From the NCBI GenBank assembly GCA_000158135.1, contig DS999531.1, positions 1,579,774 to 1,643,773 of the forward strand: a DNA stretch of 64,000 nucleotides, in the 5' to 3' direction. The DNA comes from Rhodobacteraceae bacterium KLH11 (GTDB lineage: Bacteria; Pseudomonadota; Alphaproteobacteria; Rhodobacterales; Rhodobacteraceae). Position 1 is the first letter of the stretch. The number at the start of each line of letters is the position of its first letter. Below are positions 1 through 64,000 of this stretch, one piece after another. Below the pieces are notes generated by a model, which was not told the DNA's origin, searched no databases, and saw only the letters and a list, made by a program, of their open reading frames with translations. A program made the translations under genes and the position numbers.

Positions 1-2639
<2,639 letters not shown>

Positions 2640-2904
2640 AGTAATGGAAAGACACCCACCGCCTCAAGGAGAGACGGTAGGCGAACAAATAAGCCAAAAA
2701 CATACACACCTTGAGTTGGACAGCTCAGATGCGGGAACGCGCATTCGTAAACGAATACGCTGCCTCCCGCGCGTCGCTTTTGCTGCGCAAACAGCGACGG
2801 TGTTGATTGACATAACAACCGAGTGGCAACGCGCATTTGCAAGCAAATACGCTGCCTGCCACCCGTCGCGTTTGCTCCGCAAAACGCGACGTGGGCTTTT
2901 CCTC
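2640..2904 (+). other. 23S-5S internal transcribed spacer
   Basis: This 265-nt spacer separates the large and 5S rRNA genes and should be removed by rRNA processing. It holds no convincing protein gene, although accidental reading frames exist on both strands. Its main content is two consecutive copies of a double stem-loop module, listed separately. The remaining sequence probably contributes to the processing stems that flank 23S and 5S rRNA, which is inferred from position only. Confidence 0.8.
2731..2891 (+). repeat. Two tandem double-hairpin modules in the rRNA spacer
   Basis: Copy A covers 2731-2799 and copy B covers 2823-2891, an offset of 92 nt. Each has a first hairpin with an outer stem (GCGGGA with TCCCGC in A, GTGGCA with TGCCAC in B) around an inner stem (ATTCGT with ACGAAT in A, ATTTGC with GCAAAT in B). 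A second hairpin follows (CGTCGCT with AGCGACG in A, CGTCGCG with CGCGACG in B, each with an inner TTTGC/GCAAA pair). Bases that differ between copies change together on both sides of the stem, so pairing is kept. The folding is read directly from the sequence; a role in rRNA maturation is inferred. Confidence 0.75.
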
Positions 2905-3022
2905 GGTTTGGTGGTCATAGCGCAAGTGAAACACCCGGTCCCATCCCGAACCCGGAAGTTAAGCACTGCCGCGCCAATGGTACTTGGGCTTAAGCCCCGG
3001 GAGAGTAGGTCACCGCCAAACC
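2905..3022 (+). rRNA. 5S ribosomal RNA
   Basis: The gene has the size expected for bacterial 5S rRNA (about 118 nt). It starts and ends with the complementary terminal strands GGTTTGG (2905-2911) and CCAAACC (3016-3022), which form helix I. The internal block CCCATCCCGAACCCGGAAG is the conserved loop B/helix III region. It follows 23S rRNA directly and precedes tRNA-fMet, the usual end of rRNA operons in Rhodobacterales. Exact ends may vary by one or two bases. Confidence 0.96.
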
Positions 3023-3067
3023 TAGTAAAAGCCCACATCCTCTCTAACACGATGAAAAAACACCTGG

Positions 3068-3144
<77 letters not shown>

Positions 3145-3169
3145 ACTCCCAGCAGCCCGTTCGATCTAC

Positions 3170-3190
3170 AAACAGTCCACTGGACTGTTT
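3170..3190. repeat. 21-bp palindrome between tRNA-fMet and its truncated copy
   Basis: The arms AAACAGTCCA and TGGACTGTTT are perfect inverted repeats separated by one C. The element lies directly between the intact tRNA-fMet and the truncated second copy. It has no long T-run after it, although the right arm ends in TTT, so it could end rRNA operon transcription weakly. It could also be a recombination-related or protein-binding palindrome. Confidence 0.5.
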
Positions 3191-3204
3191 GCTTAACGAT
3201 CAAA

Positions 3205-3258
3205 CCTCGTCAGGCTCATAACCTGAAGGTCGCAGGTTCAAATCCTGCTCCCGCAACC
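3205..3258 (+). pseudogene. Truncated tRNA-fMet 3' half (candidate attachment-site scar)
   Basis: The segment matches the tRNA-fMet gene from the end of the D arm through the anticodon arm (CAT at 3216-3218), variable loop, T arm, acceptor 3' strand and CCA. The 5' acceptor and most of the D arm are absent, so it cannot make a tRNA. The T stem differs from the intact gene on both sides (GCAGG/CCTGC against AGAGG/CCTCT) yet still pairs. It therefore descends from another functional initiator tRNA rather than from recent copying of the neighbour. This is what remains when an integrase-type element inserts at a tRNA 3' end. Confidence 0.8.
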
Positions 3259-3287
3259 AAAATAAACTACACAATATCAAAGACTTA

Positions 3288-3311
3288 GCCTCGCAACTCG
3301 CGAGGCTTTTT
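3288..3311 (+). terminator. Rho-independent terminator after the tRNA scar
   Basis: The perfect 7-bp stem GCCTCGC/GCGAGGC (3288-3294 with 3300-3306) has a 5-nt loop and is followed by TTTTT. It would end plus-strand transcription coming from the rRNA operon and the tRNA remnant. Confidence 0.75.
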
Positions 3312-3447
3312 GCGTTTGCACCATCGCTGCTGGAAGCACTGTGGAAGCAAGTGGAGCGATTTGGGCCTGTGGCTGCACGGCAACATGTGCAATCCGCACA
3401 AATTGCCGTAATAGGTAAGCGCTGCATGCAGCCCCATTTTCCCCGCG

Positions 3448-3873
3448 AACCGGATCGTCGGCTGGAAAGCATCGACAACACAGGACACCCAATTTGTTCT
3501 GGATGCTCTTGAACAAGCAATCCATGCACGCAGGCCTGCCGAGAAACTGATCCATCATTCCGGCCGCGGCAGCCAATATGTATCGATCAAGTACACAGAG
3601 CGGTTGGTTGATGCCGGGCTGGAACCGTCCGTCGGCAGCGTCGGAGACAGTTATGACAACGCCCTGGCCGAGACGATCATCGGCCTGTTCAAAACCGAAG
3701 TCATCAATCGGCTGGGGCCTTGGAAATCCAAAGATCAGGTCGAATGGGAAACCTTGCAATGGGTCGATTGGTTCAACAAAGAGCGCCTGCTTGAGCCACT
3801 CGGATACATCACGCCAATCGAAGCAGAGGAGAAATACGAACAAGCCTTGAAGTTAGATAAAATCGCAGCTTGA
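3448..3873 (+). pseudogene. IS3-family transposase OrfB, C-terminal fragment
   Basis: Open translation from about 3448 gives the second half of an IS3-family DDE integrase core. It includes the second-aspartate region (IHHSGRGSQYVSI, where the usual HSDRG aspartate reads as glycine) and the catalytic glutamate motif (SYDNALAETIIGLFKTE). The C-terminal WVDWFNKERLLEPLGYITP block ends at the TGA at 3871-3873. The first aspartate and the N-terminal half are missing, so the gene is dead. The relatives are the OrfB proteins of IS3-family elements common in Rhodobacterales. Confidence 0.85.
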
Positions 3874-3911
3874 AATACGAACTCAATAGTCTCCGGCAAA
3901 ACCGGGGCGGT

Positions 3912-4196
3912 TCAGCTGTCGGTTGTCACCTTGTATTTCTTCGATCTCTCGACCCGTATGTCGTTGTCGCGCATCAGCCTACCAACGCGGCGGTGGCCGA
4001 TGTTCAGACCCAGCTCCTTCAACTCTACAGTCTTCCGTGGACGACCATAGCTGCCCAGGCTGAGACGAGACTGTTCCTTGATATGCGCCAGAACGATCAT
4101 GTCCGTTCGCTGCCTTTGACTGGCGGGGCGGTTGCGATAGGCGCGCAGGCCACGTTCACTGACATCCAGAACCTTGCAAAGGCGGTTGGTCGGCAA
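3912..4196 (-). pseudogene. IS3-family transposase OrfB, N-terminal fragment
   Basis: The minus-strand translation is a typical IS3 OrfB N-terminal HTH_21 region, from the TNRLCKVLDVSERGLRAYR block through SLGSYGRPRKTVELKELG to RRVGRLMRDNDIRVERSKK. It stops after about 95 residues, before the DDE core. The first dozen residues of the family are also missing, where the sequence switches to the IS110 fragment at about 4200. It belongs to a different IS3 subgroup from the plus-strand fragment just upstream. It probably formed one element with the OrfA fragment at 4752-5002. Confidence 0.85.
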
Positions 4197-4202
4197 GACG
4201 GG

Positions 4203-4744
4203 CTCTCATCAAAGATCAGACCGCTGCACGCACACGACTGGCGACTGCAGCTGTCGGCTCTGTTCAGACGATTCTAAGACGCCGATTGAGACAGATAGTC
4301 AAAGACATTGACCAGATTGATGACGCTCTGCGAAACTTGTCCAGCTTAGATGTAACATTCGCTCGGAAGGTCGCAATTCTTGCCAGTATACCGGGTATCG
4401 GCCAGCTTACAGCTATAACGCTTTTGATCGACATGCCTGAGATCGGAGGCATAGACAACAAGCAGGCCGCGAGCCTGGCTGGACTCGCCCCGGTCTCTCA
4501 AAGTTTGGGGAAATGGCAGGGAAAAGAAAGGATCCAAGGCGGTCGGGCACAACTGCGCAAAGCTCTGTATATGCCAGCCCTTGTCGCCACTCGCGTGAAC
4601 CCCGATATGGCAAGAAAGTACAATCAGCTCATCAACGCAGGCAAAGAGAAAAAGGTCGCACTGACCGCTATCATGCGGAAGTTGCTGGTCATGACAAACG
4701 CCTTGCTACGCGGCAATCGCATGTGGACCGAAACTCGGCCTTGA
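4203..4744 (+). pseudogene. IS110-family transposase, C-terminal fragment
   Basis: The plus-strand frame begins abruptly near 4203 with no start codon and runs to a TGA at 4742-4744. It contains the Transposase_20 region of IS110 enzymes, with the helix-hairpin-helix motif (SIPGIGQLTAITLL), the QAASLAGLAPVSQSLGKWQG block with its catalytic serine region, and the RALYMPALVATRVNP-like segment. Only about 180 of the usual 320-350 residues remain, and the N-terminal RuvC-like DEDD domain is absent. It sits between the two halves of a minus-strand IS3 element, so it inserted there and was later truncated. Confidence 0.85.
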
Positions 4745-4751
4745 CCAAGAC

Positions 4752-5002
4752 GGATACTCCTCCTTGCGAATACGGTTTTCGCGTCGAAATCGCTCGTTCT
4801 CCCGGGCGAGATCCAGGTCCTTGTCTGACACAATCTCGGTGTCACGGTGTGCTATCACCCACTTATTTAGCGTCGAAAGCCCAACACCCAAATCCGAGGC
4901 CACTTGTTTGCGTGTCAGCCCGCTCGTCAGCGCGATCCGCACCGCATCAGCACGGAATTCGTCCGTTCGTTTCTGTCTCAGAATGCGTCTCCTTCGTTGC
5001 AA
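4752..5002 (-). pseudogene. IS3-family OrfA, truncated
   Basis: The minus-strand product is an IS3 OrfA with an HTH_Tnp_1 domain (RTDEFRADAVRIALTSGLT, then a helix-turn-helix around KQVASDLGVGLSTLNKW). A leucine-zipper-like region starts at DLARENERFRRENRI. Homology ends at about residue 84, exactly where the IS110 fragment begins, so the last 20 or so residues are lost. Its partner OrfB N-terminus lies beyond the IS110 piece on the same strand. Confidence 0.85.
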
Positions 5003-5194
5003 TAAATGCTATCAAAGGAGCGGCATCAAACCGCGGCAGGTCCAGATGCCTTGTTGATCAAGTTCGGGCGCTGCCGATTCAAACGAACACTGGCTTTGTC
5101 AAAAAAGAATTGCAAGATGGGTTTGAATTGCCAGCCGTAGCAAGTGACGCGGACACAGAGAAACCATTGTTGACAGTCGTCCACATAAGAAACG

Positions 5195-5641
5195 ACCCGC
5201 GTCGTTGCCTCGGGCATTCGCGCGGCGGGCTAAGCACGAAAATTCATGCACTTACCAATCAGGAGGGCTTGCCTATCCGGTTTGAGCTGACCCCCGGCCA
5301 GACCCATGACGCGCGCCCATGCAAGCGCCTGCTGGACGCTCTGCAGCCGGGTCAATATGTGCTTGCGGACAAGGCCTACGACGCAGACTGGATCAGGGAA
5401 ATGATTTGGGAACAGGGCGCAATCGATGTGATCCCATCAAAAGCCAACCGCAAGCTGCCCAAGGATTTCGATGCGGAAATCTACAAACAGCGCAACAAAG
5501 TCGAGCGTTTCTTTGGCCGCCTCAAAGCCTCTTTCCGCCGCATCTCAATCCGCTACGAAAAAAACGTCACAAAACTTCATGGCCATGATCAAACTGGCGT
5601 CGGTGAGGCTTTGGATCGAGCTTTACCAGTTCGCTGCCTAG
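5195..5641 (+). pseudogene. IS5-type transposase, C-terminal fragment with frameshift
   Basis: The reading frame holds the second half of an IS5-family DDE transposase. It shows SRGGLSTKIHALTN, the second aspartate in VLADKAYDADW, and the catalytic glutamate region YKQRNKVERFFGRLKASFRR with RYEK. Near 5570 the frame breaks in an A-run. Removing one A restores the family ending (NFMAMIKLASVRLWIELYQF) and a TAG at 5639-5641. The N-terminal half is missing. The stop codon overlaps the stop of the minus-strand Lrp gene. Confidence 0.85.
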
Positions 5642-6144
5642 TTTACACCCTGCTTTAGCAGAAACTGGTTCTTAAAATTCTTCAGACCGGGCATAACATC
5701 GGCCTTAGCGATATCGTCGCTCGCGTGGATTTCATGCTCTAAGAATTCCTTCAATGCGTCACCGTCGTCGCTGACCAACTCGATGATCAGGTCATATCGG
5801 CCTGCGACCCACAGGATGAAAACAACCCGTGGGTTCTTTTCAAGCCGCTCCGCCACTTGGCGTGGCGTCACGCCGACCGCCACGTTCAACCCAATCATCG
5901 CGTCGGTTGTGTATTCTGTGGCCACCGGATCTGACATCGCAACGATCCGCAACATGTTGTTGTCTCGCAGCCCGCTTACCCGGTTTCGAATGGTACCTTC
6001 TGATACATCCAGCTGCTGCGCAATTTCAGAAAAGGCCATCCGACCGTCTTGCTGCAAAAGCCGGATGATCTGCTGGTTCAAGTCATCTCTTGGGGATCGA
6101 ATGCTCTGAGTGGTACGCTCGTTGGGTTGCTTTTTGACTGCCAT
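5638..6144 (-). CDS. Lrp/AsnC-family transcriptional regulator
   Basis: The 168-residue protein has an N-terminal winged helix-turn-helix (about residues 25-80; helix motif MAFSEIAQQLDVSEGTIRNRVSGL in two halves). A C-terminal RAM/AsnC ligand-binding domain follows (about 90-160; VGVTPRQVAERLEKNPRVVF). The ATG at 6144 starts MAVKKQPN and fits the family length better than the upstream in-frame ATG at 6174. A good ribosome-binding site is not obvious. It is divergent from the Rieske/glutamine-synthetase operon across a 458-bp region rich in CGAAT/ATTCG repeats, so it is the likely local regulator of that operon, with an amino acid or amine as effector (inference). Its 3' end touches the IS5 remnant. 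Confidence 0.93.
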   Translation of the reverse strand: MAVKKQPNERTTQSIRSPRDDLNQQIIRLLQQDGRMAFSEIAQQLDVSEGTIRNRVSGLRDNNMLRIVAMSDPVATEYTTDAMIGLNVAVGVTPRQVAERLEKNPRVVFILWVAGRYDLIIELVSDDGDALKEFLEHEIHASDDIAKADVMPGLKNFKNQFLLKQGVN

Positions 6145-6602
6145 GTATCTGATGCTCGAATGCTGTATTCGCAATCAAGACTAAGCAAGAGCAACGTAAT
6201 TCGCAATTATCCCTTGACCATTTGCTGGAAAGAAGTGCGGAAAACGACATCCTTCGACTTCAACACCGCAGATTCCTGATGCCATATTGCGGAGTTATTG
6301 CCGAACATTCTGCACTACCACGCTGAAATTATGGATTTCGCTGCCAGCACGAGAAAATTATTCGAAATTCGTACCACAGTGCCGTTTTTTGACCAGATTA
6401 TTTCTGATTCTTGGCTGAGGATCACCATCAACAGCGAATAACGAAAAATATCCGACCAAAATGTACGATATTCGTAGATGGATATTCCAAGCCCGGCGCG
6501 GCGGGACAAGGTCTGCAAACAGACCATCCGCGACAAACGATGAAACCCATGCGCAGGCCGTTGAACCGACGGGGCCGGGCGGCAGCGACGAAGGGAGGGG
6601 AA
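6145..6602. promoter_or_regulatory. Divergent intergenic region with repeated CGAAT/ATTCG palindromes
   Basis: No gene is seen in this 458-bp stretch. It carries several inverted repeats built on the same half site: CGAAT-N5-ATTCG at 6157-6171, an ATTCGCAATTA element near 6198, TTCGAA plus a second ATTCG at 6359-6371, CGAATAACG near 6435, and TACGA-TAT-TCGTA at 6464-6476. Lrp-family proteins bind arrays of such 13-15 bp imperfect palindromes. The array fits autoregulation of the Lrp gene and control of the operon starting at 6603. Confidence 0.55.
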
Positions 6603-7694
6603 ATGACAATTGTCGATGAAAGCGCGCGGGCAGTTGCCGGGCCTCAGCATGGGCTGATCGCCGAGGCGTATCGCAGTGAAGAGTTCTGGCAACGGGAGTG
6701 CCAGACCGTCCTGTCCAAGAATTGGGTGTTCATCGGGTTTGCCCATCAGATGGCCGATCCCGGCGACACACATCCTGTCACTTGCGCCGATTTGCCATTG
6801 TTGGCGGTGCGCGGTCGTGATGGTGCCATACAAGTATTTCACAATGTTTGTCTGCACCGCTGCATGACGCTGGTCGACAAGCCCAAGAATGTCGGCAAGC
6901 TGATCCGCTGTCCCTATCATGCCTGGGCCTATGATCTGGATGGCCACCTGCGGGCTGCACCGCATTTTGCCGGAACCGGAAAGCAAGAGTTCGAGGGTTT
7001 TGATATCAAAAACCATCGACTGAAACCGGTACGCACCCATGTCTGGCATGACTGGATCTTCGTCAATCTGGACGGGAATGCACCGGATTTCGAAGACTAT
7101 GCCGCGCCTTTGATCAGTCGGCTGGAGGGGATGGATTTCACCAGAGTGGAGCCAATTGGATTGCTCGACTTTGGTGAGATTGACACCAACTGGAAACTGA
7201 TCATGGAGAACTTTATCGAGCCCTACCATGTCCAGTTTGTACATGCCTCGACCACCGATCAGCCGTTGGAGAACCATTATACTATCATCGATGGCACCTG
7301 TATTGGCAGCGCCGTGGACCTGAACGAAGAGCTGGGCACATCCGGCAGTTTGGGTGTCAGTTCTCGTTATCTGACGCTGTATCCCAATTTCATTCTTGGT
7401 CGTTACTTCCCTGATCAGTTGGGCGTCTATTTGAACGTGCCTATCGGTCCCGGAAGGATGCGCCAATACCGAGCACTTTATACCACTGAAGGCCAAAATC
7501 TGAGCGCCGAGGAAGTACAAGCCCTCAGAGCCCTTTGGTGGGATGTCCACAAGGAAGATCACGAAATGGTTGAGCGCATGTTCGAGGGTCGCAAATCCCC
7601 GGTCGCCCAGGAGGGAGGGCTGTTGTCGCCTGCCTGGGAAGACAGCGTACGCGCCTTTCAGGATCTGATCGAGCGCGACGTGGCCGGTGCCTAA
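6603..7694 (+). CDS. Rieske [2Fe-2S] aromatic-ring-hydroxylating-type oxygenase, alpha subunit
   Basis: The 363-residue protein has an N-terminal Rieske domain with ligands C83, H85, C103 and H106 (CLHRC and CPYHAW). A catalytic domain follows, with the mononuclear-iron histidines H209 and H214 in the block NFIEPYHVQFVHAS. This is the layout of Rieske non-heme iron oxygenases, including carnitine, betaine and choline-type monooxygenases. Neither a beta subunit nor a reductase is encoded nearby, so electrons must come from a reductase elsewhere. The ATG at 6603 follows a strong ribosome-binding site (AGGGAGGGG), and an upstream in-frame extension lacks family similarity. It is the first gene of a five-gene operon with a glyoxalase-like protein, a cupin, a GS-like ligase and a hydrolase. 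The substrate is unknown; an amine or quaternary amine is my inference. Confidence 0.93.
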   Translation: MTIVDESARAVAGPQHGLIAEAYRSEEFWQRECQTVLSKNWVFIGFAHQMADPGDTHPVTCADLPLLAVRGRDGAIQVFHNVCLHRCMTLVDKPKNVGKLIRCPYHAWAYDLDGHLRAAPHFAGTGKQEFEGFDIKNHRLKPVRTHVWHDWIFVNLDGNAPDFEDYAAPLISRLEGMDFTRVEPIGLLDFGEIDTNWKLIMENFIEPYHVQFVHASTTDQPLENHYTIIDGTCIGSAVDLNEELGTSGSLGVSSRYLTLYPNFILGRYFPDQLGVYLNVPIGPGRMRQYRALYTTEGQNLSAEEVQALRALWWDVHKEDHEMVERMFEGRKSPVAQEGGLLSPAWEDSVRAFQDLIERDVAGA

Positions 7695-7713
7695 GCAGGA
7701 AGGAACAAGACCA

Positions 7714-8148
7714 ATGAGTAACTCCATATCCAAAGGGTTTCGTCTGGCCCATACGATGATGCGGGTCACAGACATGGAGAAGTCACTGGACTTCTATTGC
7801 GGAATTCTGGGTATGGAGGTGCTGCGGCGCACGGATTATCCCGAAGGCAAATTCACCAACACATTTATCGGTTATGGCCCCGAGGCCGAGTTTCCAACAC
7901 TGGAACTGACCGCCAATTGGGAGCAGGACGCACCTTATGACAAAGGCGACGGTTGGGGTCATATCTGCATTGAAACTCCGGATGTCTATGCCGCGTGCGA
8001 ACAGCTGGCTGCGGCAGGCGTAAACATCACCCGCCCGCCGGGGCCGATGAAAAACGGCACAAGGGTCATCGCCTTTTGCGAAGATCCTGACGGTTACAAG
8101 GTCGAGCTGAACGAATCCATACTGAAACATCTGGCACAGGAAGGCTGA
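7714..8148 (+). CDS. Glyoxalase I-like VOC-family protein
   Basis: The 144-residue protein has the two beta-alpha-beta-beta-beta modules of the vicinal oxygen chelate fold. Probable metal ligands are H13 (LAHTMMRV), E64 (TLEL), H83 (GWGHICIE) and E131 (YKVELNE), matching the His/Glu/His/Glu set of lactoylglutathione lyase. In glyoxalase I this fold converts the methylglyoxal-glutathione adduct to lactoylglutathione. Here, within a Rieske/GS operon, it may handle a pathway aldehyde or be a pathway isomerase. The ATG at 7714 follows AGGAAGGAA. The gene begins 19 bp after the Rieske stop codon. Confidence 0.92.
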   Translation: MSNSISKGFRLAHTMMRVTDMEKSLDFYCGILGMEVLRRTDYPEGKFTNTFIGYGPEAEFPTLELTANWEQDAPYDKGDGWGHICIETPDVYAACEQLAAAGVNITRPPGPMKNGTRVIAFCEDPDGYKVELNESILKHLAQEG

Positions 8149-8152
8149 CCAA

Positions 8153-8551
8153 ATGGGTGATACACCTCAACTTTTTAGATTCGACCTGGTTCAAAACCGC
8201 TACGATACGATGGGTGACAGCGACACCTACATCAAACCGATGGTGACCAGCGAATTCAGCAAATCGATGTGCGGTGGCATCAATGTTCTGAACAACATCA
8301 AAGTGCCGTGGGATCTGACCTGCGACGAGATCATTTATTGCCTTGAGGGTACGTTCCGGCTGGTTTGCGATGGCAAAAGCTATGTTTGCAATCGTGGTGA
8401 TGTGCTGTTTGTCCCCAAGGACAACCACATCTCTTATGAGTCGGACGGCAAATGCGTGATTTTCTATGCCGCCTACCCTCACAACTGGAAACAGCTTGCC
8501 GGGATTACGCAGGTTCCGGGCATCGACCCTGACGACTTTGTCCCCGGCTGA
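8153..8551 (+). CDS. EutQ-like cupin protein
   Basis: The 132-residue protein is a single cupin barrel. The strand pattern around CDEIIYCLEGTFRLVCDG and CNRGDVLFVPKDNHISYES resembles the EutQ family of ethanolamine-utilisation cupins. The classic two-histidine metal motif of other cupins is not evident, which also holds for EutQ. It starts 4 bp after the VOC gene stop and is co-transcribed. The link to amine metabolism (ethanolamine in EutQ, a GS-like ligase next door) is suggestive but indirect. It could act as a small-molecule sensor or as an acetate-kinase-like accessory enzyme as proposed for EutQ. Confidence 0.85.
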   Translation: MGDTPQLFRFDLVQNRYDTMGDSDTYIKPMVTSEFSKSMCGGINVLNNIKVPWDLTCDEIIYCLEGTFRLVCDGKSYVCNRGDVLFVPKDNHISYESDGKCVIFYAAYPHNWKQLAGITQVPGIDPDDFVPG

Positions 8552-8654
8552 ACATCTTAGCCGCTGAGCGACAGAACAACCGAAACCAGCACCAACACTG
8601 AGGGGTCACCCTCAGTGAACCAAATCTGATTGCCATTCGATGGGAGGACGCCGA

Positions 8655-10094
8655 ATGCCCAAGGATAATGCCAGCACCCGCATCTACTACGAAACGTTCC
8701 ACGACGCTGTCGAGCGTAACCGCCCACGTATCGCAGAGGTACGGCAACGTCTGGAAGAGGCCGGGGTCAAATATGTGATGGCCGCCTGGATTGACCTGCA
8801 CGGCATTCCAAAAACCAAACCCGTTCCGATGAGCGATTTTGAACCGCTGTGCCTTGGGAAAGGCCCGCAGTTCGCGGTGCATTCGATTTCTTACGTGCCC
8901 GAGCTCAGCCCCGCCGACAGCGATCAGGTGGTGGTGCCGGATCTCGATGCCGTCTACGTCTGCCCTTGGGACACATCGATGGCGATCATCTTTTCTGACC
9001 TTTACTGGGAAGATGCGCCATATAATGTCTGCCCTCGTCAGGCCCTGAAACGCGCCATGCACGAAGCTGCACTGGAGGGGTACACTGGTTATGCCGGAGT
9101 TGAACCCGAGTTTATCGTGATGAAATACGACGACGCCGGGCTGCCGGTTAAGGCATTTGACGATGACCCTGCAGATGGGCTTCGCCCTCGCCGTCAGGCT
9201 TTTGGCTATGACGTTGAATACTCGATCGACTCGATGGCGTTTCTGAAAGACATGATCGACATCATCGAAGGTCTGGGCTGGAACCTGCACGACGTGGTCG
9301 CAGAAGGCGCGTATTCACAGTTCGAACTGGATTTTCACTATACCAACATGCTGGAGATGTCCGACCGTCTGGCGTTTCTGCGGATCACCTTGAAAGAGGT
9401 GGCAAAAAAGCACGGGATGTTTGTGACCTTTATGCCAAAACCGACGGTGGGCGACTGGCGATCGGGTGCGCATATCAACATGTCGATGCAACATGAAAGC
9501 CGTCCCGGTGAAAATATCTTTGAAACCCCAGACGGGGAATGGAGCGACGAAAGTCGCTGGGCTGTCGGCGGATTGATGCAGCATGCCGAAGCGATCACCG
9601 CGATCACTTGTCCGACCGTGAACTCCTATAACGGGTTGGTACCTCGTGTCGGTGGGTTTGAGGGTGGCACTGTCACCTGGGCCCCGACCAATATCACATA
9701 TGGGTTCAACAATCGCTCGGCCCAGTTTCGCCTGCCGCAGAGCCGCCATTGCATCGAAAACCGCGCATGCGACATGACCATGAATGTTTATCTCGCGATG
9801 GCGATGCATCTGAGCTGTAGTGTGAAGGGGATCAAAGAAAAGATCGATCCGGGTAAACCAACGGATTTTGATCTTTATTCAAAAACCGAGGCTGAACTTG
9901 CCGGTTTGGGAATCCGCCGACTACCCCGCACTCTGTTCAATGCGATTGAGGCCTTGCGCAACGACACCATGGCAGAACATGTGATGGGTCCCGTGATGCG
10001 TAAATCCTACCTCGAATACAAGAATGACGAGTGGGAGCGTTATCATCAATCGGTCACCGATTGGGAAGTGCAGGAATACCTTCGGCTCTACTGA
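8655..10094 (+). CDS. glnT: Type III glutamine synthetase-like ligase (GlnT family)
   Basis: The 479-residue protein has the GS N-terminal beta-grasp region (MAAWIDLHGIPKTKPVP) and the catalytic GS domain (GVEPEFIVMK metal-binding segment, KPTVGDWRSGAHINMSM ATP/ammonia loop, [17 protein letters not shown] glutamate/ATP site). GS enzymes join glutamate with ammonia. The GlnT-like group includes proteins that glutamylate amines instead, such as gamma-glutamylmethylamide and gamma-glutamylanilide synthases. The Rieske oxygenase and the cupin in the operon favour an amine substrate here (inference). The ATG at 8655 is preceded by GGGAGGA at ideal distance, so I prefer it to the ATG at 8640. Confidence 0.93.
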   Translation: MPKDNASTRIYYETFHDAVERNRPRIAEVRQRLEEAGVKYVMAAWIDLHGIPKTKPVPMSDFEPLCLGKGPQFAVHSISYVPELSPADSDQVVVPDLDAVYVCPWDTSMAIIFSDLYWEDAPYNVCPRQALKRAMHEAALEGYTGYAGVEPEFIVMKYDDAGLPVKAFDDDPADGLRPRRQAFGYDVEYSIDSMAFLKDMIDIIEGLGWNLHDVVAEGAYSQFELDFHYTNMLEMSDRLAFLRITLKEVAKKHGMFVTFMPKPTVGDWRSGAHINMSMQHESRPGENIFETPDGEWSDESRWAVGGLMQHAEAITAITCPTVNSYNGLVPRVGGFEGGTVTWAPTNITYGFNNRSAQFRLPQSRHCIENRACDMTMNVYLAMAMHLSCSVKGIKEKIDPGKPTDFDLYSKTEAELAGLGIRRLPRTLFNAIEALRNDTMAEHVMGPVMRKSYLEYKNDEWERYHQSVTDWEVQEYLRLY

Positions 10095-10110
10095 AACCAG
10101 GAAGGACCAG

Positions 10111-11127
10111 ATGATGCCGGATTTTGAGACATTCGATTTAGGGGACCTTCCGCTCTTGTCGGGTGGGGTATTGAAGGACGCCAAGCTTGCTTATCAGACC
10201 TATGGCAAATTGTCGGTGACAGGTGACAATGTCATCGTCCTGCCGACTTTTTACACCGGTACAAATTCCCGAAACGAAGGCTTCTTTGGTCCGGGTCGCG
10301 CGATTGATCCGGCGCGGCATTTCATCGTCAGCCCCAACCTGTTTGGCAATGGTCGTTCGTCATCACCATCGAATACACCTGCACCGCAGGACGGGCCGCG
10401 GTTCCCGCTGGTACAGATGTGGGACAACATTGCCGCTCAGCACCGATTGATCCACGATCATCTGGGGATCGAAAAAATCGCTCTTGTCGCCGGCTGGTCA
10501 ATGGCGGGCTGTCAATCCTACCAATGGGCGGCGCAATACCCGGATATGGTAAAGGCGATCCTGCCCTTCTGTGCCTCGGCTAAAACCTCACCGCACAATT
10601 TCGTTTTCCTCGAAGGGGTCAAGGCCGCTCTTTGCGCGGATCAAAATTGGAATGGCGGTGATTATGTCAGCCCACCCGAAGCGGGGCTGAAGGCCTTTGG
10701 TCGCGTTTATGCGGGCTGGGCTTTTTCTCAGACCTTTTACCGCGAGGGGCTTTATCGGCAGCTCGGGTTCCAATCCATCGAAGAGCTGATGCAGGATTGG
10801 GAACAGGATCATGTGCAGGGCTGGGACGCCAACAACCTGCTGGCCAAGCTTGCCACCTGGCAGGCCGGCGACATCTCTGCCGGACCGCTTTACAATGGAG
10901 ATTACAAGCAAGCACTGGGTGCAATCAAAGCTCGTGCCATCCTGATGCCCTGTACTCAGGATCTCTATTTTCCACCCGAAGATAATGAAATCGAAGCCCA
11001 CCACATGCCGAACGCTATCTTCCGCCCTTACGACTCACCATGGGGCCATTGCGCCGCCAACCCTGGCAATGACACAGGCTTTACGGCACAGTTGGATGTC
11101 AATATCCACGAACTTCTGCAGGAGTAA
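10111..11127 (+). CDS. MetX-like alpha/beta hydrolase (homoserine O-acetyltransferase family)
   Basis: The 338-residue protein has the alpha/beta hydrolase fold of homoserine O-acetyltransferase relatives. The nucleophile is Ser130 in GWSMAG. The probable acid is in TQDLYFPPEDN and the base histidine is in WGHCAANPGN. True MetX acylates homoserine for methionine synthesis, but many paralogues are hydrolases or amidases. Its place as last gene of the Rieske/GS operon, 16 bp after the ligase, suggests that it cleaves a pathway ester or amide. One possibility is a gamma-glutamyl intermediate made by the ligase (inference). Start chosen at ATG 10111 after AGGAAGGA. Confidence 0.9.
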   Translation: MMPDFETFDLGDLPLLSGGVLKDAKLAYQTYGKLSVTGDNVIVLPTFYTGTNSRNEGFFGPGRAIDPARHFIVSPNLFGNGRSSSPSNTPAPQDGPRFPLVQMWDNIAAQHRLIHDHLGIEKIALVAGWSMAGCQSYQWAAQYPDMVKAILPFCASAKTSPHNFVFLEGVKAALCADQNWNGGDYVSPPEAGLKAFGRVYAGWAFSQTFYREGLYRQLGFQSIEELMQDWEQDHVQGWDANNLLAKLATWQAGDISAGPLYNGDYKQALGAIKARAILMPCTQDLYFPPEDNEIEAHHMPNAIFRPYDSPWGHCAANPGNDTGFTAQLDVNIHELLQE

Positions 11128-11181
11128 GACTCAGTAAAAAAATAAGAAATTGTACTCGGTCATTAGTGACCGGTGCTTTCT

Positions 11182-11514
11182 TCAAGTGAACAGTGGCAAT
11201 GCGGTATACAAAAGCAGCATGCGTGTTGTGAATACGATGACGCTGCCAACGTTGAACCAGGCCATGAGCCAGACTTCCCAGTCCGGGAAAAACAGTATCA
11301 ACAGGCCGTGGGTGACACCCGCAAGGAAGTAGAAAATACGCCAGCAAACGAAGTATCTGGCGACCTTTTTGGAAACCCAGGTAGGAGCAGTGGTTACAGC
11401 GCTAAGCCCGCGCTGAATATTGGAAGTACCCCAATCAACAAAGCTAGGGCACTCATTTTTATTAGGTTCGATTGACCGTTTTTCTTCACAATCCCATCTG
11501 CTCTTTGATGCCAC
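11182..11514 (-). pseudogene. Remnant of a membrane domain, probably from a cyclase-type sensor
   Basis: The minus-strand frame has a C-terminal part with two strongly hydrophobic helices, FYFLAGVTHGLLILFF and WFNVGSVIVFTTRMLLL. The first 45 residues look non-coding and overlap the end of the SDR gene. The LAG-x-x-H...FN-x-GSV pattern resembles the N-terminal membrane part of some adenylate/diguanylate cyclases. The expected cytoplasmic domain is absent, because the frame stops at 11182. No convincing start codon or ribosome-binding site is seen. It could instead be a very small membrane protein. Confidence 0.35.
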
Positions 11515-12301
11515 CGATGAAGGTCGCGTCGTCAGCAGCCTTCCGATTGGTCAACAGGTAATCGGCATCCTGCCCCGCGCGATAACGCAGAGTATTGCTG
11601 CCATCGGTTACAGCCGTCCAGATCACTTCTGCAACGACTTCGGGGGGTGACGGCGGGAACGCCTGATTTGCAAAAGACCCCATAACAGCGGATACCACAC
11701 CCTGATACTCGCCAATGGCTGGATCATTGGCAAAATCGAAACTGCGCCCAGAGAAGTCCGTTGCAATCATGCCCGGTTCCACGATTCTCACTTTTACTCC
11801 GATGGTCTCCAACTCGTAGTGCAAAGCTTCAGAGATGCCTTCGACTGCAAACTTGGTGCCGTGGTAGAGAGTGCCTAACGGGAAGGTTATTTGCCCACCA
11901 ATGGAGCTGATGTTGACGATAGTGCCGGCTTTCCGGGCGCGCATCTGAGGCAGAACCGCTTTAGTCACTTCCAACAGGCCGATGACGTTTGTGTCGAACT
12001 GGCGGCGGATGCGGTCCATGTCGAAGTTTTCCAACGGGCCATAAGCTCCGTAGCCTGCATTGTTCAGAAGAACATCAACTTGACCAAACTTGTCGAGCGT
12101 GACTGCGACCGCAGCTTCGATGGACGCCGGTTCGGTTACGTCAAGACGTGTGACCAGCACATTATCGAAAGCGGCCAGTTCTGCGCCATCTTCGGGTTTT
12201 CGCATGGTGGCTACGACGTTCCAGCCTTGGGCTTGGAAGTATTTAGCCGTCGCCTTGCCAATGCCGGTCGAGGCACCGGTGATCAAAATTGTCTGTGCCA
12301 T
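11486..12301 (-). CDS. Short-chain dehydrogenase/reductase
   Basis: The 271-residue protein is a classical SDR. It has the nucleotide-binding TGASTGIG near the N-terminus, NNAGYG in the middle, and the catalytic serine in NISSIGG with the YHGTK Tyr-Lys pair. These enzymes use NAD(P)H to reduce or oxidise carbonyl/alcohol substrates; the specificity here is unknown. Three in-frame ATGs lie within 12 bp (12313, 12307, 12301) and none has a strong ribosome-binding site. I chose MAQTILITG because it matches the usual SDR N-terminus. It lies 152 bp downstream of the molybdenum hydroxylase genes on the same strand and may be part of their transcription unit. Confidence 0.92.
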   Translation of the reverse strand: MAQTILITGASTGIGKATAKYFQAQGWNVVATMRKPEDGAELAAFDNVLVTRLDVTEPASIEAAVAVTLDKFGQVDVLLNNAGYGAYGPLENFDMDRIRRQFDTNVIGLLEVTKAVLPQMRARKAGTIVNISSIGGQITFPLGTLYHGTKFAVEGISEALHYELETIGVKVRIVEPGMIATDFSGRSFDFANDPAIGEYQGVVSAVMGSFANQAFPPSPPEVVAEVIWTAVTDGSNTLRYRAGQDADYLLTNRKAADDATFIGGIKEQMGL

Positions 12302-12453
12302 TTTCATGTCCATTAGTTCACGTGGGTAGTGGTGCTTGGATTGGGCTGTGAAGTGTGTGATTGCGCCTACCACGATGCCAGTTGTTTGTTTGGCAGGATT
12401 TGAGCTGGTCGGCTGACGGGCTACGGACGCCCGCCAGCTTAGGGGAGACAAAA

Positions 12454-14640
12454 TCAGACGAAAGATACTCCATTATCCGACATGGGAAGGTGGGTTACGT
12501 GCGGTCCCGTAGCCGCCGCAATCGCATTGGCAAGCGCAGGCGCAGCAGGTGGAGTGCCGGGTTCACCAATCCCTGAGGGTGCTTCGGCGGATGCAACGAT
12601 ATGCACCTCGATTGCTCCGATATCACTGATGCGAAGAGGCTCATAATCCGGGAAGTTGGACTGATCCACCGCACCACCCGTCAGGGTGATCTTGTCGCGC
12701 ATTACGTGACCGATACCGTAACCGGCACCGCCCTGAACCTGCGCTTTGACAACATCCGGGTTGACGGCGATGCCGCAGTCCACGGCACAGGTGACCTTTT
12801 CGATCTTGATGCCATTTTCCGCATTACCAGATACTTCGACCACCTCAGCTACGTATGAGCCAAAGGATTTGTGAACTGCGATGCCCTGAGCGCGACCAGC
12901 AGGCGCATTGCCCCAGTCGGCCTTCTCCATCGCAAGTTTCAGAACGCCTGCTTTACGCTTCTGATCCGCGTTGCTGTCATCGGCCAGATGGGCCAGGCGG
13001 AACTCGACCGGATCGCGGCCAGCAGCTTTGGCGATTTTATCCATCATGGTTTCCATCACATAGGCCGTGTGAGTGTGACCCACCGAGCGCCACCACAGAA
13101 CCGTGGTTGCCTTGGGCGTATCCGTCAGACCCAGCGCCATGCCGGGGATCGCGTATGGGCTGTCTGCGATTCCCTCGACTGAACTGTGATCGATGCCATC
13201 GTGTACAGCGAACGATTCGAATGCGGTGCCCTTCATGATCGACTGGCCGGCGACCTGATGCTGCCACCCAACGATGTTGCCCTGACCGTCCAGACCCACA
13301 CGGACCTTGTGGCCAAAGGCCGGGCGATAGTATCCGCTGCGGATATCGTCTTCGCGCGTCCATACCAGTTTCACCGGGCGGCTGCGGTCGGTGACAACAA
13401 AGGCTAGCGCCGCCTCGACCTGATAGTCGGCTTCCGGAGTCGCACGGCGACCAAACGAGCCACCGGCTAGCAACGTGTTGATCTCGATCTGCTCGGCTGG
13501 CATTTCAAAGATCTGTTGCAGGGCGTAATGAACGCCAGTTGGAATCTGACAGGCATCGTGCATTACGATCTTGCCGTCTGCCGTCTGCTCGATGGTGCAG
13601 TTCATCGGTTCCATCGGGGCATGGGCCAACAGCGGGAAGTAGAAGGTCTCTTCCAGAACAGTGTCCGCGCCGTCAATTGCCGCCGCGACCGTTGCCGCAT
13701 CCGCTTTGTTCACATTGTACTGAGGCTCGGCGTCCAGAGCGGCGCGTATTTCAGCTTCGATCTGATCCGAGTCTCTTGTCTCGGCCACAGACACATCCCA
13801 TTCGACGTCCAGTGCTTCACGCGCCTGAATGGCTGCCCAAGTGTCTTCGGCATAGACCGCCACACCCGCCTGATTAGGCAGAGTGGCCGCGTTGATGAAA
13901 CCTTTGATCTCTTTCGAAGCGCTGTCATCGAATCCGACGACTACGCCGCCACGCGATTCCGGGCGTTTAATCATGACGACCATTTGGTTCGGCAGGTGCA
14001 TGTCCATACCGTATTTCGCCTGACCATTACCTTTGATCGGAGAATCCTTGCGGCGCACGGATTCGTTGCCGATCAGGCGGAACTCCGACGGGTCTTTCAG
14101 ATGCGGCTCGACAGGGGCATCAAGTTGGGCAGCCGCTGTAACGAACTCTGCTATAGGAGCCGACTGTTCACCTGCTTTGACGATCCCTTCCTCAATGGTG
14201 ATACCCGACGCGTCTACATCCCAGGTCTGGGCGGCAGCAGCAATCAGCATCTCGCGCGCAGCAGCGCCAGCCTGACGGTATTGCTGCCACGAGTTTGCCA
14301 TGGCGGTCGATCCGCCAGAGCCCTGAATCTGCCCGAAGAACAAGTTGTTGTAGACCTGTGGGTTCGACGGCGCGAACTCATAGTCGATTTGATCCATGGA
14401 CGCGCCGATTTCTTCAGCGACCAGAGTTGGCAGGCCGGTTGCGGGGCCTTGCCCCATCTCAAAGTGCTTGACGACCACGATCACGATGCCGTCGGCATCG
14501 ATCTTCACGAACGGGTTGAATTGAGTGCTTTCCGAAGACGCGGCAGCGAGAATGCCATCAGGGCGTGCGCCGACAAGAAGGACGGCACCAGTGGCGGCAG
14601 CGCCTTTCAGAAAACCACGGCGAGAAGTGTTGACGGTCAT
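12454..14640 (-). CDS. Molybdopterin-binding aldehyde/isoquinoline oxidoreductase, large subunit (IorB type), Tat-exported
   Basis: The 728-residue protein belongs to the xanthine-dehydrogenase family and resembles the large subunit of isoquinoline 1-oxidoreductase and related periplasmic aldehyde dehydrogenases. A twin-arginine signal is evident at the N-terminus (SRRGFLKG followed by an alanine-rich hydrophobic stretch). Typical molybdopterin-domain blocks follow, including GGSFGRRATPEADYQVEA and the C-terminal GIGEPGTPPAAPALANAI segment, whose glutamate is the conserved active-site residue in this family. It pairs with the 2Fe-2S subunit encoded immediately upstream (stop and start 3 bp apart). 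The enzyme oxidises an aldehyde or N-heterocycle in the periplasm; the substrate is unknown. Confidence 0.93.
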   Translation of the reverse strand: MTVNTSRRGFLKGAAATGAVLLVGARPDGILAAASSESTQFNPFVKIDADGIVIVVVKHFEMGQGPATGLPTLVAEEIGASMDQIDYEFAPSNPQVYNNLFFGQIQGSGGSTAMANSWQQYRQAGAAAREMLIAAAAQTWDVDASGITIEEGIVKAGEQSAPIAEFVTAAAQLDAPVEPHLKDPSEFRLIGNESVRRKDSPIKGNGQAKYGMDMHLPNQMVVMIKRPESRGGVVVGFDDSASKEIKGFINAATLPNQAGVAVYAEDTWAAIQAREALDVEWDVSVAETRDSDQIEAEIRAALDAEPQYNVNKADAATVAAAIDGADTVLEETFYFPLLAHAPMEPMNCTIEQTADGKIVMHDACQIPTGVHYALQQIFEMPAEQIEINTLLAGGSFGRRATPEADYQVEAALAFVVTDRSRPVKLVWTREDDIRSGYYRPAFGHKVRVGLDGQGNIVGWQHQVAGQSIMKGTAFESFAVHDGIDHSSVEGIADSPYAIPGMALGLTDTPKATTVLWWRSVGHTHTAYVMETMMDKIAKAAGRDPVEFRLAHLADDSNADQKRKAGVLKLAMEKADWGNAPAGRAQGIAVHKSFGSYVAEVVEVSGNAENGIKIEKVTCAVDCGIAVNPDVVKAQVQGGAGYGIGHVMRDKITLTGGAVDQSNFPDYEPLRISDIGAIEVHIVASAEAPSGIGEPGTPPAAPALANAIAAATGPHVTHLPMSDNGVSFV

Positions 14641-14643
14641 GGA

Positions 14644-15108
14644 TCAGCCCTCCAGAATTTCAGAAGCGCGCTGAATACCAGCGCGGATGCGTTGATAGGT
14701 GGCGCAGCGGCAGGTATTGCCCCACATGTATTCATCGATCTCTTCGACACTCGGCTTGGGATTTTCCGACAACAAGCCAACAGCAGACATGACCTGCCCG
14801 GACTGACAATAGCCGCACTGGACCACGTCCAGTTCAACCCATGCCTGTTGAATGGCAGCGCCGATTTTGTCTTCGCTCATCGCTTCGATTGTGGTGATCT
14901 CGGCACCTTCCACGTCTTCTACATAGGTCTGGCAGGAGCGCACGGGCTGACCATCCACGTGCACGGTGCAAGCACCGCAGGATGCAACACCACACCCAAA
15001 TTTGGTTCCGGTCATTTTGAGCTCGTCCCGGATCACCCACAAAAGCGGTGTGCCCTCGGACGCTTGGACGTCGCGCATCTGGCCATTGATCTTCAAGCTG
15101 GTCGGCAT
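14644..15108 (-). CDS. [2Fe-2S] ferredoxin-like subunit of molybdenum hydroxylase (IorA type)
   Basis: The 154-residue protein has an N-terminal plant-type ferredoxin domain with the cysteine pattern CGVASCGACTVHVDG plus RSC. The C-terminal helical domain has the second cluster motifs QCGYCQSGQ and NTCRCATY. It carries electrons from the molybdopterin subunit at 12454-14640. It has no signal peptide, so it probably travels to the periplasm with its Tat-signal partner. Start set at the ATG at 15108 (MPTSLKING), since the longer frame adds an unrelated N-terminus. It is divergent from a TetR-family gene across a 127-bp region. Confidence 0.94.
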   Translation of the reverse strand: MPTSLKINGQMRDVQASEGTPLLWVIRDELKMTGTKFGCGVASCGACTVHVDGQPVRSCQTYVEDVEGAEITTIEAMSEDKIGAAIQQAWVELDVVQCGYCQSGQVMSAVGLLSENPKPSVEEIDEYMWGNTCRCATYQRIRAGIQRASEILEG

Positions 15109-15191
15109 GTCGGCAGTTTCCCTATTTGATTTGAAAAACACCGGAATTTCCCGGCTTGAATGGACAAGTAGACTCAGATATCCAATTTGTC

Positions 15192-15208
15192 AACTTGTGC
15201 TTTACAAG
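15192..15208. promoter_or_regulatory. Candidate TetR operator
   Basis: A perfect inverted repeat ACTTGT-N5-ACAAGT lies in the 127-bp region between the divergent iorA-like and tetR-like genes. A further ACAAGT half site occurs at 15164-15169 and a TTTGTC near 15185. TetR-family repressors commonly bind such palindromes in the shared divergent promoter, so this is the most likely site of autoregulation and control of the molybdenum hydroxylase. Confidence 0.6.
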
Positions 15209-15235
15209 TGGACGACTCGGGTCTAGATCGGATGC

Positions 15236-15808
15236 ATGATCGTGAATGAAAAAAACCTGAAAATTGTAGAGACTGCGTTTGGTCTATTCGCCCACTATGG
15301 TGTGGCGAAAACCTCCATGACTGAAATCGCGGCGGCATCGAAAGTGTCGCGCCAAACGCTGTATAAAGCCTATGAAAGTAAAGAAGATTTGATCTTCGCG
15401 GCCCTTCTTCAATACGCTGAGAAAACCAAGGCTGAGATTGAAAGCGCCTGCGCAACAGCAACCGATCTTGAGGATAGGCTGGAGATACTGTTCAGGCATA
15501 TGTGCGCCGCCCCTTTTGACGCCATGCAGCGGTTTCCGCATCTCGATGAGATAATGGAAATTGGCGACAACCTCTCACCCGAGCGTGTGAAACAGATCAG
15601 GGGCAATTACCTTGGAGGAATTGGTGTCGTGCTGGCTCCTTTCGAAGAGAGCTTGAAGAAGGCCGGAATTGACTCGTTGCAGCTTCAGAGCACGATCAAG
15701 AGTACATTCACACAAATCAAACGTGACGCGAGTGACGTTGAACACCTCAAAGATCTGTTTGAGCCAATTCGAGCGATGATAGTGTTTTGTGTTCGGGGCA
15801 AGACTTAA
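15236..15808 (+). CDS. TetR/AcrR-family transcriptional regulator
   Basis: The 190-residue protein has an N-terminal TetR helix-turn-helix (about residues 8-50; FGLFAHYGVAKTSMTEIAAA followed by KVSRQTLYKAYESKEDLI). A helical ligand-binding C-terminal region follows. It is divergent from the iorA/iorB-like operon and sits next to a perfect inverted repeat, which fits local repression of those genes. The effector is not predictable. The next gene on the plus strand is far away, so it is probably monocistronic. Confidence 0.93.
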   Translation: MIVNEKNLKIVETAFGLFAHYGVAKTSMTEIAAASKVSRQTLYKAYESKEDLIFAALLQYAEKTKAEIESACATATDLEDRLEILFRHMCAAPFDAMQRFPHLDEIMEIGDNLSPERVKQIRGNYLGGIGVVLAPFEESLKKAGIDSLQLQSTIKSTFTQIKRDASDVEHLKDLFEPIRAMIVFCVRGKT

Positions 15809-16296
15809 GGGCACACTTGGGATTGCTGGCGAGCCCAGCTTCAAAAAAGCGGACATAAGCCTTAGTTCGACGATTGCTCGCGCTTTGTCCCGACCCTGTA
15901 AATTACCTTCGTCAGCTTTGCTGCGGCACGCACGAACGGCGGTTCTACCCGCCGCGCTGCAACACCAAAAATTGCACACGTGCAGAGAAATCTGTGCGGC
16001 GAGCGCGCGCAGTAAGATTTTGACACATCCGCTCAGGGCTCACTGCAGCCTATCGCCGCAACCTTCATGAGCGACTGCTTTCAAGCGCCTCGATTTCAAC
16101 GCTTTGAAATTCCTTGACTTGCGAAACTGCCTACCGCTAAACGCTAGGTCAGGAGAAGCCGAGATGACGTTTGTGAACTCATATCTTTCGAAGCAGCTAT
16201 GCGCGGATGAACGCGGCGCAGTGCTTTGTGGCGGCTTCTCTTCGACAGATGGATTAAGACCCAAGTGATCTAACCCCATCCTTATTGTCCGAACCA
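15809..16296. other. Mostly non-coding stretch with one possible small ORF
   Basis: Apart from the 34-codon ORF listed separately, I see no protein similarity on either strand in this interval. The frames present look accidental. It starts the degraded zone that continues to about 24300. Confidence 0.5.
16164..16268 (+). CDS. Possible 34-residue small protein
   Basis: An ATG at 16164 is preceded by AGGAGA at 8-nt spacing and opens a 34-codon frame ending in TGA at 16266-16268. A good Rho-independent terminator follows 28 bp later. The product starts MTFVNSYLSKQLCADERG and has two cysteines, with no signal peptide or membrane segment. I recognise no family. The ribosome-binding site and terminator support a real transcription unit, but the coding evidence is weak. 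Confidence 0.3.
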   Translation: MTFVNSYLSKQLCADERGAVLCGGFSSTDGLRPK

Positions 16297-16324
16297 AGCC
16301 GTCTCATCCCGAGGCGGCTTTTTC
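16297..16324 (+). terminator. Rho-independent terminator
   Basis: The 9-bp stem AGCCGTCTC/GAGGCGGCT (one G-T pair, loop ATCCC) is followed by a T-rich tract (TTTTTC then more Ts). It lies just upstream of the RNA ligase remnant and downstream of the possible small ORF. Confidence 0.7.
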
Positions 16325-16330
16325 TTTTTC

Positions 16331-17076
16331 AGGAGCATAGACATAGACCATATCATCGAAACGCTGGCGGACGTCCTCCCGCATATTGTCCCCGACACCG
16401 GGATCTTTCATTTCGAACATGAGGGATACTCCGTGATCAACTACCTCTACACGCTGGATAACACGTTCGACAGCGCCGTGGCGCGGGAATGCCGGGGGTT
16501 GAAATTCGACCCCGACGGCAAGCTGATCGCACGGCCTTTCCACAAGTTCTTCAACCTGGCGAAAAGCGCCCGGTGCAGGAAGAACCGTGGGATGCGTCTC
16601 ATGCGGTTCTGGATAAGCTGGACGGCTCGATGATCCACCCGGCGATTGTCGGGGGTGAGATGGTGTTCATGACCCGGATGGGCATTTCCACCCAGTCCCG
16701 GGCAGCCTGGTCTGTTGCGGGGCCTGAGGTCAAAGCACTCTGCGCCGATATGATCGCGACAGGGTTTACGCCGGTCTTCGAGTTCACCTCGCCTGAGAAC
16801 CGAGTGGTGCTGGCCTATGAGGTTTCGCAGCTGACCTTGCTAGCGATCCGGCATTTGCGGACCGGGGCGTACATGCCGCACGCGGAACTGGAGGCCGTTG
16901 CCATTCGGCATGGTGTGCCGATCGTCGCACAGTTTGACAGCGTCGAGGACGTTCATCGGTTCTGGACGGATGCTCAGGCATTGGAGGGTGTCGAAGGTTA
17001 CGTCATCGCGTTCGAGGACGGCCACAGGCTGAAGATCTGTCCGTCGTCAGAGTTTTTGGAACCAGGAGCAGCGTAA
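16331..17076 (+). pseudogene. T4 Rnl1-type RNA ligase, frameshifted and truncated
   Basis: Two overlapping frames together give the N-terminal and adenylation parts of a phage-T4-like RNA ligase. The first (16331 to about 16560) contains INYLYTLDNTF, then ECRGLKFDPDGKLIARPFHKFFNL. The second continues with EKRPVQEEPWDASHAVLDKLDGSM, which holds the nucleotidyl-transferase lysine motif K-L-D-G, then EFTSPENRVVLAYE and EGYVIAFEDGHRLKI. A single G appears to be missing near 16559. The protein then ends early (about 240 residues against the usual 350 or so), close to the end of an IS3-type remnant at 17112. Such ligases repair or splice RNA ends and are typical of phages. The locus is now inactive. 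Confidence 0.82.
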
Positions 17077-17111
17077 ACTAAGAGAGTGTTTGGCTCATCT
17101 GGTCGGTTTGA

Positions 17112-17245
17112 TTATGCTGCGCGTTGGCTGTGATGCAAGCGTCGCGCTTCGAACGTCTTCTGTTTGATCCTTTTTCGTTGTTCCAGAATGGCTTGGTCAC
17201 GCCCAAAGTAGACGTCGGCGGGTGTGACGTTGCTCATAGGATACC
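17112..17245 (-). pseudogene. IS3-type transposase, extreme C-terminal fragment
   Basis: The minus-strand translation reads SNVTPADVYFGRDQAILEQR and then KRIKQKTFEARRLHH, ending with a TAA at 17112-17114. This is the characteristic C-terminal tail of IS3/IS481-like integrase-core transposases (TPADVYFGR block). Only about 42 residues remain and the catalytic core is gone. Its outer end abuts the truncated RNA ligase gene, so insertion or deletion here probably removed the ligase 3' end. Confidence 0.75.
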
Positions 17246-17780
17246 GTTGACATCCTCTCTCTTGGATGCGGGGAGCAGGACCTGCGCATGTCGGGCGGGC
17301 AAATCAAGTGGGGAGGGATGTTTCACTGGCGCACAATCATTGAGACGGCTATGCATTTCCAAAGCCAAAACGCACTGGGTCAGGCTGGTCTGCTAATCGG
17401 TCGGAACAGATTACTGCGGGTAACAACTGCGCCTTCATTGGCTCCGATTGCGATGGACGATTTCGAAAGAGCACGTGATGAGCTTCCTGCCCAAGCCCGA
17501 CGGCTTATCGAAGAAAATGCCGAGCGTCTTGAGATGTTTTTTGATGCCGAAAGGGCACCAGTGACCTTTTATCATGGAGAGCAAGTTGCCTATCGTTAAT
17601 CGCAAAGAGCCCAATTCACTTGGGCAACGAGCTCGAAACGTTCTCTAATGTCTACTTTGGGAAAGCTGCGCCGTAGCAGTGCTCAGCCCGACCAGTGGCA
17701 GGTATGGACCGGAAGCGATAATTTTTTGCCATTCTGTATATTGGCCATAAGGCCAATATACTGCAGTGGTTGTGTCATAA
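17246..17780. other. Degraded stretch without a recognised gene
   Basis: The stretch separates the IS3-type tail from the IS1182 transposase. A plus-strand frame at 17288-17599 encodes 103 residues with a charged, helical C-terminal half (MDDFERARDELPAQARRLIE). I recognise no family, see no ribosome-binding site, and treat it as doubtful. A strong palindrome occurs at 17736-17761. Confidence 0.4.
17736..17761. repeat. 11-bp perfect inverted repeat upstream of the IS1182 transposase
   Basis: The arms GTATATTGGCC and GGCCAATATAC are perfect inverted repeats around an ATAA loop. It lies about 80-100 bp upstream of the transposase frame. It could be a structural or operator element of the IS, or a host hairpin at which the IS inserted. 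No T-run follows. Confidence 0.6.
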
Positions 17781-17840
17781 AAAGACCCTGACCCGGGGCT
17801 ACATGCAACGCTTACGGTTGACGAGGATAATCCGGTTCGC

Positions 17841-19187
17841 GTGGTTGATCTCTTTGTGGAGGAGATTGATCTTGAGGAGACAGGTTTCCAGCGGACGGCG
17901 CCGGCGCGGACAGGGCGGCCCGGCTATCACCCATCGGTCCTGTTAAAGCTGTTCATCTACGGCTATCTGAACCGCGTGCCCTCCAGCCGCGCGCTTGAAC
18001 GGGAGGCTGGTCGCAATGTCGAGGTGATGTGGCTGACCGGGCGGCTCGCGCCCGACCATAAGACAATCGCTGATTTTCGCCGCGATAACGGCCCCGCTAT
18101 TCGGCGAACCTGTGCGCAGTTCGTCGAACTCTGTCGCCGGATTGGGGTGTTAAAGGGGGATTGTGTCGCCATCGACGGCTCCAAGTTCAAGGCGGACAAC
18201 AATCGAGACAAGAACTTCACCAAAGGCAAGATCAAAAGCCGCACGGCCCATCTGGTCGCGAGTATTCAGCGCTACCTTGATGAAATGGTCCGGATCGACC
18301 GTCAGGAAGAGGGTGAGGCCCGAGTCGAGAAGATCGCCAACCTGGCGCAACGCTGCGAGCGCATCCGGCAGGAGATCGCGCGCTTGGTGGACATGGGTGA
18401 GGCGCTCAGGCCGAGCCCGGACAGTCAGATCTCCCTGACTGATCCGGATGCCCGCTCCATGGCCACCAGCGCCAAAGGCAGCGGATTTGTGGGCTACAAC
18501 GCCCAGTCCGCAGTGGATACCGAGACCCATCTGATCGTCACGCATGACGTCATCAACGTCGGGCACGACCGTGAACAGCTGTCGCCGATGGCCAAATCGG
18601 CGAAGGCCGCTCTGGGACGCGGCGAAATGAGCGCGGTCGCTGACAAGGGCTATTTCAGCGGTCGGGAAATCCTGGCCTGTCACCAGGATGGGATCACCAC
18701 AACCCTCCCCCGGCCCGAGACATCCGGCAACCGCAAGAAGGGCCGGTATGTGAAGGCAAACTTTGCCTACGACGCGGGCGAAGATGTGTATCTTTGCCCA
18801 GCAGGTGAGACGCTGACATACCGCTACACGACCGAGGAAAGCGGCTTGTCGGTACGGCGATACTGGACCAATGCCTGTCTGAGTTGTCCGGCCAAAGCGC
18901 GCTGCACAACCGGCAGAGAACGGCGGATCTCCAGGTGGGAACACGAGCATCTGGTGGACCAGATGTGCGACCGATTGAGCCGCGACCCGGCCTTGATGGG
19001 TCTCCGTCGCTCGACCGTCGAACACCCGTTCGGCACGATCAAAGCCTGGATGGGAGCGACGCACTTCCGGATGCGAACGCTCAAGAACGTCCGCACCGAG
19101 ATGGCATTCCATGTCCTCGCCTATAACATCAAACGGATGATCGCCCTGATCGGGGTACGTGGGCTTCTGACAGCCATTCCGACCTAA
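17841..19187 (+). CDS. IS1182-family transposase, probably N-terminally truncated
   Basis: The 448-residue product has the IS1182 layout. An N-terminal DUF772 region (RTGRPGYHPSVLLKLFIYGYLNR in two parts) is followed by a DDE core with aspartates in VAIDGSKFKA and VADKGYFSG, a zinc-finger-like segment (CPAGETL, CLSCPAKARC), and the catalytic glutamate in STVEHPFGTIKAWMG. All catalytic residues are present. Family members start about 25 residues earlier with an ATG. Here the in-frame upstream codons (VDEDNPVR region) run into a TAA near 17777 with no ATG, and only a GTG at 17841 is available. Whether it is active is uncertain. Confidence 0.85.
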   Translation: MVDLFVEEIDLEETGFQRTAPARTGRPGYHPSVLLKLFIYGYLNRVPSSRALEREAGRNVEVMWLTGRLAPDHKTIADFRRDNGPAIRRTCAQFVELCRRIGVLKGDCVAIDGSKFKADNNRDKNFTKGKIKSRTAHLVASIQRYLDEMVRIDRQEEGEARVEKIANLAQRCERIRQEIARLVDMGEALRPSPDSQISLTDPDARSMATSAKGSGFVGYNAQSAVDTETHLIVTHDVINVGHDREQLSPMAKSAKAALGRGEMSAVADKGYFSGREILACHQDGITTTLPRPETSGNRKKGRYVKANFAYDAGEDVYLCPAGETLTYRYTTEESGLSVRRYWTNACLSCPAKARCTTGRERRISRWEHEHLVDQMCDRLSRDPALMGLRRSTVEHPFGTIKAWMGATHFRMRTLKNVRTEMAFHVLAYNIKRMIALIGVRGLLTAIPT

Positions 19188-19769
19188 ACTGGGGCGAACC
19201 GTTCAGATTGTACGGCGGGAAACGCTGTGAGAGCTCAGTTTCCACCCTCCCTCCGGCGCAATAAGCCCCAAAATGGTCTAGAAACCGAAAACCCTAAAGA
19301 ACCCCGCAGAAAACCGTAAAAACCACGAAACCAAAAGAGTTTCCACACAGCCTCAGCCCAAAGCAGTTATGCTCACCCCCAGCGCTGCCAGTGCATCTTC
19401 CAAGTCGACCTGCACGCCATCCCGTCCATGTTGGACTGAGACTTGCTCGATTGGACTCTGTATAATTTCCAAAGCTCCGGTGCGGATCGATTGGTCAGAT
19501 AATCTGACGTTGCAAAGCGTGTGTGAAACCTGCTATGAAAGCGTGTTTTACCTTTTGCGGGTCAAACCGAGTTGACCCCAAAAAATAAAAAATCGACTGA
19601 AGGCCCAATTTCACGAAAGTAAAACCGCCCCGATCACCTGATGGTCTGATAGAGAGCAACCTTGATTTGCGCCTTGCTCAAAGCCTTGGTCCTGCATTAA
19701 TCTAGTCTCGAAAATATCCATCTCGATGGTGGTTAAGCAACGGCGGTCAAATTTGGGAGATCGAAAACC
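19188..19769. other. No clear gene between transposase and glycan locus
   Basis: The first 170 bp are probably the right flank of the IS1182 element; no matching terminal inverted repeat was found by eye. A minus-strand frame without a start at about 19369-19530 ends IIQSPIEQVSVQHGRDGVQV and then DLEDALAALG, which looks protein-like but matches nothing I recognise. The remaining sequence is AT-rich and should hold the promoter of the gene at 19770. Confidence 0.4.
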
Positions 19770-20729
19770 TTGCTTCAAACCATGTTTCGCCGCAGCTCGG
19801 TCATAACACGCAAGCTGACCGAAGCGTTGCTGGATACCGGTGTGGTCAATTTATTCAACCCATCCATTCAAGCGACTGCCGAGGGTTATTCTGCGGCATT
19901 TCGCGGACTGGCCAAAGGTGCACAAAAGCCCTTTGACTCATTTTTGGTGCATTTTGACTCAGATTGCGCCCCGCTCGGCCGGGCGATCAGTCTGGGCGAG
20001 CTGTTCAGATCCCAAATCGGAACGCATGTTTGCGACCCAAAGCTGTTTCGTATCGGCGGGCGGTGCTGGGTGACCTTCAATACCGGGCATTTCGAGCGAC
20101 CAAATCGGATTTTTGTCGCAGTGATTGGCCCTGAGCTTGGGCCACTTCTTGAGGTCGACTACCCTGACCGGACAGAGGTGGAGAAGAACTGGGCATTTTT
20201 TGAACAAGAAGGAAAAATCCATGCCCTCTATGATGCCTGTCCGACCGTCATTCTGCGTGAAAAGTCGCGGCTGGACGGCAAAATCATATTCGAGCGTGTA
20301 ACTGACTGGGATAGCAAGCAAGATGCTTCAAACCAGAAGGCCACCAAACAGCCCAAAGTGACGATCGGCACTCCGCTTGAGTTGCTAGACCCCATGCGCA
20401 ATCTGTATGGCTTTATCGGGCACCGACGCTGGTATTGGCGCGGAAAACGATTGTATCTGGGCAGTCCAATGACGTTGAAACTGGATGCCGAAGGTGCACA
20501 CATTCACACAACGAGCCACATCTGGACGCATTCTTTGCGATCAATGCTTGGTGATCAGACCAAACACAACCCCAACTTGATCAGTTGCACTTACTTTTCC
20601 GGGTTAAGCGTGACGGCGGACAAGGTACTCGTGTCTTATGGCATAAATGACGTTGACTTTTCGCTGGCTGAGATGCCTTTGACATGGTGGAGCAAGCAAA
20701 CAGCTAAGAACAGCAACAGAGGCATGTGA
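19770..20729 (+). CDS. Glycosidase-like beta-propeller protein
   Basis: The 319-residue protein resembles five-bladed beta-propeller glycosidase-like proteins of the GH43/GH130 type. It has an NPSI start block, a YSAAFRG strand, CDPKLFRIGGRCWVTFNTG, an EKNWAFFEQEGKIHALYDACP segment, and a C-terminal SGLSVTADKVLVSYGINDVD. No signal peptide is obvious. It is the first of four overlapping or closely packed genes with a pyruvyl transferase and two glycosyltransferases, so it probably acts in making or trimming a surface glycan. The catalytic residues and substrate cannot be assigned from sequence alone. The first residues (MLQTMFRRSS) could also start at the second ATG. Confidence 0.7.
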   Translation: MLQTMFRRSSVITRKLTEALLDTGVVNLFNPSIQATAEGYSAAFRGLAKGAQKPFDSFLVHFDSDCAPLGRAISLGELFRSQIGTHVCDPKLFRIGGRCWVTFNTGHFERPNRIFVAVIGPELGPLLEVDYPDRTEVEKNWAFFEQEGKIHALYDACPTVILREKSRLDGKIIFERVTDWDSKQDASNQKATKQPKVTIGTPLELLDPMRNLYGFIGHRRWYWRGKRLYLGSPMTLKLDAEGAHIHTTSHIWTHSLRSMLGDQTKHNPNLISCTYFSGLSVTADKVLVSYGINDVDFSLAEMPLTWWSKQTAKNSNRGM

Positions 20730-21580
20730 TGGTGGCAAATGTAAGGGTCTTTTTCTGGCACGACAGAGTGCGCAGCCGCATGCGACTGAATTTCGACCGC
20801 TACACCAAACTCAGAAAATCGACTTGGCGAGAGTTTGGGGTGGGCAATGCTGGCGACATCTTTGCACGCAACCTTGTTTCGCACCACTATCATGGAAGTA
20901 AGGCGCTTAATGTCACGGAAGGGCCCCGGCTTTTGTGCGTGGGCTCCATCGCGCACAAACTTGCCCCTGGTGATATATTGTGTGGAATCGGGTGCAAGGA
21001 TGTCGCTTTTCCGGCTGTCGATCCAGAAACAGTAAAGGTGCAAGGGGTGCGGGGCCCGATTACCGCCACAGCCCTTCACAAAGCTGGTTATGACGTGTCG
21101 CAGATTAAGTGGCATGGCGACCCCGGCCTTAAGATTTCACAAATGTTGAATCCAGAATCAGCGAAACCGGGCCGAGCGATTTTCATTCCGCACTATCGCG
21201 AGCGGGGTATGGTTCGGAAAGTAATTCCCAAATGGATAAATATGGTAGACATTGATGACGACCCACTTCGCATTGGGCGTGAAATTATGCGGGCAGAATT
21301 GGTCTACTCATCGTCCCTTCATGGCATTATCTTCGCACACGCTTTGGGGCGCCCGGTTGTCATGGTCAAACCCGCGACGGAAGAGCCGTTGCTCAAGTTC
21401 GACGACTATTTCTTTGGCGTCGGGCTTGCGCGCCCGCGCTATCTCTCGTCGATTACCGAAGCCGATATTCATACTAAGCCAAATTCGCCCGCATCCTTGT
21501 CGGTTTCGGCCGAGGACCTTATTTTCCCGACAGCGCAAGAACTGGAAAGCCGTGGGATCATGACAACGGAACCCGAATGA
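20729..21580 (+). CDS. Polysaccharide pyruvyl transferase family protein
   Basis: The 283-residue protein has motifs of the CsaB/ExoV pyruvyl transferase family. These are an early NAGD block (GVGNAGDIFARNLV), VRGPITATAL near the middle, HGDPGL, and the hallmark SSLHGIIFAHALGRP near the C-terminal third. Enzymes of this family add pyruvate ketals to sugars of exopolysaccharides or wall polymers using phosphoenolpyruvate. The ATG overlaps the upstream stop codon (TGATG), showing translational coupling. A GTG 3 bp earlier is an alternative start. Confidence 0.88.
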   Translation: MVANVRVFFWHDRVRSRMRLNFDRYTKLRKSTWREFGVGNAGDIFARNLVSHHYHGSKALNVTEGPRLLCVGSIAHKLAPGDILCGIGCKDVAFPAVDPETVKVQGVRGPITATALHKAGYDVSQIKWHGDPGLKISQMLNPESAKPGRAIFIPHYRERGMVRKVIPKWINMVDIDDDPLRIGREIMRAELVYSSSLHGIIFAHALGRPVVMVKPATEEPLLKFDDYFFGVGLARPRYLSSITEADIHTKPNSPASLSVSAEDLIFPTAQELESRGIMTTEPE

Positions 21581-22404
21581 TGGCCGAGACTTTCGACGAT
21601 CCCTCAAAGGTCTGCATTCTTTCAGGCCGGTTTCCCCGGAGCGAGTTTTTGCATCCATGGAACCACTACGCCTATGCCAGACGGCATGGCTATACCTACA
21701 TCAGTTGCGATTGGCCTACCGCTGCTACCAATCGATACATGACAAAATTCATGTACCTCAAACACTATATCAATCATTTCGACTATGTGTTCTGGATCGA
21801 TGATGATGCGTTTTTTATTGATCACAGCAAATCGCTGGACGCGTTTATTCCCAAGGGAGACCGTCTTGCCTCTTTCTGCAAGAGCCCTGCAAACAAGAAA
21901 ATTTTCACCTACCTCAGTTCAGGCCAGTTTTTGATCCGAGGTGGCAAGCGCAGCGAAGATTTTATCGATGCCATTTTGGAAACTTCGCTTGATCAGGTGA
22001 AAACCTGGTGGTCTGAAGATCTGGGCATGTTCACCGGCGGCGATCAGGACGCAATAGTCTATTTGGTGCACGAAAACGACAAGTACTACGACTGCATCGA
22101 GCTGTTTAATTACATGCAGTTCAACAGTCGTCTGGCAGATTTGAACGAAACCCCCAACGACGTATTCTTGCTGCATTTCACAGGACCGCGAGAGACCAAA
22201 ATTGCACATGCGAAAACAGCCGCGAAGATTCTGAAATCTGGCCCTTCACTGGTTCCCGAGCACCTTGAGAAAGAGCTGCTGGGTGGGCGCGGAATGCGAT
22301 CCATCCTAAACGCCATGCGAACAGAACTTTGGCTGCCGGAGCCAAAGAAACGAAAGAGCAAACCGTTCAAACGTTTGAAAAACCTTCTTGGCCGTGCATC
22401 CTAA
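21577..22404 (+). CDS. DXD-type glycosyltransferase
   Basis: The 275-residue protein has a single GT-A-like domain with the metal/nucleotide-sugar motif in YVFWIDDDAFF (near residues 69-79). An aspartate-rich acceptor segment, MFTGGDQDAIVYLVHEND, and a late HFTGPRETK block follow. The pattern resembles GT34-type galactosyl/mannosyl transferases (GMA12/MNN10). The basic C-terminus (KKRKSKPFKRLKNLLG) may bind the membrane. The start overlaps the pyruvyl transferase stop, so the two are coupled. The sugar and acceptor are unknown. Confidence 0.85.
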   Translation: MMAETFDDPSKVCILSGRFPRSEFLHPWNHYAYARRHGYTYISCDWPTAATNRYMTKFMYLKHYINHFDYVFWIDDDAFFIDHSKSLDAFIPKGDRLASFCKSPANKKIFTYLSSGQFLIRGGKRSEDFIDAILETSLDQVKTWWSEDLGMFTGGDQDAIVYLVHENDKYYDCIELFNYMQFNSRLADLNETPNDVFLLHFTGPRETKIAHAKTAAKILKSGPSLVPEHLEKELLGGRGMRSILNAMRTELWLPEPKKRKSKPFKRLKNLLGRAS

Positions 22405-22495
22405 AGTGCGGGAATCTGGACAATCTGGCAACATTGCACAACAGAATGGATCTAGCAGCGATGAATCTGCGTCGACACCTCGGTGGTTGGTACAA

Positions 22496-23698
22496 ATGCA
22501 AAGAAAGTGGAAAAAAATGGGCGATACATCGAACCAATATTCCCTAGAGTCGAGTAGCGGCCGAAACTTCCTTTCTTCTGCGGCCACCGAACGGCTTGGA
22601 ACGGGACACACTTCAATTGCGTCGAAAGCCACAAAGAACCCTGTGAAGGTTCTTTATTGGCCTCGGTATTCAAACCCGTATCAGGATCTTTTCTACGGCG
22701 AAGACTCACCGGCGTTCAGCTCAGAAGCCAAAACAATTTTTGACGCGATTGAGGTGCTCGTAAAAAATCCCTCGGAAACAGTGGTTTTTCATCTTCATTG
22801 GCTGAATTTTTTGTTCAATGGTAAAACGCCAGAAAAACGGGAACGCACCGTAAACACCTTTATCGGCGCGTGTCGAAAATTTTGCGAGGCCGGGGGAACG
22901 CTCGTCTGGACGGTTCATAATTTGGCCGAGCATGACAAGCTTGAAACCGATTTGGAAATGAGTCTGCGCAAAGAACTATGCAGGCTCGCGTCTGCCTTGT
23001 TTGTACATGGATATGCCGCCAAAACCGCTGTGATCGAAAGCCTTCCGGAGGCGGAAGGCAAAATACATAACGTTGTTCATGGACACTATATTGATTGTTA
23101 TCCGAACACGGTACCCAACAAAACAGCGCGCGCAATCGTCGGCCTTTTCAAACCCGCAACCGTTTTTCTAAGCCTTGGATGGATCCGGCCCTATAAGGGG
23201 CTGAATGACCTATGCAGCGCGATGAAGTCCCTAGGGGATGGTTCCAATAAAGCAGAACTCGTTATTGCAGGTAAAATGCGCCCTATAGATGAGTCTTACT
23301 TTGATGACCTCTTCGCAAATGCGCGCAATTTCCGTATCCATGAAGGCTGGGTGTCGGATGAAAATGTTCAAACTTACATGAACGCATCCGACTTTATGGT
23401 CTTGCCCTACAGAGCGTCGCTTACGTCTGGCGCAGCGTTGCTTTCTTTTTCGTTTTCACTGCCGATCATCGCACCCAATATTGGGAGTTTTCCAGAGTTG
23501 ATCCAAGATGGGCAGAACGGGTTTCTGTATGACCCGGACGAAGAAGGTGGACTACAAAAGGTGATGGAACGCGCGATTGCGACTGAGCCCGAAGCTCGAT
23601 CTCAGATGAAACGGGTATCACTGGACACCGCGCTCATCCACGATTGGGACGACGCACGTAAAGCGTTCATCAATGTGATCGACATTGCCATTCAATGA
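22496..23698 (+). CDS. GT4-like glycosyltransferase
   Basis: The protein (about 400 residues) has the GT-B fold of family 4 transferases. The N-terminal domain includes VLYWPRYSNPYQDLF and VVFHLHWLNFL, with VWTVHNLAEHD typical of this fold. The C-terminal domain has FLSLGWIRPYKGLND, FRIHEGWVSDENVQTYMNASDFMVLPYR in two parts, and the donor-binding IAPNIGSFPELI. The start is uncertain. In-frame TTG 22388, ATG 22496 and ATG 22517 are possible, and similarity begins only near 22640. It is the last gene of the glycan locus. Confidence 0.87.
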   Translation: MQRKWKKMGDTSNQYSLESSSGRNFLSSAATERLGTGHTSIASKATKNPVKVLYWPRYSNPYQDLFYGEDSPAFSSEAKTIFDAIEVLVKNPSETVVFHLHWLNFLFNGKTPEKRERTVNTFIGACRKFCEAGGTLVWTVHNLAEHDKLETDLEMSLRKELCRLASALFVHGYAAKTAVIESLPEAEGKIHNVVHGHYIDCYPNTVPNKTARAIVGLFKPATVFLSLGWIRPYKGLNDLCSAMKSLGDGSNKAELVIAGKMRPIDESYFDDLFANARNFRIHEGWVSDENVQTYMNASDFMVLPYRASLTSGAALLSFSFSLPIIAPNIGSFPELIQDGQNGFLYDPDEEGGLQKVMERAIATEPEARSQMKRVSLDTALIHDWDDARKAFINVIDIAIQ

Positions 23699-23964
23699 TA
23701 AATCTTTGGCAACCCTCAGTTTGGAACCGGTTTTTGAACAAACATTCGGTGGATGAATGGAAAGGGTCGAAATTGTAGTGGTAAGACGAGCTCGAAAGTT
23801 GAGCAAGCGGTTTGTTATGGATTAGATGACTTCAGAGCTGCTGTTCGCTGCAGGAGCAGAGTTTATGCAATTTTTGGTGCAAATTGGAATTTCCAACTTT
23901 GACTCTATGAGGTTACGAAAATTCTGCATTGAGTCGGCGAAAGCGGACTTGAATTTACTTCCCA
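23699..23964. other. Intergenic region after the glycan locus
   Basis: No gene or clear terminator is seen here. The sequence is moderately AT-rich and leads into the integrase remnant. Confidence 0.4.
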
Positions 23965-24110
23965 GGATGGCGGGTGATTGGCCCCGGAGGGCATCACGCG
24001 GACACCAAACCCAGCAATCTGGCTGTCCCATACGAAGTAGTCTTTCGCCTCAACCGGTAAGGCTTCTACGGCGCGTTTCCGCGTGTCGAACCCTTCAGGA
24101 TCATCGTTGT
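23965..24110 (-). pseudogene. Tyrosine integrase, N-terminal remnant (DUF4102 arm-binding domain)
   Basis: Minus-strand translation in a frame without a start reads KRAVEALPVEAKDYFVWDSQ followed by IAGFGVRVMPSG. This is the conserved N-terminus of phage/island integrases with a DUF4102 DNA-binding domain. Similarity ends after the MPSG block and the catalytic R-H-R-Y domain is absent. It marks the former presence of an integrated element, consistent with the truncated tRNA-fMet copy near 3205. Confidence 0.75.
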
Positions 24111-24295
24111 ACCATCAGTGCGTAGAGCAGGTCGCGTCGCATCTCCTGAATAGCCACACATGCCTCGACCAAATCTTGCTCGGTCTCAGGAGTAACGGGA
24201 AGTGAGCCCGTGTTGAGAACGGTGACAGTCGAGGTGACCCTGCCAACCAACAGAAACGGATTCTCCACCTCAAGGGCCTGGATCAGGGAGCTGGG
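24101..24295 (-). pseudogene. Fragment of an unrecognised gene upstream of the integrase remnant
   Basis: The minus-strand frame gives 64 residues, with SLIQALEVENPFLLVGRVTS and then PETEQDLVEACVAIQEMRRD, ending in a TGA that overlaps the integrase start region (ATGA-type). The composition is protein-like and the coupling to the integrase is typical of island genes, but I do not recognise the family. There is no start codon; an in-frame TGA precedes it. Confidence 0.45.
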
Positions 24296-24312
24296 TCACA
24301 AGGTATGCTGTA

Positions 24313-25668
24313 TTAAAGACCAGCGGCGACTTCTTTGATCGCGTCGCGCAAGATGTCTTCAATCCGGTCAATCATGACTTCGTCCATGATCAGGGTCGGG
24401 GACAGGATCAGCACGTTGCCCAAGGGTCGCGCGATCAGGCCGCGTTTTTGACAGGCACGGGCCACTTTCAACCCGACTTGCGCGTCATCCGGATAGCTTT
24501 CCTTGGTGGCGCGGTCTTTGACGAACTCGATCCCCATCATGAAATGGCTGCCGCGCACTTCGCCGACCAGTTCGATATCGGTCAGGCTGCGCAGGTTGTT
24601 CTCAAATTGCTTGCCGGTCGTGCGCACACGCTGGGGGATGCCCTCGCGTTCCATAATGGCGATGTTGGTCAGGCCTGCCGCGGCAGCCGCAGGGTGGCCC
24701 GAATAAGTCATGCCATGCAGGAACATGCCATCCGGCCCTGAGATCACCTCGTGAATATCGTCAGAGACGATCGTGGCCGACAGAGGTTGATAGCCCGAGG
24801 TCAGACCCTTGGCGGTCGTGATGATGTCGGGCACCATGTCGAACACATCCTCGGACGCAAAGAAATGACCAAGACGGCCGAAGGCGGTAACCACCTCGTC
24901 GGCGACATATTTGATGTCATTGGCTTGGCAGACCTCCCACGCGCGTTTGTGATAGCCGTTGGGTGCTGTCACAACACCGCCCGCACCCTGAATGGGTTCG
25001 GCGATGAAGGCACAGATGTTCTCGGCACCGATCCGCTCGATGCTTTGTTTCAGGTCGTCGATCAGGGCATCGAGGAACTCACCCTCGGTCATCTCACCAC
25101 CTTCACGCCAGAAATGCGGTGAGCGCAGGTGATGCACCAGGTCATTGGCCGTATGCCAGCCTTCGGAATAACCAGGCGTGGTCATCGCCATCGCCAGATG
25201 GGTCGAGCCGTGATAGGCCCCGTGCCGCGACAGGACCAGCTTCTTTTCCGGCTTGCCCTTGCGGATGTTATAATGATGCAGCATCCGAATGGCGCTGTCA
25301 TTGGCGACCGAACCGGAATTGCCGAAATACACTGCGTTCAGATGACCCGGGGCAAGGCTTGTGATCTTTTCGGCCAGTGCCGCCGCCGCAGGATGGGTGA
25401 AGTTGTAGAAGGTCGAATAATAATCCAGCGTTTGAAGCTGCTCGGTGATCGCCGAAATCATTTCTTCATTGCCGTGGCCGATATTGACGCACCACAAACC
25501 GCCGATCCCGTCGATCAGCTCGGTTCCGTCGCTGTCATATACATAAGCGCCTTTTGCCCGCGAGATCACGGTGCGCGCGCCTTGCTGTTTCAGCGCGTTC
25601 AGGTCTGCGAAGGACTGAATCAGGTGATCGTCCTGAGTAAGAATGTCGAGCGTATCTTTGATCATCAT
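24313..25668 (-). CDS. Class III PLP aminotransferase (omega-amino acid/polyamine--pyruvate type)
   Basis: The 451-residue enzyme is a fold-type I, class III aminotransferase. It shows FGNSGSVANDSAIRM (phosphate-binding region), SRHGAYHGST, the cofactor aspartate D257 in VADEV, and the Schiff-base lysine K287 in TTAKGLTSGYQPLSA. Close relatives include putrescine-, beta-alanine- and taurine-pyruvate aminotransferases, which convert a terminal amine to an aldehyde. It is divergent from a LuxR-type regulator and next to a flavin monooxygenase, PuuC-like aldehyde dehydrogenase and polyamine transporter, so a diamine or omega-amino acid substrate is likely. The ATG at 25668 follows AAGAGGG. Confidence 0.93.
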   Translation of the reverse strand: MMIKDTLDILTQDDHLIQSFADLNALKQQGARTVISRAKGAYVYDSDGTELIDGIGGLWCVNIGHGNEEMISAITEQLQTLDYYSTFYNFTHPAAAALAEKITSLAPGHLNAVYFGNSGSVANDSAIRMLHHYNIRKGKPEKKLVLSRHGAYHGSTHLAMAMTTPGYSEGWHTANDLVHHLRSPHFWREGGEMTEGEFLDALIDDLKQSIERIGAENICAFIAEPIQGAGGVVTAPNGYHKRAWEVCQANDIKYVADEVVTAFGRLGHFFASEDVFDMVPDIITTAKGLTSGYQPLSATIVSDDIHEVISGPDGMFLHGMTYSGHPAAAAAGLTNIAIMEREGIPQRVRTTGKQFENNLRSLTDIELVGEVRGSHFMMGIEFVKDRATKESYPDDAQVGLKVARACQKRGLIARPLGNVLILSPTLIMDEVMIDRIEDILRDAIKEVAAGL

Positions 25669-25779
25669 CAACCCTCTTGTTTTTTCTATGTTACTTCGTG
25701 GATGTAGCGAGGCCCGCAGGCCCGCAGTTGCACAGGCATACCACCCACTTTCAGGAAAAAGGTTACTTTGACATATTTA

Positions 25780-25795
25780 GGGGGTATATACCCCC
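25780..25795. promoter_or_regulatory. Perfect 16-bp palindrome in front of the luxR-type gene
   Basis: GGGGGTATATACCCCC is a perfect palindrome ending 16 bp before the regulator ATG at 25812 and lying in the region shared with the divergent aminotransferase. Its core GGTATATACC recurs at 37245-37254, just upstream of the polyamine transporter operon. It is a strong candidate operator for the LuxR-type protein or for another regulator of the locus. A TTGACA at 25768-25773 could be a -35 box. Confidence 0.6.
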
Positions 25796-25811
25796 AAAGG
25801 GGTACCTGAGA

Positions 25812-26624
25812 ATGTCACCAATCCCAGCACCAGAGGTTTTATCGGCTGCAATACTGGCAATCGGATCAGAGCGTTTCGGCGACAGGCTGTCTCATTGGCT
25901 GGATGCGACATGCTCATTCGACAACTTCGCGATTATCGCCTTTTTTCGAAACAGCAACCCGCAGGTCCTGATGACCCGGGCCCGGGACACCCGGGTTTTT
26001 GAACGTATCGGCAGCCATTATGTCAAAGGGTCCTATCTGCTGGACCCGTTCTTCGGCCTGCATCAACGAGGCGCGGCGGATGGGCTTTATCGTTTGACGG
26101 ATATTGCCCCCGATCAGTTTCAGCGTAACGAGTATTTCAAGTCTTACTACAGGAACACCACACTGACGGATGAGCTTGCATTTTTCGCAAGTCTCACCCC
26201 CTCCAGTTCGATTACGGTTTGTATTGGCCGGGATGCAACCACCGCTTCGCGATTCTCGTCCAGGGATTACAATACAGCCAAACAGGTTGCACCGGTGGTC
26301 AACGCGCTCGTCCGGATGAACTGGTCCGATATCAAGTGCCCGAACGAGGACGAGCCCGGGGATATCGCTGACCAGCTACGCCGCCGCTTGTCCGCCGAGA
26401 AAGACATCAGCCTGAGCCCAAGACAGGCCCAGGTGGCGCTTTTGATTCTGCAGGGGCATTCGTCGATTTCCATCGGGCTGACGCTGGGGATCAGCCCGCA
26501 GACCGTCAAGGTATTGCGCAAGCAGCTTTACCGGAAATGCCAGATTTCATCGCAGGGTGAGCTGTATTACCTGATAGCGCGTTACCTGTCAGAAAGCGGG
26601 CAACTGGCGGGGAAATCAACGTAA
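25812..26624 (+). CDS. LuxR-family (GerE HTH) transcriptional regulator
   Basis: The 270-residue protein has a C-terminal LuxR/GerE helix-turn-helix at about residues 195-255 (LSPRQAQVALLILQGHSSIS and then IGLTLGISPQTVKVLRKQLYRK). The N-terminal region of about 190 residues has no domain I can name with confidence and lacks an obvious receiver domain or autoinducer-binding tryptophan pattern. The ATG at 25812 (MSPIPAPEV) was chosen since the longer frame crosses the palindromic operator. It is divergent from the aminotransferase and upstream of the flavin monooxygenase operon, so it probably controls amine catabolism here. Confidence 0.9.
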   Translation: MSPIPAPEVLSAAILAIGSERFGDRLSHWLDATCSFDNFAIIAFFRNSNPQVLMTRARDTRVFERIGSHYVKGSYLLDPFFGLHQRGAADGLYRLTDIAPDQFQRNEYFKSYYRNTTLTDELAFFASLTPSSSITVCIGRDATTASRFSSRDYNTAKQVAPVVNALVRMNWSDIKCPNEDEPGDIADQLRRRLSAEKDISLSPRQAQVALLILQGHSSISIGLTLGISPQTVKVLRKQLYRKCQISSQGELYYLIARYLSESGQLAGKST

Positions 26625-26635
26625 CACCCGGAAGG

Positions 26636-26650
26636 TTAGCCAAAGCCTAA
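26636..26650. promoter_or_regulatory. TTAG-N7-CTAA motif, copy 1
   Basis: The 15-bp inverted repeat TTAGCCAAAGCCTAA lies in the 290-bp gap between the luxR-type gene and the flavin monooxygenase operon, which otherwise holds no gene. Its inner pair is a T-N11-A, as preferred by LysR regulators. Identical architecture recurs at 31877 and 37296 in front of the other operons of this locus. Confidence 0.5.
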
Positions 26651-26914
26651 TTAAGAATAAGTTAGACAGTAATTTCGCTGGTTCCGAACTTGTGAAACCT
26701 TGTCCCGGAAACGTGCAAAACGTGCTCTGGCGGCACAGAAGGCGGGGCCTTTATCCCGGTATTGGTCAACCCAATGGGTCCGCGCTGACGCTCAGGTCTT
26801 GAATATAAAACGTTTGGCCCCTTGTGGCCGCGCGTTCCCCAGGACCGGCACAATATGCGCGATGGCAATGACCTCTCGGGGTCAATTCGAGACGCAGATA
26901 TAGGGAACCGAGAC

Positions 26915-28195
26915 ATGTCCATTGAAAAAACCGATACGCTGGTTGTTGGCGGCGGGCAGGCTGGTATCGCGCTGAGCGAGCATCTGGGAAACAACAATGT
27001 CCCCCACATCATACTGGAAAAGAACCGCACCGCCGAGGCGTGGCGTACCGGGCGCTGGGATGCGCTGGTTGCCAATGGCCCGGCATGGCATGACCGGTTT
27101 CCCAGCCTGTTGTTCAAGGGTGACGACCCCGACGCGTTTGTGTCCAAGGATCGGGTCGCCGAATATCTGGTTGACTATGCCGAGATGGTCAAAGCGCCCA
27201 TCCGAGAAGGCGTTGAGGCCTTGAAAGCCGAACGTCTGCCGGGGCAAGGGGGGTTTCGTGTTGAAACCTCTGCCGGTGAAATTCATGCCAAACGCATCGT
27301 GGCTGCCACGGGCGCGTTTCAACAGCCGGTCATCCCGCCGATCGTGCCGGAAACGGCGGGCGTCGAACAGTTGCATTCCTTTTATTACAAAAACCCCGGT
27401 CAGTTGTCTGACGGTGCTGTACTGGTTGTGGGCGCCGGGTCTTCTGGCGCGCAGATCGCAGATGAGTTGAACCGCGCGGGCCGCAAGGTCTTTCTGTCGG
27501 TTGGCCCGCACGACCGCCCGCCGCGTCGTTATCGTGGTCGCGATTTTGTCTGGTGGCTGGGCGTTCTGGGCCTGTGGGATGTGGCCGCGATGAAGCCGGG
27601 CACCGAGCATGTCACGATCTCGGTCAGTGGTGCCTATGGCGGCCACACAATGGATTTCCGTCGTCTGGGCAATGAGGGTGTCACCCTCGTTGGAATGACC
27701 AAGAGTTTTGAAGATGGCACCCTCAGTTTCTCAGATGATTTGCAGCGGAACGTGGCCGCTGGCGATGCCAATTATCTTGAGATGCTTGATCTTGCGGATG
27801 CCTATGTTGAACGCACCGGTATCGAGCTGCCAGAAGAGCCCGAGGCACGCAAAGCGTTTGCTGATCCCGATTGTCTGACCAACCCCTTGGCGTCGATTGA
27901 TTTTTCCAGGGAAGGCATCACCACGATTGTCTGGGCTACGGGCTTCCGGCAGGATTTCAGCTGGATCAAGGCCAACGCCTTTGATGACAAGGGCGCACCG
28001 GTTCATCAGCGTGGCGTTTCAATCGAACCGGACGTGTACTTTCTTGGCCTGCCCTGGCAATCGCGCCGTGGCTCGACCTTTATCTGGGGTGTGTGGCACG
28101 ACGCCAAATACATTGCCGACCAGATCGCGATCCAGCGCGCTTATGCCGATTACGATGGTCAGGCGGCCATCATCGCCCCCGCTGCTGCTGAATAA
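26915..28195 (+). CDS. Flavin-containing monooxygenase-like FAD/NAD(P)-binding protein
   Basis: The 426-residue protein has two Rossmann motifs. The N-terminal FAD site is VVGGGQAGIALSEHLG (residues 9-24) and the second, NADPH-type, site is VVGAGSSGAQIADEL near residue 170. An FMO-like region between them and a late ATGF block (VWATGFRQDFSW) are also present. This matches class B flavin monooxygenases of the FMO/YUCCA type that oxygenate nitrogen or sulfur atoms, or oxidise aldehydes. The ATG at 26915 (MSIEKTDT) is chosen over upstream frames. It is the first gene of an operon with RidA, a DUF1028 protein and an aldehyde dehydrogenase. Confidence 0.9.
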   Translation: MSIEKTDTLVVGGGQAGIALSEHLGNNNVPHIILEKNRTAEAWRTGRWDALVANGPAWHDRFPSLLFKGDDPDAFVSKDRVAEYLVDYAEMVKAPIREGVEALKAERLPGQGGFRVETSAGEIHAKRIVAATGAFQQPVIPPIVPETAGVEQLHSFYYKNPGQLSDGAVLVVGAGSSGAQIADELNRAGRKVFLSVGPHDRPPRRYRGRDFVWWLGVLGLWDVAAMKPGTEHVTISVSGAYGGHTMDFRRLGNEGVTLVGMTKSFEDGTLSFSDDLQRNVAAGDANYLEMLDLADAYVERTGIELPEEPEARKAFADPDCLTNPLASIDFSREGITTIVWATGFRQDFSWIKANAFDDKGAPVHQRGVSIEPDVYFLGLPWQSRRGSTFIWGVWHDAKYIADQIAIQRAYADYDGQAAIIAPAAAE

Positions 28196-28213
28196 GATTA
28201 CAGGACACACCAA

Positions 28214-28630
28214 ATGGCGCATACTCGCATTCGCAAATTCAACACTAAAGAAACCTATCCCGAGCAGAACCTCGACAACGATCTGTGTCAGGCCGTTGTC
28301 ACGCAGGGCGGCAAGACTGTCTATCTGCGCGGTCAGTGCCCGCAAAATCTGGACGATGCGGTCAATATCGACAGCCATGACCCGGTCGAACAGACCCACA
28401 AGGTGATGCAGAACATCCGCCAACTGATCGAAGAGGCCGGTGGCACGATGGAACATCTGGTCAAGGTCGTCGTTTACATCACCGATGTCCGCCACCGCGA
28501 GGCCGTCTATCGCACCATGGGCGAGTATATCAAAGGGGTTTATCCCTGCTCGACCGGGCTGGTGGTTCAGGCGCTGGCGCGGCCTGAATGGCTGGTTGAG
28601 ATCGACGGCACCGCTGTCATCCCCGACTGA
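28214..28630 (+). CDS. RidA-family protein
   Basis: The 138-residue protein has the YjgF/YER057c/UK114 fold. The C-terminal arginine-containing block is ALARPEWLVEIDGTAV, with a preceding YPCSTGLVVQ segment. RidA proteins hydrolyse reactive enamines/imines formed by PLP enzymes and flavin oxidases. Residue variation in the C-terminal motif means it could belong to an Rid1-7 subgroup instead of RidA proper. It starts 18 bp after the monooxygenase, which forms imine-type products in related systems, so imine clearance is a sensible role. Confidence 0.92.
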   Translation: MAHTRIRKFNTKETYPEQNLDNDLCQAVVTQGGKTVYLRGQCPQNLDDAVNIDSHDPVEQTHKVMQNIRQLIEEAGGTMEHLVKVVVYITDVRHREAVYRTMGEYIKGVYPCSTGLVVQALARPEWLVEIDGTAVIPD

Positions 28631-28714
28631 TCTTACCGCTCATTTGAGGAAACCGGGCTGTGCTTGCACACTCACGCGCCGCACACCCCGGTCTTTGTCG
28701 TTAAGGAGGTTTGC

Positions 28715-29389
28715 ATGACTTTTTCACTGGTCGCCCGTTGCGCTGACACCGGTATGTTCGGTTTGGCGATTTCGTCGTCATCGCCCGCCGTTGCCGCCCG
28801 CTGTTCCTTTGCGCGTGCAGGCGTCGGGGCAGTTGCGTCGCAAAACGTGACCGACCCCAGCCTCGGCCCGCTGACGCTGGACCTGATGGAGCAGGGCAAG
28901 ACTGCGCCGGATGCGATTGCTGAGGTGACCGCCCGCGCGAAGTTCATGGAATACCGTCAGGTTCTGGCCGTGGATAATTCGGGGCGGACGGCGATCCATT
29001 CCGGCCCCAACAGCCTTGGCATCTGGACGCAGGCGCAGGCTGAAAACGTGGCATCGGGCGGTAACCTTCTTGCCAATGACGGTGTTCCACAAGCTATCGT
29101 TGACGGCTTTCTGGCCGCCTCCGGGCATATCGGAGACCGCCTGATTGCCGCGATGCGGGCCGGTTTGGCCGCAGGTGGTGAGGCCGGTCCAGTGCATTCC
29201 GCAGGTTTGAAGATCGTTGACAAGGTCAGTTGGCCAGTGGCCGACCTGCGCTGCGACTGGACCGAGGATTGCCCGATCGAGGCTGTTGCGACAGCCTGGG
29301 ATGTCTACCAACCACAGCTTGACGCCTATATCCAGCGCGCGCTCGACCCGCGCGAGGCACCGTCCTACGGCGTGCCGGGCGACGAATAA
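28715..29389 (+). CDS. DUF1028 family protein
   Basis: The 224-residue protein begins MTFSLVARCADTGMFGLAIS and continues with SSSPAVAARCSFARAGVGAV, the conserved start of DUF1028 proteins, which are predicted Ntn-hydrolase-like. A GGEAGPVHSAGLKIVD block and a C-terminal DLRCDWTEDCP motif complete it. The molecular activity is not established; amidohydrolase-type cleavage has been suggested by fold. The ATG at 28715 follows AAGGAGG. It lies between ridA and the aldehyde dehydrogenase in one operon, which supports a role in amine or amide breakdown. Confidence 0.9.
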   Translation: MTFSLVARCADTGMFGLAISSSSPAVAARCSFARAGVGAVASQNVTDPSLGPLTLDLMEQGKTAPDAIAEVTARAKFMEYRQVLAVDNSGRTAIHSGPNSLGIWTQAQAENVASGGNLLANDGVPQAIVDGFLAASGHIGDRLIAAMRAGLAAGGEAGPVHSAGLKIVDKVSWPVADLRCDWTEDCPIEAVATAWDVYQPQLDAYIQRALDPREAPSYGVPGDE

Positions 29390-29405
29390 TCAGGGAGATA
29401 CACGG

Positions 29406-30902
29406 ATGTTGGACTATTCACACGAAGACTGGAAAAGCCGCGCTGCCGGATTGTCGTTTCGCGGGCAGGCCTTCATTGACGGCAAATTCGTCGATGCCGC
29501 ATCAGGCAAAACCTTTGACAGCATCAACCCGGCCACCGGCGCAGTGCTGACCCAGGTCGCGGAATGCGACGAGGAAGATGTGAACCACGCAGTTGCGGCG
29601 GCCCGCGCGGCGTTCGAAGATGGCAGATGGTCGCGCATGGCCCCCGGTGACCGCAAAGCGGTGATGCTGAAACTTGTCGATCTGATCCGCGCCAATCTGG
29701 AAGAGATGGCCCTGCTCGACAGTCTCGATATGGGCAAACTGGTAACGGATGCCGTCACCGTAGATGCCCCGGGTTCCGCACATTTCTTCCAGTGGTATGC
29801 CGAAGCCATCGACAAGGTCTATGACGAGGTTGCGCCCACCGGTCCCGGTGATCTGGCGCTGGTCAGCCGTGTCCCTCTGGGGGTTGTTGGTGCGGTGACA
29901 CCGTGGAACTTCCCGCTGGACATGGCCACCTGGAAAGCGGCGGCTGCGCTGGCCGCTGGCAACTCGGTTGTGCTGAAACCGGCGGAACAATCGCCACTGT
30001 CAGCGCTGCGTCTGGCAGAGCTGGCGGCTGAGGCTGGCATTCCTGATGGTGTTTTCAATGTGGTTCCCGGTTTTGGCACGACTGCGGGTCGAGCATTGGG
30101 CTTGCATATGGATGTGGATTGTCTGGCCTTCACCGGCTCGACCGCCATCGGCAAGATGTTCATGCAATATTCGGGCCAGTCGAACCTGAAACAGGTCTGG
30201 CCGGAAACCGGCGGCAAAAGCCCTAATCTGGTCTTTGCCGATTGCGAGGATCTGGATGCCGCTGCCGATATGGCCGCCTTTGGCATCTTCTTCAATCAGG
30301 GCGAAGTTTGCTCGGCCAATTCGCGGCTTTACGTTGAACGTTCGATCAAGGATGCGTTTGTCGAAAAGATGATCGCGCGTGCACAGGCGATGCAACCGGG
30401 CGATCCGCTGGATCCGATGTCCAAAATGGGGGCCATTGTTGACGAAAAGCAAACTCAGGGCATCATGCGTTTTGTTGAGGATGGCAAAAAAACTGCCAAT
30501 CTGGTGGCTGGCGGGGAACGTGTCACCGTCGATGGCAAGGGCTGCTTTATTCAACCAACCATCTTCGACGACGTAGCCCATGACAATCCGCTGGCGCGCG
30601 ATGAGATTTTCGGCCCCGTCCTGTCGGTCATCCCTTTCGACACTGAAGAGCAGGCCGTAACCATGGCCAATGACTCGATCTATGGTCTTGCCGCGTCGGT
30701 CTGGACGGACAATCTGTCACGCGCCTGCCGGGTGTCGGACAAGCTGATGGCGGGAACCGTTTCGGTAAACACGATGGATGCGCTGTCGGCTATGACGCCG
30801 TTTGGGGGCATGAAACAGTCGGGCTTCGGGCGCGATTTGTCATTGCACTCGCTTGAAAAATATACTGCCTTGAAAACAACGTGGATCAAGTACAAGGCTT
30901 GA
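29406..30902 (+). CDS. Aldehyde dehydrogenase (PuuC-like)
   Basis: The 498-residue NAD(P)+-dependent enzyme has the general-base glutamate E267 (PETGGKSP) and the catalytic cysteine C302 (GEVCSANSR), the nucleotide site TPWNFPLDM and the C-terminal PFGGMKQSGFGRD motif. It is most like gamma-glutamyl-gamma-aminobutyraldehyde dehydrogenase PuuC and related aminoaldehyde dehydrogenases. In this locus it would oxidise the aldehyde made by the aminotransferase or monooxygenase. The ATG at 29406 follows GGGAGA. It ends 25 bp before the LysR gene and is probably co-transcribed with it. Confidence 0.95.
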   Translation: MLDYSHEDWKSRAAGLSFRGQAFIDGKFVDAASGKTFDSINPATGAVLTQVAECDEEDVNHAVAAARAAFEDGRWSRMAPGDRKAVMLKLVDLIRANLEEMALLDSLDMGKLVTDAVTVDAPGSAHFFQWYAEAIDKVYDEVAPTGPGDLALVSRVPLGVVGAVTPWNFPLDMATWKAAAALAAGNSVVLKPAEQSPLSALRLAELAAEAGIPDGVFNVVPGFGTTAGRALGLHMDVDCLAFTGSTAIGKMFMQYSGQSNLKQVWPETGGKSPNLVFADCEDLDAAADMAAFGIFFNQGEVCSANSRLYVERSIKDAFVEKMIARAQAMQPGDPLDPMSKMGAIVDEKQTQGIMRFVEDGKKTANLVAGGERVTVDGKGCFIQPTIFDDVAHDNPLARDEIFGPVLSVIPFDTEEQAVTMANDSIYGLAASVWTDNLSRACRVSDKLMAGTVSVNTMDALSAMTPFGGMKQSGFGRDLSLHSLEKYTALKTTWIKYKA

Positions 30903-30927
30903 CCCGCGAGATTGCGGAGATGCGCCT

Positions 30928-31866
30928 TTGCCCTTCAGATACACGCTGCGACAGCTTGAATATTTTGTGGCCGTCGGAAAGGCGGGCAGCATCGCTGCCG
31001 CCAGCGACAAGCTGAACGTCTCATCTCCGTCGATCTCGGCGGCGATCACCCAGCTTGAGGTCGAGTTTGGTGTCACCCTGTTCGTGCGCGAACACGCGCG
31101 CGGCCTGTCGTTGACACGGGCCGGGCACAAAGTCATGGAGCGCACCGAATTTGTGCTGCGCGAGGCCGAATTGCTGGCGACGCTGGCCGGAGAGATCGCG
31201 GGCAAGGTCCAGGGCATTCTGTCGGTTGGCTGCCTGTTGACGTTTGCGCAGATCGTCCTGCCGGGATTGCGGCGGGATTTCGAGGCCGCTTATCCTGACG
31301 TCCGTATCGAGCAACGCGAGCTGAATCAGGCCGATATCTTCAGCCAGTTGCGCCGGGCCGAACTGGACATCGCGCTGACCTACGATCTGGACATCCCGAC
31401 CGATCTTGAATTCCAGCCCCTTCATGAACTGCCGCCCTATGTGGCGCTGGGCGAAGGGCATCCCTTGGCCAACCGCGCCGAACTGACGATCCCTGACCTG
31501 CGGGACAGCCCCATGGTTCTGCTGGATCTGCCGTTCAGCGGCGAGTATTTTCTGTCCTTCTTCCGCGATGCCAACATTAAGCCAAATATTGCAGAACGCA
31601 CCGCAGATATGTCGGTTATGCGGTCTCTGGTCGCCAATGGGTTCGGGTTCTCGATTGCCAATATCCGCCCGCTGAATACCTTGTCGCCGGACGGGAAGAA
31701 GCTGATCTTTGTCCCCCTGGCCGGAGACCTTCGCCCGCTGAGGCTGGGCCTGCTGCGCGCACGTGCCGAGAATGAGACGAACACGTCAAAAGCTTTTATC
31801 GAACACTGTACGCAAGCTGTGAAATCGGGAACGCTTCCGGGCCTTTGTGCGCGGGGGCAAGAGTGA
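30928..31866 (+). CDS. LysR-family transcriptional regulator
   Basis: The 312-residue protein has an N-terminal LysR helix-turn-helix (residues 5-65; LRQLEYFVAVGKAGSIAAAS and NVSSPSISAAITQLE) and a periplasmic-binding-like effector domain. The start is a TTG at 30928 preceded by GCGGAGA; no better in-frame ATG is present near the conserved N-terminus. The TTAG-N7-CTAA element 11 bp after its stop, and the same motif upstream of the monooxygenase operon and the ABC operon, contain a T-N11-A core and are its likely binding sites (inference). Confidence 0.93.
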   Translation: MPFRYTLRQLEYFVAVGKAGSIAAASDKLNVSSPSISAAITQLEVEFGVTLFVREHARGLSLTRAGHKVMERTEFVLREAELLATLAGEIAGKVQGILSVGCLLTFAQIVLPGLRRDFEAAYPDVRIEQRELNQADIFSQLRRAELDIALTYDLDIPTDLEFQPLHELPPYVALGEGHPLANRAELTIPDLRDSPMVLLDLPFSGEYFLSFFRDANIKPNIAERTADMSVMRSLVANGFGFSIANIRPLNTLSPDGKKLIFVPLAGDLRPLRLGLLRARAENETNTSKAFIEHCTQAVKSGTLPGLCARGQE

Positions 31867-31876
31867 TCGCCGGGTC

Positions 31877-31891
31877 TTAGAAATCTCCTAA
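31877..31891. promoter_or_regulatory. TTAG-N7-CTAA motif, copy 2
   Basis: TTAGAAATCTCCTAA lies in the 139-bp gap between the lysR-type gene and the argE-like gene, 115 bp upstream of the latter. It shares spacing and the CCTAA right half with the copies at 26636 and 37296. Confidence 0.5.
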
Positions 31892-32005
31892 CCTGTGCTT
31901 CGCCATTCCCGGATTTAAGTATTTTCCCCGTCGTATAGGCTTGGAGAGCACGCCCTCTCACGGCCAAGATCACATCGGCTTATAGTTGAAAACAGGTTCG
32001 ATCCC

Positions 32006-33154
32006 ATGACGTCTACACTGGATATTCTCGACAAGCTTGTTGGCTTCGATACGGTCAGTAAAAACTCGAATCTCGCGCTTGCCGCTTATGTCGAAGAGTT
32101 TCTGGAGGCACGCGGATTTGTTGTTCACCGCATCACCGATCCCGGCGGTGACAAAACCGGGCTTTATGCGGAAAAAGGGCCAGAGGGCGATGGCGTTCTG
32201 CTGTCGGCCCACACCGATGTTGTCCCTGTAGAAGGTCAATGCTGGACCCGCGATCCGTTTCGCCTGACCAGGGAAGGTAATCGCGTCTATGGGCGCGGCA
32301 CGACGGATATGAAGGGATATCTGGCCTCTGTCATGGCGCTGGCAGATCGAACTGCCGGGGCCGATCTGCGCGAACCGCTCAGGATCGCACTGTCCTACGA
32401 CGAAGAGGTGGGCTGCGTTGGTATCCAGCACATGTTGGACCGGCTTGCCCCGATGCTGGGCCAGCCCCGTGCTTGTTTTGTGGGCGAACCCACCGAGATG
32501 CAGGTAGCAGTGGGGCATAAGGGCAAAGCCGCGCTGCGTGCGATCTGCCACGGTCAAAGCGGGCATTCGGCGCTGTCTCCGAACTTTGTCAACGCGCTGC
32601 ATTTGGCAACCGATTTTGTGGGCGCACTGCGCGCCCTGCAAGAAACCTATGAAAAAAGCGGGAATAGCGACCCGGCCTATTCAGTGCCGTATACAACATT
32701 CCATGTCGGCATGATGTCCGGTGGCAGGGCATTGAATATCGTTCCGGATCGCGCCGAGCTTACCTTTGAATACCGTCATCTGGCCTCGGATCTTGGGAAA
32801 GACATCTTGTCCCGGATTCAAGATGCAGCGATCCGGATTGGCGCGCGATATCAGCCGCTTTGCCCCGAGGCACGCATCGAGGTCGAACAATATAACGCCT
32901 ATCCCGGGCTGGAGGTCGCCAAAACCGAAAGCGTTATTGCTTATGCCCAGAAACTGGCGCAAAGCAACGCCACCACCAAGGTCGCGTTTGGCACCGAGGC
33001 CGGGTTTTTCAGCGAGTTGGGCATTCCCACCGTCGTCTGCGGCCCCGGGTCAATGGAACGTCAGGGCCACAAACCGGATGAGTATCTGGAGATCGGCCAG
33101 CTGAACGCCTGCGACGCGATGATGGACCGGATACTGGAAGACATCAGTCGCTGA
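32006..33154 (+). CDS. argE: Acetylornithine deacetylase-like M20 metallopeptidase
   Basis: The 382-residue protein is an ArgE/DapE-type M20 deacylase. Metal-binding and catalytic blocks are visible: LLSAHTDVVP, RGTTDMKGYLAS, SYDEEVGCVG, the dimerisation-domain segment GKAALRAICHGQSGHSA, and FGTEAGFFSELGIPTVVCGPG. ArgE removes acetyl from N2-acetylornithine; homologues act on other N-acylated amines. Location in a polyamine locus suggests deacylation of an N-acyl amino acid or amine instead of arginine synthesis. The precise substrate, and so the symbol, is tentative. Confidence 0.85.
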   Translation: MTSTLDILDKLVGFDTVSKNSNLALAAYVEEFLEARGFVVHRITDPGGDKTGLYAEKGPEGDGVLLSAHTDVVPVEGQCWTRDPFRLTREGNRVYGRGTTDMKGYLASVMALADRTAGADLREPLRIALSYDEEVGCVGIQHMLDRLAPMLGQPRACFVGEPTEMQVAVGHKGKAALRAICHGQSGHSALSPNFVNALHLATDFVGALRALQETYEKSGNSDPAYSVPYTTFHVGMMSGGRALNIVPDRAELTFEYRHLASDLGKDILSRIQDAAIRIGARYQPLCPEARIEVEQYNAYPGLEVAKTESVIAYAQKLAQSNATTKVAFGTEAGFFSELGIPTVVCGPGSMERQGHKPDEYLEIGQLNACDAMMDRILEDISR

Positions 33155-33253
33155 AGCGTCACATGACATTGCCGGGATCGGTACCTGACGCTTCAAGGCG
33201 CCGGGGTGTGCAGTGTCAAACACCGGTCAGGGTTCGGCCATCGGCGCTTTGGC

Positions 33254-33296
33254 AAAAAAGAAGCCCCCCGAACCAGCCGAAGCCGGGCCGGAGGGC
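33254..33296 (-). terminator. Rho-independent terminator of the ABC transporter operon
   Basis: Read on the minus strand, a GC-rich hairpin (GCCCTCCGG pairing with TCGGGGGGC, G-T pair included) is followed by TTCTTTTTT. It lies 24 bp beyond the substrate-binding protein gene stop and ends the four-gene transporter operon. It could also stop readthrough from the argE side. Confidence 0.7.
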
Positions 33297-33319
33297 CAAA
33301 AACCTGAGGGGATCAGATT

Positions 33320-34357
33320 TTATTTCTTCAGGTTGGTCCAGATCTGGTCATAGACCGCCTGGGTTTCTTCGTCACAGACCTCGATAAAGACGCCCGGGCC
33401 TGCATCGGCATGGGGATTCTTTTCTGGCTGGGCCGCCAGTGCGGGGTCAAGAAAATCGCCCACGCCGTTCACGCCCGCGTTGTACTGGGCAAAATTCGTT
33501 ACAGTTGCGATGTTTTCAGGTTCCAGCAGGAAATCCATGAAGATCAGCGCATTGTCGCGGTTGGGCGCGTCTTTCAGCAAAACGACGTTGTCCATCCACG
33601 CGATATAGCCTTGCGTCGGATAAGCGTATTCGACATTGGCCCCTTCTTCGCGCGCCTTGGCGGCAAAACCGTCATAAATCTGGCCAACGGCGGCGTCACC
33701 CGAAACAAGAACCTCTTTAGCGGTGTCAGAGTTGAACGAGGCCCAGTGTGCTTTGGCTTCTTGCAACATGGCGTTCAATGCCTTCAGCTGCTCACGATCG
33801 GTCGAGCACTGGGGGATACCCATATGCAGCGCCGCCATGGCCATCACTTCGCCCTGACTGTCCAGCATGTTGATGCGACCCTGCAGCTCGGCTGGTGGAT
33901 TGAACAGGATGTCGGTTGTCTGAATGTCACCGTCATAGGCGTCACGGCTGACCGCAAAGCTGGTCGAACCCCACTGATACGGGATCGAGGATTGGCGACC
34001 GGGATCAAAGCTGGGGTCGGACCATTCCTCGGCAATGTTGCCTTTGTTTTTCAACTCACCATCAGCGATGGTGTCCAGCATACCTTCGCCTGCCATGATC
34101 GAAACCATGTAGTCGCCCGGCACGGACACGTCATAGGTGCCAATGCCCCCGGCCTTGAGCGAGGCCAGCATCGACTCGTTCGAGTCGTAAGTGTCCATGG
34201 TGACGGTAATGCCGGTTTCGTTGGTGAACTTGTCCAGCAGCTCTTGCGGGATGTATTCGAACCAGTGGTACAGAACCAGCTCACCCTCAGCTGCGGCAGC
34301 GTTAGCACCAAGGGCCAGGGCAAAGGCAGCGACGCTGCTCTTCATCATGTGTTTCAT
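33320..34357 (-). CDS. Polyamine ABC transporter substrate-binding protein (PotD/PotF type)
   Basis: The 345-residue protein has a cleavable signal peptide (MKHMMKSSVAAFALALGANA, then AAA-EG) and the bacterial SBP domain of spermidine/putrescine receptors, with LVLYHWFEYIPQELLDKF, a YDSNESMLASL loop and SVPGDYMVSIMA. Many aromatic and acidic residues that line polyamine sites occur (YQWGSTSFAVS, GYIAWMDNVVLLKDAP). The start MKHMMK at 34357 follows GGAGA. It is the last gene of a potA-potH-potI-potF-like operon. Confidence 0.93.
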   Translation of the reverse strand: MKHMMKSSVAAFALALGANAAAAEGELVLYHWFEYIPQELLDKFTNETGITVTMDTYDSNESMLASLKAGGIGTYDVSVPGDYMVSIMAGEGMLDTIADGELKNKGNIAEEWSDPSFDPGRQSSIPYQWGSTSFAVSRDAYDGDIQTTDILFNPPAELQGRINMLDSQGEVMAMAALHMGIPQCSTDREQLKALNAMLQEAKAHWASFNSDTAKEVLVSGDAAVGQIYDGFAAKAREEGANVEYAYPTQGYIAWMDNVVLLKDAPNRDNALIFMDFLLEPENIATVTNFAQYNAGVNGVGDFLDPALAAQPEKNPHADAGPGVFIEVCDEETQAVYDQIWTNLKK

Positions 34358-34376
34358 GTGTCTCTCCATCTGTTGG

Positions 34377-35186
34377 TCATTTTGTGTTGTCAGACTTGCT
34401 GACGAAATAGCTGATCGTGACCATGACGATGGACACACTCAGCAACATGGTCGAAATCGCCATGATATTCGGTTTGATCCCCTGTTTGACCGAGCCAAAG
34501 ATCGCTGTGGGCAGGGTTTCAACGCCCGCACCTTTCACAAAGTTAGTGATGATGAAGTCATCCAGACTGACGATGAAAGCCAGCAGAAAGCCCGAGATGA
34601 TGCCGGGCATCATCAGCGGCAACAGGATCTTGGTGAACGCCTGCCGTTTGGTGGCATAGAGGTCCAGGGCGGCCTGCTCATAGCTGTCTTCGATCCCCTG
34701 CATCCGGGCCGAGATCGGCAGGTAGGCAAAGGGAATGCAAAACGCGATATGGGCCAGCAGGATCGTCAGAAGGCCGCGCTCGAACCCGATCGAGTTGAAA
34801 AAGATCAGAGTCGCAACCGCAAGGACGATTTCTGGAACCATAAGCGGCAGGCTGATCAACCCGAAGGAAACGGTGCGGAAGCGGAATTTACCCCCGCGTA
34901 CCATACCCGTTGTCGCCAGCGTCGCGATGGTTGTCGCGGTCGTTGCCGCGATGATCGCGATGATAAAGCTGTTCTTGGCGGCTGTTTTGAACTTTCCGCT
35001 CTCGGGTCCGGTGAAGACATCCGCATACCAGCGCAGCGAAACACCTTCCCAGTTGGTCAGCGATTGCGAGGCGTTGAAGCTGTAGACAGTGACGACAATC
35101 AGCGGAGCGTAGAGGATGACGAGGCACAAAAGGGTGATCCCTTTGAAGCCGGCATACGTCTTGATATCGAATTGCTTGCTTGCCAT
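34377..35186 (-). CDS. Polyamine ABC transporter permease (PotI/PotC type)
   Basis: The 269-residue inner-membrane protein has six predicted hydrophobic helices. The EAA cytoplasmic loop for ATPase contact is visible as [21 protein letters not shown]. It begins with [20 protein letters not shown], typical of the second permease of spermidine/putrescine systems. It starts 3 bp after the partner permease stop and sits 19 bp upstream of the substrate-binding protein gene. Confidence 0.93.
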
Positions 35187-35189
35187 TGG

Positions 35190-36119
35190 TCAGCCCCCCG
35201 CCTTGTCGGCTTTGGCCTGCTGCCGGGTCGAGAACATCAGGATGATCAAAACCATTGTCAGCAGGATCATCGACGCGGCGGCCCCGAACGGCCAGTTGCC
35301 TGCATTGCCCTTGAACTGTTCCTCAATCAACGAGCCGATCATGAAGTTCTTGGCACCACCCAGCAGGTCGGGTGCAAGGAATGACCCCATTGATGGAACA
35401 AAGACCAAAATACAGCCGGCAAAAACGCCTGGTTTGACTGCGGGAAGCAACACGCGACGCAATGTGGTCCATTTCGACGCATACAGGTCGGCTGCGGCTT
35501 CGGAGAGGGCAAAGTTATAGCGTTCGACCGCTGCATAGATCGGCAGCACCATGAACGGCAGGTACGAATAGAACAGGCCCAATTGTACTGCGAAGTTGGT
35601 ATTGACGATATGCAGGGGGCTGTCGATCAGGCCGATATTCATCAGAAAATCATTCAACGGACCCTGATCGCGCAGCAGGAATTTCATCGAGACGGTCCGG
35701 ATCAACAGGTTCACCCAATAAGGGATGGTGATCAGGAACACCCAGACCGGGCGCATGTTCTCGGATCGGGTGGCGATAAAATAGGCCGTTGGGAACCCGA
35801 TCACGAGGCTTAGCAACGTGGCCGCCCCGGCCTGCCAGATCGAGCGCCAGAAGATCGTGATATAGGTCCATTCGATCTTGGCGGGGTCGTCCCCGAACAA
35901 CCCGCGATCAAAGAAGAACTGATCATAGGCCGCCAGCGAGAATTCCCAGATTACACCGCCACGGAACTCTTTCGTCAGGAAAGAGTAGATCAGCATCATG
36001 ATCACCGGTGCCAGCACCAGAATGGCCAGTGTCACCCAGGCGGGCAACAACAGCCAGGTACGGGCCTCTTTATAGGTGTCTGTCGTTGCGCTGCCGCCGC
36101 TTGCCGCCCCTGCCGCCAT
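35190..36119 (-). CDS. Polyamine ABC transporter permease (PotH/PotB type)
   Basis: The 309-residue protein has an extended N-terminal cytoplasmic stretch, six hydrophobic segments (for instance LLLPAWVTLAILVLAPVIMM and VWVFLITIPYWVNLLIRT) and the EAA loop SEAAADLYASKWTTLRRVLLP. This is the larger of the two permeases of Pot systems. Its start codon overlaps the end of the ATPase gene (position 36119), so translation is coupled. Confidence 0.93.
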   Translation of the reverse strand: MAAGAASGGSATTDTYKEARTWLLLPAWVTLAILVLAPVIMMLIYSFLTKEFRGGVIWEFSLAAYDQFFFDRGLFGDDPAKIEWTYITIFWRSIWQAGAATLLSLVIGFPTAYFIATRSENMRPVWVFLITIPYWVNLLIRTVSMKFLLRDQGPLNDFLMNIGLIDSPLHIVNTNFAVQLGLFYSYLPFMVLPIYAAVERYNFALSEAAADLYASKWTTLRRVLLPAVKPGVFAGCILVFVPSMGSFLAPDLLGGAKNFMIGSLIEEQFKGNAGNWPFGAAASMILLTMVLIILMFSTRQQAKADKAGG

Positions 36120-37210
36120 CAGTCCACCAGGAGGCGTCCTGCCCCCAGCTCCATGTTGACGAACATCTCGGTGCCCGGTTCGAAAATACGTTTGTTCCCG
36201 CGGTCGGAATTTGAGGTCCGCACGACAAAGTCCGGCCCATCCTGCAAATCCACAATGGTGGTGATGTCGGTTCCGACAAAGATGTTTTCTTTGACACGCC
36301 CTTTCAGGCTTTCTGTTTCGAGGGGCGCATCCGACATATACAGCCGCTCGGGCCGGATCGACATGTGCACTTTGGAGCCGACGTCAACGCCTTCGACCGC
36401 GTTGCAGGTCAACTCATGCCCGCCGCCAAGATGGCAGGTCGCTCGGCCACTTGTGATACCGTCAACGGAAACTTCCAGCAGGTTGGTTTCACCAATGAAA
36501 TCCGCCACGAACATGTTGTGCGGACGTTCATAAATGTCTGTGGGGGACCCCAGTTGCTGCATCTCGCCTGCGGACATGACCGCGATGCGGTCGGACATGG
36601 TCAGCGCTTCTTCCTGATCATGGGTTACGAAGATAAAGGTGATCCCGGTTTCGCGTTGCAGGTGCTTCAGTTCAAGCTGCATCGCCTTGCGCAGCTTCAG
36701 ATCCAGTGCCGACAGAGGTTCATCCAGCAGCAGAACTTTTGGCTGCGGGGCCAGAGCGCGCGCCAGCGCAACACGCTGTTGCTGACCGCCTGACAACTGG
36801 CTGGGCTTGCGGGCCGAGAATTGGGAAAGCTGCACCAGCTCCAGCATCTCAGCCGCTTTCTTGCGTGCCTCAGATTTCGATTTTCCCCGCATTTCCAAGC
36901 CAAATGCCACGTTGTCCAATATGGTCATATGCGGAAACAACGCGTAGTTCTGGAAAACCGTGTTCACCGGGCGCTTGTTGGGCGGCAGGTTCTCGATCTC
37001 GTCACCATAGAGGTAGATCGCCCCTTCGGTTACAGCTTCGAACCCGGCGATCATTCTGAGCAGGGTGGTCTTGCCGCAGCCGGACGGGCCCAGAAGAGTA
37101 AAGAACTCATTGTCCATGATCGACAGCGAGATCGTCTTCAGCGCGGTAAAATCGCCATAGCGTTTCACCGCGTCCCGCACATCAATCGCGATATTTTCTT
37201 TGTCAGACAA
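36119..37210 (-). CDS. Polyamine ABC transporter ATP-binding protein (PotA/PotG type)
   Basis: The protein (363 residues from the chosen start) has Walker A GPSGCGKTT, Q-loop QNYALFPHM, signature LSGGQQQRVALARAL, Walker B VLLLDEPLSALD, the switch histidine VTHDQEEA, and a C-terminal TOBE domain (MSIRPERLYMS). It energises import of a polyamine-like substrate. A TTG at 37210 is preceded by AGGGAGG at good spacing and gives LSDKENIAID. A GTG at 37228 lies before that ribosome-binding site and is less likely. The upstream region carries the two recurring palindromes of this locus. Confidence 0.93.
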   Translation of the reverse strand: MSDKENIAIDVRDAVKRYGDFTALKTISLSIMDNEFFTLLGPSGCGKTTLLRMIAGFEAVTEGAIYLYGDEIENLPPNKRPVNTVFQNYALFPHMTILDNVAFGLEMRGKSKSEARKKAAEMLELVQLSQFSARKPSQLSGGQQQRVALARALAPQPKVLLLDEPLSALDLKLRKAMQLELKHLQRETGITFIFVTHDQEEALTMSDRIAVMSAGEMQQLGSPTDIYERPHNMFVADFIGETNLLEVSVDGITSGRATCHLGGGHELTCNAVEGVDVGSKVHMSIRPERLYMSDAPLETESLKGRVKENIFVGTDITTIVDLQDGPDFVVRTSNSDRGNKRIFEPGTEMFVNMELGAGRLLVD

Positions 37211-37244
37211 TTGCGCCTCCCTGAGCACCGCGAAACTTCATTCG

Positions 37245-37254
37245 GGTATATACC
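37245..37254. promoter_or_regulatory. GGTATATACC palindrome, second copy
   Basis: The 10-bp core GGTATATACC, inside CGGGTATATACCGG, lies 35 bp upstream of the ATPase start. The same core forms the centre of the 16-bp palindrome in front of the luxR-type gene at 25780-25795. It may be an operator for the LuxR-type protein. Confidence 0.5.
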
Positions 37255-37295
37255 GGCTGCGCTATCCTCCTAAGAACTGACTTCCTCACCAAACC

Positions 37296-37310
37296 TTAGG
37301 ATTAGCCTAA
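37296..37310. promoter_or_regulatory. TTAG-N7-CTAA motif, copy 3
   Basis: TTAGGATTAGCCTAA (TTAGG-N5-CCTAA) lies 86 bp upstream of the ABC transporter operon start and is the most symmetric of the three copies. The rest of the 249-bp gap to the saccharopine gene holds no coding sequence. Confidence 0.5.
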
Positions 37311-37459
37311 TCATTTGTTCGATGGGCTAACAATCAATGCACGATGGCGTATTTTCCAGCTCTTTCAGCAAAAAAGAAACGCCCGACGCGCATAGATAAT
37401 GCGGTTCGACATGATCTGCGAGGCTTGCGGGAAAGCCTCGGCTTCAGAGTCTGGCAGGT

Positions 37460-38617
37460 TTACTGTCGGCCCGGTTCGCCAAGATGGTCCACAATCTGCA
37501 GATGCTGCGCCAGAGTATCGATTTCGCTCATCCAGCTTTCCACCAGTTTCGGGTCGCTTGGGGCTGCGTGCACACCTGCAGGGATGGCGCGGTTCAGAAC
37601 GGCTTCGACAGCCAGAGAGACAGGAACAGAAACAAGGCGTGCCATGGCCGTGCCACGGTCATCCCCCCAGGCATCCATGACATAGGTCTTGTGCCAGATT
37701 ACAGTGCCTTCTTTTTCGGCCTTCAGGCTTACGCACAAAACCACGCGGTCAGGTTCGCCCTCGTCATAGGCATTTTCCCGCCAGAACTGGTCTGACATCT
37801 CTTGCAGGCGCGCATCGCCTTGCGCGCCGGATAGCGTTTCGATCTCGGTGAACACACCGGCCCATGCGTCAGCCCAGCCGTTCAGGCGCAGGGTGCCGCG
37901 GACGAATTCCTTGACGGGCCAGTGATCTTCGAACTGGTACTGCGCTTTGAAGGGGATCGAGTCGCGGTTGGGGTAAACCTCAAAGCTTTCGGGCGTCGGC
38001 AGGGGGGCGACGTAGCTGGTGATCGCATCCCATGGGCGGGCGACATCCAGCGGGGCGTAGTCACGGATGGACCTTGATGGAGATCGCAGCGCCTTGAGCA
38101 CGCCCAGAGGCGACCAGCTGAATTTATAGCGGAACGGGTTGGGGTGTTTGGGGATGCCGCCACAATAGGAAATGAAACTCAGGTGGTTCTGCGGATCAAA
38201 CGCGTCTGAGGCGCGATAGTCGTCCACCAGCGCATGGGCCATCAGGTGGTCAATGCCGGGGTCCAGACCAACCTCGTTAACCAGTGACACGCCCGCTTCG
38301 CGCGCCTTGCTATCCAGCGCGCGCATCTCGGGTGCGATGTAGGAGGATGAGACAAAGTGGGCCTGTTTCGAGATCGCCAGTTCCGCCAGTGGCACATGCC
38401 AGTCGCCGGGCAGCATCGAGACGATCACGTCATCCTTTTCCAACGCGGCATTCAACGCGTCGATGTCGAAGGCGCGAATGTCGTCAGTCAGATCGCCGAC
38501 CTCGGCTCTGGCCTTCCCGATGGTCCGGTTCCAGACAGTGACCTTGTGCCCGCTTCCGATCAGGCGACGCAGGCCGGGGATGGCCGACAGGCCGGTGCCA
38601 CACCAGTGAATCGTCAT
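37460..38617 (-). CDS. Saccharopine dehydrogenase, glutamate-forming (LYS9/saccharopine reductase-like)
   Basis: The 385-residue protein has an N-terminal Rossmann region (MTIHWCGTGLSAIPGLRRLI) and the C-terminal Sacchrp_dh_C domain, with VNEVGLDPGIDHLMAH, a strongly conserved segment, and YCGGIPKHPNPFRYKFSWSP. It oxidises saccharopine to glutamate plus aminoadipate semialdehyde. The partner lysine-forming enzyme starts upstream and ends 3 bp before this gene, so both are one operon for lysine breakdown. Function in synthesis direction is unlikely for this group of bacteria but cannot be ruled out from sequence. Confidence 0.93.
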   Translation of the reverse strand: MTIHWCGTGLSAIPGLRRLIGSGHKVTVWNRTIGKARAEVGDLTDDIRAFDIDALNAALEKDDVIVSMLPGDWHVPLAELAISKQAHFVSSSYIAPEMRALDSKAREAGVSLVNEVGLDPGIDHLMAHALVDDYRASDAFDPQNHLSFISYCGGIPKHPNPFRYKFSWSPLGVLKALRSPSRSIRDYAPLDVARPWDAITSYVAPLPTPESFEVYPNRDSIPFKAQYQFEDHWPVKEFVRGTLRLNGWADAWAGVFTEIETLSGAQGDARLQEMSDQFWRENAYDEGEPDRVVLCVSLKAEKEGTVIWHKTYVMDAWGDDRGTAMARLVSVPVSLAVEAVLNRAIPAGVHAAPSDPKLVESWMSEIDTLAQHLQIVDHLGEPGRQ

Positions 38618-38620
38618 CGT

Positions 38621-39676
38621 TCAGATCCCTTCGATATGAGTTTTGTAAGTTGCTTCGGCCCGACCCCAGACGCCGCTGTCCAGATCGGTCAGCGTCAGCA
38701 GAGAGGGCAGCAGCTGCGCGGCATAGTCTTCCGAGCTTTCGACTGGCAGCATCGAGGGCAGGTTGTCGATGGCCATAACATCCATCACCGGATCCGTGGC
38801 CACACGCAGGGCAGGGGCTTCCCATGTCGTTGCGCGGTCATAAACCGGGACCGGGTTGTAGTCGCCGTCAGGGTCGCAGGCCACGTCGCCGATGGCGGTC
38901 AGGTTGCGCGGCACCGATAGCGCGTCGCGCGGAACCAGGACCGGCGTGCCCGGGCGCGCCAGAATGCAGTTCAGGAACAGATCGTGGTTCAGGATTTCAG
39001 GGAAGGGCCCACCGCTGGCGGTTTCGGCCATGTCCCATTTGGTGACGGCAACTCCCATTGCCTCGCACAGATCGGCGGCCCCTGTTCCAACGCGGCCCAA
39101 CGCTCCGACAACGATGGCGGACGGGCGTGCGGCCCCGGTGGCGTCAAGCTCGGCGCGCAGTTCGGCATTCAGCGTGTCTTTGCTTGCATAGACGCCGACG
39201 GCTGGACATTCTTCGTTTCGTTGTTGCGCGGCCCATGTTTTCAGCGTGACGGCGGCACCTGCGTAACCGGCCCAATAGCCAAAGGCGGCAACCCGGCGAC
39301 CGCCCTCATCCACCAGATATTCCAGATCATAGAGCGTACCGCCCCCCGCCTTGAACCGTTGCAACAGCGCGCGGCCTGAATGCTGACCCTTGTAGGCGTG
39401 GCCGAACATGATGTGCCGGTGCGGCAGGGCGGAACCATCTTCAGGCAATTCCTTGAGGCCAAAGATGATCGCATCCTGCGGGGCCTCGGGCCATGAGTTC
39501 TCGGCTGCGATCTCGCAACCTGCATCTTTGTAGCCACCGATCGGGATAGCGCGCACTGCGCTTTCCTCGACTGTCACGCGGATACCCGTCGCGATCAGTG
39601 CGGCAGCCCCGTCCGGGGTCAGCCCGACCCGTTCCTCGTTCGGGCGCTGTTCTGCCCGGACCCAGAGATGTGTCAT
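38621..39676 (-). CDS. Saccharopine dehydrogenase, NAD+, L-lysine-forming (LYS1-like)
   Basis: The 351-residue protein resembles fungal LYS1 and the lysine-ketoglutarate reductase half of the animal bifunctional enzyme. It has an AlaDh_PNT N-terminal domain (LWVRAEQRPNEERVGLTPDG with the conserved arginine and lysine region), FGHAYKGQ, and an NAD site VVGALGRVGTGAADLCEAMG. In the degradative direction it condenses lysine with 2-oxoglutarate to saccharopine, which the next gene product cleaves. The GST gene ends 14 bp upstream. Confidence 0.93.
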   Translation of the reverse strand: MTHLWVRAEQRPNEERVGLTPDGAAALIATGIRVTVEESAVRAIPIGGYKDAGCEIAAENSWPEAPQDAIIFGLKELPEDGSALPHRHIMFGHAYKGQHSGRALLQRFKAGGGTLYDLEYLVDEGGRRVAAFGYWAGYAGAAVTLKTWAAQQRNEECPAVGVYASKDTLNAELRAELDATGAARPSAIVVGALGRVGTGAADLCEAMGVAVTKWDMAETASGGPFPEILNHDLFLNCILARPGTPVLVPRDALSVPRNLTAIGDVACDPDGDYNPVPVYDRATTWEAPALRVATDPVMDVMAIDNLPSMLPVESSEDYAAQLLPSLLTLTDLDSGVWGRAEATYKTHIEGI

Positions 39677-39690
39677 ATGTTATCCTTTAA

Positions 39691-40305
39691 TCAAAGCATA
39701 CCAGCGGCGCGGACCGCCTTGACCGAGGCACGCGCTTCTATCGTGTCGCGAAAGGCGATGATTTTGGGGAAGGCCGAGACATCGACACCATCGCCTTCCA
39801 GCCAGCTGCAGACCACATAAAGATAGGCATCCGCCAATGAGAATGTTTCGCCCAGCACAAACGGCCCGCGCAGCCCGTTTGAGACGATGTATTCGCAGCA
39901 CGCGGTCATCGTCTGGGGCACTTTTTCCTTCATGTCTTTCCAGCTGGATTTCTTGTCGGCCCATCGTGGCCCGCGCAACCTGTGGGCGTGATTTACATGC
40001 ACGGTCGAGGCAAGGTAATACATTAGCTCGCGCATCCGCGCGGCCATAAGCGGGTCGTCGGGGACCAGACCGGCCTGTGGTGCGACAGCAGCGATGTAAT
40101 CCAGCAACGCGCCGGTTTCTGTCAGAATCCCGCCATCAACCACCAGCGCTGGAACCCGGCCCTTGGGGTTGATCTGCTTGTAGGCCGGTCGGGTCTGCTC
40201 ACCCCCGGCAAAATCCAGGCTGATCGCTTCGTAATCCAGACCTGCCTCTTCCAGGACAATCGCAACAGCGACCGAGATCGTGCGGGGGGCATAATAAAGC
40301 TGCAT
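39691..40305 (-). CDS. Glutathione S-transferase
   Basis: The 204-residue protein has an N-terminal thioredoxin-like GST domain (MQLYYAPRTISVAVAIVLEE, then NPKGRVPALVVDGGILTETG with the cis-proline and SNAIL-like glutathione contact). A helical C-terminal domain includes FVLGETFSLADAYLYVV. It conjugates glutathione to electrophiles; the pathway role is unknown. The ATG at 40305 follows GGAGA; the longer frame to 40380 is unrelated. The gene lies 19 bp after the phosphatase gene and just upstream of the saccharopine pair. Confidence 0.92.
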   Translation of the reverse strand: MQLYYAPRTISVAVAIVLEEAGLDYEAISLDFAGGEQTRPAYKQINPKGRVPALVVDGGILTETGALLDYIAAVAPQAGLVPDDPLMAARMRELMYYLASTVHVNHAHRLRGPRWADKKSSWKDMKEKVPQTMTACCEYIVSNGLRGPFVLGETFSLADAYLYVVCSWLEGDGVDVSAFPKIIAFRDTIEARASVKAVRAAGML

Positions 40306-40324
40306 CAAAGGGTCTCCGATCTGG

Positions 40325-40975
40325 TTACAGGTGGGTCTGCGCGAATTGCCGGTCTGGTGCCTCCAGATGTGGAACAGCATTGAACAGAACCGGGCTGAGT
40401 TGCGTGCCGATCGGGTGCAGACGATGCAATGACGTGTTCATGATGGCAAGGGCGACGCGCGCCATTGATGGAATATCCAACCCCATCGCCTGCCGCACCA
40501 CCATCGAGATCAGCCCGCCCGAGGTCACCACGATGGCAGGGCCGGACCCGGCCGCGATTTCCTGCAGCGCGTCGCGGACACGGGTTTCAAATGCGGTGAA
40601 GGTCTCGGGCGGGTTTGCGATGTCTCCGTTGGCCCAGGCTGCAAAAGTTCTGGGCAGATGCTCGACAAAGCCTTCACGGTCGGTGGGGATTGCCACGCCA
40701 TGCTGATCCTCAAGCAACTGCGCGAGGGTGAAATATTCGATCTCGTTCAGACGTTCATCGCAGACCGGATCGGCCAGCCCCATACTTGCGGCGGTTTCCG
40801 CGTGTCGGGTCAGGGTGCCGCAATAGCTGCGTGTATAGGGATGGCGCGTGTCACGCAGATGCGCCCCCAGCCATCGTGCCTGCTGATGGCCCAGATCGCT
40901 CAGCTTGTCATAGCTTTCTTCGTCGCGTGCGGCTGTGTTTGCCTGCCCGTGACGCACCAATGTGATTTGTGACAT
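40325..40975 (-). CDS. Histidine phosphatase family protein
   Basis: The 216-residue protein has the phosphoglycerate-mutase-like active-site motif at its N-terminus ([20 protein letters not shown], with the RHG histidine). The [16 protein letters not shown] helix and a second histidine region ([14 protein letters not shown]) follow; the usual SHG histidine there reads as SGG, which is unusual. The ATG at 40975 follows AAGAGGAA. It probably heads an operon with GST and the saccharopine genes. The substrate is unknown. Confidence 0.9.
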
Positions 40976-41111
40976 GTTGGTTCCTCTTGTCGGCGAAGTC
41001 TTAGGGCAGGTTCCGGGCCGGGACCAGAGGGCTTTCGTATTCCACCAGAAATTCCTCGCCCCGCACGCGGCATTCGCTATGGTCTGCCTGACCAAGATCA
41101 CGGAGGGTTCC

Positions 41112-42302
41112 ATGGCCATCGACAGCACGCGTTTTCTGGAGGACCTGCACAAGCTGCGCAGTTTTGGTGCCTCGGGCGTGGGCAAGGGTGTTATCCGCCC
41201 GGCCTATTCCGCGGCAGATATCGCCGCGCGCCAGTGGCTGGCCGAACGGATGGCCGCGGCCGGGCTGACGCCGCATTTTGATCCCGTGGGCAACCTGTTC
41301 GGGCTGGCCGAGGGGGCATCGCTGTTGATGGGATCACATTCTGACAGCCAGCCCGAGGGCGGCTGGCTGGATGGCGCGCTGGGCGTGATCGCTGCGTTGG
41401 AGATCGCGCGTTCCAGTGACAGGCCGATCTCGGTCGTCAGCTTTCAGGATGAAGAAGGCCGGTTCGGTGTCACTACGGGCTCTGCGATCTGGTCCGGGGG
41501 GCTGGCGCTGGATCAGGCCGATGCGCTGACCGATGCCTCGGGCATCCGTTTTGATGCCGCCCGGGCCTCAATGGCTGATCTGGCGCAAGGATTTGTCGAC
41601 CCCACCCGTTTCAAAGGCTTTATCGAGATGCATATCGAACAAGGCCCGACGCTGGATGCCGAAGGCGAACAGATTGGTGTGGTGACGGATATTGTCGGCA
41701 TTCGGGACATGGCGATAACCTTCTTGGGGCAGCAAAACCACGCAGGCACCACGCCAATGCACCTGCGTCGTGACGCGTTTCAGGCACTCGCCCTGTTCAA
41801 TGCACGCCTCAACGACCGGTTTCGCAACGTTGTAACCCCGCAAACGGTCTGGACCATAGGGCGCGTCGACCTGCACCCCAATGCCTCGTCCATTGTGCCG
41901 GGGCGCGTCCGGTTTTCGATGCAGTGGCGTGATGGTGAACCCGATCGCTTGCTGCGTATGGAAGAGATCATACGCACAACCGCGCAAGAGGTCGCGACCG
42001 AGCAGGAAATGACACTGGAATATGGCCCGATGCTGGGGCTGGAGCCTGTGGCGATGGACCCTGCGATTCGCGCCGCCCTTGAACACGGGGCCCAGAGTGT
42101 GGCGCCGGGTAAGTGGCGCAGGATGCCCTCGGGTGCTTTGCATGATGCCACCAATGTCGCGCGCCTGATGCCGGTGGCGATGTTGTTTACCCCCTCGATC
42201 AACGGAATCAGCCACGATTTTGCCGAGGATACCGCTGAAAGTGATTTGATCGCGGGCCTTGAGGTTCTGGATCATGCGGTTGGGTTGCTTGATGTCTTCT
42301 AA
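41112..42302 (+). CDS. Zn-dependent M20 amidohydrolase (N-carbamoyl amino acid hydrolase/allantoate amidohydrolase family)
   Basis: The 396-residue protein has metal-binding blocks of the HyuC/AllC family, [40 protein letters not shown], and the hinge [17 protein letters not shown]. These enzymes cleave N-carbamoyl or ureido amino acids. The ATG at 41112 follows GGAGGG. It is divergent from the phosphatase gene across 136 bp and ends 296 bp before gcvT. The exact substrate is unknown. Confidence 0.92.
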
Positions 42303-42598
42303 AGCGCCGTGGTCGATAAAAGTCTGATCTTCCACATGAAACCTGTGAGGTGCAGGCTTGCTTTGATGTGGTGTCACCCGGATTTGATCTGGCCTGGAGG
42401 CGCTCTGGGGATCGAGTGTTGCCGTAAGGGAAAAAGTTTCCTATAGGAACTTTGCTGATGCATACGCCTGTATACGGTTCAGTTCCGATCCGAAAATCGC
42501 GCTGAAAAACCAAAGCTCAATCGTTGCAAAATATGCAGCTTTGGTCAGACTGGCAGGCATATGTTCCGACCGATCAGATATAAGAGAAGGTATTATCG
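42303..42598. promoter_or_regulatory. gcvT upstream region
   Basis: This 296-bp gap holds no gene. I looked for a glycine riboswitch, which often precedes gcvT operons, and did not see its conserved tandem aptamer cores. A palindrome at 42438-42449 and the short repeat ATACGCCTGTAT near 42472 are the notable features. A GAAGG ribosome-binding site occurs about 11 bp before the gcvT ATG. Confidence 0.5.
42438..42449. promoter_or_regulatory. Palindrome TTCCTATAGGAA upstream of gcvT
   Basis: The perfect 12-bp palindrome is extended by flanking AAAG and CTTT with a one-base offset. It lies 150 bp before the gcvT start and could be an operator for a regulator of glycine cleavage. No regulator gene is adjacent. 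Confidence 0.45.
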
Positions 42599-43693
42599 AT
42601 GACCACATTGCGTCGTACCCCGTTGCATGATTTGCATGTTGCTTTGGGTGGTAAGCTTGTTGATTTTGCTGGTTGGGAGATGCCTGTTCAGTATCCGATG
42701 GGAATAATGGGCGAGCACAAGCAGTGCCGCGAGAAGGCGGCGGTTTTTGATGTGTCCCATATGGGTCAGGTGATCCTTCGGGGCGAGAATGTGGGTGAGA
42801 AGCTTGAAGCTTTGTGCCCGCAGGCTTATGCGACGCTGAAGGAAGGCAAGGCGCGCTATGGGTTCTTTACGAACGCAGACGGCGGGATCATGGATGATCT
42901 GATCGTGTCGAATGCGGGGGATCATTATTTTGTGGTTGTGAACGCGGCGCTGCGCCATCAGGACATTCCGCATATGAAGGCCCATCTTGAGGGCGTCGAA
43001 GTGACCGAGATCTTCGACCGCGCTCTGGTTGCGGTGCAGGGGCCCAAAGCCGAAGATGTGGTGGGCGAGCTGTGCCCTGCGGCGCGCGATCTGAAGTTCA
43101 TGGAAACCACGCTTGCCGATATCAACGGCGTCGAATGCCGCATCTCGCGTCTGGGCTATACCGGCGAGGACGGGTACGAGATTTCGATCCCCGAGGACAA
43201 GGCGGTCGAGATCACGAAGGCGTTTCTTGCGCATGAAGATTGCGAACCGGCGGGTCTGGGCGCCCGCGACAGCCTGCGGCTTGAGGCGGGCCTGTGCCTT
43301 TACGGCAATGACATCGACCAGAGCACCTCACCGGTTGAGGCGTCTTTGGGCTGGGCGATGCAGAAACGCCGCAAGGAAGAGGGCGGTTTCCCGGGTGCCG
43401 AACGGGTGCAGAAGGAACTGGCCGAGGGTGCGGCGCGCAAGCTGGTGGGCATCCAGCCCGCAGGCCGGGCTCCGGCCCGTCAGGGCGTGGAAATCCAATG
43501 CACCAACGGCAACACGATCGGTCAGATCACCTCGGGCAGCTTCGGCCCCACGGTGGGCGGCCCGGTTGCGATGGGCTATGTCTCGGCTGGCCATGGTGAG
43601 CCGGGCGAGAAGGTGAACCTGATCATCCGGGGCAAGGCGCAACCGGCCGAGATCGTGGCGCTGCCCTTCGTCAAACAGAATTACAAGCGTTGA
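42599..43693 (+). CDS. gcvT: Glycine cleavage system T protein (aminomethyltransferase)
   Basis: The 364-residue enzyme transfers the methylene group from the aminomethyl-lipoyl H protein to tetrahydrofolate and releases ammonia. Family blocks are plain: RRTPLHDLHVALGGKLVDFA, AVFDVSHMGQV, GYTGEDGYEI with its folate-binding aspartate, ARDSLRLEAGLCLYGND, and the C-terminal barrel. It starts the gcvT-gcvH-gcvP operon. Interestingly the first 60 codons use T-ending codons more than the later part, which is visible in the sequence but not explained. Confidence 0.97.
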   Translation: MTTLRRTPLHDLHVALGGKLVDFAGWEMPVQYPMGIMGEHKQCREKAAVFDVSHMGQVILRGENVGEKLEALCPQAYATLKEGKARYGFFTNADGGIMDDLIVSNAGDHYFVVVNAALRHQDIPHMKAHLEGVEVTEIFDRALVAVQGPKAEDVVGELCPAARDLKFMETTLADINGVECRISRLGYTGEDGYEISIPEDKAVEITKAFLAHEDCEPAGLGARDSLRLEAGLCLYGNDIDQSTSPVEASLGWAMQKRRKEEGGFPGAERVQKELAEGAARKLVGIQPAGRAPARQGVEIQCTNGNTIGQITSGSFGPTVGGPVAMGYVSAGHGEPGEKVNLIIRGKAQPAEIVALPFVKQNYKR

Positions 43694-43712
43694 AGCCAGG
43701 AGAGAGAGAAAC

Positions 43713-44078
43713 ATGGCAACCTATTATTCCGAAGAGCATGAATGGCTGACCGTTGAGGGCGACACGGCCACTCTGGGCATCACCAAGCACGCGGCTGAAC
43801 AGCTGGGCGAAGTGGTTTTTGTCGAGCAGCAGGAAGCGGGTGACGAGTTCGAAAAGGGTGGCGAGATCGGGGTGATTGAATCCGTCAAGGCCGCGTCCGA
43901 ACTTTATGCACCGGTTGACGGTGAGATCGTCGAAGTGAACGAGGCGCTGGCCGACACGCCCGGCGCGCTGAACGAAGATCCCGAAGGGGCGGCCTGGATC
44001 TACAAGATCAAGATCACGGATGCATCGCAGCTGGACGATCTGATGGATCTTGACGGCTACAAGGCCCTGATCGGTTAA
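43713..44078 (+). CDS. gcvH: Glycine cleavage system H protein
   Basis: The 121-residue lipoyl carrier begins with YYSEEHEWLTVEGDTATLGI and carries the lipoyl-lysine in GVIESVKAASELYAPVDGE (near residue 60). It shuttles the aminomethyl group among the P, T and L proteins. It starts 19 bp after gcvT behind AGGAGAGAG. Confidence 0.97.
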   Translation: MATYYSEEHEWLTVEGDTATLGITKHAAEQLGEVVFVEQQEAGDEFEKGGEIGVIESVKAASELYAPVDGEIVEVNEALADTPGALNEDPEGAAWIYKIKITDASQLDDLMDLDGYKALIG

Positions 44079-44087
44079 ACCCGGCCC

Positions 44088-44110
44088 GGAGCCCCCGCGA
44101 CCGGGGCTCC
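44088..44110 (+). terminator. Hairpin between gcvH and gcvP (weak terminator or attenuator)
   Basis: The stem GGAGCCCC/GGGGCTCC has 8 perfect pairs and a 7-nt loop. It is followed by GTCCTTTCATCTTTT instead of a clean T-run. It may lower gcvP transcription relative to gcvTH or stabilise the gcvTH mRNA end. Confidence 0.5.
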
Positions 44111-44192
44111 GTCCTTTCATCTTTTCCCAAATACTCCCGCCGGAGGCTCCTGCCAGAGCGGCTGGGCGAGACATTCCTTGAGGAGCGCAACA

Positions 44193-47048
<2,856 letters not shown>

Positions 47049-47059
47049 CTCACAAAACA

Positions 47060-47089
47060 AATCCCCCAACCGCATCAGTGGGGGATTTT
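47060..47089 (+). terminator. Rho-independent terminator after gcvP
   Basis: The 9-bp stem AATCCCCCA/TGGGGGATT with a 10-nt loop is followed directly by Ts. It lies 12 bp beyond the gcvP stop and separates the gcv operon from serC. Confidence 0.85.
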
Positions 47090-47183
47090 CGCCAATCGGA
47101 AACCTGCGGCTCGTATCAATCCCCTTTGAGCTGTCGGTTTTGCCCGATCTGGTGTCTTTTCCACTTGCTGCGCCTGCGAAGGG

Positions 47184-47229
47184 CCCATACCTGTGTTCAT
47201 GGGACACCCCTCCCCAACGAGGGGCGTGT
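47184..47229 (+). ncRNA. Candidate serC leader RNA motif
   Basis: Two consecutive hairpins precede serC. The first pairs CCCAT (47184-47188) with ATGGG (47199-47203). The second pairs ACACCCCTC (47204-47212) with GAGGGG-C-GTGT (47219-47229) with a small bulge. The ribosome-binding site GGAAGGG follows within 5 bases. A conserved structured leader called the serC motif is known upstream of serC in alphaproteobacteria. Position, compactness and hairpin order fit, but I could not compare with the consensus model. Confidence 0.55.
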
Positions 47230-47248
47230 ATCTGGAAGGGTAATACAG

Positions 47249-48430
47249 ATGACTATCACACAACCGGCGTCGCAGGACGCCGTGCGCAAACCTGATATGC
47301 GGCCAGCCAATCCGCGTTTTTCCTCGGGCCCCTGCGCCAAACCCCCCACATTTGATCTGACCAAACTGACCGATGCCGCGCTCGGCCGCTCGCACCGTGC
47401 GGCTGTTGGCAAGGGCAAGCTGAAGGCAGCCATTGAAGGCACGCGTGAGGTGCTGGGTATTCCGGATGACTACAGGATCGGCATAGTGCCCGCCTCGGAT
47501 ACGGGTGCGGTTGAAATGGCTCTGTGGTCGCTGCTGGGCGCGCGCAAGGTTGAGATGTTGGCCTGGGAGAGCTTTGGAGCGGGCTGGGTGACCGATGTGG
47601 TCAAGCAGCTGAAGATTGATGCCGAGATCAAGACGGCTGATTACGGGCAGCTCGTCGATCTGGCCTCGGTCGATTTTGCTAATGATGTGGTGTTTACGTG
47701 GAACGGAACCACTTCGGGTGTTCGTGTGCCCAATGGCGACTGGATTGCGGATGATCGTCAGGGGTTGACGATCTGTGATGCCACCTCGGCGGCTTTTGCG
47801 ATGGACCTGCCCTGGGACAAGCTGGATGTGACCACGTTCAGTTGGCAGAAGGTTCTGGGTGGCGAGGCTGCGCATGGTATGTTGATCCTCAGCCCGCGCG
47901 CTGTGGAGCGGTTGGAGAGCTATACCCCCGCCTGGCCTTTGCCGAAGATTTTCCGCCTGACCAAAGGTGGCAAACTGATCGAGGGTATCTTCACCGGGGC
48001 TACAATCAACACGCCCTCGATGTTGGCCGTCGAGGATTATCTGTTCGCGCTGGACTGGGCGCGCTCGGTTGGTGGGCTGAACGGGATGATCGCGCGTGCG
48101 GATGCCAATGCCGGTGCGGTGCATGCGTTTTGCGACCAAAACGATTGGATTGCCAATCTGGCTGAGGATGCAGCGACGCGGTCAAACACCTCGGTTTGCC
48201 TGAAGTTCACCGATGATCGCATTCTTGACGGGGCTGCCTTTGCCAAAGCCGTGGCCAAACGGTTGGAGGCCGAGAATATCGCGCTGGATATCGGCGCCTA
48301 TCGCGACGCCCCTGCCGGCCTGCGCATCTGGTGTGGCGGGACGGTTGAGACCTCGGATATTGCGGCCATGCTGCCATGGTTGGAATGGGCGTACCAAGCC
48401 GAGATTACAGCGCAAACGACGGCTGCCTGA
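47249..48430 (+). CDS. serC: Phosphoserine aminotransferase
   Basis: The 393-residue PLP enzyme is the long alphaproteobacterial form of SerC. It shows [13 protein letters not shown] at the start, [29 protein letters not shown], and the PLP lysine in [17 protein letters not shown]. It converts 3-phosphohydroxypyruvate and glutamate to phosphoserine and 2-oxoglutarate. The ATG at 47249 follows GGAAGGG. It is in an operon with serA, the preceding step of serine synthesis. Confidence 0.97.
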
Positions 48431-48432
48431 CA

Positions 48433-48453
48433 AGAATTTTCGACGAAAATTCT
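48433..48453. repeat. Perfect hairpin repeat between serC and serA
   Basis: AGAATTTTCG and CGAAAATTCT are perfect 10-bp arms around a single A, immediately after the serC stop. Without a T-run it is not a typical terminator. Its position in a 72-bp gap inside the operon suggests mRNA stabilisation or a dispersed REP-like element (inference). Confidence 0.6.
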
Positions 48454-48502
48454 GGGCCCGCATGTGGCCCGGATATCTCCAAAAATATCAAGGACCAGAG
48501 AT

Positions 48503-50098
48503 ATGGCCCCTAAAGTACTCGTTTCCGACAAGCTCAGCGAAACTGCTGTTCAGATTTTCCGCGACCGTGGCATCGACGTGGATTTCATGCCCGATCTGGG
48601 CAAGGACAAAGACCAATTGGCCGAGGTGATTGGCCAGTATGATGGCCTTGCCATCCGTTCGGCCACCAAGGTCACGCCGACCATTCTGGAGAAGGCGGAT
48701 AAGCTGAAGGTTATTGGCCGAGCCGGGATTGGCACGGATAACATCGACAAGGACGCGGCTTCGAAGAAGGGCGTGATCGTGATGAACACGCCTTTTGGCA
48801 ACATGATCACCACTGCCGAGCACGCGATTGCGATGATGTTTGCCGTGGCGCGTCAGATCCCGGAAGCCAGCACTTCGACCCATGCGGGCAAGTGGGAAAA
48901 ATCCAGGTTTATGGGGATTGAGCTGACCAACAAGACCCTCGGCGTCATTGGCGCAGGCAACATTGGCGGTATCGTTTGCGAACGTGCGCTGGGGCTGAAA
49001 ATGAAGGTCGTTGCCTATGATCCCTATCTGGGTGAAGAGAAAGCGGCCAAGATGGGTGTTGAAAAGGTCGAGCTGGAGGAGCTGCTGCAGCGTGCCGATT
49101 TCATCACGCTGCACGTGCCATTGACGGACCAGACCCGCAATATCCTCAGCCGTGAGAATCTGGCGAAAACCAAGTCTGGTGTGCGTATCGTCAACTGTGC
49201 GCGGGGTGGGCTGGTTGACGAGGAGGCGCTGTCCGAGATGCTGCAATCCGGTCATGTGGCTGGTGCGGCCTTTGACGTGTTCAGCGTTGAACCGGCGAAA
49301 GACAACCCGCTGTTCAACCTGCCCAACGTGGTTTGCACCCCTCATCTTGGTGCGGCAACCACCGAAGCGCAGGAAAACGTGGCGCTGCAGGTGGCTGAAC
49401 AGATTTCGAACTATCTGCTGACCGGGGCGGTTGAAAACGCCTTGAATATGCCAAGCGTCACCGCTGAAGAGGCCAAGGTCATGGGGCCGTGGATCAAGCT
49501 GGCCTGTCATTTGGGCAGTTTCATCGGACAGATGACCGATGAGCCGATCAAAGCGATCAACATCCTCTATGATGGTGTTGCGGGTGAGATGAATCTGGCG
49601 GCGCTCAACTGTTCCGTCGTGGCGGGTATCATGAAAAAGTCCAACCCTGAGGTGAACATGGTCTCGGCCCCGGTTGTGGCCCGGGAGCGCGGGATTCAAA
49701 TCTCTACCACCAATCAGGATAAATCGGGCGCGTTTGAAGGGTATATCAAGGTCACCGTTGTGACGGATAAACGCGAACGCTCGATCGGTGGAACCGTGTT
49801 CAGCGATGGCAAGCCGCGCTTTATCCAGATCAAGGGGATCAATATCGATGCCGAGATCGGGGCGCATATGCTGTATACCACCAACGAAGATGTCCCGGGT
49901 ATCATCGGCGTGCTGGGTCAGACCATGGGCGAGCATAACGTGAATATCGCCAACTTTACCCTCGGTCGGGCCGAGGCGGGGGGCGAGGCGATTGCGCTGC
50001 TCTATGTTGACGCGCCGGTGCCAGCCGAGGCGCGGGCCGTGCTTGCGGAAACGGGCCTGTTCACGCAGATCAAACCCTTGGAGTTTGACGTCGCCTGA
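48503..50098 (+). CDS. serA: D-3-phosphoglycerate dehydrogenase
   Basis: The 531-residue protein is the long SerA type with catalytic, NAD-binding, intervening and ACT regulatory domains. It shows AIRSATKVTPTIL, GRAGIGTDNID, the Rossmann motif GVIGAGNIGGIV, VNCARGGLVDEEAL with the catalytic arginine, and a PHLGAAT block with the histidine. The C-terminal ACT domain (HMLYTTNEDVPGIIGVLGQT) normally mediates serine feedback. It catalyses the first step of serine synthesis. ATG 48503 chosen by similarity (MAPKVLVSD). Confidence 0.97.
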   Translation: MAPKVLVSDKLSETAVQIFRDRGIDVDFMPDLGKDKDQLAEVIGQYDGLAIRSATKVTPTILEKADKLKVIGRAGIGTDNIDKDAASKKGVIVMNTPFGNMITTAEHAIAMMFAVARQIPEASTSTHAGKWEKSRFMGIELTNKTLGVIGAGNIGGIVCERALGLKMKVVAYDPYLGEEKAAKMGVEKVELEELLQRADFITLHVPLTDQTRNILSRENLAKTKSGVRIVNCARGGLVDEEALSEMLQSGHVAGAAFDVFSVEPAKDNPLFNLPNVVCTPHLGAATTEAQENVALQVAEQISNYLLTGAVENALNMPSVTAEEAKVMGPWIKLACHLGSFIGQMTDEPIKAINILYDGVAGEMNLAALNCSVVAGIMKKSNPEVNMVSAPVVARERGIQISTTNQDKSGAFEGYIKVTVVTDKRERSIGGTVFSDGKPRFIQIKGINIDAEIGAHMLYTTNEDVPGIIGVLGQTMGEHNVNIANFTLGRAEAGGEAIALLYVDAPVPAEARAVLAETGLFTQIKPLEFDVA

Positions 50099-50153
50099 GG
50101 GGGGTGACGCTCAGACCGACCGATCGCCGCACATGCCCAGAGAGAGGCCCCCG

Positions 50154-50882
50154 ATGACCAACCCGGTCTACGCAGTAGGAGATTTGCACGGGCGCGTGGA
50201 TGAATTCGAGCGCGCCTTGACGCTGATCGAACAGGATGGCGGGCCGGACGCCGAGATCGTGTTTCTGGGCGACTATGTCGACCGGGGGCCCGACAGTCGT
50301 GGCGTGCTGGATCGGTTGATCGCCGGGCGCGATGCGGGCAGGCGCTGGGTCACCCTTCTTGGTAACCATGACCGGATGTTTTCGTGGTTTCTTGAGGATG
50401 TCCCACGTCATGATCCGCATCTTCTGGTCGGGTATCACTGGTTGCATGATCGGCTGGGCGGCGTTGAAACGCTGCGCAGCTATGATGTGGTCTTTGAACA
50501 GCAGACCCGGCTGGAAGACCTTCACGCCATGGCACGGGGCGCCGTTCCGCTGTCGCATCGGATGTTCCTGCAGGGGCTGGTGCCGATGCATCAAACGCCT
50601 GAGATTGCTTTTGTCCATGCGGGTATCCGGCCGGGTATCCCACTGGGTGAGCAGCGGGAAAATGATCTGGTCTGGATCAGGAAGGTCTTTCACAGCCATC
50701 CCGGCCCGCATCCGAAACTGATCGTGCATGGGCATACGCCGGTAGACCGGGCGACGCATTATGGGCACAGGGTCAATCTGGACAGTGGGGCGGGTTATGG
50801 CCGCACGGCCGGAGTTGCGGTGTTCGAAGGGCGGAACTGCTGGCAATTGACAGACAAAGGTCGTGTGGCGCTGTTGCCTTGA
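50154..50882 (+). CDS. PPP-family serine/threonine-type metallophosphatase
   Basis: The 242-residue protein has the ordered metal-binding motifs of calcineurin-like PPP phosphatases: VYAVGDLHGRVDEF, FLGDYVDRGPDSRGV, LLGNHDRM and LIVHGHTPVD. Bacterial relatives include PrpA/B-like protein phosphatases and Ap4A-hydrolase-like enzymes. The ATG at 50154 follows GAGAGAGGC. It ends 3 bp from the convergent matB-like gene and starts 55 bp after serA, so it may be read with the serine operon. Confidence 0.9.
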   Translation: MTNPVYAVGDLHGRVDEFERALTLIEQDGGPDAEIVFLGDYVDRGPDSRGVLDRLIAGRDAGRRWVTLLGNHDRMFSWFLEDVPRHDPHLLVGYHWLHDRLGGVETLRSYDVVFEQQTRLEDLHAMARGAVPLSHRMFLQGLVPMHQTPEIAFVHAGIRPGIPLGEQRENDLVWIRKVFHSHPGPHPKLIVHGHTPVDRATHYGHRVNLDSGAGYGRTAGVAVFEGRNCWQLTDKGRVALLP

Positions 50883-50885
50883 TGT

Positions 50886-52403
50886 TCAAGCCTCGCAGAA
50901 CAGATATTCATAGCGATCCCGCAGGAGGTTTTTCTGCACTTTGCCCATCGTGTTGCGGGGCAGTTCATCCAGCAGGATCAACTGGCGTGGATGCTTGAAC
51001 CGAGCCAGCGCTTCGCGCACGGTGTCTGCAATGGCCGTAATATCCGGTGTTTGGCCGGGTTCGGGGATCAGGATGCCAACCGGGGTCTCTCCGAAATCCG
51101 GATGGGGCACGCCGATCACGGCGCTTTCCAGTACACCGGGTTGCGCGTCCAGCAGCAGCTCGATTTCTTTGGGATAGATATTGTACCCGCCCGAGATGAT
51201 CAGGTCTTTGTCGCGCCCGACGATGTGGACATAACCATCCTCGTCAATGCGACCCAGATCACCGGTGACAAAGAACCCATCCTCGCGCAGTTCGGCGGCG
51301 GTTTTTTCGGGCATCTGCCAGTAACCCTGAAACACGTTGGGGCCGCGCACCTCGATCATGCCGATTTCGCCCTCCGGCAGCACCTCGCCGGTTTCGGGGT
51401 GCGTGACCTTCAGATCGACACTCGGCAATGGAAACCCGACCGTCCCGGCGCGGCGGTCGCCGTCATAGGGGTTTGAGGTATTCATGTTGGTTTCGGTCAG
51501 GCCATAGCGTTCCAGAATGCGGTGTCCGGTCCGATCCTCGAACTGAACATGGGTCTCGGCCAGCAATGGGGCCGAGCCCGAAATGAACAGTCGCATCCTT
51601 TGTGACAGATCGCGGGTGAAACGATCATCGCCCAACAGACGGGTATAGAAGGTCGGAACCCCCATCATGGTCGTCGCCTGTGGCATCAGGCGCAGCATGT
51701 CATCCAGATCGAACCTGGGCAGAAAGATCATTGAGCCGCCCGAGGCGAGAACGATATTGGTTGCCACAAACAGCCCATGGGTGTGGAAGATCGGCAGCGC
51801 ATGCAGCAACACATCGCTTTCGGTAAACCGCCAGTCCTGCACCAGCGTTTCCGCATTGGACAGCAGATTGCCCTGCGTCAGCATCGCCCCTTTCGAGCGC
51901 CCGGTGGTCCCCGAAGTATAAAGGAGCGCCGCCAGATCATCCTCGGATCGACGCGCGGGTTCAAACGCCGAAAGCATGCCCAATGCGCGCCGGGTCAGGC
52001 TGCCCGAGCCATCGGCGTTCAGCGTCTCAAGACGCGCTTTATGGGTGCGCGCAACAGGGGTGAGCCCCGCCTCGTTCCGTGCGTCACATATCACAAGTGC
52101 CGCGCCACTGTTTTCGATGAAATAGTCAAGCTCCTGAACCGTATAGCCTGTGTTCAGGGGCAGAAAGATCAGCCCGGCCTGCACGCAAGCAGCATAGAGC
52201 GCCAAAGCCTCGGGGGATTTTTCCACCTGCGCTGCCACGCGGTCGCCCGGTTCCAGCTCTAACCCGGCCAGGGCGTTGGCGATGCGGGCGGCCATGTCCA
52301 GAAATTCGGCATGGGTCAGGGTCTGGCCATCCGCGAGAGATAGAAAAGCCGTGTCTTTGCCCGCATGGATGCCAAACAAACGATCATAGAGCGGGTTGCC
52401 CAT
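50886..52403 (-). CDS. matB: Malonyl-CoA synthetase (acyl-activating enzyme)
   Basis: The 505-residue ANL-superfamily ligase has the P-loop LLYTSGTTGRSKGAMLTQGN, the ERYGLTETNMNTSNPYDGDR region characteristic of MatB-type enzymes, the hinge GDLGRIDEDGYVHIVGRDKD and the C-terminal catalytic lysine in PRNTMGKVQKN. MatB adenylates malonate and forms malonyl-CoA. No matA decarboxylase or transporter lies nearby. Its neighbours on the same strand are hutC and hutF, without an obvious pathway link. Confidence 0.9.
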   Translation of the reverse strand: MGNPLYDRLFGIHAGKDTAFLSLADGQTLTHAEFLDMAARIANALAGLELEPGDRVAAQVEKSPEALALYAACVQAGLIFLPLNTGYTVQELDYFIENSGAALVICDARNEAGLTPVARTHKARLETLNADGSGSLTRRALGMLSAFEPARRSEDDLAALLYTSGTTGRSKGAMLTQGNLLSNAETLVQDWRFTESDVLLHALPIFHTHGLFVATNIVLASGGSMIFLPRFDLDDMLRLMPQATTMMGVPTFYTRLLGDDRFTRDLSQRMRLFISGSAPLLAETHVQFEDRTGHRILERYGLTETNMNTSNPYDGDRRAGTVGFPLPSVDLKVTHPETGEVLPEGEIGMIEVRGPNVFQGYWQMPEKTAAELREDGFFVTGDLGRIDEDGYVHIVGRDKDLIISGGYNIYPKEIELLLDAQPGVLESAVIGVPHPDFGETPVGILIPEPGQTPDITAIADTVREALARFKHPRQLILLDELPRNTMGKVQKNLLRDRYEYLFCEA

Positions 52404-52481
52404 CCCGATATCCCTTCCAAGCGGCGCTGAAACTTCGGGGTGAATCTGTCGTGGAAATGACAGGGCGTAAAGCCCGGATCA

Positions 52482-53186
52482 TCAGAATTCGGTGGTCATG
52501 CGATATCCGGCGGCGAAATACATCTTGGCGAAAGTGACGGGTTGGCCTTGCAGCCATGTGATCCGTTCGGCCGTAAAGACCGGCTCACCCTCGGGCACGT
52601 CCAGAAACCCGGCCAGCGTTGTGTCGGCGCGGCTGGCCAGAAAGGTCAGTTCCACATTGGTGAAGGGCACGGTCTGCACCAGCCAGTCATTCGGTCCGAT
52701 ACCAGAAAAATCCGCCTGTTCCACCTGCGGTACGCTGTCGATCACGATCCAGCGGTCTTCGAACTGAAAGGGCGTGTTGCCGGAATAATGCATGCACCGC
52801 ACGTGCATCACACTTTGCCCGGGTGTCAGCGCCAGCCGGGCCGCCAGCCAGTCAGGGGCAGGCTGTGTTTCGGCCGATACCAGGGCGTAGCGATAGGTGC
52901 CACCTGTGGCTTCGACCTCATCACGCACCAGCGGTATGGTGAACCGTGCCTGCCGTTGCGGAGCGCTCAGAACCCGGGTGCCGGCTTTGCGGCGACGCTC
53001 CAGAAACCCCTCATTCGCCAGTTCGCGCAGGGCGCGGTTGACGGTGGTGCGGGTGCACGAGAACTCGACGGCAAGCTCCTGTTCATTGGGCAGCAACGTA
53101 TCGGGCTGCCATTGGCCCGACCGGATGCGGCGCAGGACGGTCTGCTTGATGTCTTTGTAGCTTGTGGTGTCGCTGGTCTGGGTCAT
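52482..53186 (-). CDS. hutC: Histidine utilisation repressor (GntR/HutC family)
   Basis: The 234-residue protein has a GntR winged helix (residues 8-70; LRRIRSGQWQPDTLLPNEQE and CTRTTVNRALRELANEGFLE) and a UTRA effector domain ending in FAKMYFAAGYRMTTEF. HutC represses hut genes and is released by urocanate. It lies 27 bp downstream of hutF on the same strand, divergent from the hutIHGU operon. The likely operator is the AT-rich palindrome at 54596-54621. Confidence 0.95.
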   Translation of the reverse strand: MTQTSDTTSYKDIKQTVLRRIRSGQWQPDTLLPNEQELAVEFSCTRTTVNRALRELANEGFLERRRKAGTRVLSAPQRQARFTIPLVRDEVEATGGTYRYALVSAETQPAPDWLAARLALTPGQSVMHVRCMHYSGNTPFQFEDRWIVIDSVPQVEQADFSGIGPNDWLVQTVPFTNVELTFLASRADTTLAGFLDVPEGEPVFTAERITWLQGQPVTFAKMYFAAGYRMTTEF

Positions 53187-53213
53187 TTCGGCTCTGATAC
53201 AAGGGGTTTTGGC

Positions 53214-54569
53214 TTAGATTCCAGCCAGAAGATCGGACATGGCGGACTTGTAGGCCGTCAGAATTGCATCGCGGGCGATATGCTGCCCGGCCTGCACCTG
53301 ATGGCGCCCGGCGGACCACAGATCGGTGACAATCCCGTCTGGCGCGGCAAAGCAGAGACCGTCAAGCAACTGATCATCCCGCAAGGTGCAGAGCGTCTGG
53401 TGAGCCCGGTCAATGGCCACCAGATCCGCCAGTTGGCCAATTGCGATCTGACCAGCACCGCGCCCCAAGGCCTGCGCGCCGCCCTGCGCGGCCCCGGAAT
53501 AGAGCGTCTGGCCCACCGATCCTTCACCCCGCACCAGTACCGTGCGGGCCCGGTCGCGGAGGCGTTGAGAGTATTCCAGCGTCCGAAGCTCTTCGGGCAG
53601 GGAAATACGGATGTTTGAATCAGAGCCCACACCGAACGCACCGCCCTCTTCAATGTAGACGGCACCGTTAAAGATACCATCACCCAGATTGGCCTCGGTA
53701 ATCGGGCAAAGACCGGCAACCGCACCGGATCTGGCAAGGGTGCGGGTCTCGTCATCCGTCATGTGGGTCGCGTGGATCAGGCACCAGCGCGCGTCGACCT
53801 TGATATTATCCAAAAGCCAGGCAACCGGGCGCTGACCCAGAGCAGCCTCGACATCCGTAACCTCCTGCACCTGTTCCGAGATGTGGATGTGCACGGGTCC
53901 CTCTGGCACCTGATCAACCACCTGCCGCAGATCATCCGGTGACGTTGCACGCAATGAATGCGGTGCGATGCCTATATTGCTGTCGCTGTGTGGAAGCCGT
54001 GATTTGCAATCCTCGACAAGCCGCAGAAATCGATCCACGTCATTGCCAAACCGCAGTTGACCACCCGCCAATGGCTCCTGCGTGACGCCACCATAGGTGT
54101 AGAGAACCGGCAGATGGGTCAGGCCAATCCCGCTGTGGCTGGCGGCGGCAAAGATGCGCTGGCTCAGCTCTGACAGATTCGCGTATGGCGCGCCGCCGGG
54201 CTGGTGGTGAACATAATGGAATTCCCCGACCGAGGCATATCCGGCCTCTTGCATTTCCATAAAAACCAACGCGGCAATTGCTTCGATCTGATCCGGGGTG
54301 AGCCGATCCAGAAACCGGTACATCAGGGTGCGCCAGGTCCAGAAGCTTTCACGCCCGGCGGCGCGTATTTCGGTCATGCCTGCCATCGCGCGCTGAAAGG
54401 CGTGGCTGTGCAGATTGGCCAAAGCGGGCAACAAAACATCCACACAAGTATCGTCGGGCACAGGCTTGGAGCCCGGATTTAACGCGGTGATCCGGCCCCC
54501 ATGAATTTCGACACGCAGGTTTGACACCCAATCAGAGCCTAACAGGGCAGTTTTAGCGTGGATCGTCAT
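53214..54569 (-). CDS. hutF: Formimidoylglutamate deiminase
   Basis: The 451-residue amidohydrolase-family enzyme hydrolyses N-formimidoyl-glutamate to N-formylglutamate and ammonia. The metal site LLPALANLHSHAFQRAMAGM and the HISEQVQEV, HATHMTDDE and GVGSDSNIRIS blocks are typical. Its product is consumed by HutG of the divergent operon, so the five-step route with formylglutamate is used. The ATG at 54569 (MTIHAKTALLG) is preferred over the longer frame. Confidence 0.95.
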   Translation of the reverse strand: MTIHAKTALLGSDWVSNLRVEIHGGRITALNPGSKPVPDDTCVDVLLPALANLHSHAFQRAMAGMTEIRAAGRESFWTWRTLMYRFLDRLTPDQIEAIAALVFMEMQEAGYASVGEFHYVHHQPGGAPYANLSELSQRIFAAASHSGIGLTHLPVLYTYGGVTQEPLAGGQLRFGNDVDRFLRLVEDCKSRLPHSDSNIGIAPHSLRATSPDDLRQVVDQVPEGPVHIHISEQVQEVTDVEAALGQRPVAWLLDNIKVDARWCLIHATHMTDDETRTLARSGAVAGLCPITEANLGDGIFNGAVYIEEGGAFGVGSDSNIRISLPEELRTLEYSQRLRDRARTVLVRGEGSVGQTLYSGAAQGGAQALGRGAGQIAIGQLADLVAIDRAHQTLCTLRDDQLLDGLCFAAPDGIVTDLWSAGRHQVQAGQHIARDAILTAYKSAMSDLLAGI

Positions 54570-54595
54570 CGCTCTTCCATTTTGTGTAGACTTTA

Positions 54596-54621
54596 AATTT
54601 TTATAAGTATACGTAAAAATT
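54596..54621. promoter_or_regulatory. Candidate HutC operator between hutF and hutI
   Basis: AATTTTTA (54596-54603) and TAAAAATT (54614-54621) form a perfect inverted repeat around a TAAGTATACG core, which itself includes GTATAC. The element is centred in the 81-bp divergent hutF-hutI region. GntR/HutC proteins bind such AT-rich palindromes, and repression of both operons from one site would be economical. Confidence 0.55.
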
Positions 54622-54650
54622 AAACCAAGGGGAGCCCAAAAAGAATCGTC

Positions 54651-55856
54651 ATGATGAAAAAAACCGTTCTTTGCAGCACGCACATTGCCACCATGGAAAG
54701 CGGCCAACCCTATGGGATGATCGAAAATGGCGCGATTGCTGTTGATGAAGGACGGATCGTCTGGGTGGGTCAGAGCCCGGACTTGCCGATGCCCTATACG
54801 GGCTGGGAACGGGTCGACTATGGGGATCGCCTGATCACGCCAGCCCTGATCGATGCGCATACCCATGTGGTTTTTGGTGGCAATCGCGCGGTTGAGTTTG
54901 AAATGCGCCTGAACGGTGCAACCTATGAGGAAATCGCCCGCGCGGGCGGTGGCATCCTGTCAACTGTGAACGGGACCCGGGCCGCGTCAGAAGGCGCTCT
55001 GCTGCGAGGGGCATTGCCGCGCGTGGATGCTCTGTTGGCTGAAGGTGTCTCCTGCATTGAGGTCAAATCCGGCTACGGCCTTGATACCGAGACCGAGCTG
55101 CGCATGTTGCGCGCTGCCCGGCGTATCGCGCAGGAACGGCCTATCCGGGTTCAGACCAGCTTTCTGGGTGCGCATGCGGTTCCACCGGACTATGCCGATC
55201 GTGCGGACGCCTATATTGATGAGGTCTGCATTCCGACCCTGCGGGCCGCGCATGCCGAAGGATTGGTGGATGCGGTAGACGGGTTTTGCGAGGGTATCGC
55301 CTTTGATCCCGCACAGATCGAGCGTGTCTTTGTCGTGGCGAAAGATCTGGGCTTGCCTGTGAAGCTGCATGCCGAACAACTGTCCAATCTGGGTGGGGCC
55401 AGGCTGGCCGCCGCCTATGGGGCGCTGTCGGCGGATCACATCGAGTATCTTGATGCCGAAGGGGTCGCAGCCATGGCGGCGGCCGGGACGGTAGCTGTCT
55501 TGCTGCCGGGCGCATTTTACACGCTGCACGAAACGCAGATGCCACCCGTTGAGATGCTGCGCCAGCAGAATGTGCCGATGGCGCTGGCCACTGATTGCAA
55601 CCCGGGCTCGTCCCCGCTGACATCCCTGTTGCTGACGATGAATATGGGTTGCACTCTGTTTCGCCTGACACCCGAAGAGGCGCTGGCTGGTGTGACCCGC
55701 GTCGCGGCTCAGGCTCTGGGGCTGGCAGATACGGGCCGGATTGCCACCGGTTTGCGCGCTGATCTGGCAGTGTGGGACATTACCCGCCCGGCCGAGCTGT
55801 CTTATCGCATCGGGTTCAACCCATTGCACAAACGCATTTTTGGAGGTCTGGAATGA
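54651..55856 (+). CDS. hutI: Imidazolonepropionase
   Basis: The 401-residue amidohydrolase opens the imidazolone ring to formimidoylglutamate. It has [20 protein letters not shown] with the metal histidines, [42 protein letters not shown], and [10 protein letters not shown] with the metal aspartate. It is the first gene of hutI-hutH-hutG-hutU, each overlapping the next. The start may be either of two adjacent ATGs. Confidence 0.97.
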
Positions 55857-57388
55857 CGCCAATCCCGCTTACTCCGGGGCAGGTTTCGCTGGAGCAACTG
55901 GCCCAGATTTATTGGTCCGAGGTCACGGTCGCGCTGGATGATACATGCCGGCCGAAGGTCGAGATCGCCGCCGCCCGGATCGCACGCGCCGCAGAGGGGA
56001 GCGACCCGGTGTATGGCGTCAATACGGGCTTTGGCAAACTGGCAAGCCACAAGATCGCGGCCAAGGATACCTCGGCCCTGCAGCGGAACCTGATCCTCAG
56101 CCATTGTTGCGGGGTGGGCCCCGCCGTGCCCCGCCCCCTTGCACGGTTGATGATGTCGCTCAAGCTGCTCTCGTTCGGGCGGGGGGCATCGGGTGTTCGG
56201 TGGGAACTGGTCGAACTGCTGCAGCAGATGCTGGCCCGCGGTGTGACGCCGATTATCCCGGCGCAGGGCTCTGTTGGGGCTTCGGGTGATCTGGCCCCCT
56301 TGGCGCATATGACAGCAGTGGTGATCGGCGAAGGCGAGGCCGAAGTGGCAGGCGATATCTTGCCCGGTGCACAAGCCTTGAAATCGGTCGGGTTAGAGCC
56401 GATTCAGCTTGGCCCCAAAGAGGGTCTGGCCTTTATCAACGGAACGCAGTTTTCAACCGCCTATGCGCTGGCGGGCCTGTTTGAGGGCTGGCGGGCGGCA
56501 CAAAATGCGCTGGTGATTGCGGCGGCCTCTACGGATGCGGTCATGGGGTCCACCGCCCCTTTGCAACCGCAAATCCACAGCCTGCGGGGGCATCGCGGTC
56601 AGATCGAGGCGGCGGCGGCGATGCGGGCCACGCTGGAGGGGTCTGAGATTCGCGAAAGCCACCGCGACGGCGATACGCGGGTACAAGATCCGTATTGCAT
56701 CCGCTGCCAGCCTCAGGTCACCGGCGCGGCGATGGATGTAATCCGGCAGGCCGCTGCGACGCTGGTGATCGAGGCCAATGCGGCAACCGACAACCCGCTG
56801 GTTCTGACCGAGCCGGATGCCATCGTCTCGGGCGGGAATTTCCATGCTGAACCGGTGGGCTTTGCCGCTGATATGATCGCGCTGGCCCTGTCCGAGATTG
56901 GCGCAATCGCACAGCGCCGGATTGCGCTGATGGTTGATCCTGCGCTGAGCTTTGATTTGCCGCCTTTTCTGACGCCCGAGCCGGGGTTGAACTCGGGCCT
57001 GATGATCGCCGAGGTCACAACCGCCGCGTTGATGAGCGAGAACAAGCATCTGGCCAACCCCTGCGTCACTGACAGCACGCCAACCTCGGCCAATCAGGAA
57101 GACCATGTTTCGATGGCTGCGCATGGGGCGCGGCGTCTGACGCGGATGGTCGGGAACCTGAATTATATCCTCGGGATCGAACTGCTCTGCGCGGCACAGG
57201 GTATCGAGTGTCGCGCACCGCTGACAACCAGCCCTGCGTTGCGACATGTCGTTGCGCGTCTGCGTACCAAGGTGCCTTCGTTGACCGATGATCGCTATCT
57301 GGCGCCGGAACTGGAGATTGCAAAGAACCTTGTGGCGGGTGGCGCAATCCTGAATGCTGTGGCTATCCCCATGCCGGAGCTGTCCTGA
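55853..57388 (+). CDS. hutH: Histidine ammonia-lyase
   Basis: The 511-residue enzyme deaminates histidine to urocanate. The MIO prosthetic-group triad Ala-Ser-Gly is in [14 protein letters not shown] (near residues 140-150). [12 protein letters not shown], the catalytic-tyrosine/ATDNPLV segments, and the tail SNEQDHVS-like block ([11 protein letters not shown]) are also visible. Its start overlaps the hutI stop by 4 bases. Confidence 0.97.
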
Positions 57389-58185
57389 TGCAGGTGGTCA
57401 GTATCCAGCCCGGCGACAGCCCGGTTGTGCTGGGCCAGCCGCATGGTGGAACCTTTGTGCCTGACGATATCGCGGCGCGTCTCAACGAAAACGGGCGCGG
57501 GTTGGCGGATACCGATTGGCATATAAACAGGCTCTACCAAGGGTTATTGGCGAATGCGACGGTGGTTCAATCTCATGTTCATCGCTACGTGATCGATTGC
57601 AACCGCGATCCCGGGGGGGCATCGCTCTACCCCGGTCAGAATACCACGACCTTGGTGCCACTGACGGATTTTGACGGGCAGGGTATCTGGCGTGCCGGGC
57701 AGGTGCCCTCGACCGATGAAATCGAAGACCGCCGCCAAAGGTATCACGCACCCTATCACGCCGCGCTGGCGCAAGAGCTGGATCGCGTGAAAGCCAGACA
57801 TGGCATCGCGGTACTGTATGATTGCCACTCGATCCGCAGTCGCATCCCGTTTCTGTTCGATGGCACGTTGCCGGACCTGAATATCGGAACGGATGGTGGC
57901 ATGACCTGCGCGTCAGAGATTGAGGCCATCGCCCATGAATTCTCGGCCTCATCGCCCTATAGCACCGTGCTGAACGGCCGCTTTCGGGGGGGATGGACCA
58001 CCCGGCACTATGGCCGCCCGGCCGAGGGCGTGCATGCCATCCAGATGGAACTGGCCCAATCTACCTATCTGGCCGCCGAAACCCCACCCTGGAGCTATGA
58101 CGACAGGAAAGCCAAACGTCTGCGCCGGTGGTTGGCAGACATTCTGGATGTGATTGAAGATACCGCATTGGAGCTTGCCGCATGA
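57388..58185 (+). CDS. hutG: N-formylglutamate deformylase
   Basis: The 265-residue protein is of the N-formylglutamate amidohydrolase family (FGase). It starts with [20 protein letters not shown] and contains the metal/catalytic blocks [24 protein letters not shown] and [13 protein letters not shown]. It splits N-formylglutamate into glutamate and formate, completing the HutF-dependent pathway. The start ATG overlaps the hutH stop. Confidence 0.96.
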
Positions 58186-59864
58186 CCGATCCCCGCAAGA
58201 ACACCCGTGACATCTATCCGCCCACCGGGCCCGAGCTGAACGCCAAAAGCTGGGTGACCGAAGCGCCCCTGCGGATGCTGATGAACAATCTGCATCCGGA
58301 TGTAGCTGAAAACCCGCATGAGCTGGTGGTCTATGGCGGCATCGGGCGTGCGGCCCGCACGTGGGAGGATTTCGACAGAATTGTTGCCGGTTTGAAAGAT
58401 CTGGAAGCGGATGAGACGCTAATCGTGCAGTCCGGCAAGCCCGTTGCGATTATCCGCACGCATAAGGATGCGCCGCGTGTGCTGATCGCCAACTCGAACC
58501 TCGTTCCGCATTGGGCGACATGGGATCATTTCAATGAGCTCGATAGGAAGGGCCTGATGATGTACGGCCAGATGACCGCGGGGTCATGGATCTACATTGG
58601 CACGCAGGGCATCGTTCAGGGCACCTATGAAACCTTTGCCGAAGCCGGGCGTCAGCATTGCGGCGGCGACCTGACCGGCAAGTGGATTCTGACCGGTGGC
58701 TTGGGTGGCATGGGCGGTGCGCAGCCGCTGGCGGCTGTCTTTGCCGGGGCTTGCTGTCTGGCGGTGGAATGCAACCCCGACAGCATCGATTTCCGTCTGC
58801 GCACCAAGTATCTGGACGAAAAGGCCGAAACGCTGGACGAGGCGCTGGCGATGATCGACCGCTGGACCAAAGCGGGCGAGGCCAAGTCGGTCGGCCTTCT
58901 GGGCAATGCGGCCGAAATCTTCCCCGAGATTTACCGCCGTATGACCGACGGAGGCATGCGCCCTGATATCGTCACCGATCAGACCAGCGCCCATGATCCG
59001 ATCAACGGCTACCTGCCGATCGGCTGGTCGATGGCACAATGGAAAGACAAGCGCGAGACAGACCCGAAATCAGTGGAACAGGCCGCGCGGGCCTCGATGA
59101 AACAGCACGTGGCCGCGATGGTCGACTTCTGGAATGCAGGCGTGCCGACGCTGGATTACGGCAACAACATCCGGCAGGTGGCACAGGATGAGGGGTTGGA
59201 AAACGCTTTTGCCTTCCCCGGTTTCGTTCCGGCCTATATCCGCCCGCTGTTCTGCAAGGGGATCGGCCCGTTCCGCTGGTGCGCCCTGTCGGGCGACCCC
59301 GAGGATATCTACAAGACCGACGCCAAGATGAAAGAGCTGTTCCCCGAGAACGAGCACCTGCATCGCTGGCTTGACATGGCGCGGGAACGCATCGCCTTTC
59401 AGGGCCTGCCTGCGCGTATCTGCTGGATCGGGTTAGGCGACAGGCACCGCGCCGGGCTGGCCTTTAACGAGATGGTGGCCAATGGCGAGTTGAAGGCCCC
59501 GGTGGTGATCGGGCGCGATCATCTGGATTCAGGCTCGGTCGCCAGTCCCAACCGCGAGACCGAGGCGATGCTGGATGGCTCGGACGCAGTATCAGACTGG
59601 CCGCTGCTGAATGCGCTGATCAACACGGCCAGCGGGGCCACATGGGTTTCGCTGCACCATGGCGGCGGCGTCGGCATGGGGTTCAGCCAGCACGCCGGTG
59701 TGGTGATCTGCGCCGACGGCACCGAGGACGCCGCGCGGCGGTTGGAGCGGGTGCTGTGGAATGACCCGGCCTCGGGTGTCTGGCGTCACGCGGATGCGGG
59801 GTACGAGATCGCAAAAGACTGTGCCCGGGAACACGGGCTGCGTCTGCCGGGCATTCTGGGCTAG
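58182..59864 (+). CDS. hutU: Urocanate hydratase
   Basis: The 560-residue NAD-dependent hydratase converts urocanate to imidazolonepropionate. Diagnostic blocks are [33 protein letters not shown], the NAD-binding [22 protein letters not shown] with the hydratase motif, and [15 protein letters not shown]. It overlaps hutG by 4 bases and is the last hut gene. It ends 68 bp before serB. Confidence 0.97.
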
Positions 59865-59890
59865 ATCAAACTGTCTCTGGCACAAATGCT

Positions 59891-59914
59891 GCACCTGCGA
59901 TATTGCGCAGGTGC
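59891..59914 (+). other. 9-bp hairpin in the hutU-serB gap
   Basis: GCACCTGCG (59891-59899) pairs perfectly with CGCAGGTGC (59906-59914) around a 6-nt loop. It lies 19 bp before the serB ATG and 7 bp before its AGGAGA ribosome-binding site. It has no T-run, so it could be a terminator of a non-canonical kind or a translational control hairpin in the serB leader. Confidence 0.5.
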
Positions 59915-59932
59915 GCTTGCAGGAGATCTGAC

Positions 59933-60811
59933 ATGTACATTGCCACTCTGCTGACCGACCCGACAAAACCCTCGCTGGGGGTGCCGTTGGTGGACTCCTT
60001 GCGCAATGCATGGGGTGGGGGTGAAGGGGTATGGCTCAGCCCGGATGAGGCGGCAGAGTTTTCCTTGCCTGAGATGCCGGACAACCGTTGGGATGTCTGG
60101 GCTGACCTGCAGCAGATGGGCGTGGATCTTGTTGTCCAGCGGGCTGAAGGACGGCGCAAGAAGATGCTGCTGGCCGATATGGACAGCACGATGATCCAGC
60201 AGGAATGCATTGACGAACTGGCGGATGAGGCCGGTGTGGGTGATCGCGTCAAGGACATCACCGCACGCGCGATGAATGGTGAGCTGGGCTTTGAAGGCGC
60301 GCTGACCGAGCGGGTCGGGCTGCTGCAAGGGTTGGACGAAGCCGTGATCGCCAAGGTACTGGCCGAGCGCATCACGCTGATGCCCGGTGGCCTGGAACTG
60401 GTCGGAACGATGCGCGCGAACGGTGGTTATGCGGCCCTGGTCTCGGGTGGCTTCACCGCGTTCACGGCCAAGGTCGGGGCAGAGCTGGGTTTTGATGAAA
60501 ACCACGCCAATACTTTGCTGGTTGAAGGGGGCAAGCTGACAGGCGATGTGCAGCGGCCCATTCTGGGGCGACAGGCCAAAGTGGACGCCTTGGAGCGGAT
60601 CACCACCCGGTTGGGCCTGTCCGAATCGGAGGTGATTGCCGTGGGCGATGGTGCCAACGATCTGGGGATGCTGGGCCGGGCCGGGACCGGGGTGGCGTTG
60701 CATGCAAAGCCATCGGTGGCCGAACAGTGCGATATTCGCATAAACCACGGAGATCTAACGGCTTTGCTGTATTTACAAGGCTATGCACGGTCTGAATTCG
60801 CCGGGGTTTGA
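59933..60811 (+). CDS. serB: Phosphoserine phosphatase
   Basis: The 292-residue protein is a HAD-superfamily phosphatase. Motif I is MLLADMDSTMIQQECIDELA (nucleophile in DMDST), motif II is ALVSGGFTAFT, and motif III is VIAVGDGANDLGML. A short N-terminal extension replaces an ACT-like region. It dephosphorylates phosphoserine, the last step of the route started by SerA and SerC about 10 kb upstream. The ATG at 59933 follows AGGAGA. Confidence 0.96.
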   Translation: MYIATLLTDPTKPSLGVPLVDSLRNAWGGGEGVWLSPDEAAEFSLPEMPDNRWDVWADLQQMGVDLVVQRAEGRRKKMLLADMDSTMIQQECIDELADEAGVGDRVKDITARAMNGELGFEGALTERVGLLQGLDEAVIAKVLAERITLMPGGLELVGTMRANGGYAALVSGGFTAFTAKVGAELGFDENHANTLLVEGGKLTGDVQRPILGRQAKVDALERITTRLGLSESEVIAVGDGANDLGMLGRAGTGVALHAKPSVAEQCDIRINHGDLTALLYLQGYARSEFAGV

Positions 60812-60829
60812 AAGACCGGGGCTTCCTTT

Positions 60830-60851
60830 TATTTAACAAAAATGTTAAATA
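60830..60851. promoter_or_regulatory. Candidate ArsR-family operator
   Basis: TATTTAACA and TGTTAAATA are perfect 9-bp inverted repeats separated by AAAA, ending 6 bp before the arsR-type ATG. This is the arrangement of autoregulatory sites for ArsR/SmtB-type repressors. Confidence 0.65.
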
Positions 60852-60857
60852 CTGGTC

Positions 60858-61187
60858 ATGAACACGCTTCTGACCACATTCTCTGCTTTGTCCGATGCCA
60901 CAAGGCTGTCGATTGTCGAACAGCTTATGCAGGACGGAGAGCTGCCCGCTGGTGATCTGATCGAAGGGCGCGGCATGTCCGGTGCGGCGATCTCGCGCCA
61001 CCTGAAGGTGCTGCGCGAGGCCGGGCTGGTGCAACAGCGTGTGAAAGGAACGCAACGGATGTATTCGATCCGGGCGGACGGGCTGCGGGCAATTGCCGAC
61101 TGGACCATCTCCAAACGGCAATTCTGGGAAGGCAGCCTCGACCGTCTTGGCGAGATTATCGAAAGGGAGAATTCATGGCCGACCTGA
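60858..61187 (+). CDS. ArsR-family transcriptional regulator
   Basis: The 109-residue winged-helix protein has the ArsR pattern LLTTFSALSDATRLSIVEQL, MSGAAISRHLKVLREAGLV (recognition helix) and VKGTQRMYSIRADGL. No metal-binding ELCVC motif is present, so it is not a classic metal sensor. It overlaps the next gene, an AHSA1-type SRPBCC protein, by 13 bp. The ArsR-SRPBCC pair is a common module of unknown ligand. Confidence 0.94.
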   Translation: MNTLLTTFSALSDATRLSIVEQLMQDGELPAGDLIEGRGMSGAAISRHLKVLREAGLVQQRVKGTQRMYSIRADGLRAIADWTISKRQFWEGSLDRLGEIIERENSWPT

Positions 61188-61603
61188 AGCTTGAACGGGA
61201 GTTTCCCGTCAGCCCCGAAGACCTGTTTGCGTGGATCAGCGACGGGGCCAAACTGTTGCAATGGTGGGGGCCCGAGGGATTGCATGTGCCTGAACATGAT
61301 CTGGATTTCACGCGCACGGGCCCCTGGTATTCGGTCATGCAGAACCGCGAAGGTCAGCAATACAAGGTTTCGGGGCATGTGACTCATGTTGATCCGCCAA
61401 AATCGGTGGGGTTCACATGGGGATGGCATGACGATCAGGACCGGCGCGGGGCGGAAAGCCATGTGACCTTTTCGGTGACAGCCACCGGGACGGGATCGCG
61501 TCTGGTGCTGGAGCATCGCGAACTGGTCGATGCCGAATCTGCATCCAACCACAATGAGGGCTGGACATCTTCGCTGCGCAAGCTCGAAGCGGCCTGCACA
61601 TAG
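61175..61603 (+). CDS. SRPBCC (AHSA1-type) domain protein
   Basis: The 142-residue protein is a START/Bet v1-like hydrophobic-pocket domain. It has EREFPVSPEDLFAWISD, LLQWWGPEGLHVPEHDLDF, and a C-terminal HRELVDAESASNHNEGW helix. It is named for resemblance to Hsp90 co-chaperone Aha1, but bacterial members are probably ligand-binding. It overlaps the arsR-type gene and lies 22 bp before a YciI-like gene. Confidence 0.92.
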   Translation: MADLKLEREFPVSPEDLFAWISDGAKLLQWWGPEGLHVPEHDLDFTRTGPWYSVMQNREGQQYKVSGHVTHVDPPKSVGFTWGWHDDQDRRGAESHVTFSVTATGTGSRLVLEHRELVDAESASNHNEGWTSSLRKLEAACT

Positions 61604-61625
61604 GTTTTCATCAGGGAGGAGCATC

Positions 61626-61946
61626 ATGCCCCAATATTTGTTTGTCTATCACGGGGGCCACACCCCAACCGATCCTGCCGAGATCGAGGCGACCATGGCC
61701 GCTTGGGGCGCATGGTTTCAGGATATGGGCCCGGCGCTGGATATTCCGGGTAATCCGGTGGGCCAGTCTTATACCGTCAGCTCCAGCGGCGTGGTCGACA
61801 ATGGCGGTGCAAACCCGGCCTCGGGGTTTACGGTGATAAAGGCCGACAGCATCGACGCTGCAACCGAAATGGCCAAAGGCTGTCCGATGGTCGTGAACGG
61901 GTCCGGTTCGGTCGAAGTGGCCGAGGTGCACGAGATCGAGATGTAG
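61626..61946 (+). CDS. YciI/YCII-related domain protein
   Basis: The 106-residue protein has the ferredoxin-like YCII/DGPF fold. It shows PQYLFVYHGGHTPTDPAEIE, WGAWFQDMGPALDIPGNPV and a late AAtEMAKGCPMVV helix. Such proteins often accompany ArsR-SRPBCC pairs and sigma factors; the activity is unknown. The start at 61626 follows GGGAGGAG. It converges with the asparaginase gene, whose stop is 3 bp away. Confidence 0.9.
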   Translation: MPQYLFVYHGGHTPTDPAEIEATMAAWGAWFQDMGPALDIPGNPVGQSYTVSSSGVVDNGGANPASGFTVIKADSIDAATEMAKGCPMVVNGSGSVEVAEVHEIEM

Positions 61947-61949
61947 CCC

Positions 61950-62948
61950 TTAGCCCGGGAAACCCGGTGCAGGTTTGATCACGCCGCATTCCAGCCCGAG
62001 GCGGCTGTATTGCGTGGCGTTCATGAATGTGCGGGTGGCTGGGTGATCGGCCTCCAGCACGCCAAGGCTGACCAGAATGGCCGCGATGGCGCATTCGCTG
62101 GCGCGGGTGGTGCCATCGGTGATCTTCAGCGCGACGCCCATGCGTTTTTCGGGAATGATGGCGATAAACACAGCCTCGGCCCCGGTCTTGATCGCAACAC
62201 GTCCCTCCATGGCGCGCATCAACTCGGTGCAGGCGCGGGTTTCACCGGCGACCAGTTCGGGGTGTTTCATCATCGCAGCGGTTAATTGTTGCGCGGCATC
62301 GCTGGCGCGGTCTGACCGGTCCGCGGCCGAGGCAAACCAGGCCATTGATCGTGCAAGCCCTACCAGCGACGTGGCAAAATTGGGGGCTGAGCAGCCGTCG
62401 ATCCCATAACAGGGGCTGGTCTCGCCCGTGGTTTCTTCCAGCGCGGCAAGGCCTGCCTGTTGCACAGGGTGGTCGATCTCAAGATATTCCGGCCCGGCAC
62501 CCATGTGCTGGGCTACGGTCAGAAACCCGCAATGCTTGCCCGAGCAGTTGTTATGGATCTGGCAGGGCGTATCATCGGCAAGGATCAGTCCGTCCCGGGC
62601 GGCCATATCCTGCGGCTCTTGCGGGCCACAGCGCAGATCGGGCTCAGACAGTCCGAGGTGGTCGAGCCAGGCCGAGACACGCTCGGTATGAATAGCCGCC
62701 CCGTTGTGCGAGGCGCAGGCCAGCGCCAGATGTTCGCTGTTCAGCCCGTATTTGGCGGCAGCGCCCGAGGTGATCAGCGGCAGCGCCTGAATCATCTTGG
62801 CAGATGACCGGGGGTAGATCACCGCCTGCGGATCGCCCCAGCTTTGGACGATCTGGCCGGTATCATCGCAAATTACCGCGTGGCCCAGATGCAGGCTTTC
62901 CAGCAGTGGTCCGCGCCACAGTTCTGTCATCGCTACCGGTTGTGTCAT
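61950..62948 (-). CDS. Asparaginase II (Rhizobium etli type)
   Basis: The 332-residue protein belongs to the thermolabile asparaginase II family (PF06089), unrelated in fold to E. coli AnsA/B. The visible conserved blocks are YPRSSAKMIQALPLI, ASHNGAAIHTERVSAWL, NNCSGKHCGFLTVAQHMG, and CYGIDGCSAPNFATSLVGLA. It hydrolyses asparagine to aspartate and ammonia. No operon partner is adjacent on its strand. Confidence 0.94.
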   Translation of the reverse strand: MTQPVAMTELWRGPLLESLHLGHAVICDDTGQIVQSWGDPQAVIYPRSSAKMIQALPLITSGAAAKYGLNSEHLALACASHNGAAIHTERVSAWLDHLGLSEPDLRCGPQEPQDMAARDGLILADDTPCQIHNNCSGKHCGFLTVAQHMGAGPEYLEIDHPVQQAGLAALEETTGETSPCYGIDGCSAPNFATSLVGLARSMAWFASAADRSDRASDAAQQLTAAMMKHPELVAGETRACTELMRAMEGRVAIKTGAEAVFIAIIPEKRMGVALKITDGTTRASECAIAAILVSLGVLEADHPATRTFMNATQYSRLGLECGVIKPAPGFPG

Positions 62949-63126
62949 CTAAGGCCTCCGACCTATGCGCAAAAATCTGCCAATCGCCCTTTCGCCTGTG
63001 GCGAAACCTGCGTTAGTGTGTGTATGTCGGCAATCACCGGAATACGCAACTTAACAGACGAACCGGCAGGGTTCGCACGCATGTCCGGTGGGTATGAGGT
63101 ATAGATCGGGCTAGGAGGCTGGACAG

Positions 63127-63660
63127 ATGGGATTAATGCTCGTCCGCATGATCGCGGGCCTGTGCATGGCAGGTATGGCAACAACGGCGATCGCCCAGCA
63201 GGCGACCAGCACCAATCGCGTCGCGGCAAAGACCGACTGGAGCGTTTTTGTCGAGGAAGACCCCACGGAATGCTGGAGCGTCTCGGCACCCAAGGAAACC
63301 GTGAACACACGTGGTGGCCGGGTTGTTTCCGTGCGGCGCAGCGATATCCTGCTGTTCGTGTTCTACCGCCCGAATGCCGAGGTCAAAGGGCAGGTTACCT
63401 TTACTGGCGGCTATCCGTTTGCTTCCGGGTCGACCGTCAATCTGGTGGTCGATGGCAGTGAGTTTGAATTGTTCACCGATGGTGAATGGGCATGGCCTGC
63501 GACAGCCTCGGACGATTCCAAGATCGTCACTGCCATGAAGCGCGGAACCGAGGCGGTGCTGACCGCCCGGTCCGAGCGTGGTACCCAAACCAAGGATACA
63601 TTCTCGTTGTTGGGTTTTACGGCTGCGATTGAAGACGCGGAAAAGCGCTGTACGCAATAA
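63127..63660 (+). CDS. Invasion-associated locus B (IalB) family protein
   Basis: The 177-residue protein has a signal peptide (about residues 1-24, ending ATTAIAQQA) and an IalB domain with WSVFVEEDPTECWSVSAP, VVSVRRSDILLFVFYRPN and a C-terminal CTQ. Two cysteines in the mature part may form a disulfide. IalB proteins are periplasmic, and their role in free-living bacteria is unknown. A strong terminator lies 22 bp downstream. Confidence 0.9.
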   Translation: MGLMLVRMIAGLCMAGMATTAIAQQATSTNRVAAKTDWSVFVEEDPTECWSVSAPKETVNTRGGRVVSVRRSDILLFVFYRPNAEVKGQVTFTGGYPFASGSTVNLVVDGSEFELFTDGEWAWPATASDDSKIVTAMKRGTEAVLTARSERGTQTKDTFSLLGFTAAIEDAEKRCTQ

Positions 63661-63681
63661 GCCTGAGGCTGGTCCAACAGC

Positions 63682-63707
63682 AAAACCCCGCTATCCGGCG
63701 GGGTTTT
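63682..63707 (+). terminator. Rho-independent terminator after ialB
   Basis: AAAACCCCGC (63682-63691) pairs perfectly with GCGGGGTTTT (63698-63707) around TATCCG. The A- and T-rich flanks mean it can act in both directions. Confidence 0.85.
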
Positions 63708-63769
63708 CGTTGATTGGGTGCTCAATTGGATCTGTAATAGACAAGGATCTCTGGCCGGAGGATTGATTG

Positions 63770-64000
63770 ATGCGATGGTTTTTGGTTTCTCTCCTGTTTC
63801 CGATTGCGGCGGTTGCGGACCCGACTATGGAATGTCTCGACGCCGGTTCGCAGGTAGAGATCGGGACCTGTGTTTCGGACATGGAAACGCGCGTGAATGC
63901 CGCGATCAAATCAAGCTATTCTTTGGCGATTGGTGCGGCCCAGGAATTGGATGACGTCACCGGGCGTGCTGTGGCTGTTCCTGCTTTGGAGGCATCACAA
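63770..64000 (+). CDS. Exported LprI/DUF1311-like protein, cut by the window end
   Basis: The frame begins at ATG 63770 after CGGAGG and stays open to the window end (77 residues seen). A signal peptide is clear (MRWFLVSLLFPIAAVADP). The mature start has two cysteines (MECLDAGSQVEIGTCVSDME), a pattern like the lysozyme-inhibitor LprI/DUF1311 family. The rest lies outside the window, so the assignment is tentative. Confidence 0.6.
   Translation, partial: MRWFLVSLLFPIAAVADPTMECLDAGSQVEIGTCVSDMETRVNAAIKSSYSLAIGAAQELDDVTGRAVAVPALEASQ

Follow-up and report, generated by a model that had tools for sequence, protein, structure and literature searches.

What does a set of four glycan-type genes, set among mobile-element debris on a Ruegeria chromosome, make, and did it arrive there as a unit? 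The genes form an island at positions 19770-23698 of the window, that is, the whole 64-kb stretch of DNA that was analyzed. The island and its surroundings comprise the following features:

17037-17236, no strand assigned: insertion-sequence end (200 bp) from a two-ORF element, abutting an RNA-ligase-like gene
17816-19358, + strand: apparently intact IS1182-family element with its transposase at 17841-19187 (NF033551)
19770-20729, + strand: g1, 319-aa predicted beta-propeller, GH130/GT108-like, candidate propeller glycosyltransferase
20726-21580, + strand: g2, polysaccharide pyruvyl transferase (PF04230 over cut-off)
21577-22404, + strand: g3, GT34-type (GMA12/MNN10) glycosyltransferase with a DDD motif (PF05637 over cut-off)
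22496-23698, + strand: g4, GT4-type glycosyltransferase (PF00534 and PF13692 over cut-off)
23978-24078, − strand: tyrosine integrase remnant, N-terminal arm-binding region, by match to an integrase of genome G024
24313-25671, − strand: conserved aminotransferase-like gene (named by eye), the synteny edge of the island

Gene layout and enzyme families

The ORF list and Pfam matches confirmed four frames of glycan-enzyme type where an earlier note on this DNA had placed them. The same note had described all four genes as translationally coupled, and this holds for g1-g2-g3, where the g1/g2 and g2/g3 ORFs overlap by at most 4 bases each (candidate starts for g2 are GTG 20726, ATG 20729 and GTG 20732), but not for g4. 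The g4 ORF is open from TTG 22388 and its homologues align only from approximately ATG 22496; judged from this alignment, the TTG is probably wrong and the ATG the true start. A start at ATG 22496 leaves ~90 bases between g3 and g4, and coupling is therefore supported for the first three genes only.

Three of the proteins have family matches over cut-off. The product of g2 matches PS_pyruv_trans (PF04230) with 36.9 bits (cut-off 25.3), and the pyruvyltransferase motifs N-x-G-D, R-xxx-(S/T) and H, as set out in the cited passages of PMC10629545, appear in it as N41AGD, R109GPIT and H199, all three being present in the four orthologues and in a fusion protein of genome G629 described below. The product of g3 matches Glyco_transf_34 (PF05637) with 39.9 bits (cut-off 23) and contains the stretch WIDDDAFF, in which W73-I-D-D-D77 is invariant in four orthologues; its AF2 model (pLDDT 45.7) was too poor for fold comparison with GT-A. 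For g4, Glycos_transf_1 (PF00534) scored 59.6 bits (cut-off 26.4) and PF13692 was also over cut-off. These family matches and the pyruvyltransferase motifs support the proposal that the genes build and modify a glycan. No export, polymerase or lipid-carrier gene was seen within the four-gene set, a simple hydropathy scan of the cassette proteins found no membrane segment or strongly hydrophobic stretch, and promoter and terminator scans gave results at chance level.

Distribution, insertion sites and flanking elements

The order g1-g2-g3-g4 recurs in three further genomes (G051, G006 and G263; two other Ruegeria and one of another genus), so that four cassettes are known with that of the own genome included. 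All four frames are open in all four genomes, with roughly 38-73% identity and invariant motif residues. Overall, g1 was present in 3 of 101 genomes searched, and among 394 family genomes the g1 and g3 profiles each matched two, the same pair for both; the own genome is included in all tallies, and the family, class and phylum samples may share genomes and should not be read as independent. Scanning genome contigs with the g3 profile returned the G051 and G006 contigs only, and scanning them with the single g2 protein returned no match. Three weak g2 matches within the genus (28-31%, E 1.1e-8 to 2.7e-7) were rejected as ordinary pyruvyl transferases rather than cassettes. Plasmid records held no match to g1, g3 or the whole DNA; their g2 matches, in 10 records at 27-32%, were confined to distant pyruvyl transferases.

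The cassettes occupy unlike sites: in G051 the interval from mdh to sucC, in G006 the neighborhood of a GT2 gene and of genes that by eye resemble ABC transporters, and in G263 a region of GT2 and acyltransferase genes. Gene order shared with seven other Ruegeria genomes breaks off at the 3′ end of the aminotransferase-like gene (7/7 loci examined), and in each of these loci a flavin oxidoreductase gene, absent from the 64-kb window, occupies the position of the island. Against a reference set of 109 ORFs, taken from ten 20-kb stretches of this contig, every cassette gene lies at or below the 6th percentile (GC 0.487-0.533, GC3 0.517-0.592), which agrees with the earlier impression that the four are AT-richer than their neighbors; a TetR gene adjoining but outside the cassette is equally AT-rich. 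Because of this low GC, the patchy distribution, the differing sites and the synteny break, the view that the four-gene set is an acquired, transferable cassette rather than a piece of conserved synteny is supported, as the earlier note had suggested. Genus-wide conserved synteny with host-like composition, named beforehand as the finding that would count against acquisition, was looked for and not found.

The earlier note had described mobile elements on either side, and both are there. The IS1182 transposase fits NCBIfam NF033551 to the end of the model (425.9 bits, cut-off 270), and copies of the element occur elsewhere in the own genome, one identical over 1543 bp and another over 1475 bp. 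Further upstream, the 200-bp insertion-sequence end is 100% identical to four other places in the genome that carry 326-aa and 137-aa ORFs, a two-ORF element that we take to be IS3-like. On the other side, 33 residues of the integrase remnant recur unchanged in the N-terminal part of a tyrosine integrase; this 394-aa protein of G024, another Ruegeria, matches Phage_integrase and Arm-DNA-bind_3. The remnant itself was left unnamed by Pfam and NCBIfam searches. Mobile elements thus adjoin the cassette, and what links them to it as carriers is adjacency.

The propeller protein

No Pfam family matched g1, PF04041 (GH130) included, and comparison with PADLOC, PHROGs and NCBIfam was uninformative for g1 and g2. 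Its AF2 model (pLDDT 78.4, pTM 0.82; five models spanning pLDDT 78 to 64) was compared with the PDB using Foldseek, which ranked the GT108 enzyme MPT-2 first (E 2.3e-9, 16-17% identity in the fold alignment), with TM-scores of only ~0.54-0.58 and rmsd of 6-8 among the best rows. The highest Z was obtained against RaMP1 (5ay9, GH130; Z 20.0, rmsd 3.9 over 280 residues), with Z 17.5 for MPT-2. The predicted fold is a GH130/GT108-type beta-propeller, which retains the propeller of the earlier description and refines its 'glycosidase-like' to this class. Sequence comparison is weaker: the g1 profile aligns with GH130 over no more than 73 columns at the C-terminal end (probability 49, E 1.7e-4), a profile of the four g1 orthologues alone reaches probability 5, and a g1 profile search of PDB sequences to E 10 returned, within its sensitivity, no MPT chain and one irrelevant match (E 0.39). 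PF04041 matched nothing in the own genome, against matches in four of the 14 genomes used as controls.

GH130 phosphorylases have an [HS]RP stretch whose Arg, presumably one of three basic residues that bind phosphate, is by eye replaced by C, S or D in the four g1 orthologues, and K139 and H218 (a His conserved in the four orthologues) may match basic positions of GH130. Five residues, N30, R45, D89, K139 and D294, are invariant across six aligned sequences, among them a protein from a phage contig and the G629 fusion, and resemble N74, R89, D142, K199 and D363 of BT3780 as given in the cited part of PMC4599007. The first four were matched by motif and spacing rather than by superposition, and D294 is the sole one of the mannose-site residues aligned by profile comparison. 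The N-to-R distance of 15 is common to g1 and BT3780, and just one of the five GH130 proteins included in the comparison has it; Glu141 of BT3780 becomes Cys or Ala in g1. By motif and spacing, N30, R45, D89 and D294 may correspond to the catalytic Asp and the mannose-binding residues that are invariant in GH130, and g1 seems to keep the mannose-site residues of GH130/GT108 enzymes.

A natural fusion also ties the propeller to pyruvylation. In G629, from another alphaproteobacterial family, one 822-aa ORF combines a g1-like propeller (E 1e-14 by profile; 28% over 229 columns by BLAST) with a pyruvyl transferase (36% to g2 over 209 columns); PF04230 is over cut-off in it and PF04041 below threshold (16.6 bits versus 26). 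The G629 and phage-contig sequences are included in a later, expanded g1 profile, and the evidence given here was taken from searches without them. Among other g1 matches, that in G709 (E 7.9e-4; E 6.6e-6 in a small set) is a distant propeller, and one in G538 (E 5.4e-4) was dropped because of two in-frame stops and no match in a later search.

Proposed product, alternatives and known systems

We lean slightly towards the reading that this is a horizontally acquired cassette making a short pyruvylated glycan, which draws on the gene order shared by four genomes, the unrelated sites and the low GC. The four proteins would be cytoplasmic and use an acceptor that is lipid-linked or provided by the host in some other form, to which g4 and g3 would add sugars. 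The g1 protein would be an inverting transferase that depends on a nucleotide sugar and most likely adds a beta-mannosyl residue; g2 would then attach pyruvate, drawn from PEP, as a ketal to this residue or to one beside it. Terminal 4,6-pyruvyl-beta-mannose is a natural end group, described for xanthan and Alteromonas in the cited passages of PMC6801904. The host's own export machinery would display the altered glycan; we infer that the product belongs to a surface polysaccharide, where a new negatively charged epitope could alter phage adsorption, adhesion or grazing.

Part of this scheme changes if g1 degrades rather than builds, as a beta-mannoside phosphorylase or hydrolase trimming or recycling the glycan of the other three enzymes. 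Its best-Z structural neighbors are GH130 phosphorylases and related enzymes, and the basic positions suggested for K139 and H218 would suit this role, but g1 sits beside three biosynthetic genes in 4/4 loci, a g1-like propeller forms one protein with a pyruvyl transferase in G629 and the [HS]RP Arg is, by eye, replaced. GH130 hydrolases are, moreover, described as secreted in the passages cited (PMC4599007), whereas the hydropathy scan showed no strongly hydrophobic segment in g1, and we consider a degrading g1 unlikely.

Still less likely, in our estimate, is that the cassette came from a phage or prophage as a seroconversion module and serves mainly to change a phage receptor. The adjoining integrase remnant would fit such an origin, as would a g1-like propeller that follows virion-type genes (by eye) on an IMG/VR contig, distant g2 relatives in four phage records, and wbbYZ in a Caudovirales genome, reported as functional there in the cited part of PMC10629545. 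Against it, the remnant is N-terminal only, no phage structural gene was noticed on looking through the ORFs of 14000-30000, phage records gave no g1 match at E 0.01, and viral contigs held no g2 or g3 relative (g1: one locus). We give least credence to a decaying leftover of a larger polysaccharide locus, functionless alone: low GC, IS and integrase debris, the lack of an export gene in the set and the richer glycan-gene surroundings in G263 point that way, yet the conserved order, open frames, level of identity and invariant motifs in four genomes do not suggest decay.

Beyond the preferred reading of an acquired, glycan-pyruvylating cassette, a broader proposal is possible, which we consider less likely than not: g1 may found a bacterial and viral family of GT108/GH130-like propeller glycosyltransferases that form a unit with a pyruvyl transferase, separate or fused, and install pyruvylated beta-mannose-type ends, the cassette spreading among marine bacteria as a surface-epitope swap. 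GT108 propeller transferases have an odd fold among glycosyltransferases. If the proposal is true, a bacterial propeller transferase linked to pyruvylation, with a natural fusion, would make propeller transfer chemistry and pyruvylated beta-mannosides easier to study, and the cassette would be a mobile means of changing a marine bacterium's surface.

Of the systems already described, the wbbY-wbbZ pair behind the O1 antigen of Klebsiella pneumoniae is likewise a small glycosyltransferase and pyruvyltransferase cassette between transposable elements, which according to the cited passages also occurs in other genera and on phage and caps a surface glycan with pyruvate (PMC10629545). Adjoining mobile elements and patchy distribution are the wbbYZ traits found for the present cassette. 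By contrast, wbbY-wbbZ has two genes and a known acceptor, and those passages mention neither a propeller nor a GT34-type gene; the comparison of g2 with WbbZ was made through the three published motifs (PMC10629545). In xanthan, GumI and GumL carry out beta-mannosyl transfer and then pyruvyl ketal formation (cited part of PMC6801904), the product predicted here, while the cassette lacks Gum-type polymerization and export genes and the likeness is one of end product. GH130 mannoside phosphorylases and mannosidases, as described in the part of PMC4599007 cited, share the propeller and the apparent mannose-site residues, from which g1 departs in having no PF04041 match, one basic position changed (by eye) and a biosynthetic context. 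Closest in predicted fold by Foldseek are the dual-activity GT108 mannosyltransferase-phosphorylases of Leishmania, the only source of characterized GT108 transferases named in the cited passages (PMC8950772, PMC8476585), from which g1 differs in having no sequence-level match and in its link to pyruvylation.

Cassette genes and their base composition

The contig that holds the window is 3.12 Mb long (whole genome, 4.49 Mb), and ORF calling delimits the cassette as follows.

19770-23698: four ORFs, g1 to g4

The earlier note's reading of these genes as a glycan locus is borne out: g2 (polysaccharide pyruvyl transferase), g3 (GT34-type transferase) and g4 (GT4-type transferase) all score above curated Pfam cut-offs, and g1, for which no family matched in Pfam, is GH130/GT108-like by predicted fold. 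The translational coupling proposed there is supported only for g1, g2 and g3, whose reading frames overlap; g4 probably starts at ATG 22496 rather than TTG 22388.

The AT-richness ascribed to the genes was confirmed, with GC of 0.487-0.533 versus a mean of 0.587 (sd 0.038) across 109 ORFs, each 230 aa or longer, sampled in ten 20-kb segments of this contig; for GC3 and codon score, too, the genes are at or below the 6th percentile of that set. Orthologues in three other genomes with the same four genes in the same order (G051, G006 and G263; two Ruegeria and one from another genus) are likewise GC-poorer than the sequence segments containing them. AT-richness by itself proves little because a TetR gene at 15236 is as AT-rich as the cassette genes.

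Insertion sites and distribution

Mobile-element flanks were found on both sides: an apparently intact IS1182 element ends ~410 bases upstream of g1, with a 200-bp insertion-sequence fragment farther out, and an integrase remnant lies 3' of g4. Conserved synteny across the genus with host-like composition, which would have refuted acquisition, was not observed; synteny breaks at the neighbouring aminotransferase-like gene (24313). In 7/7 other Ruegeria loci whose homology extends to this gene (L019-L025), a 689-aa flavin oxidoreductase (Oxidored_FMN) follows it by ~60-70 bases; the oxidoreductase gene is absent from the window, where homology to those loci ends at the aminotransferase 3' end. 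The G051 cassette is flanked by mdh and sucC, and that genome's copy of the island's surroundings is at another place, without the cassette. Of the four genomes, G006 and G263 each have an AT3-SGNH acyltransferase gene adjoining the cassette (the two genes are at L016:10300-12228 and L006:9932-12205, in no stated order), and more glycosyltransferases lie nearby in G263.

Separately, an RNA-ligase-like gene in the window (RNA_lig_T4_1, 16138-17037) shows up to 0.9 kb at 88-90% identity to four other Ruegeria genomes, a similarity that breaks off sharply at 17037.

Occurrence is patchy. Counting the genome itself, g1 is present in 3/101 genomes, strong g2 matches occur in 3/54 genus members (plus three weak matches), and the g1 and g3 profiles each match the same two of 394 family genomes, sampled at about one per genus; the gene combination was found here in four genomes. 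Protein identity between the window and G051 is 53, 70, 73 and 55% for the cassette versus 62, 82, 84, 91, 92 and 96% for six proteins surrounding the island. With patchy occurrence, different sites and low GC, the proposed acquisition stands: the cassette is real, acquired and reusable, and made of known enzyme classes.

The propeller and its possible link to pyruvylation

A single 822-aa ORF in G629, a genome from another alphaproteobacterial family (L036:8967-11435), joins a g1-like propeller (E = 1e-14 with a four-orthologue profile; BLAST, 28% over 229 columns) to a pyruvyl transferase. A WcbI gene lies within the same 20 kb, as do two more ORFs that match pyruvyl transferases, one of them over two stretches. 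A protein of the giant virus Satyrvirus, named WcaK-like pyruvyl transferase, also matches the g1 propeller model (E = 1.4e-8), and its length of 806 residues suggests a fusion. Of all the observations, these hint most strongly that one glycan is the target of both g1 and g2.

An AlphaFold2 model of g1 from four input sequences (pLDDT 78.4, pTM 0.82) had as its best PDB match the Leishmania GT108 mannosyltransferase MPT-2 (E = 2.3e-9, TM-score 0.54), with GH130 enzymes also matched; VIA-align placed GH130 first (Z = 20.0), then MPT-2 (17.5), with other propeller families at 15.3 or less. The predicted fold is thus common to g1 and GH130. Sequence did not place g1 within GH130, because a profile alignment against five GH130 proteins covers the C-terminal part alone; there, g1 D294 falls on an Asp invariant among the five. 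Residue patterns suggest that the active site may also be shared. N30, R45, D89, K139 and D294 are invariant in the four g1 orthologues, the fusion protein and a phage-contig protein, and PMC4599007 lists N74, R89, D142, K199 and D363 among the active-site residues of the GH130 enzyme BT3780; of these, D142 does not vary within GH130, and K199 is described as a beta-1,2 determinant. The N and the R are spaced 15 apart in the four orthologues, in the phage protein and in one of the five GH130 proteins, and 16 apart in the fusion protein and a second of the five. Both groups have D-(P/A/M)-(R/K) preceded by an acidic or small residue.

The phage-contig protein is a single-domain member of the g1 family with a GH130-like EDPR motif (L038:7800-8681, IMGVR_UViG_3300043403_000031), located after genes that look virion-like by eye. 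Genome G709 encodes a distant relative of g1, a 553-aa propeller-like protein with FEDPRIF and EKNYGFF motifs (L061:7047-8738).

Possible pathway and closest known arrangement

In the likely order, g4 and g3 would first build the acceptor, g1 would then add a sugar by inversion and g2 would last form a pyruvate ketal with PEP. By inference, g1 is plausible as a beta-mannosyl transferase because terminal 4,6-pyruvyl-beta-mannose occurs naturally, in xanthan and a marine Alteromonas EPS according to PMC6801904. The closest described arrangement is wbbYZ of Klebsiella O1 (PMC10629545), in which transposable elements flank one glycosyltransferase gene and one pyruvyltransferase gene; this pair is functional and is also carried by a phage. 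What is new here is the propeller-pyruvyltransferase partnership.
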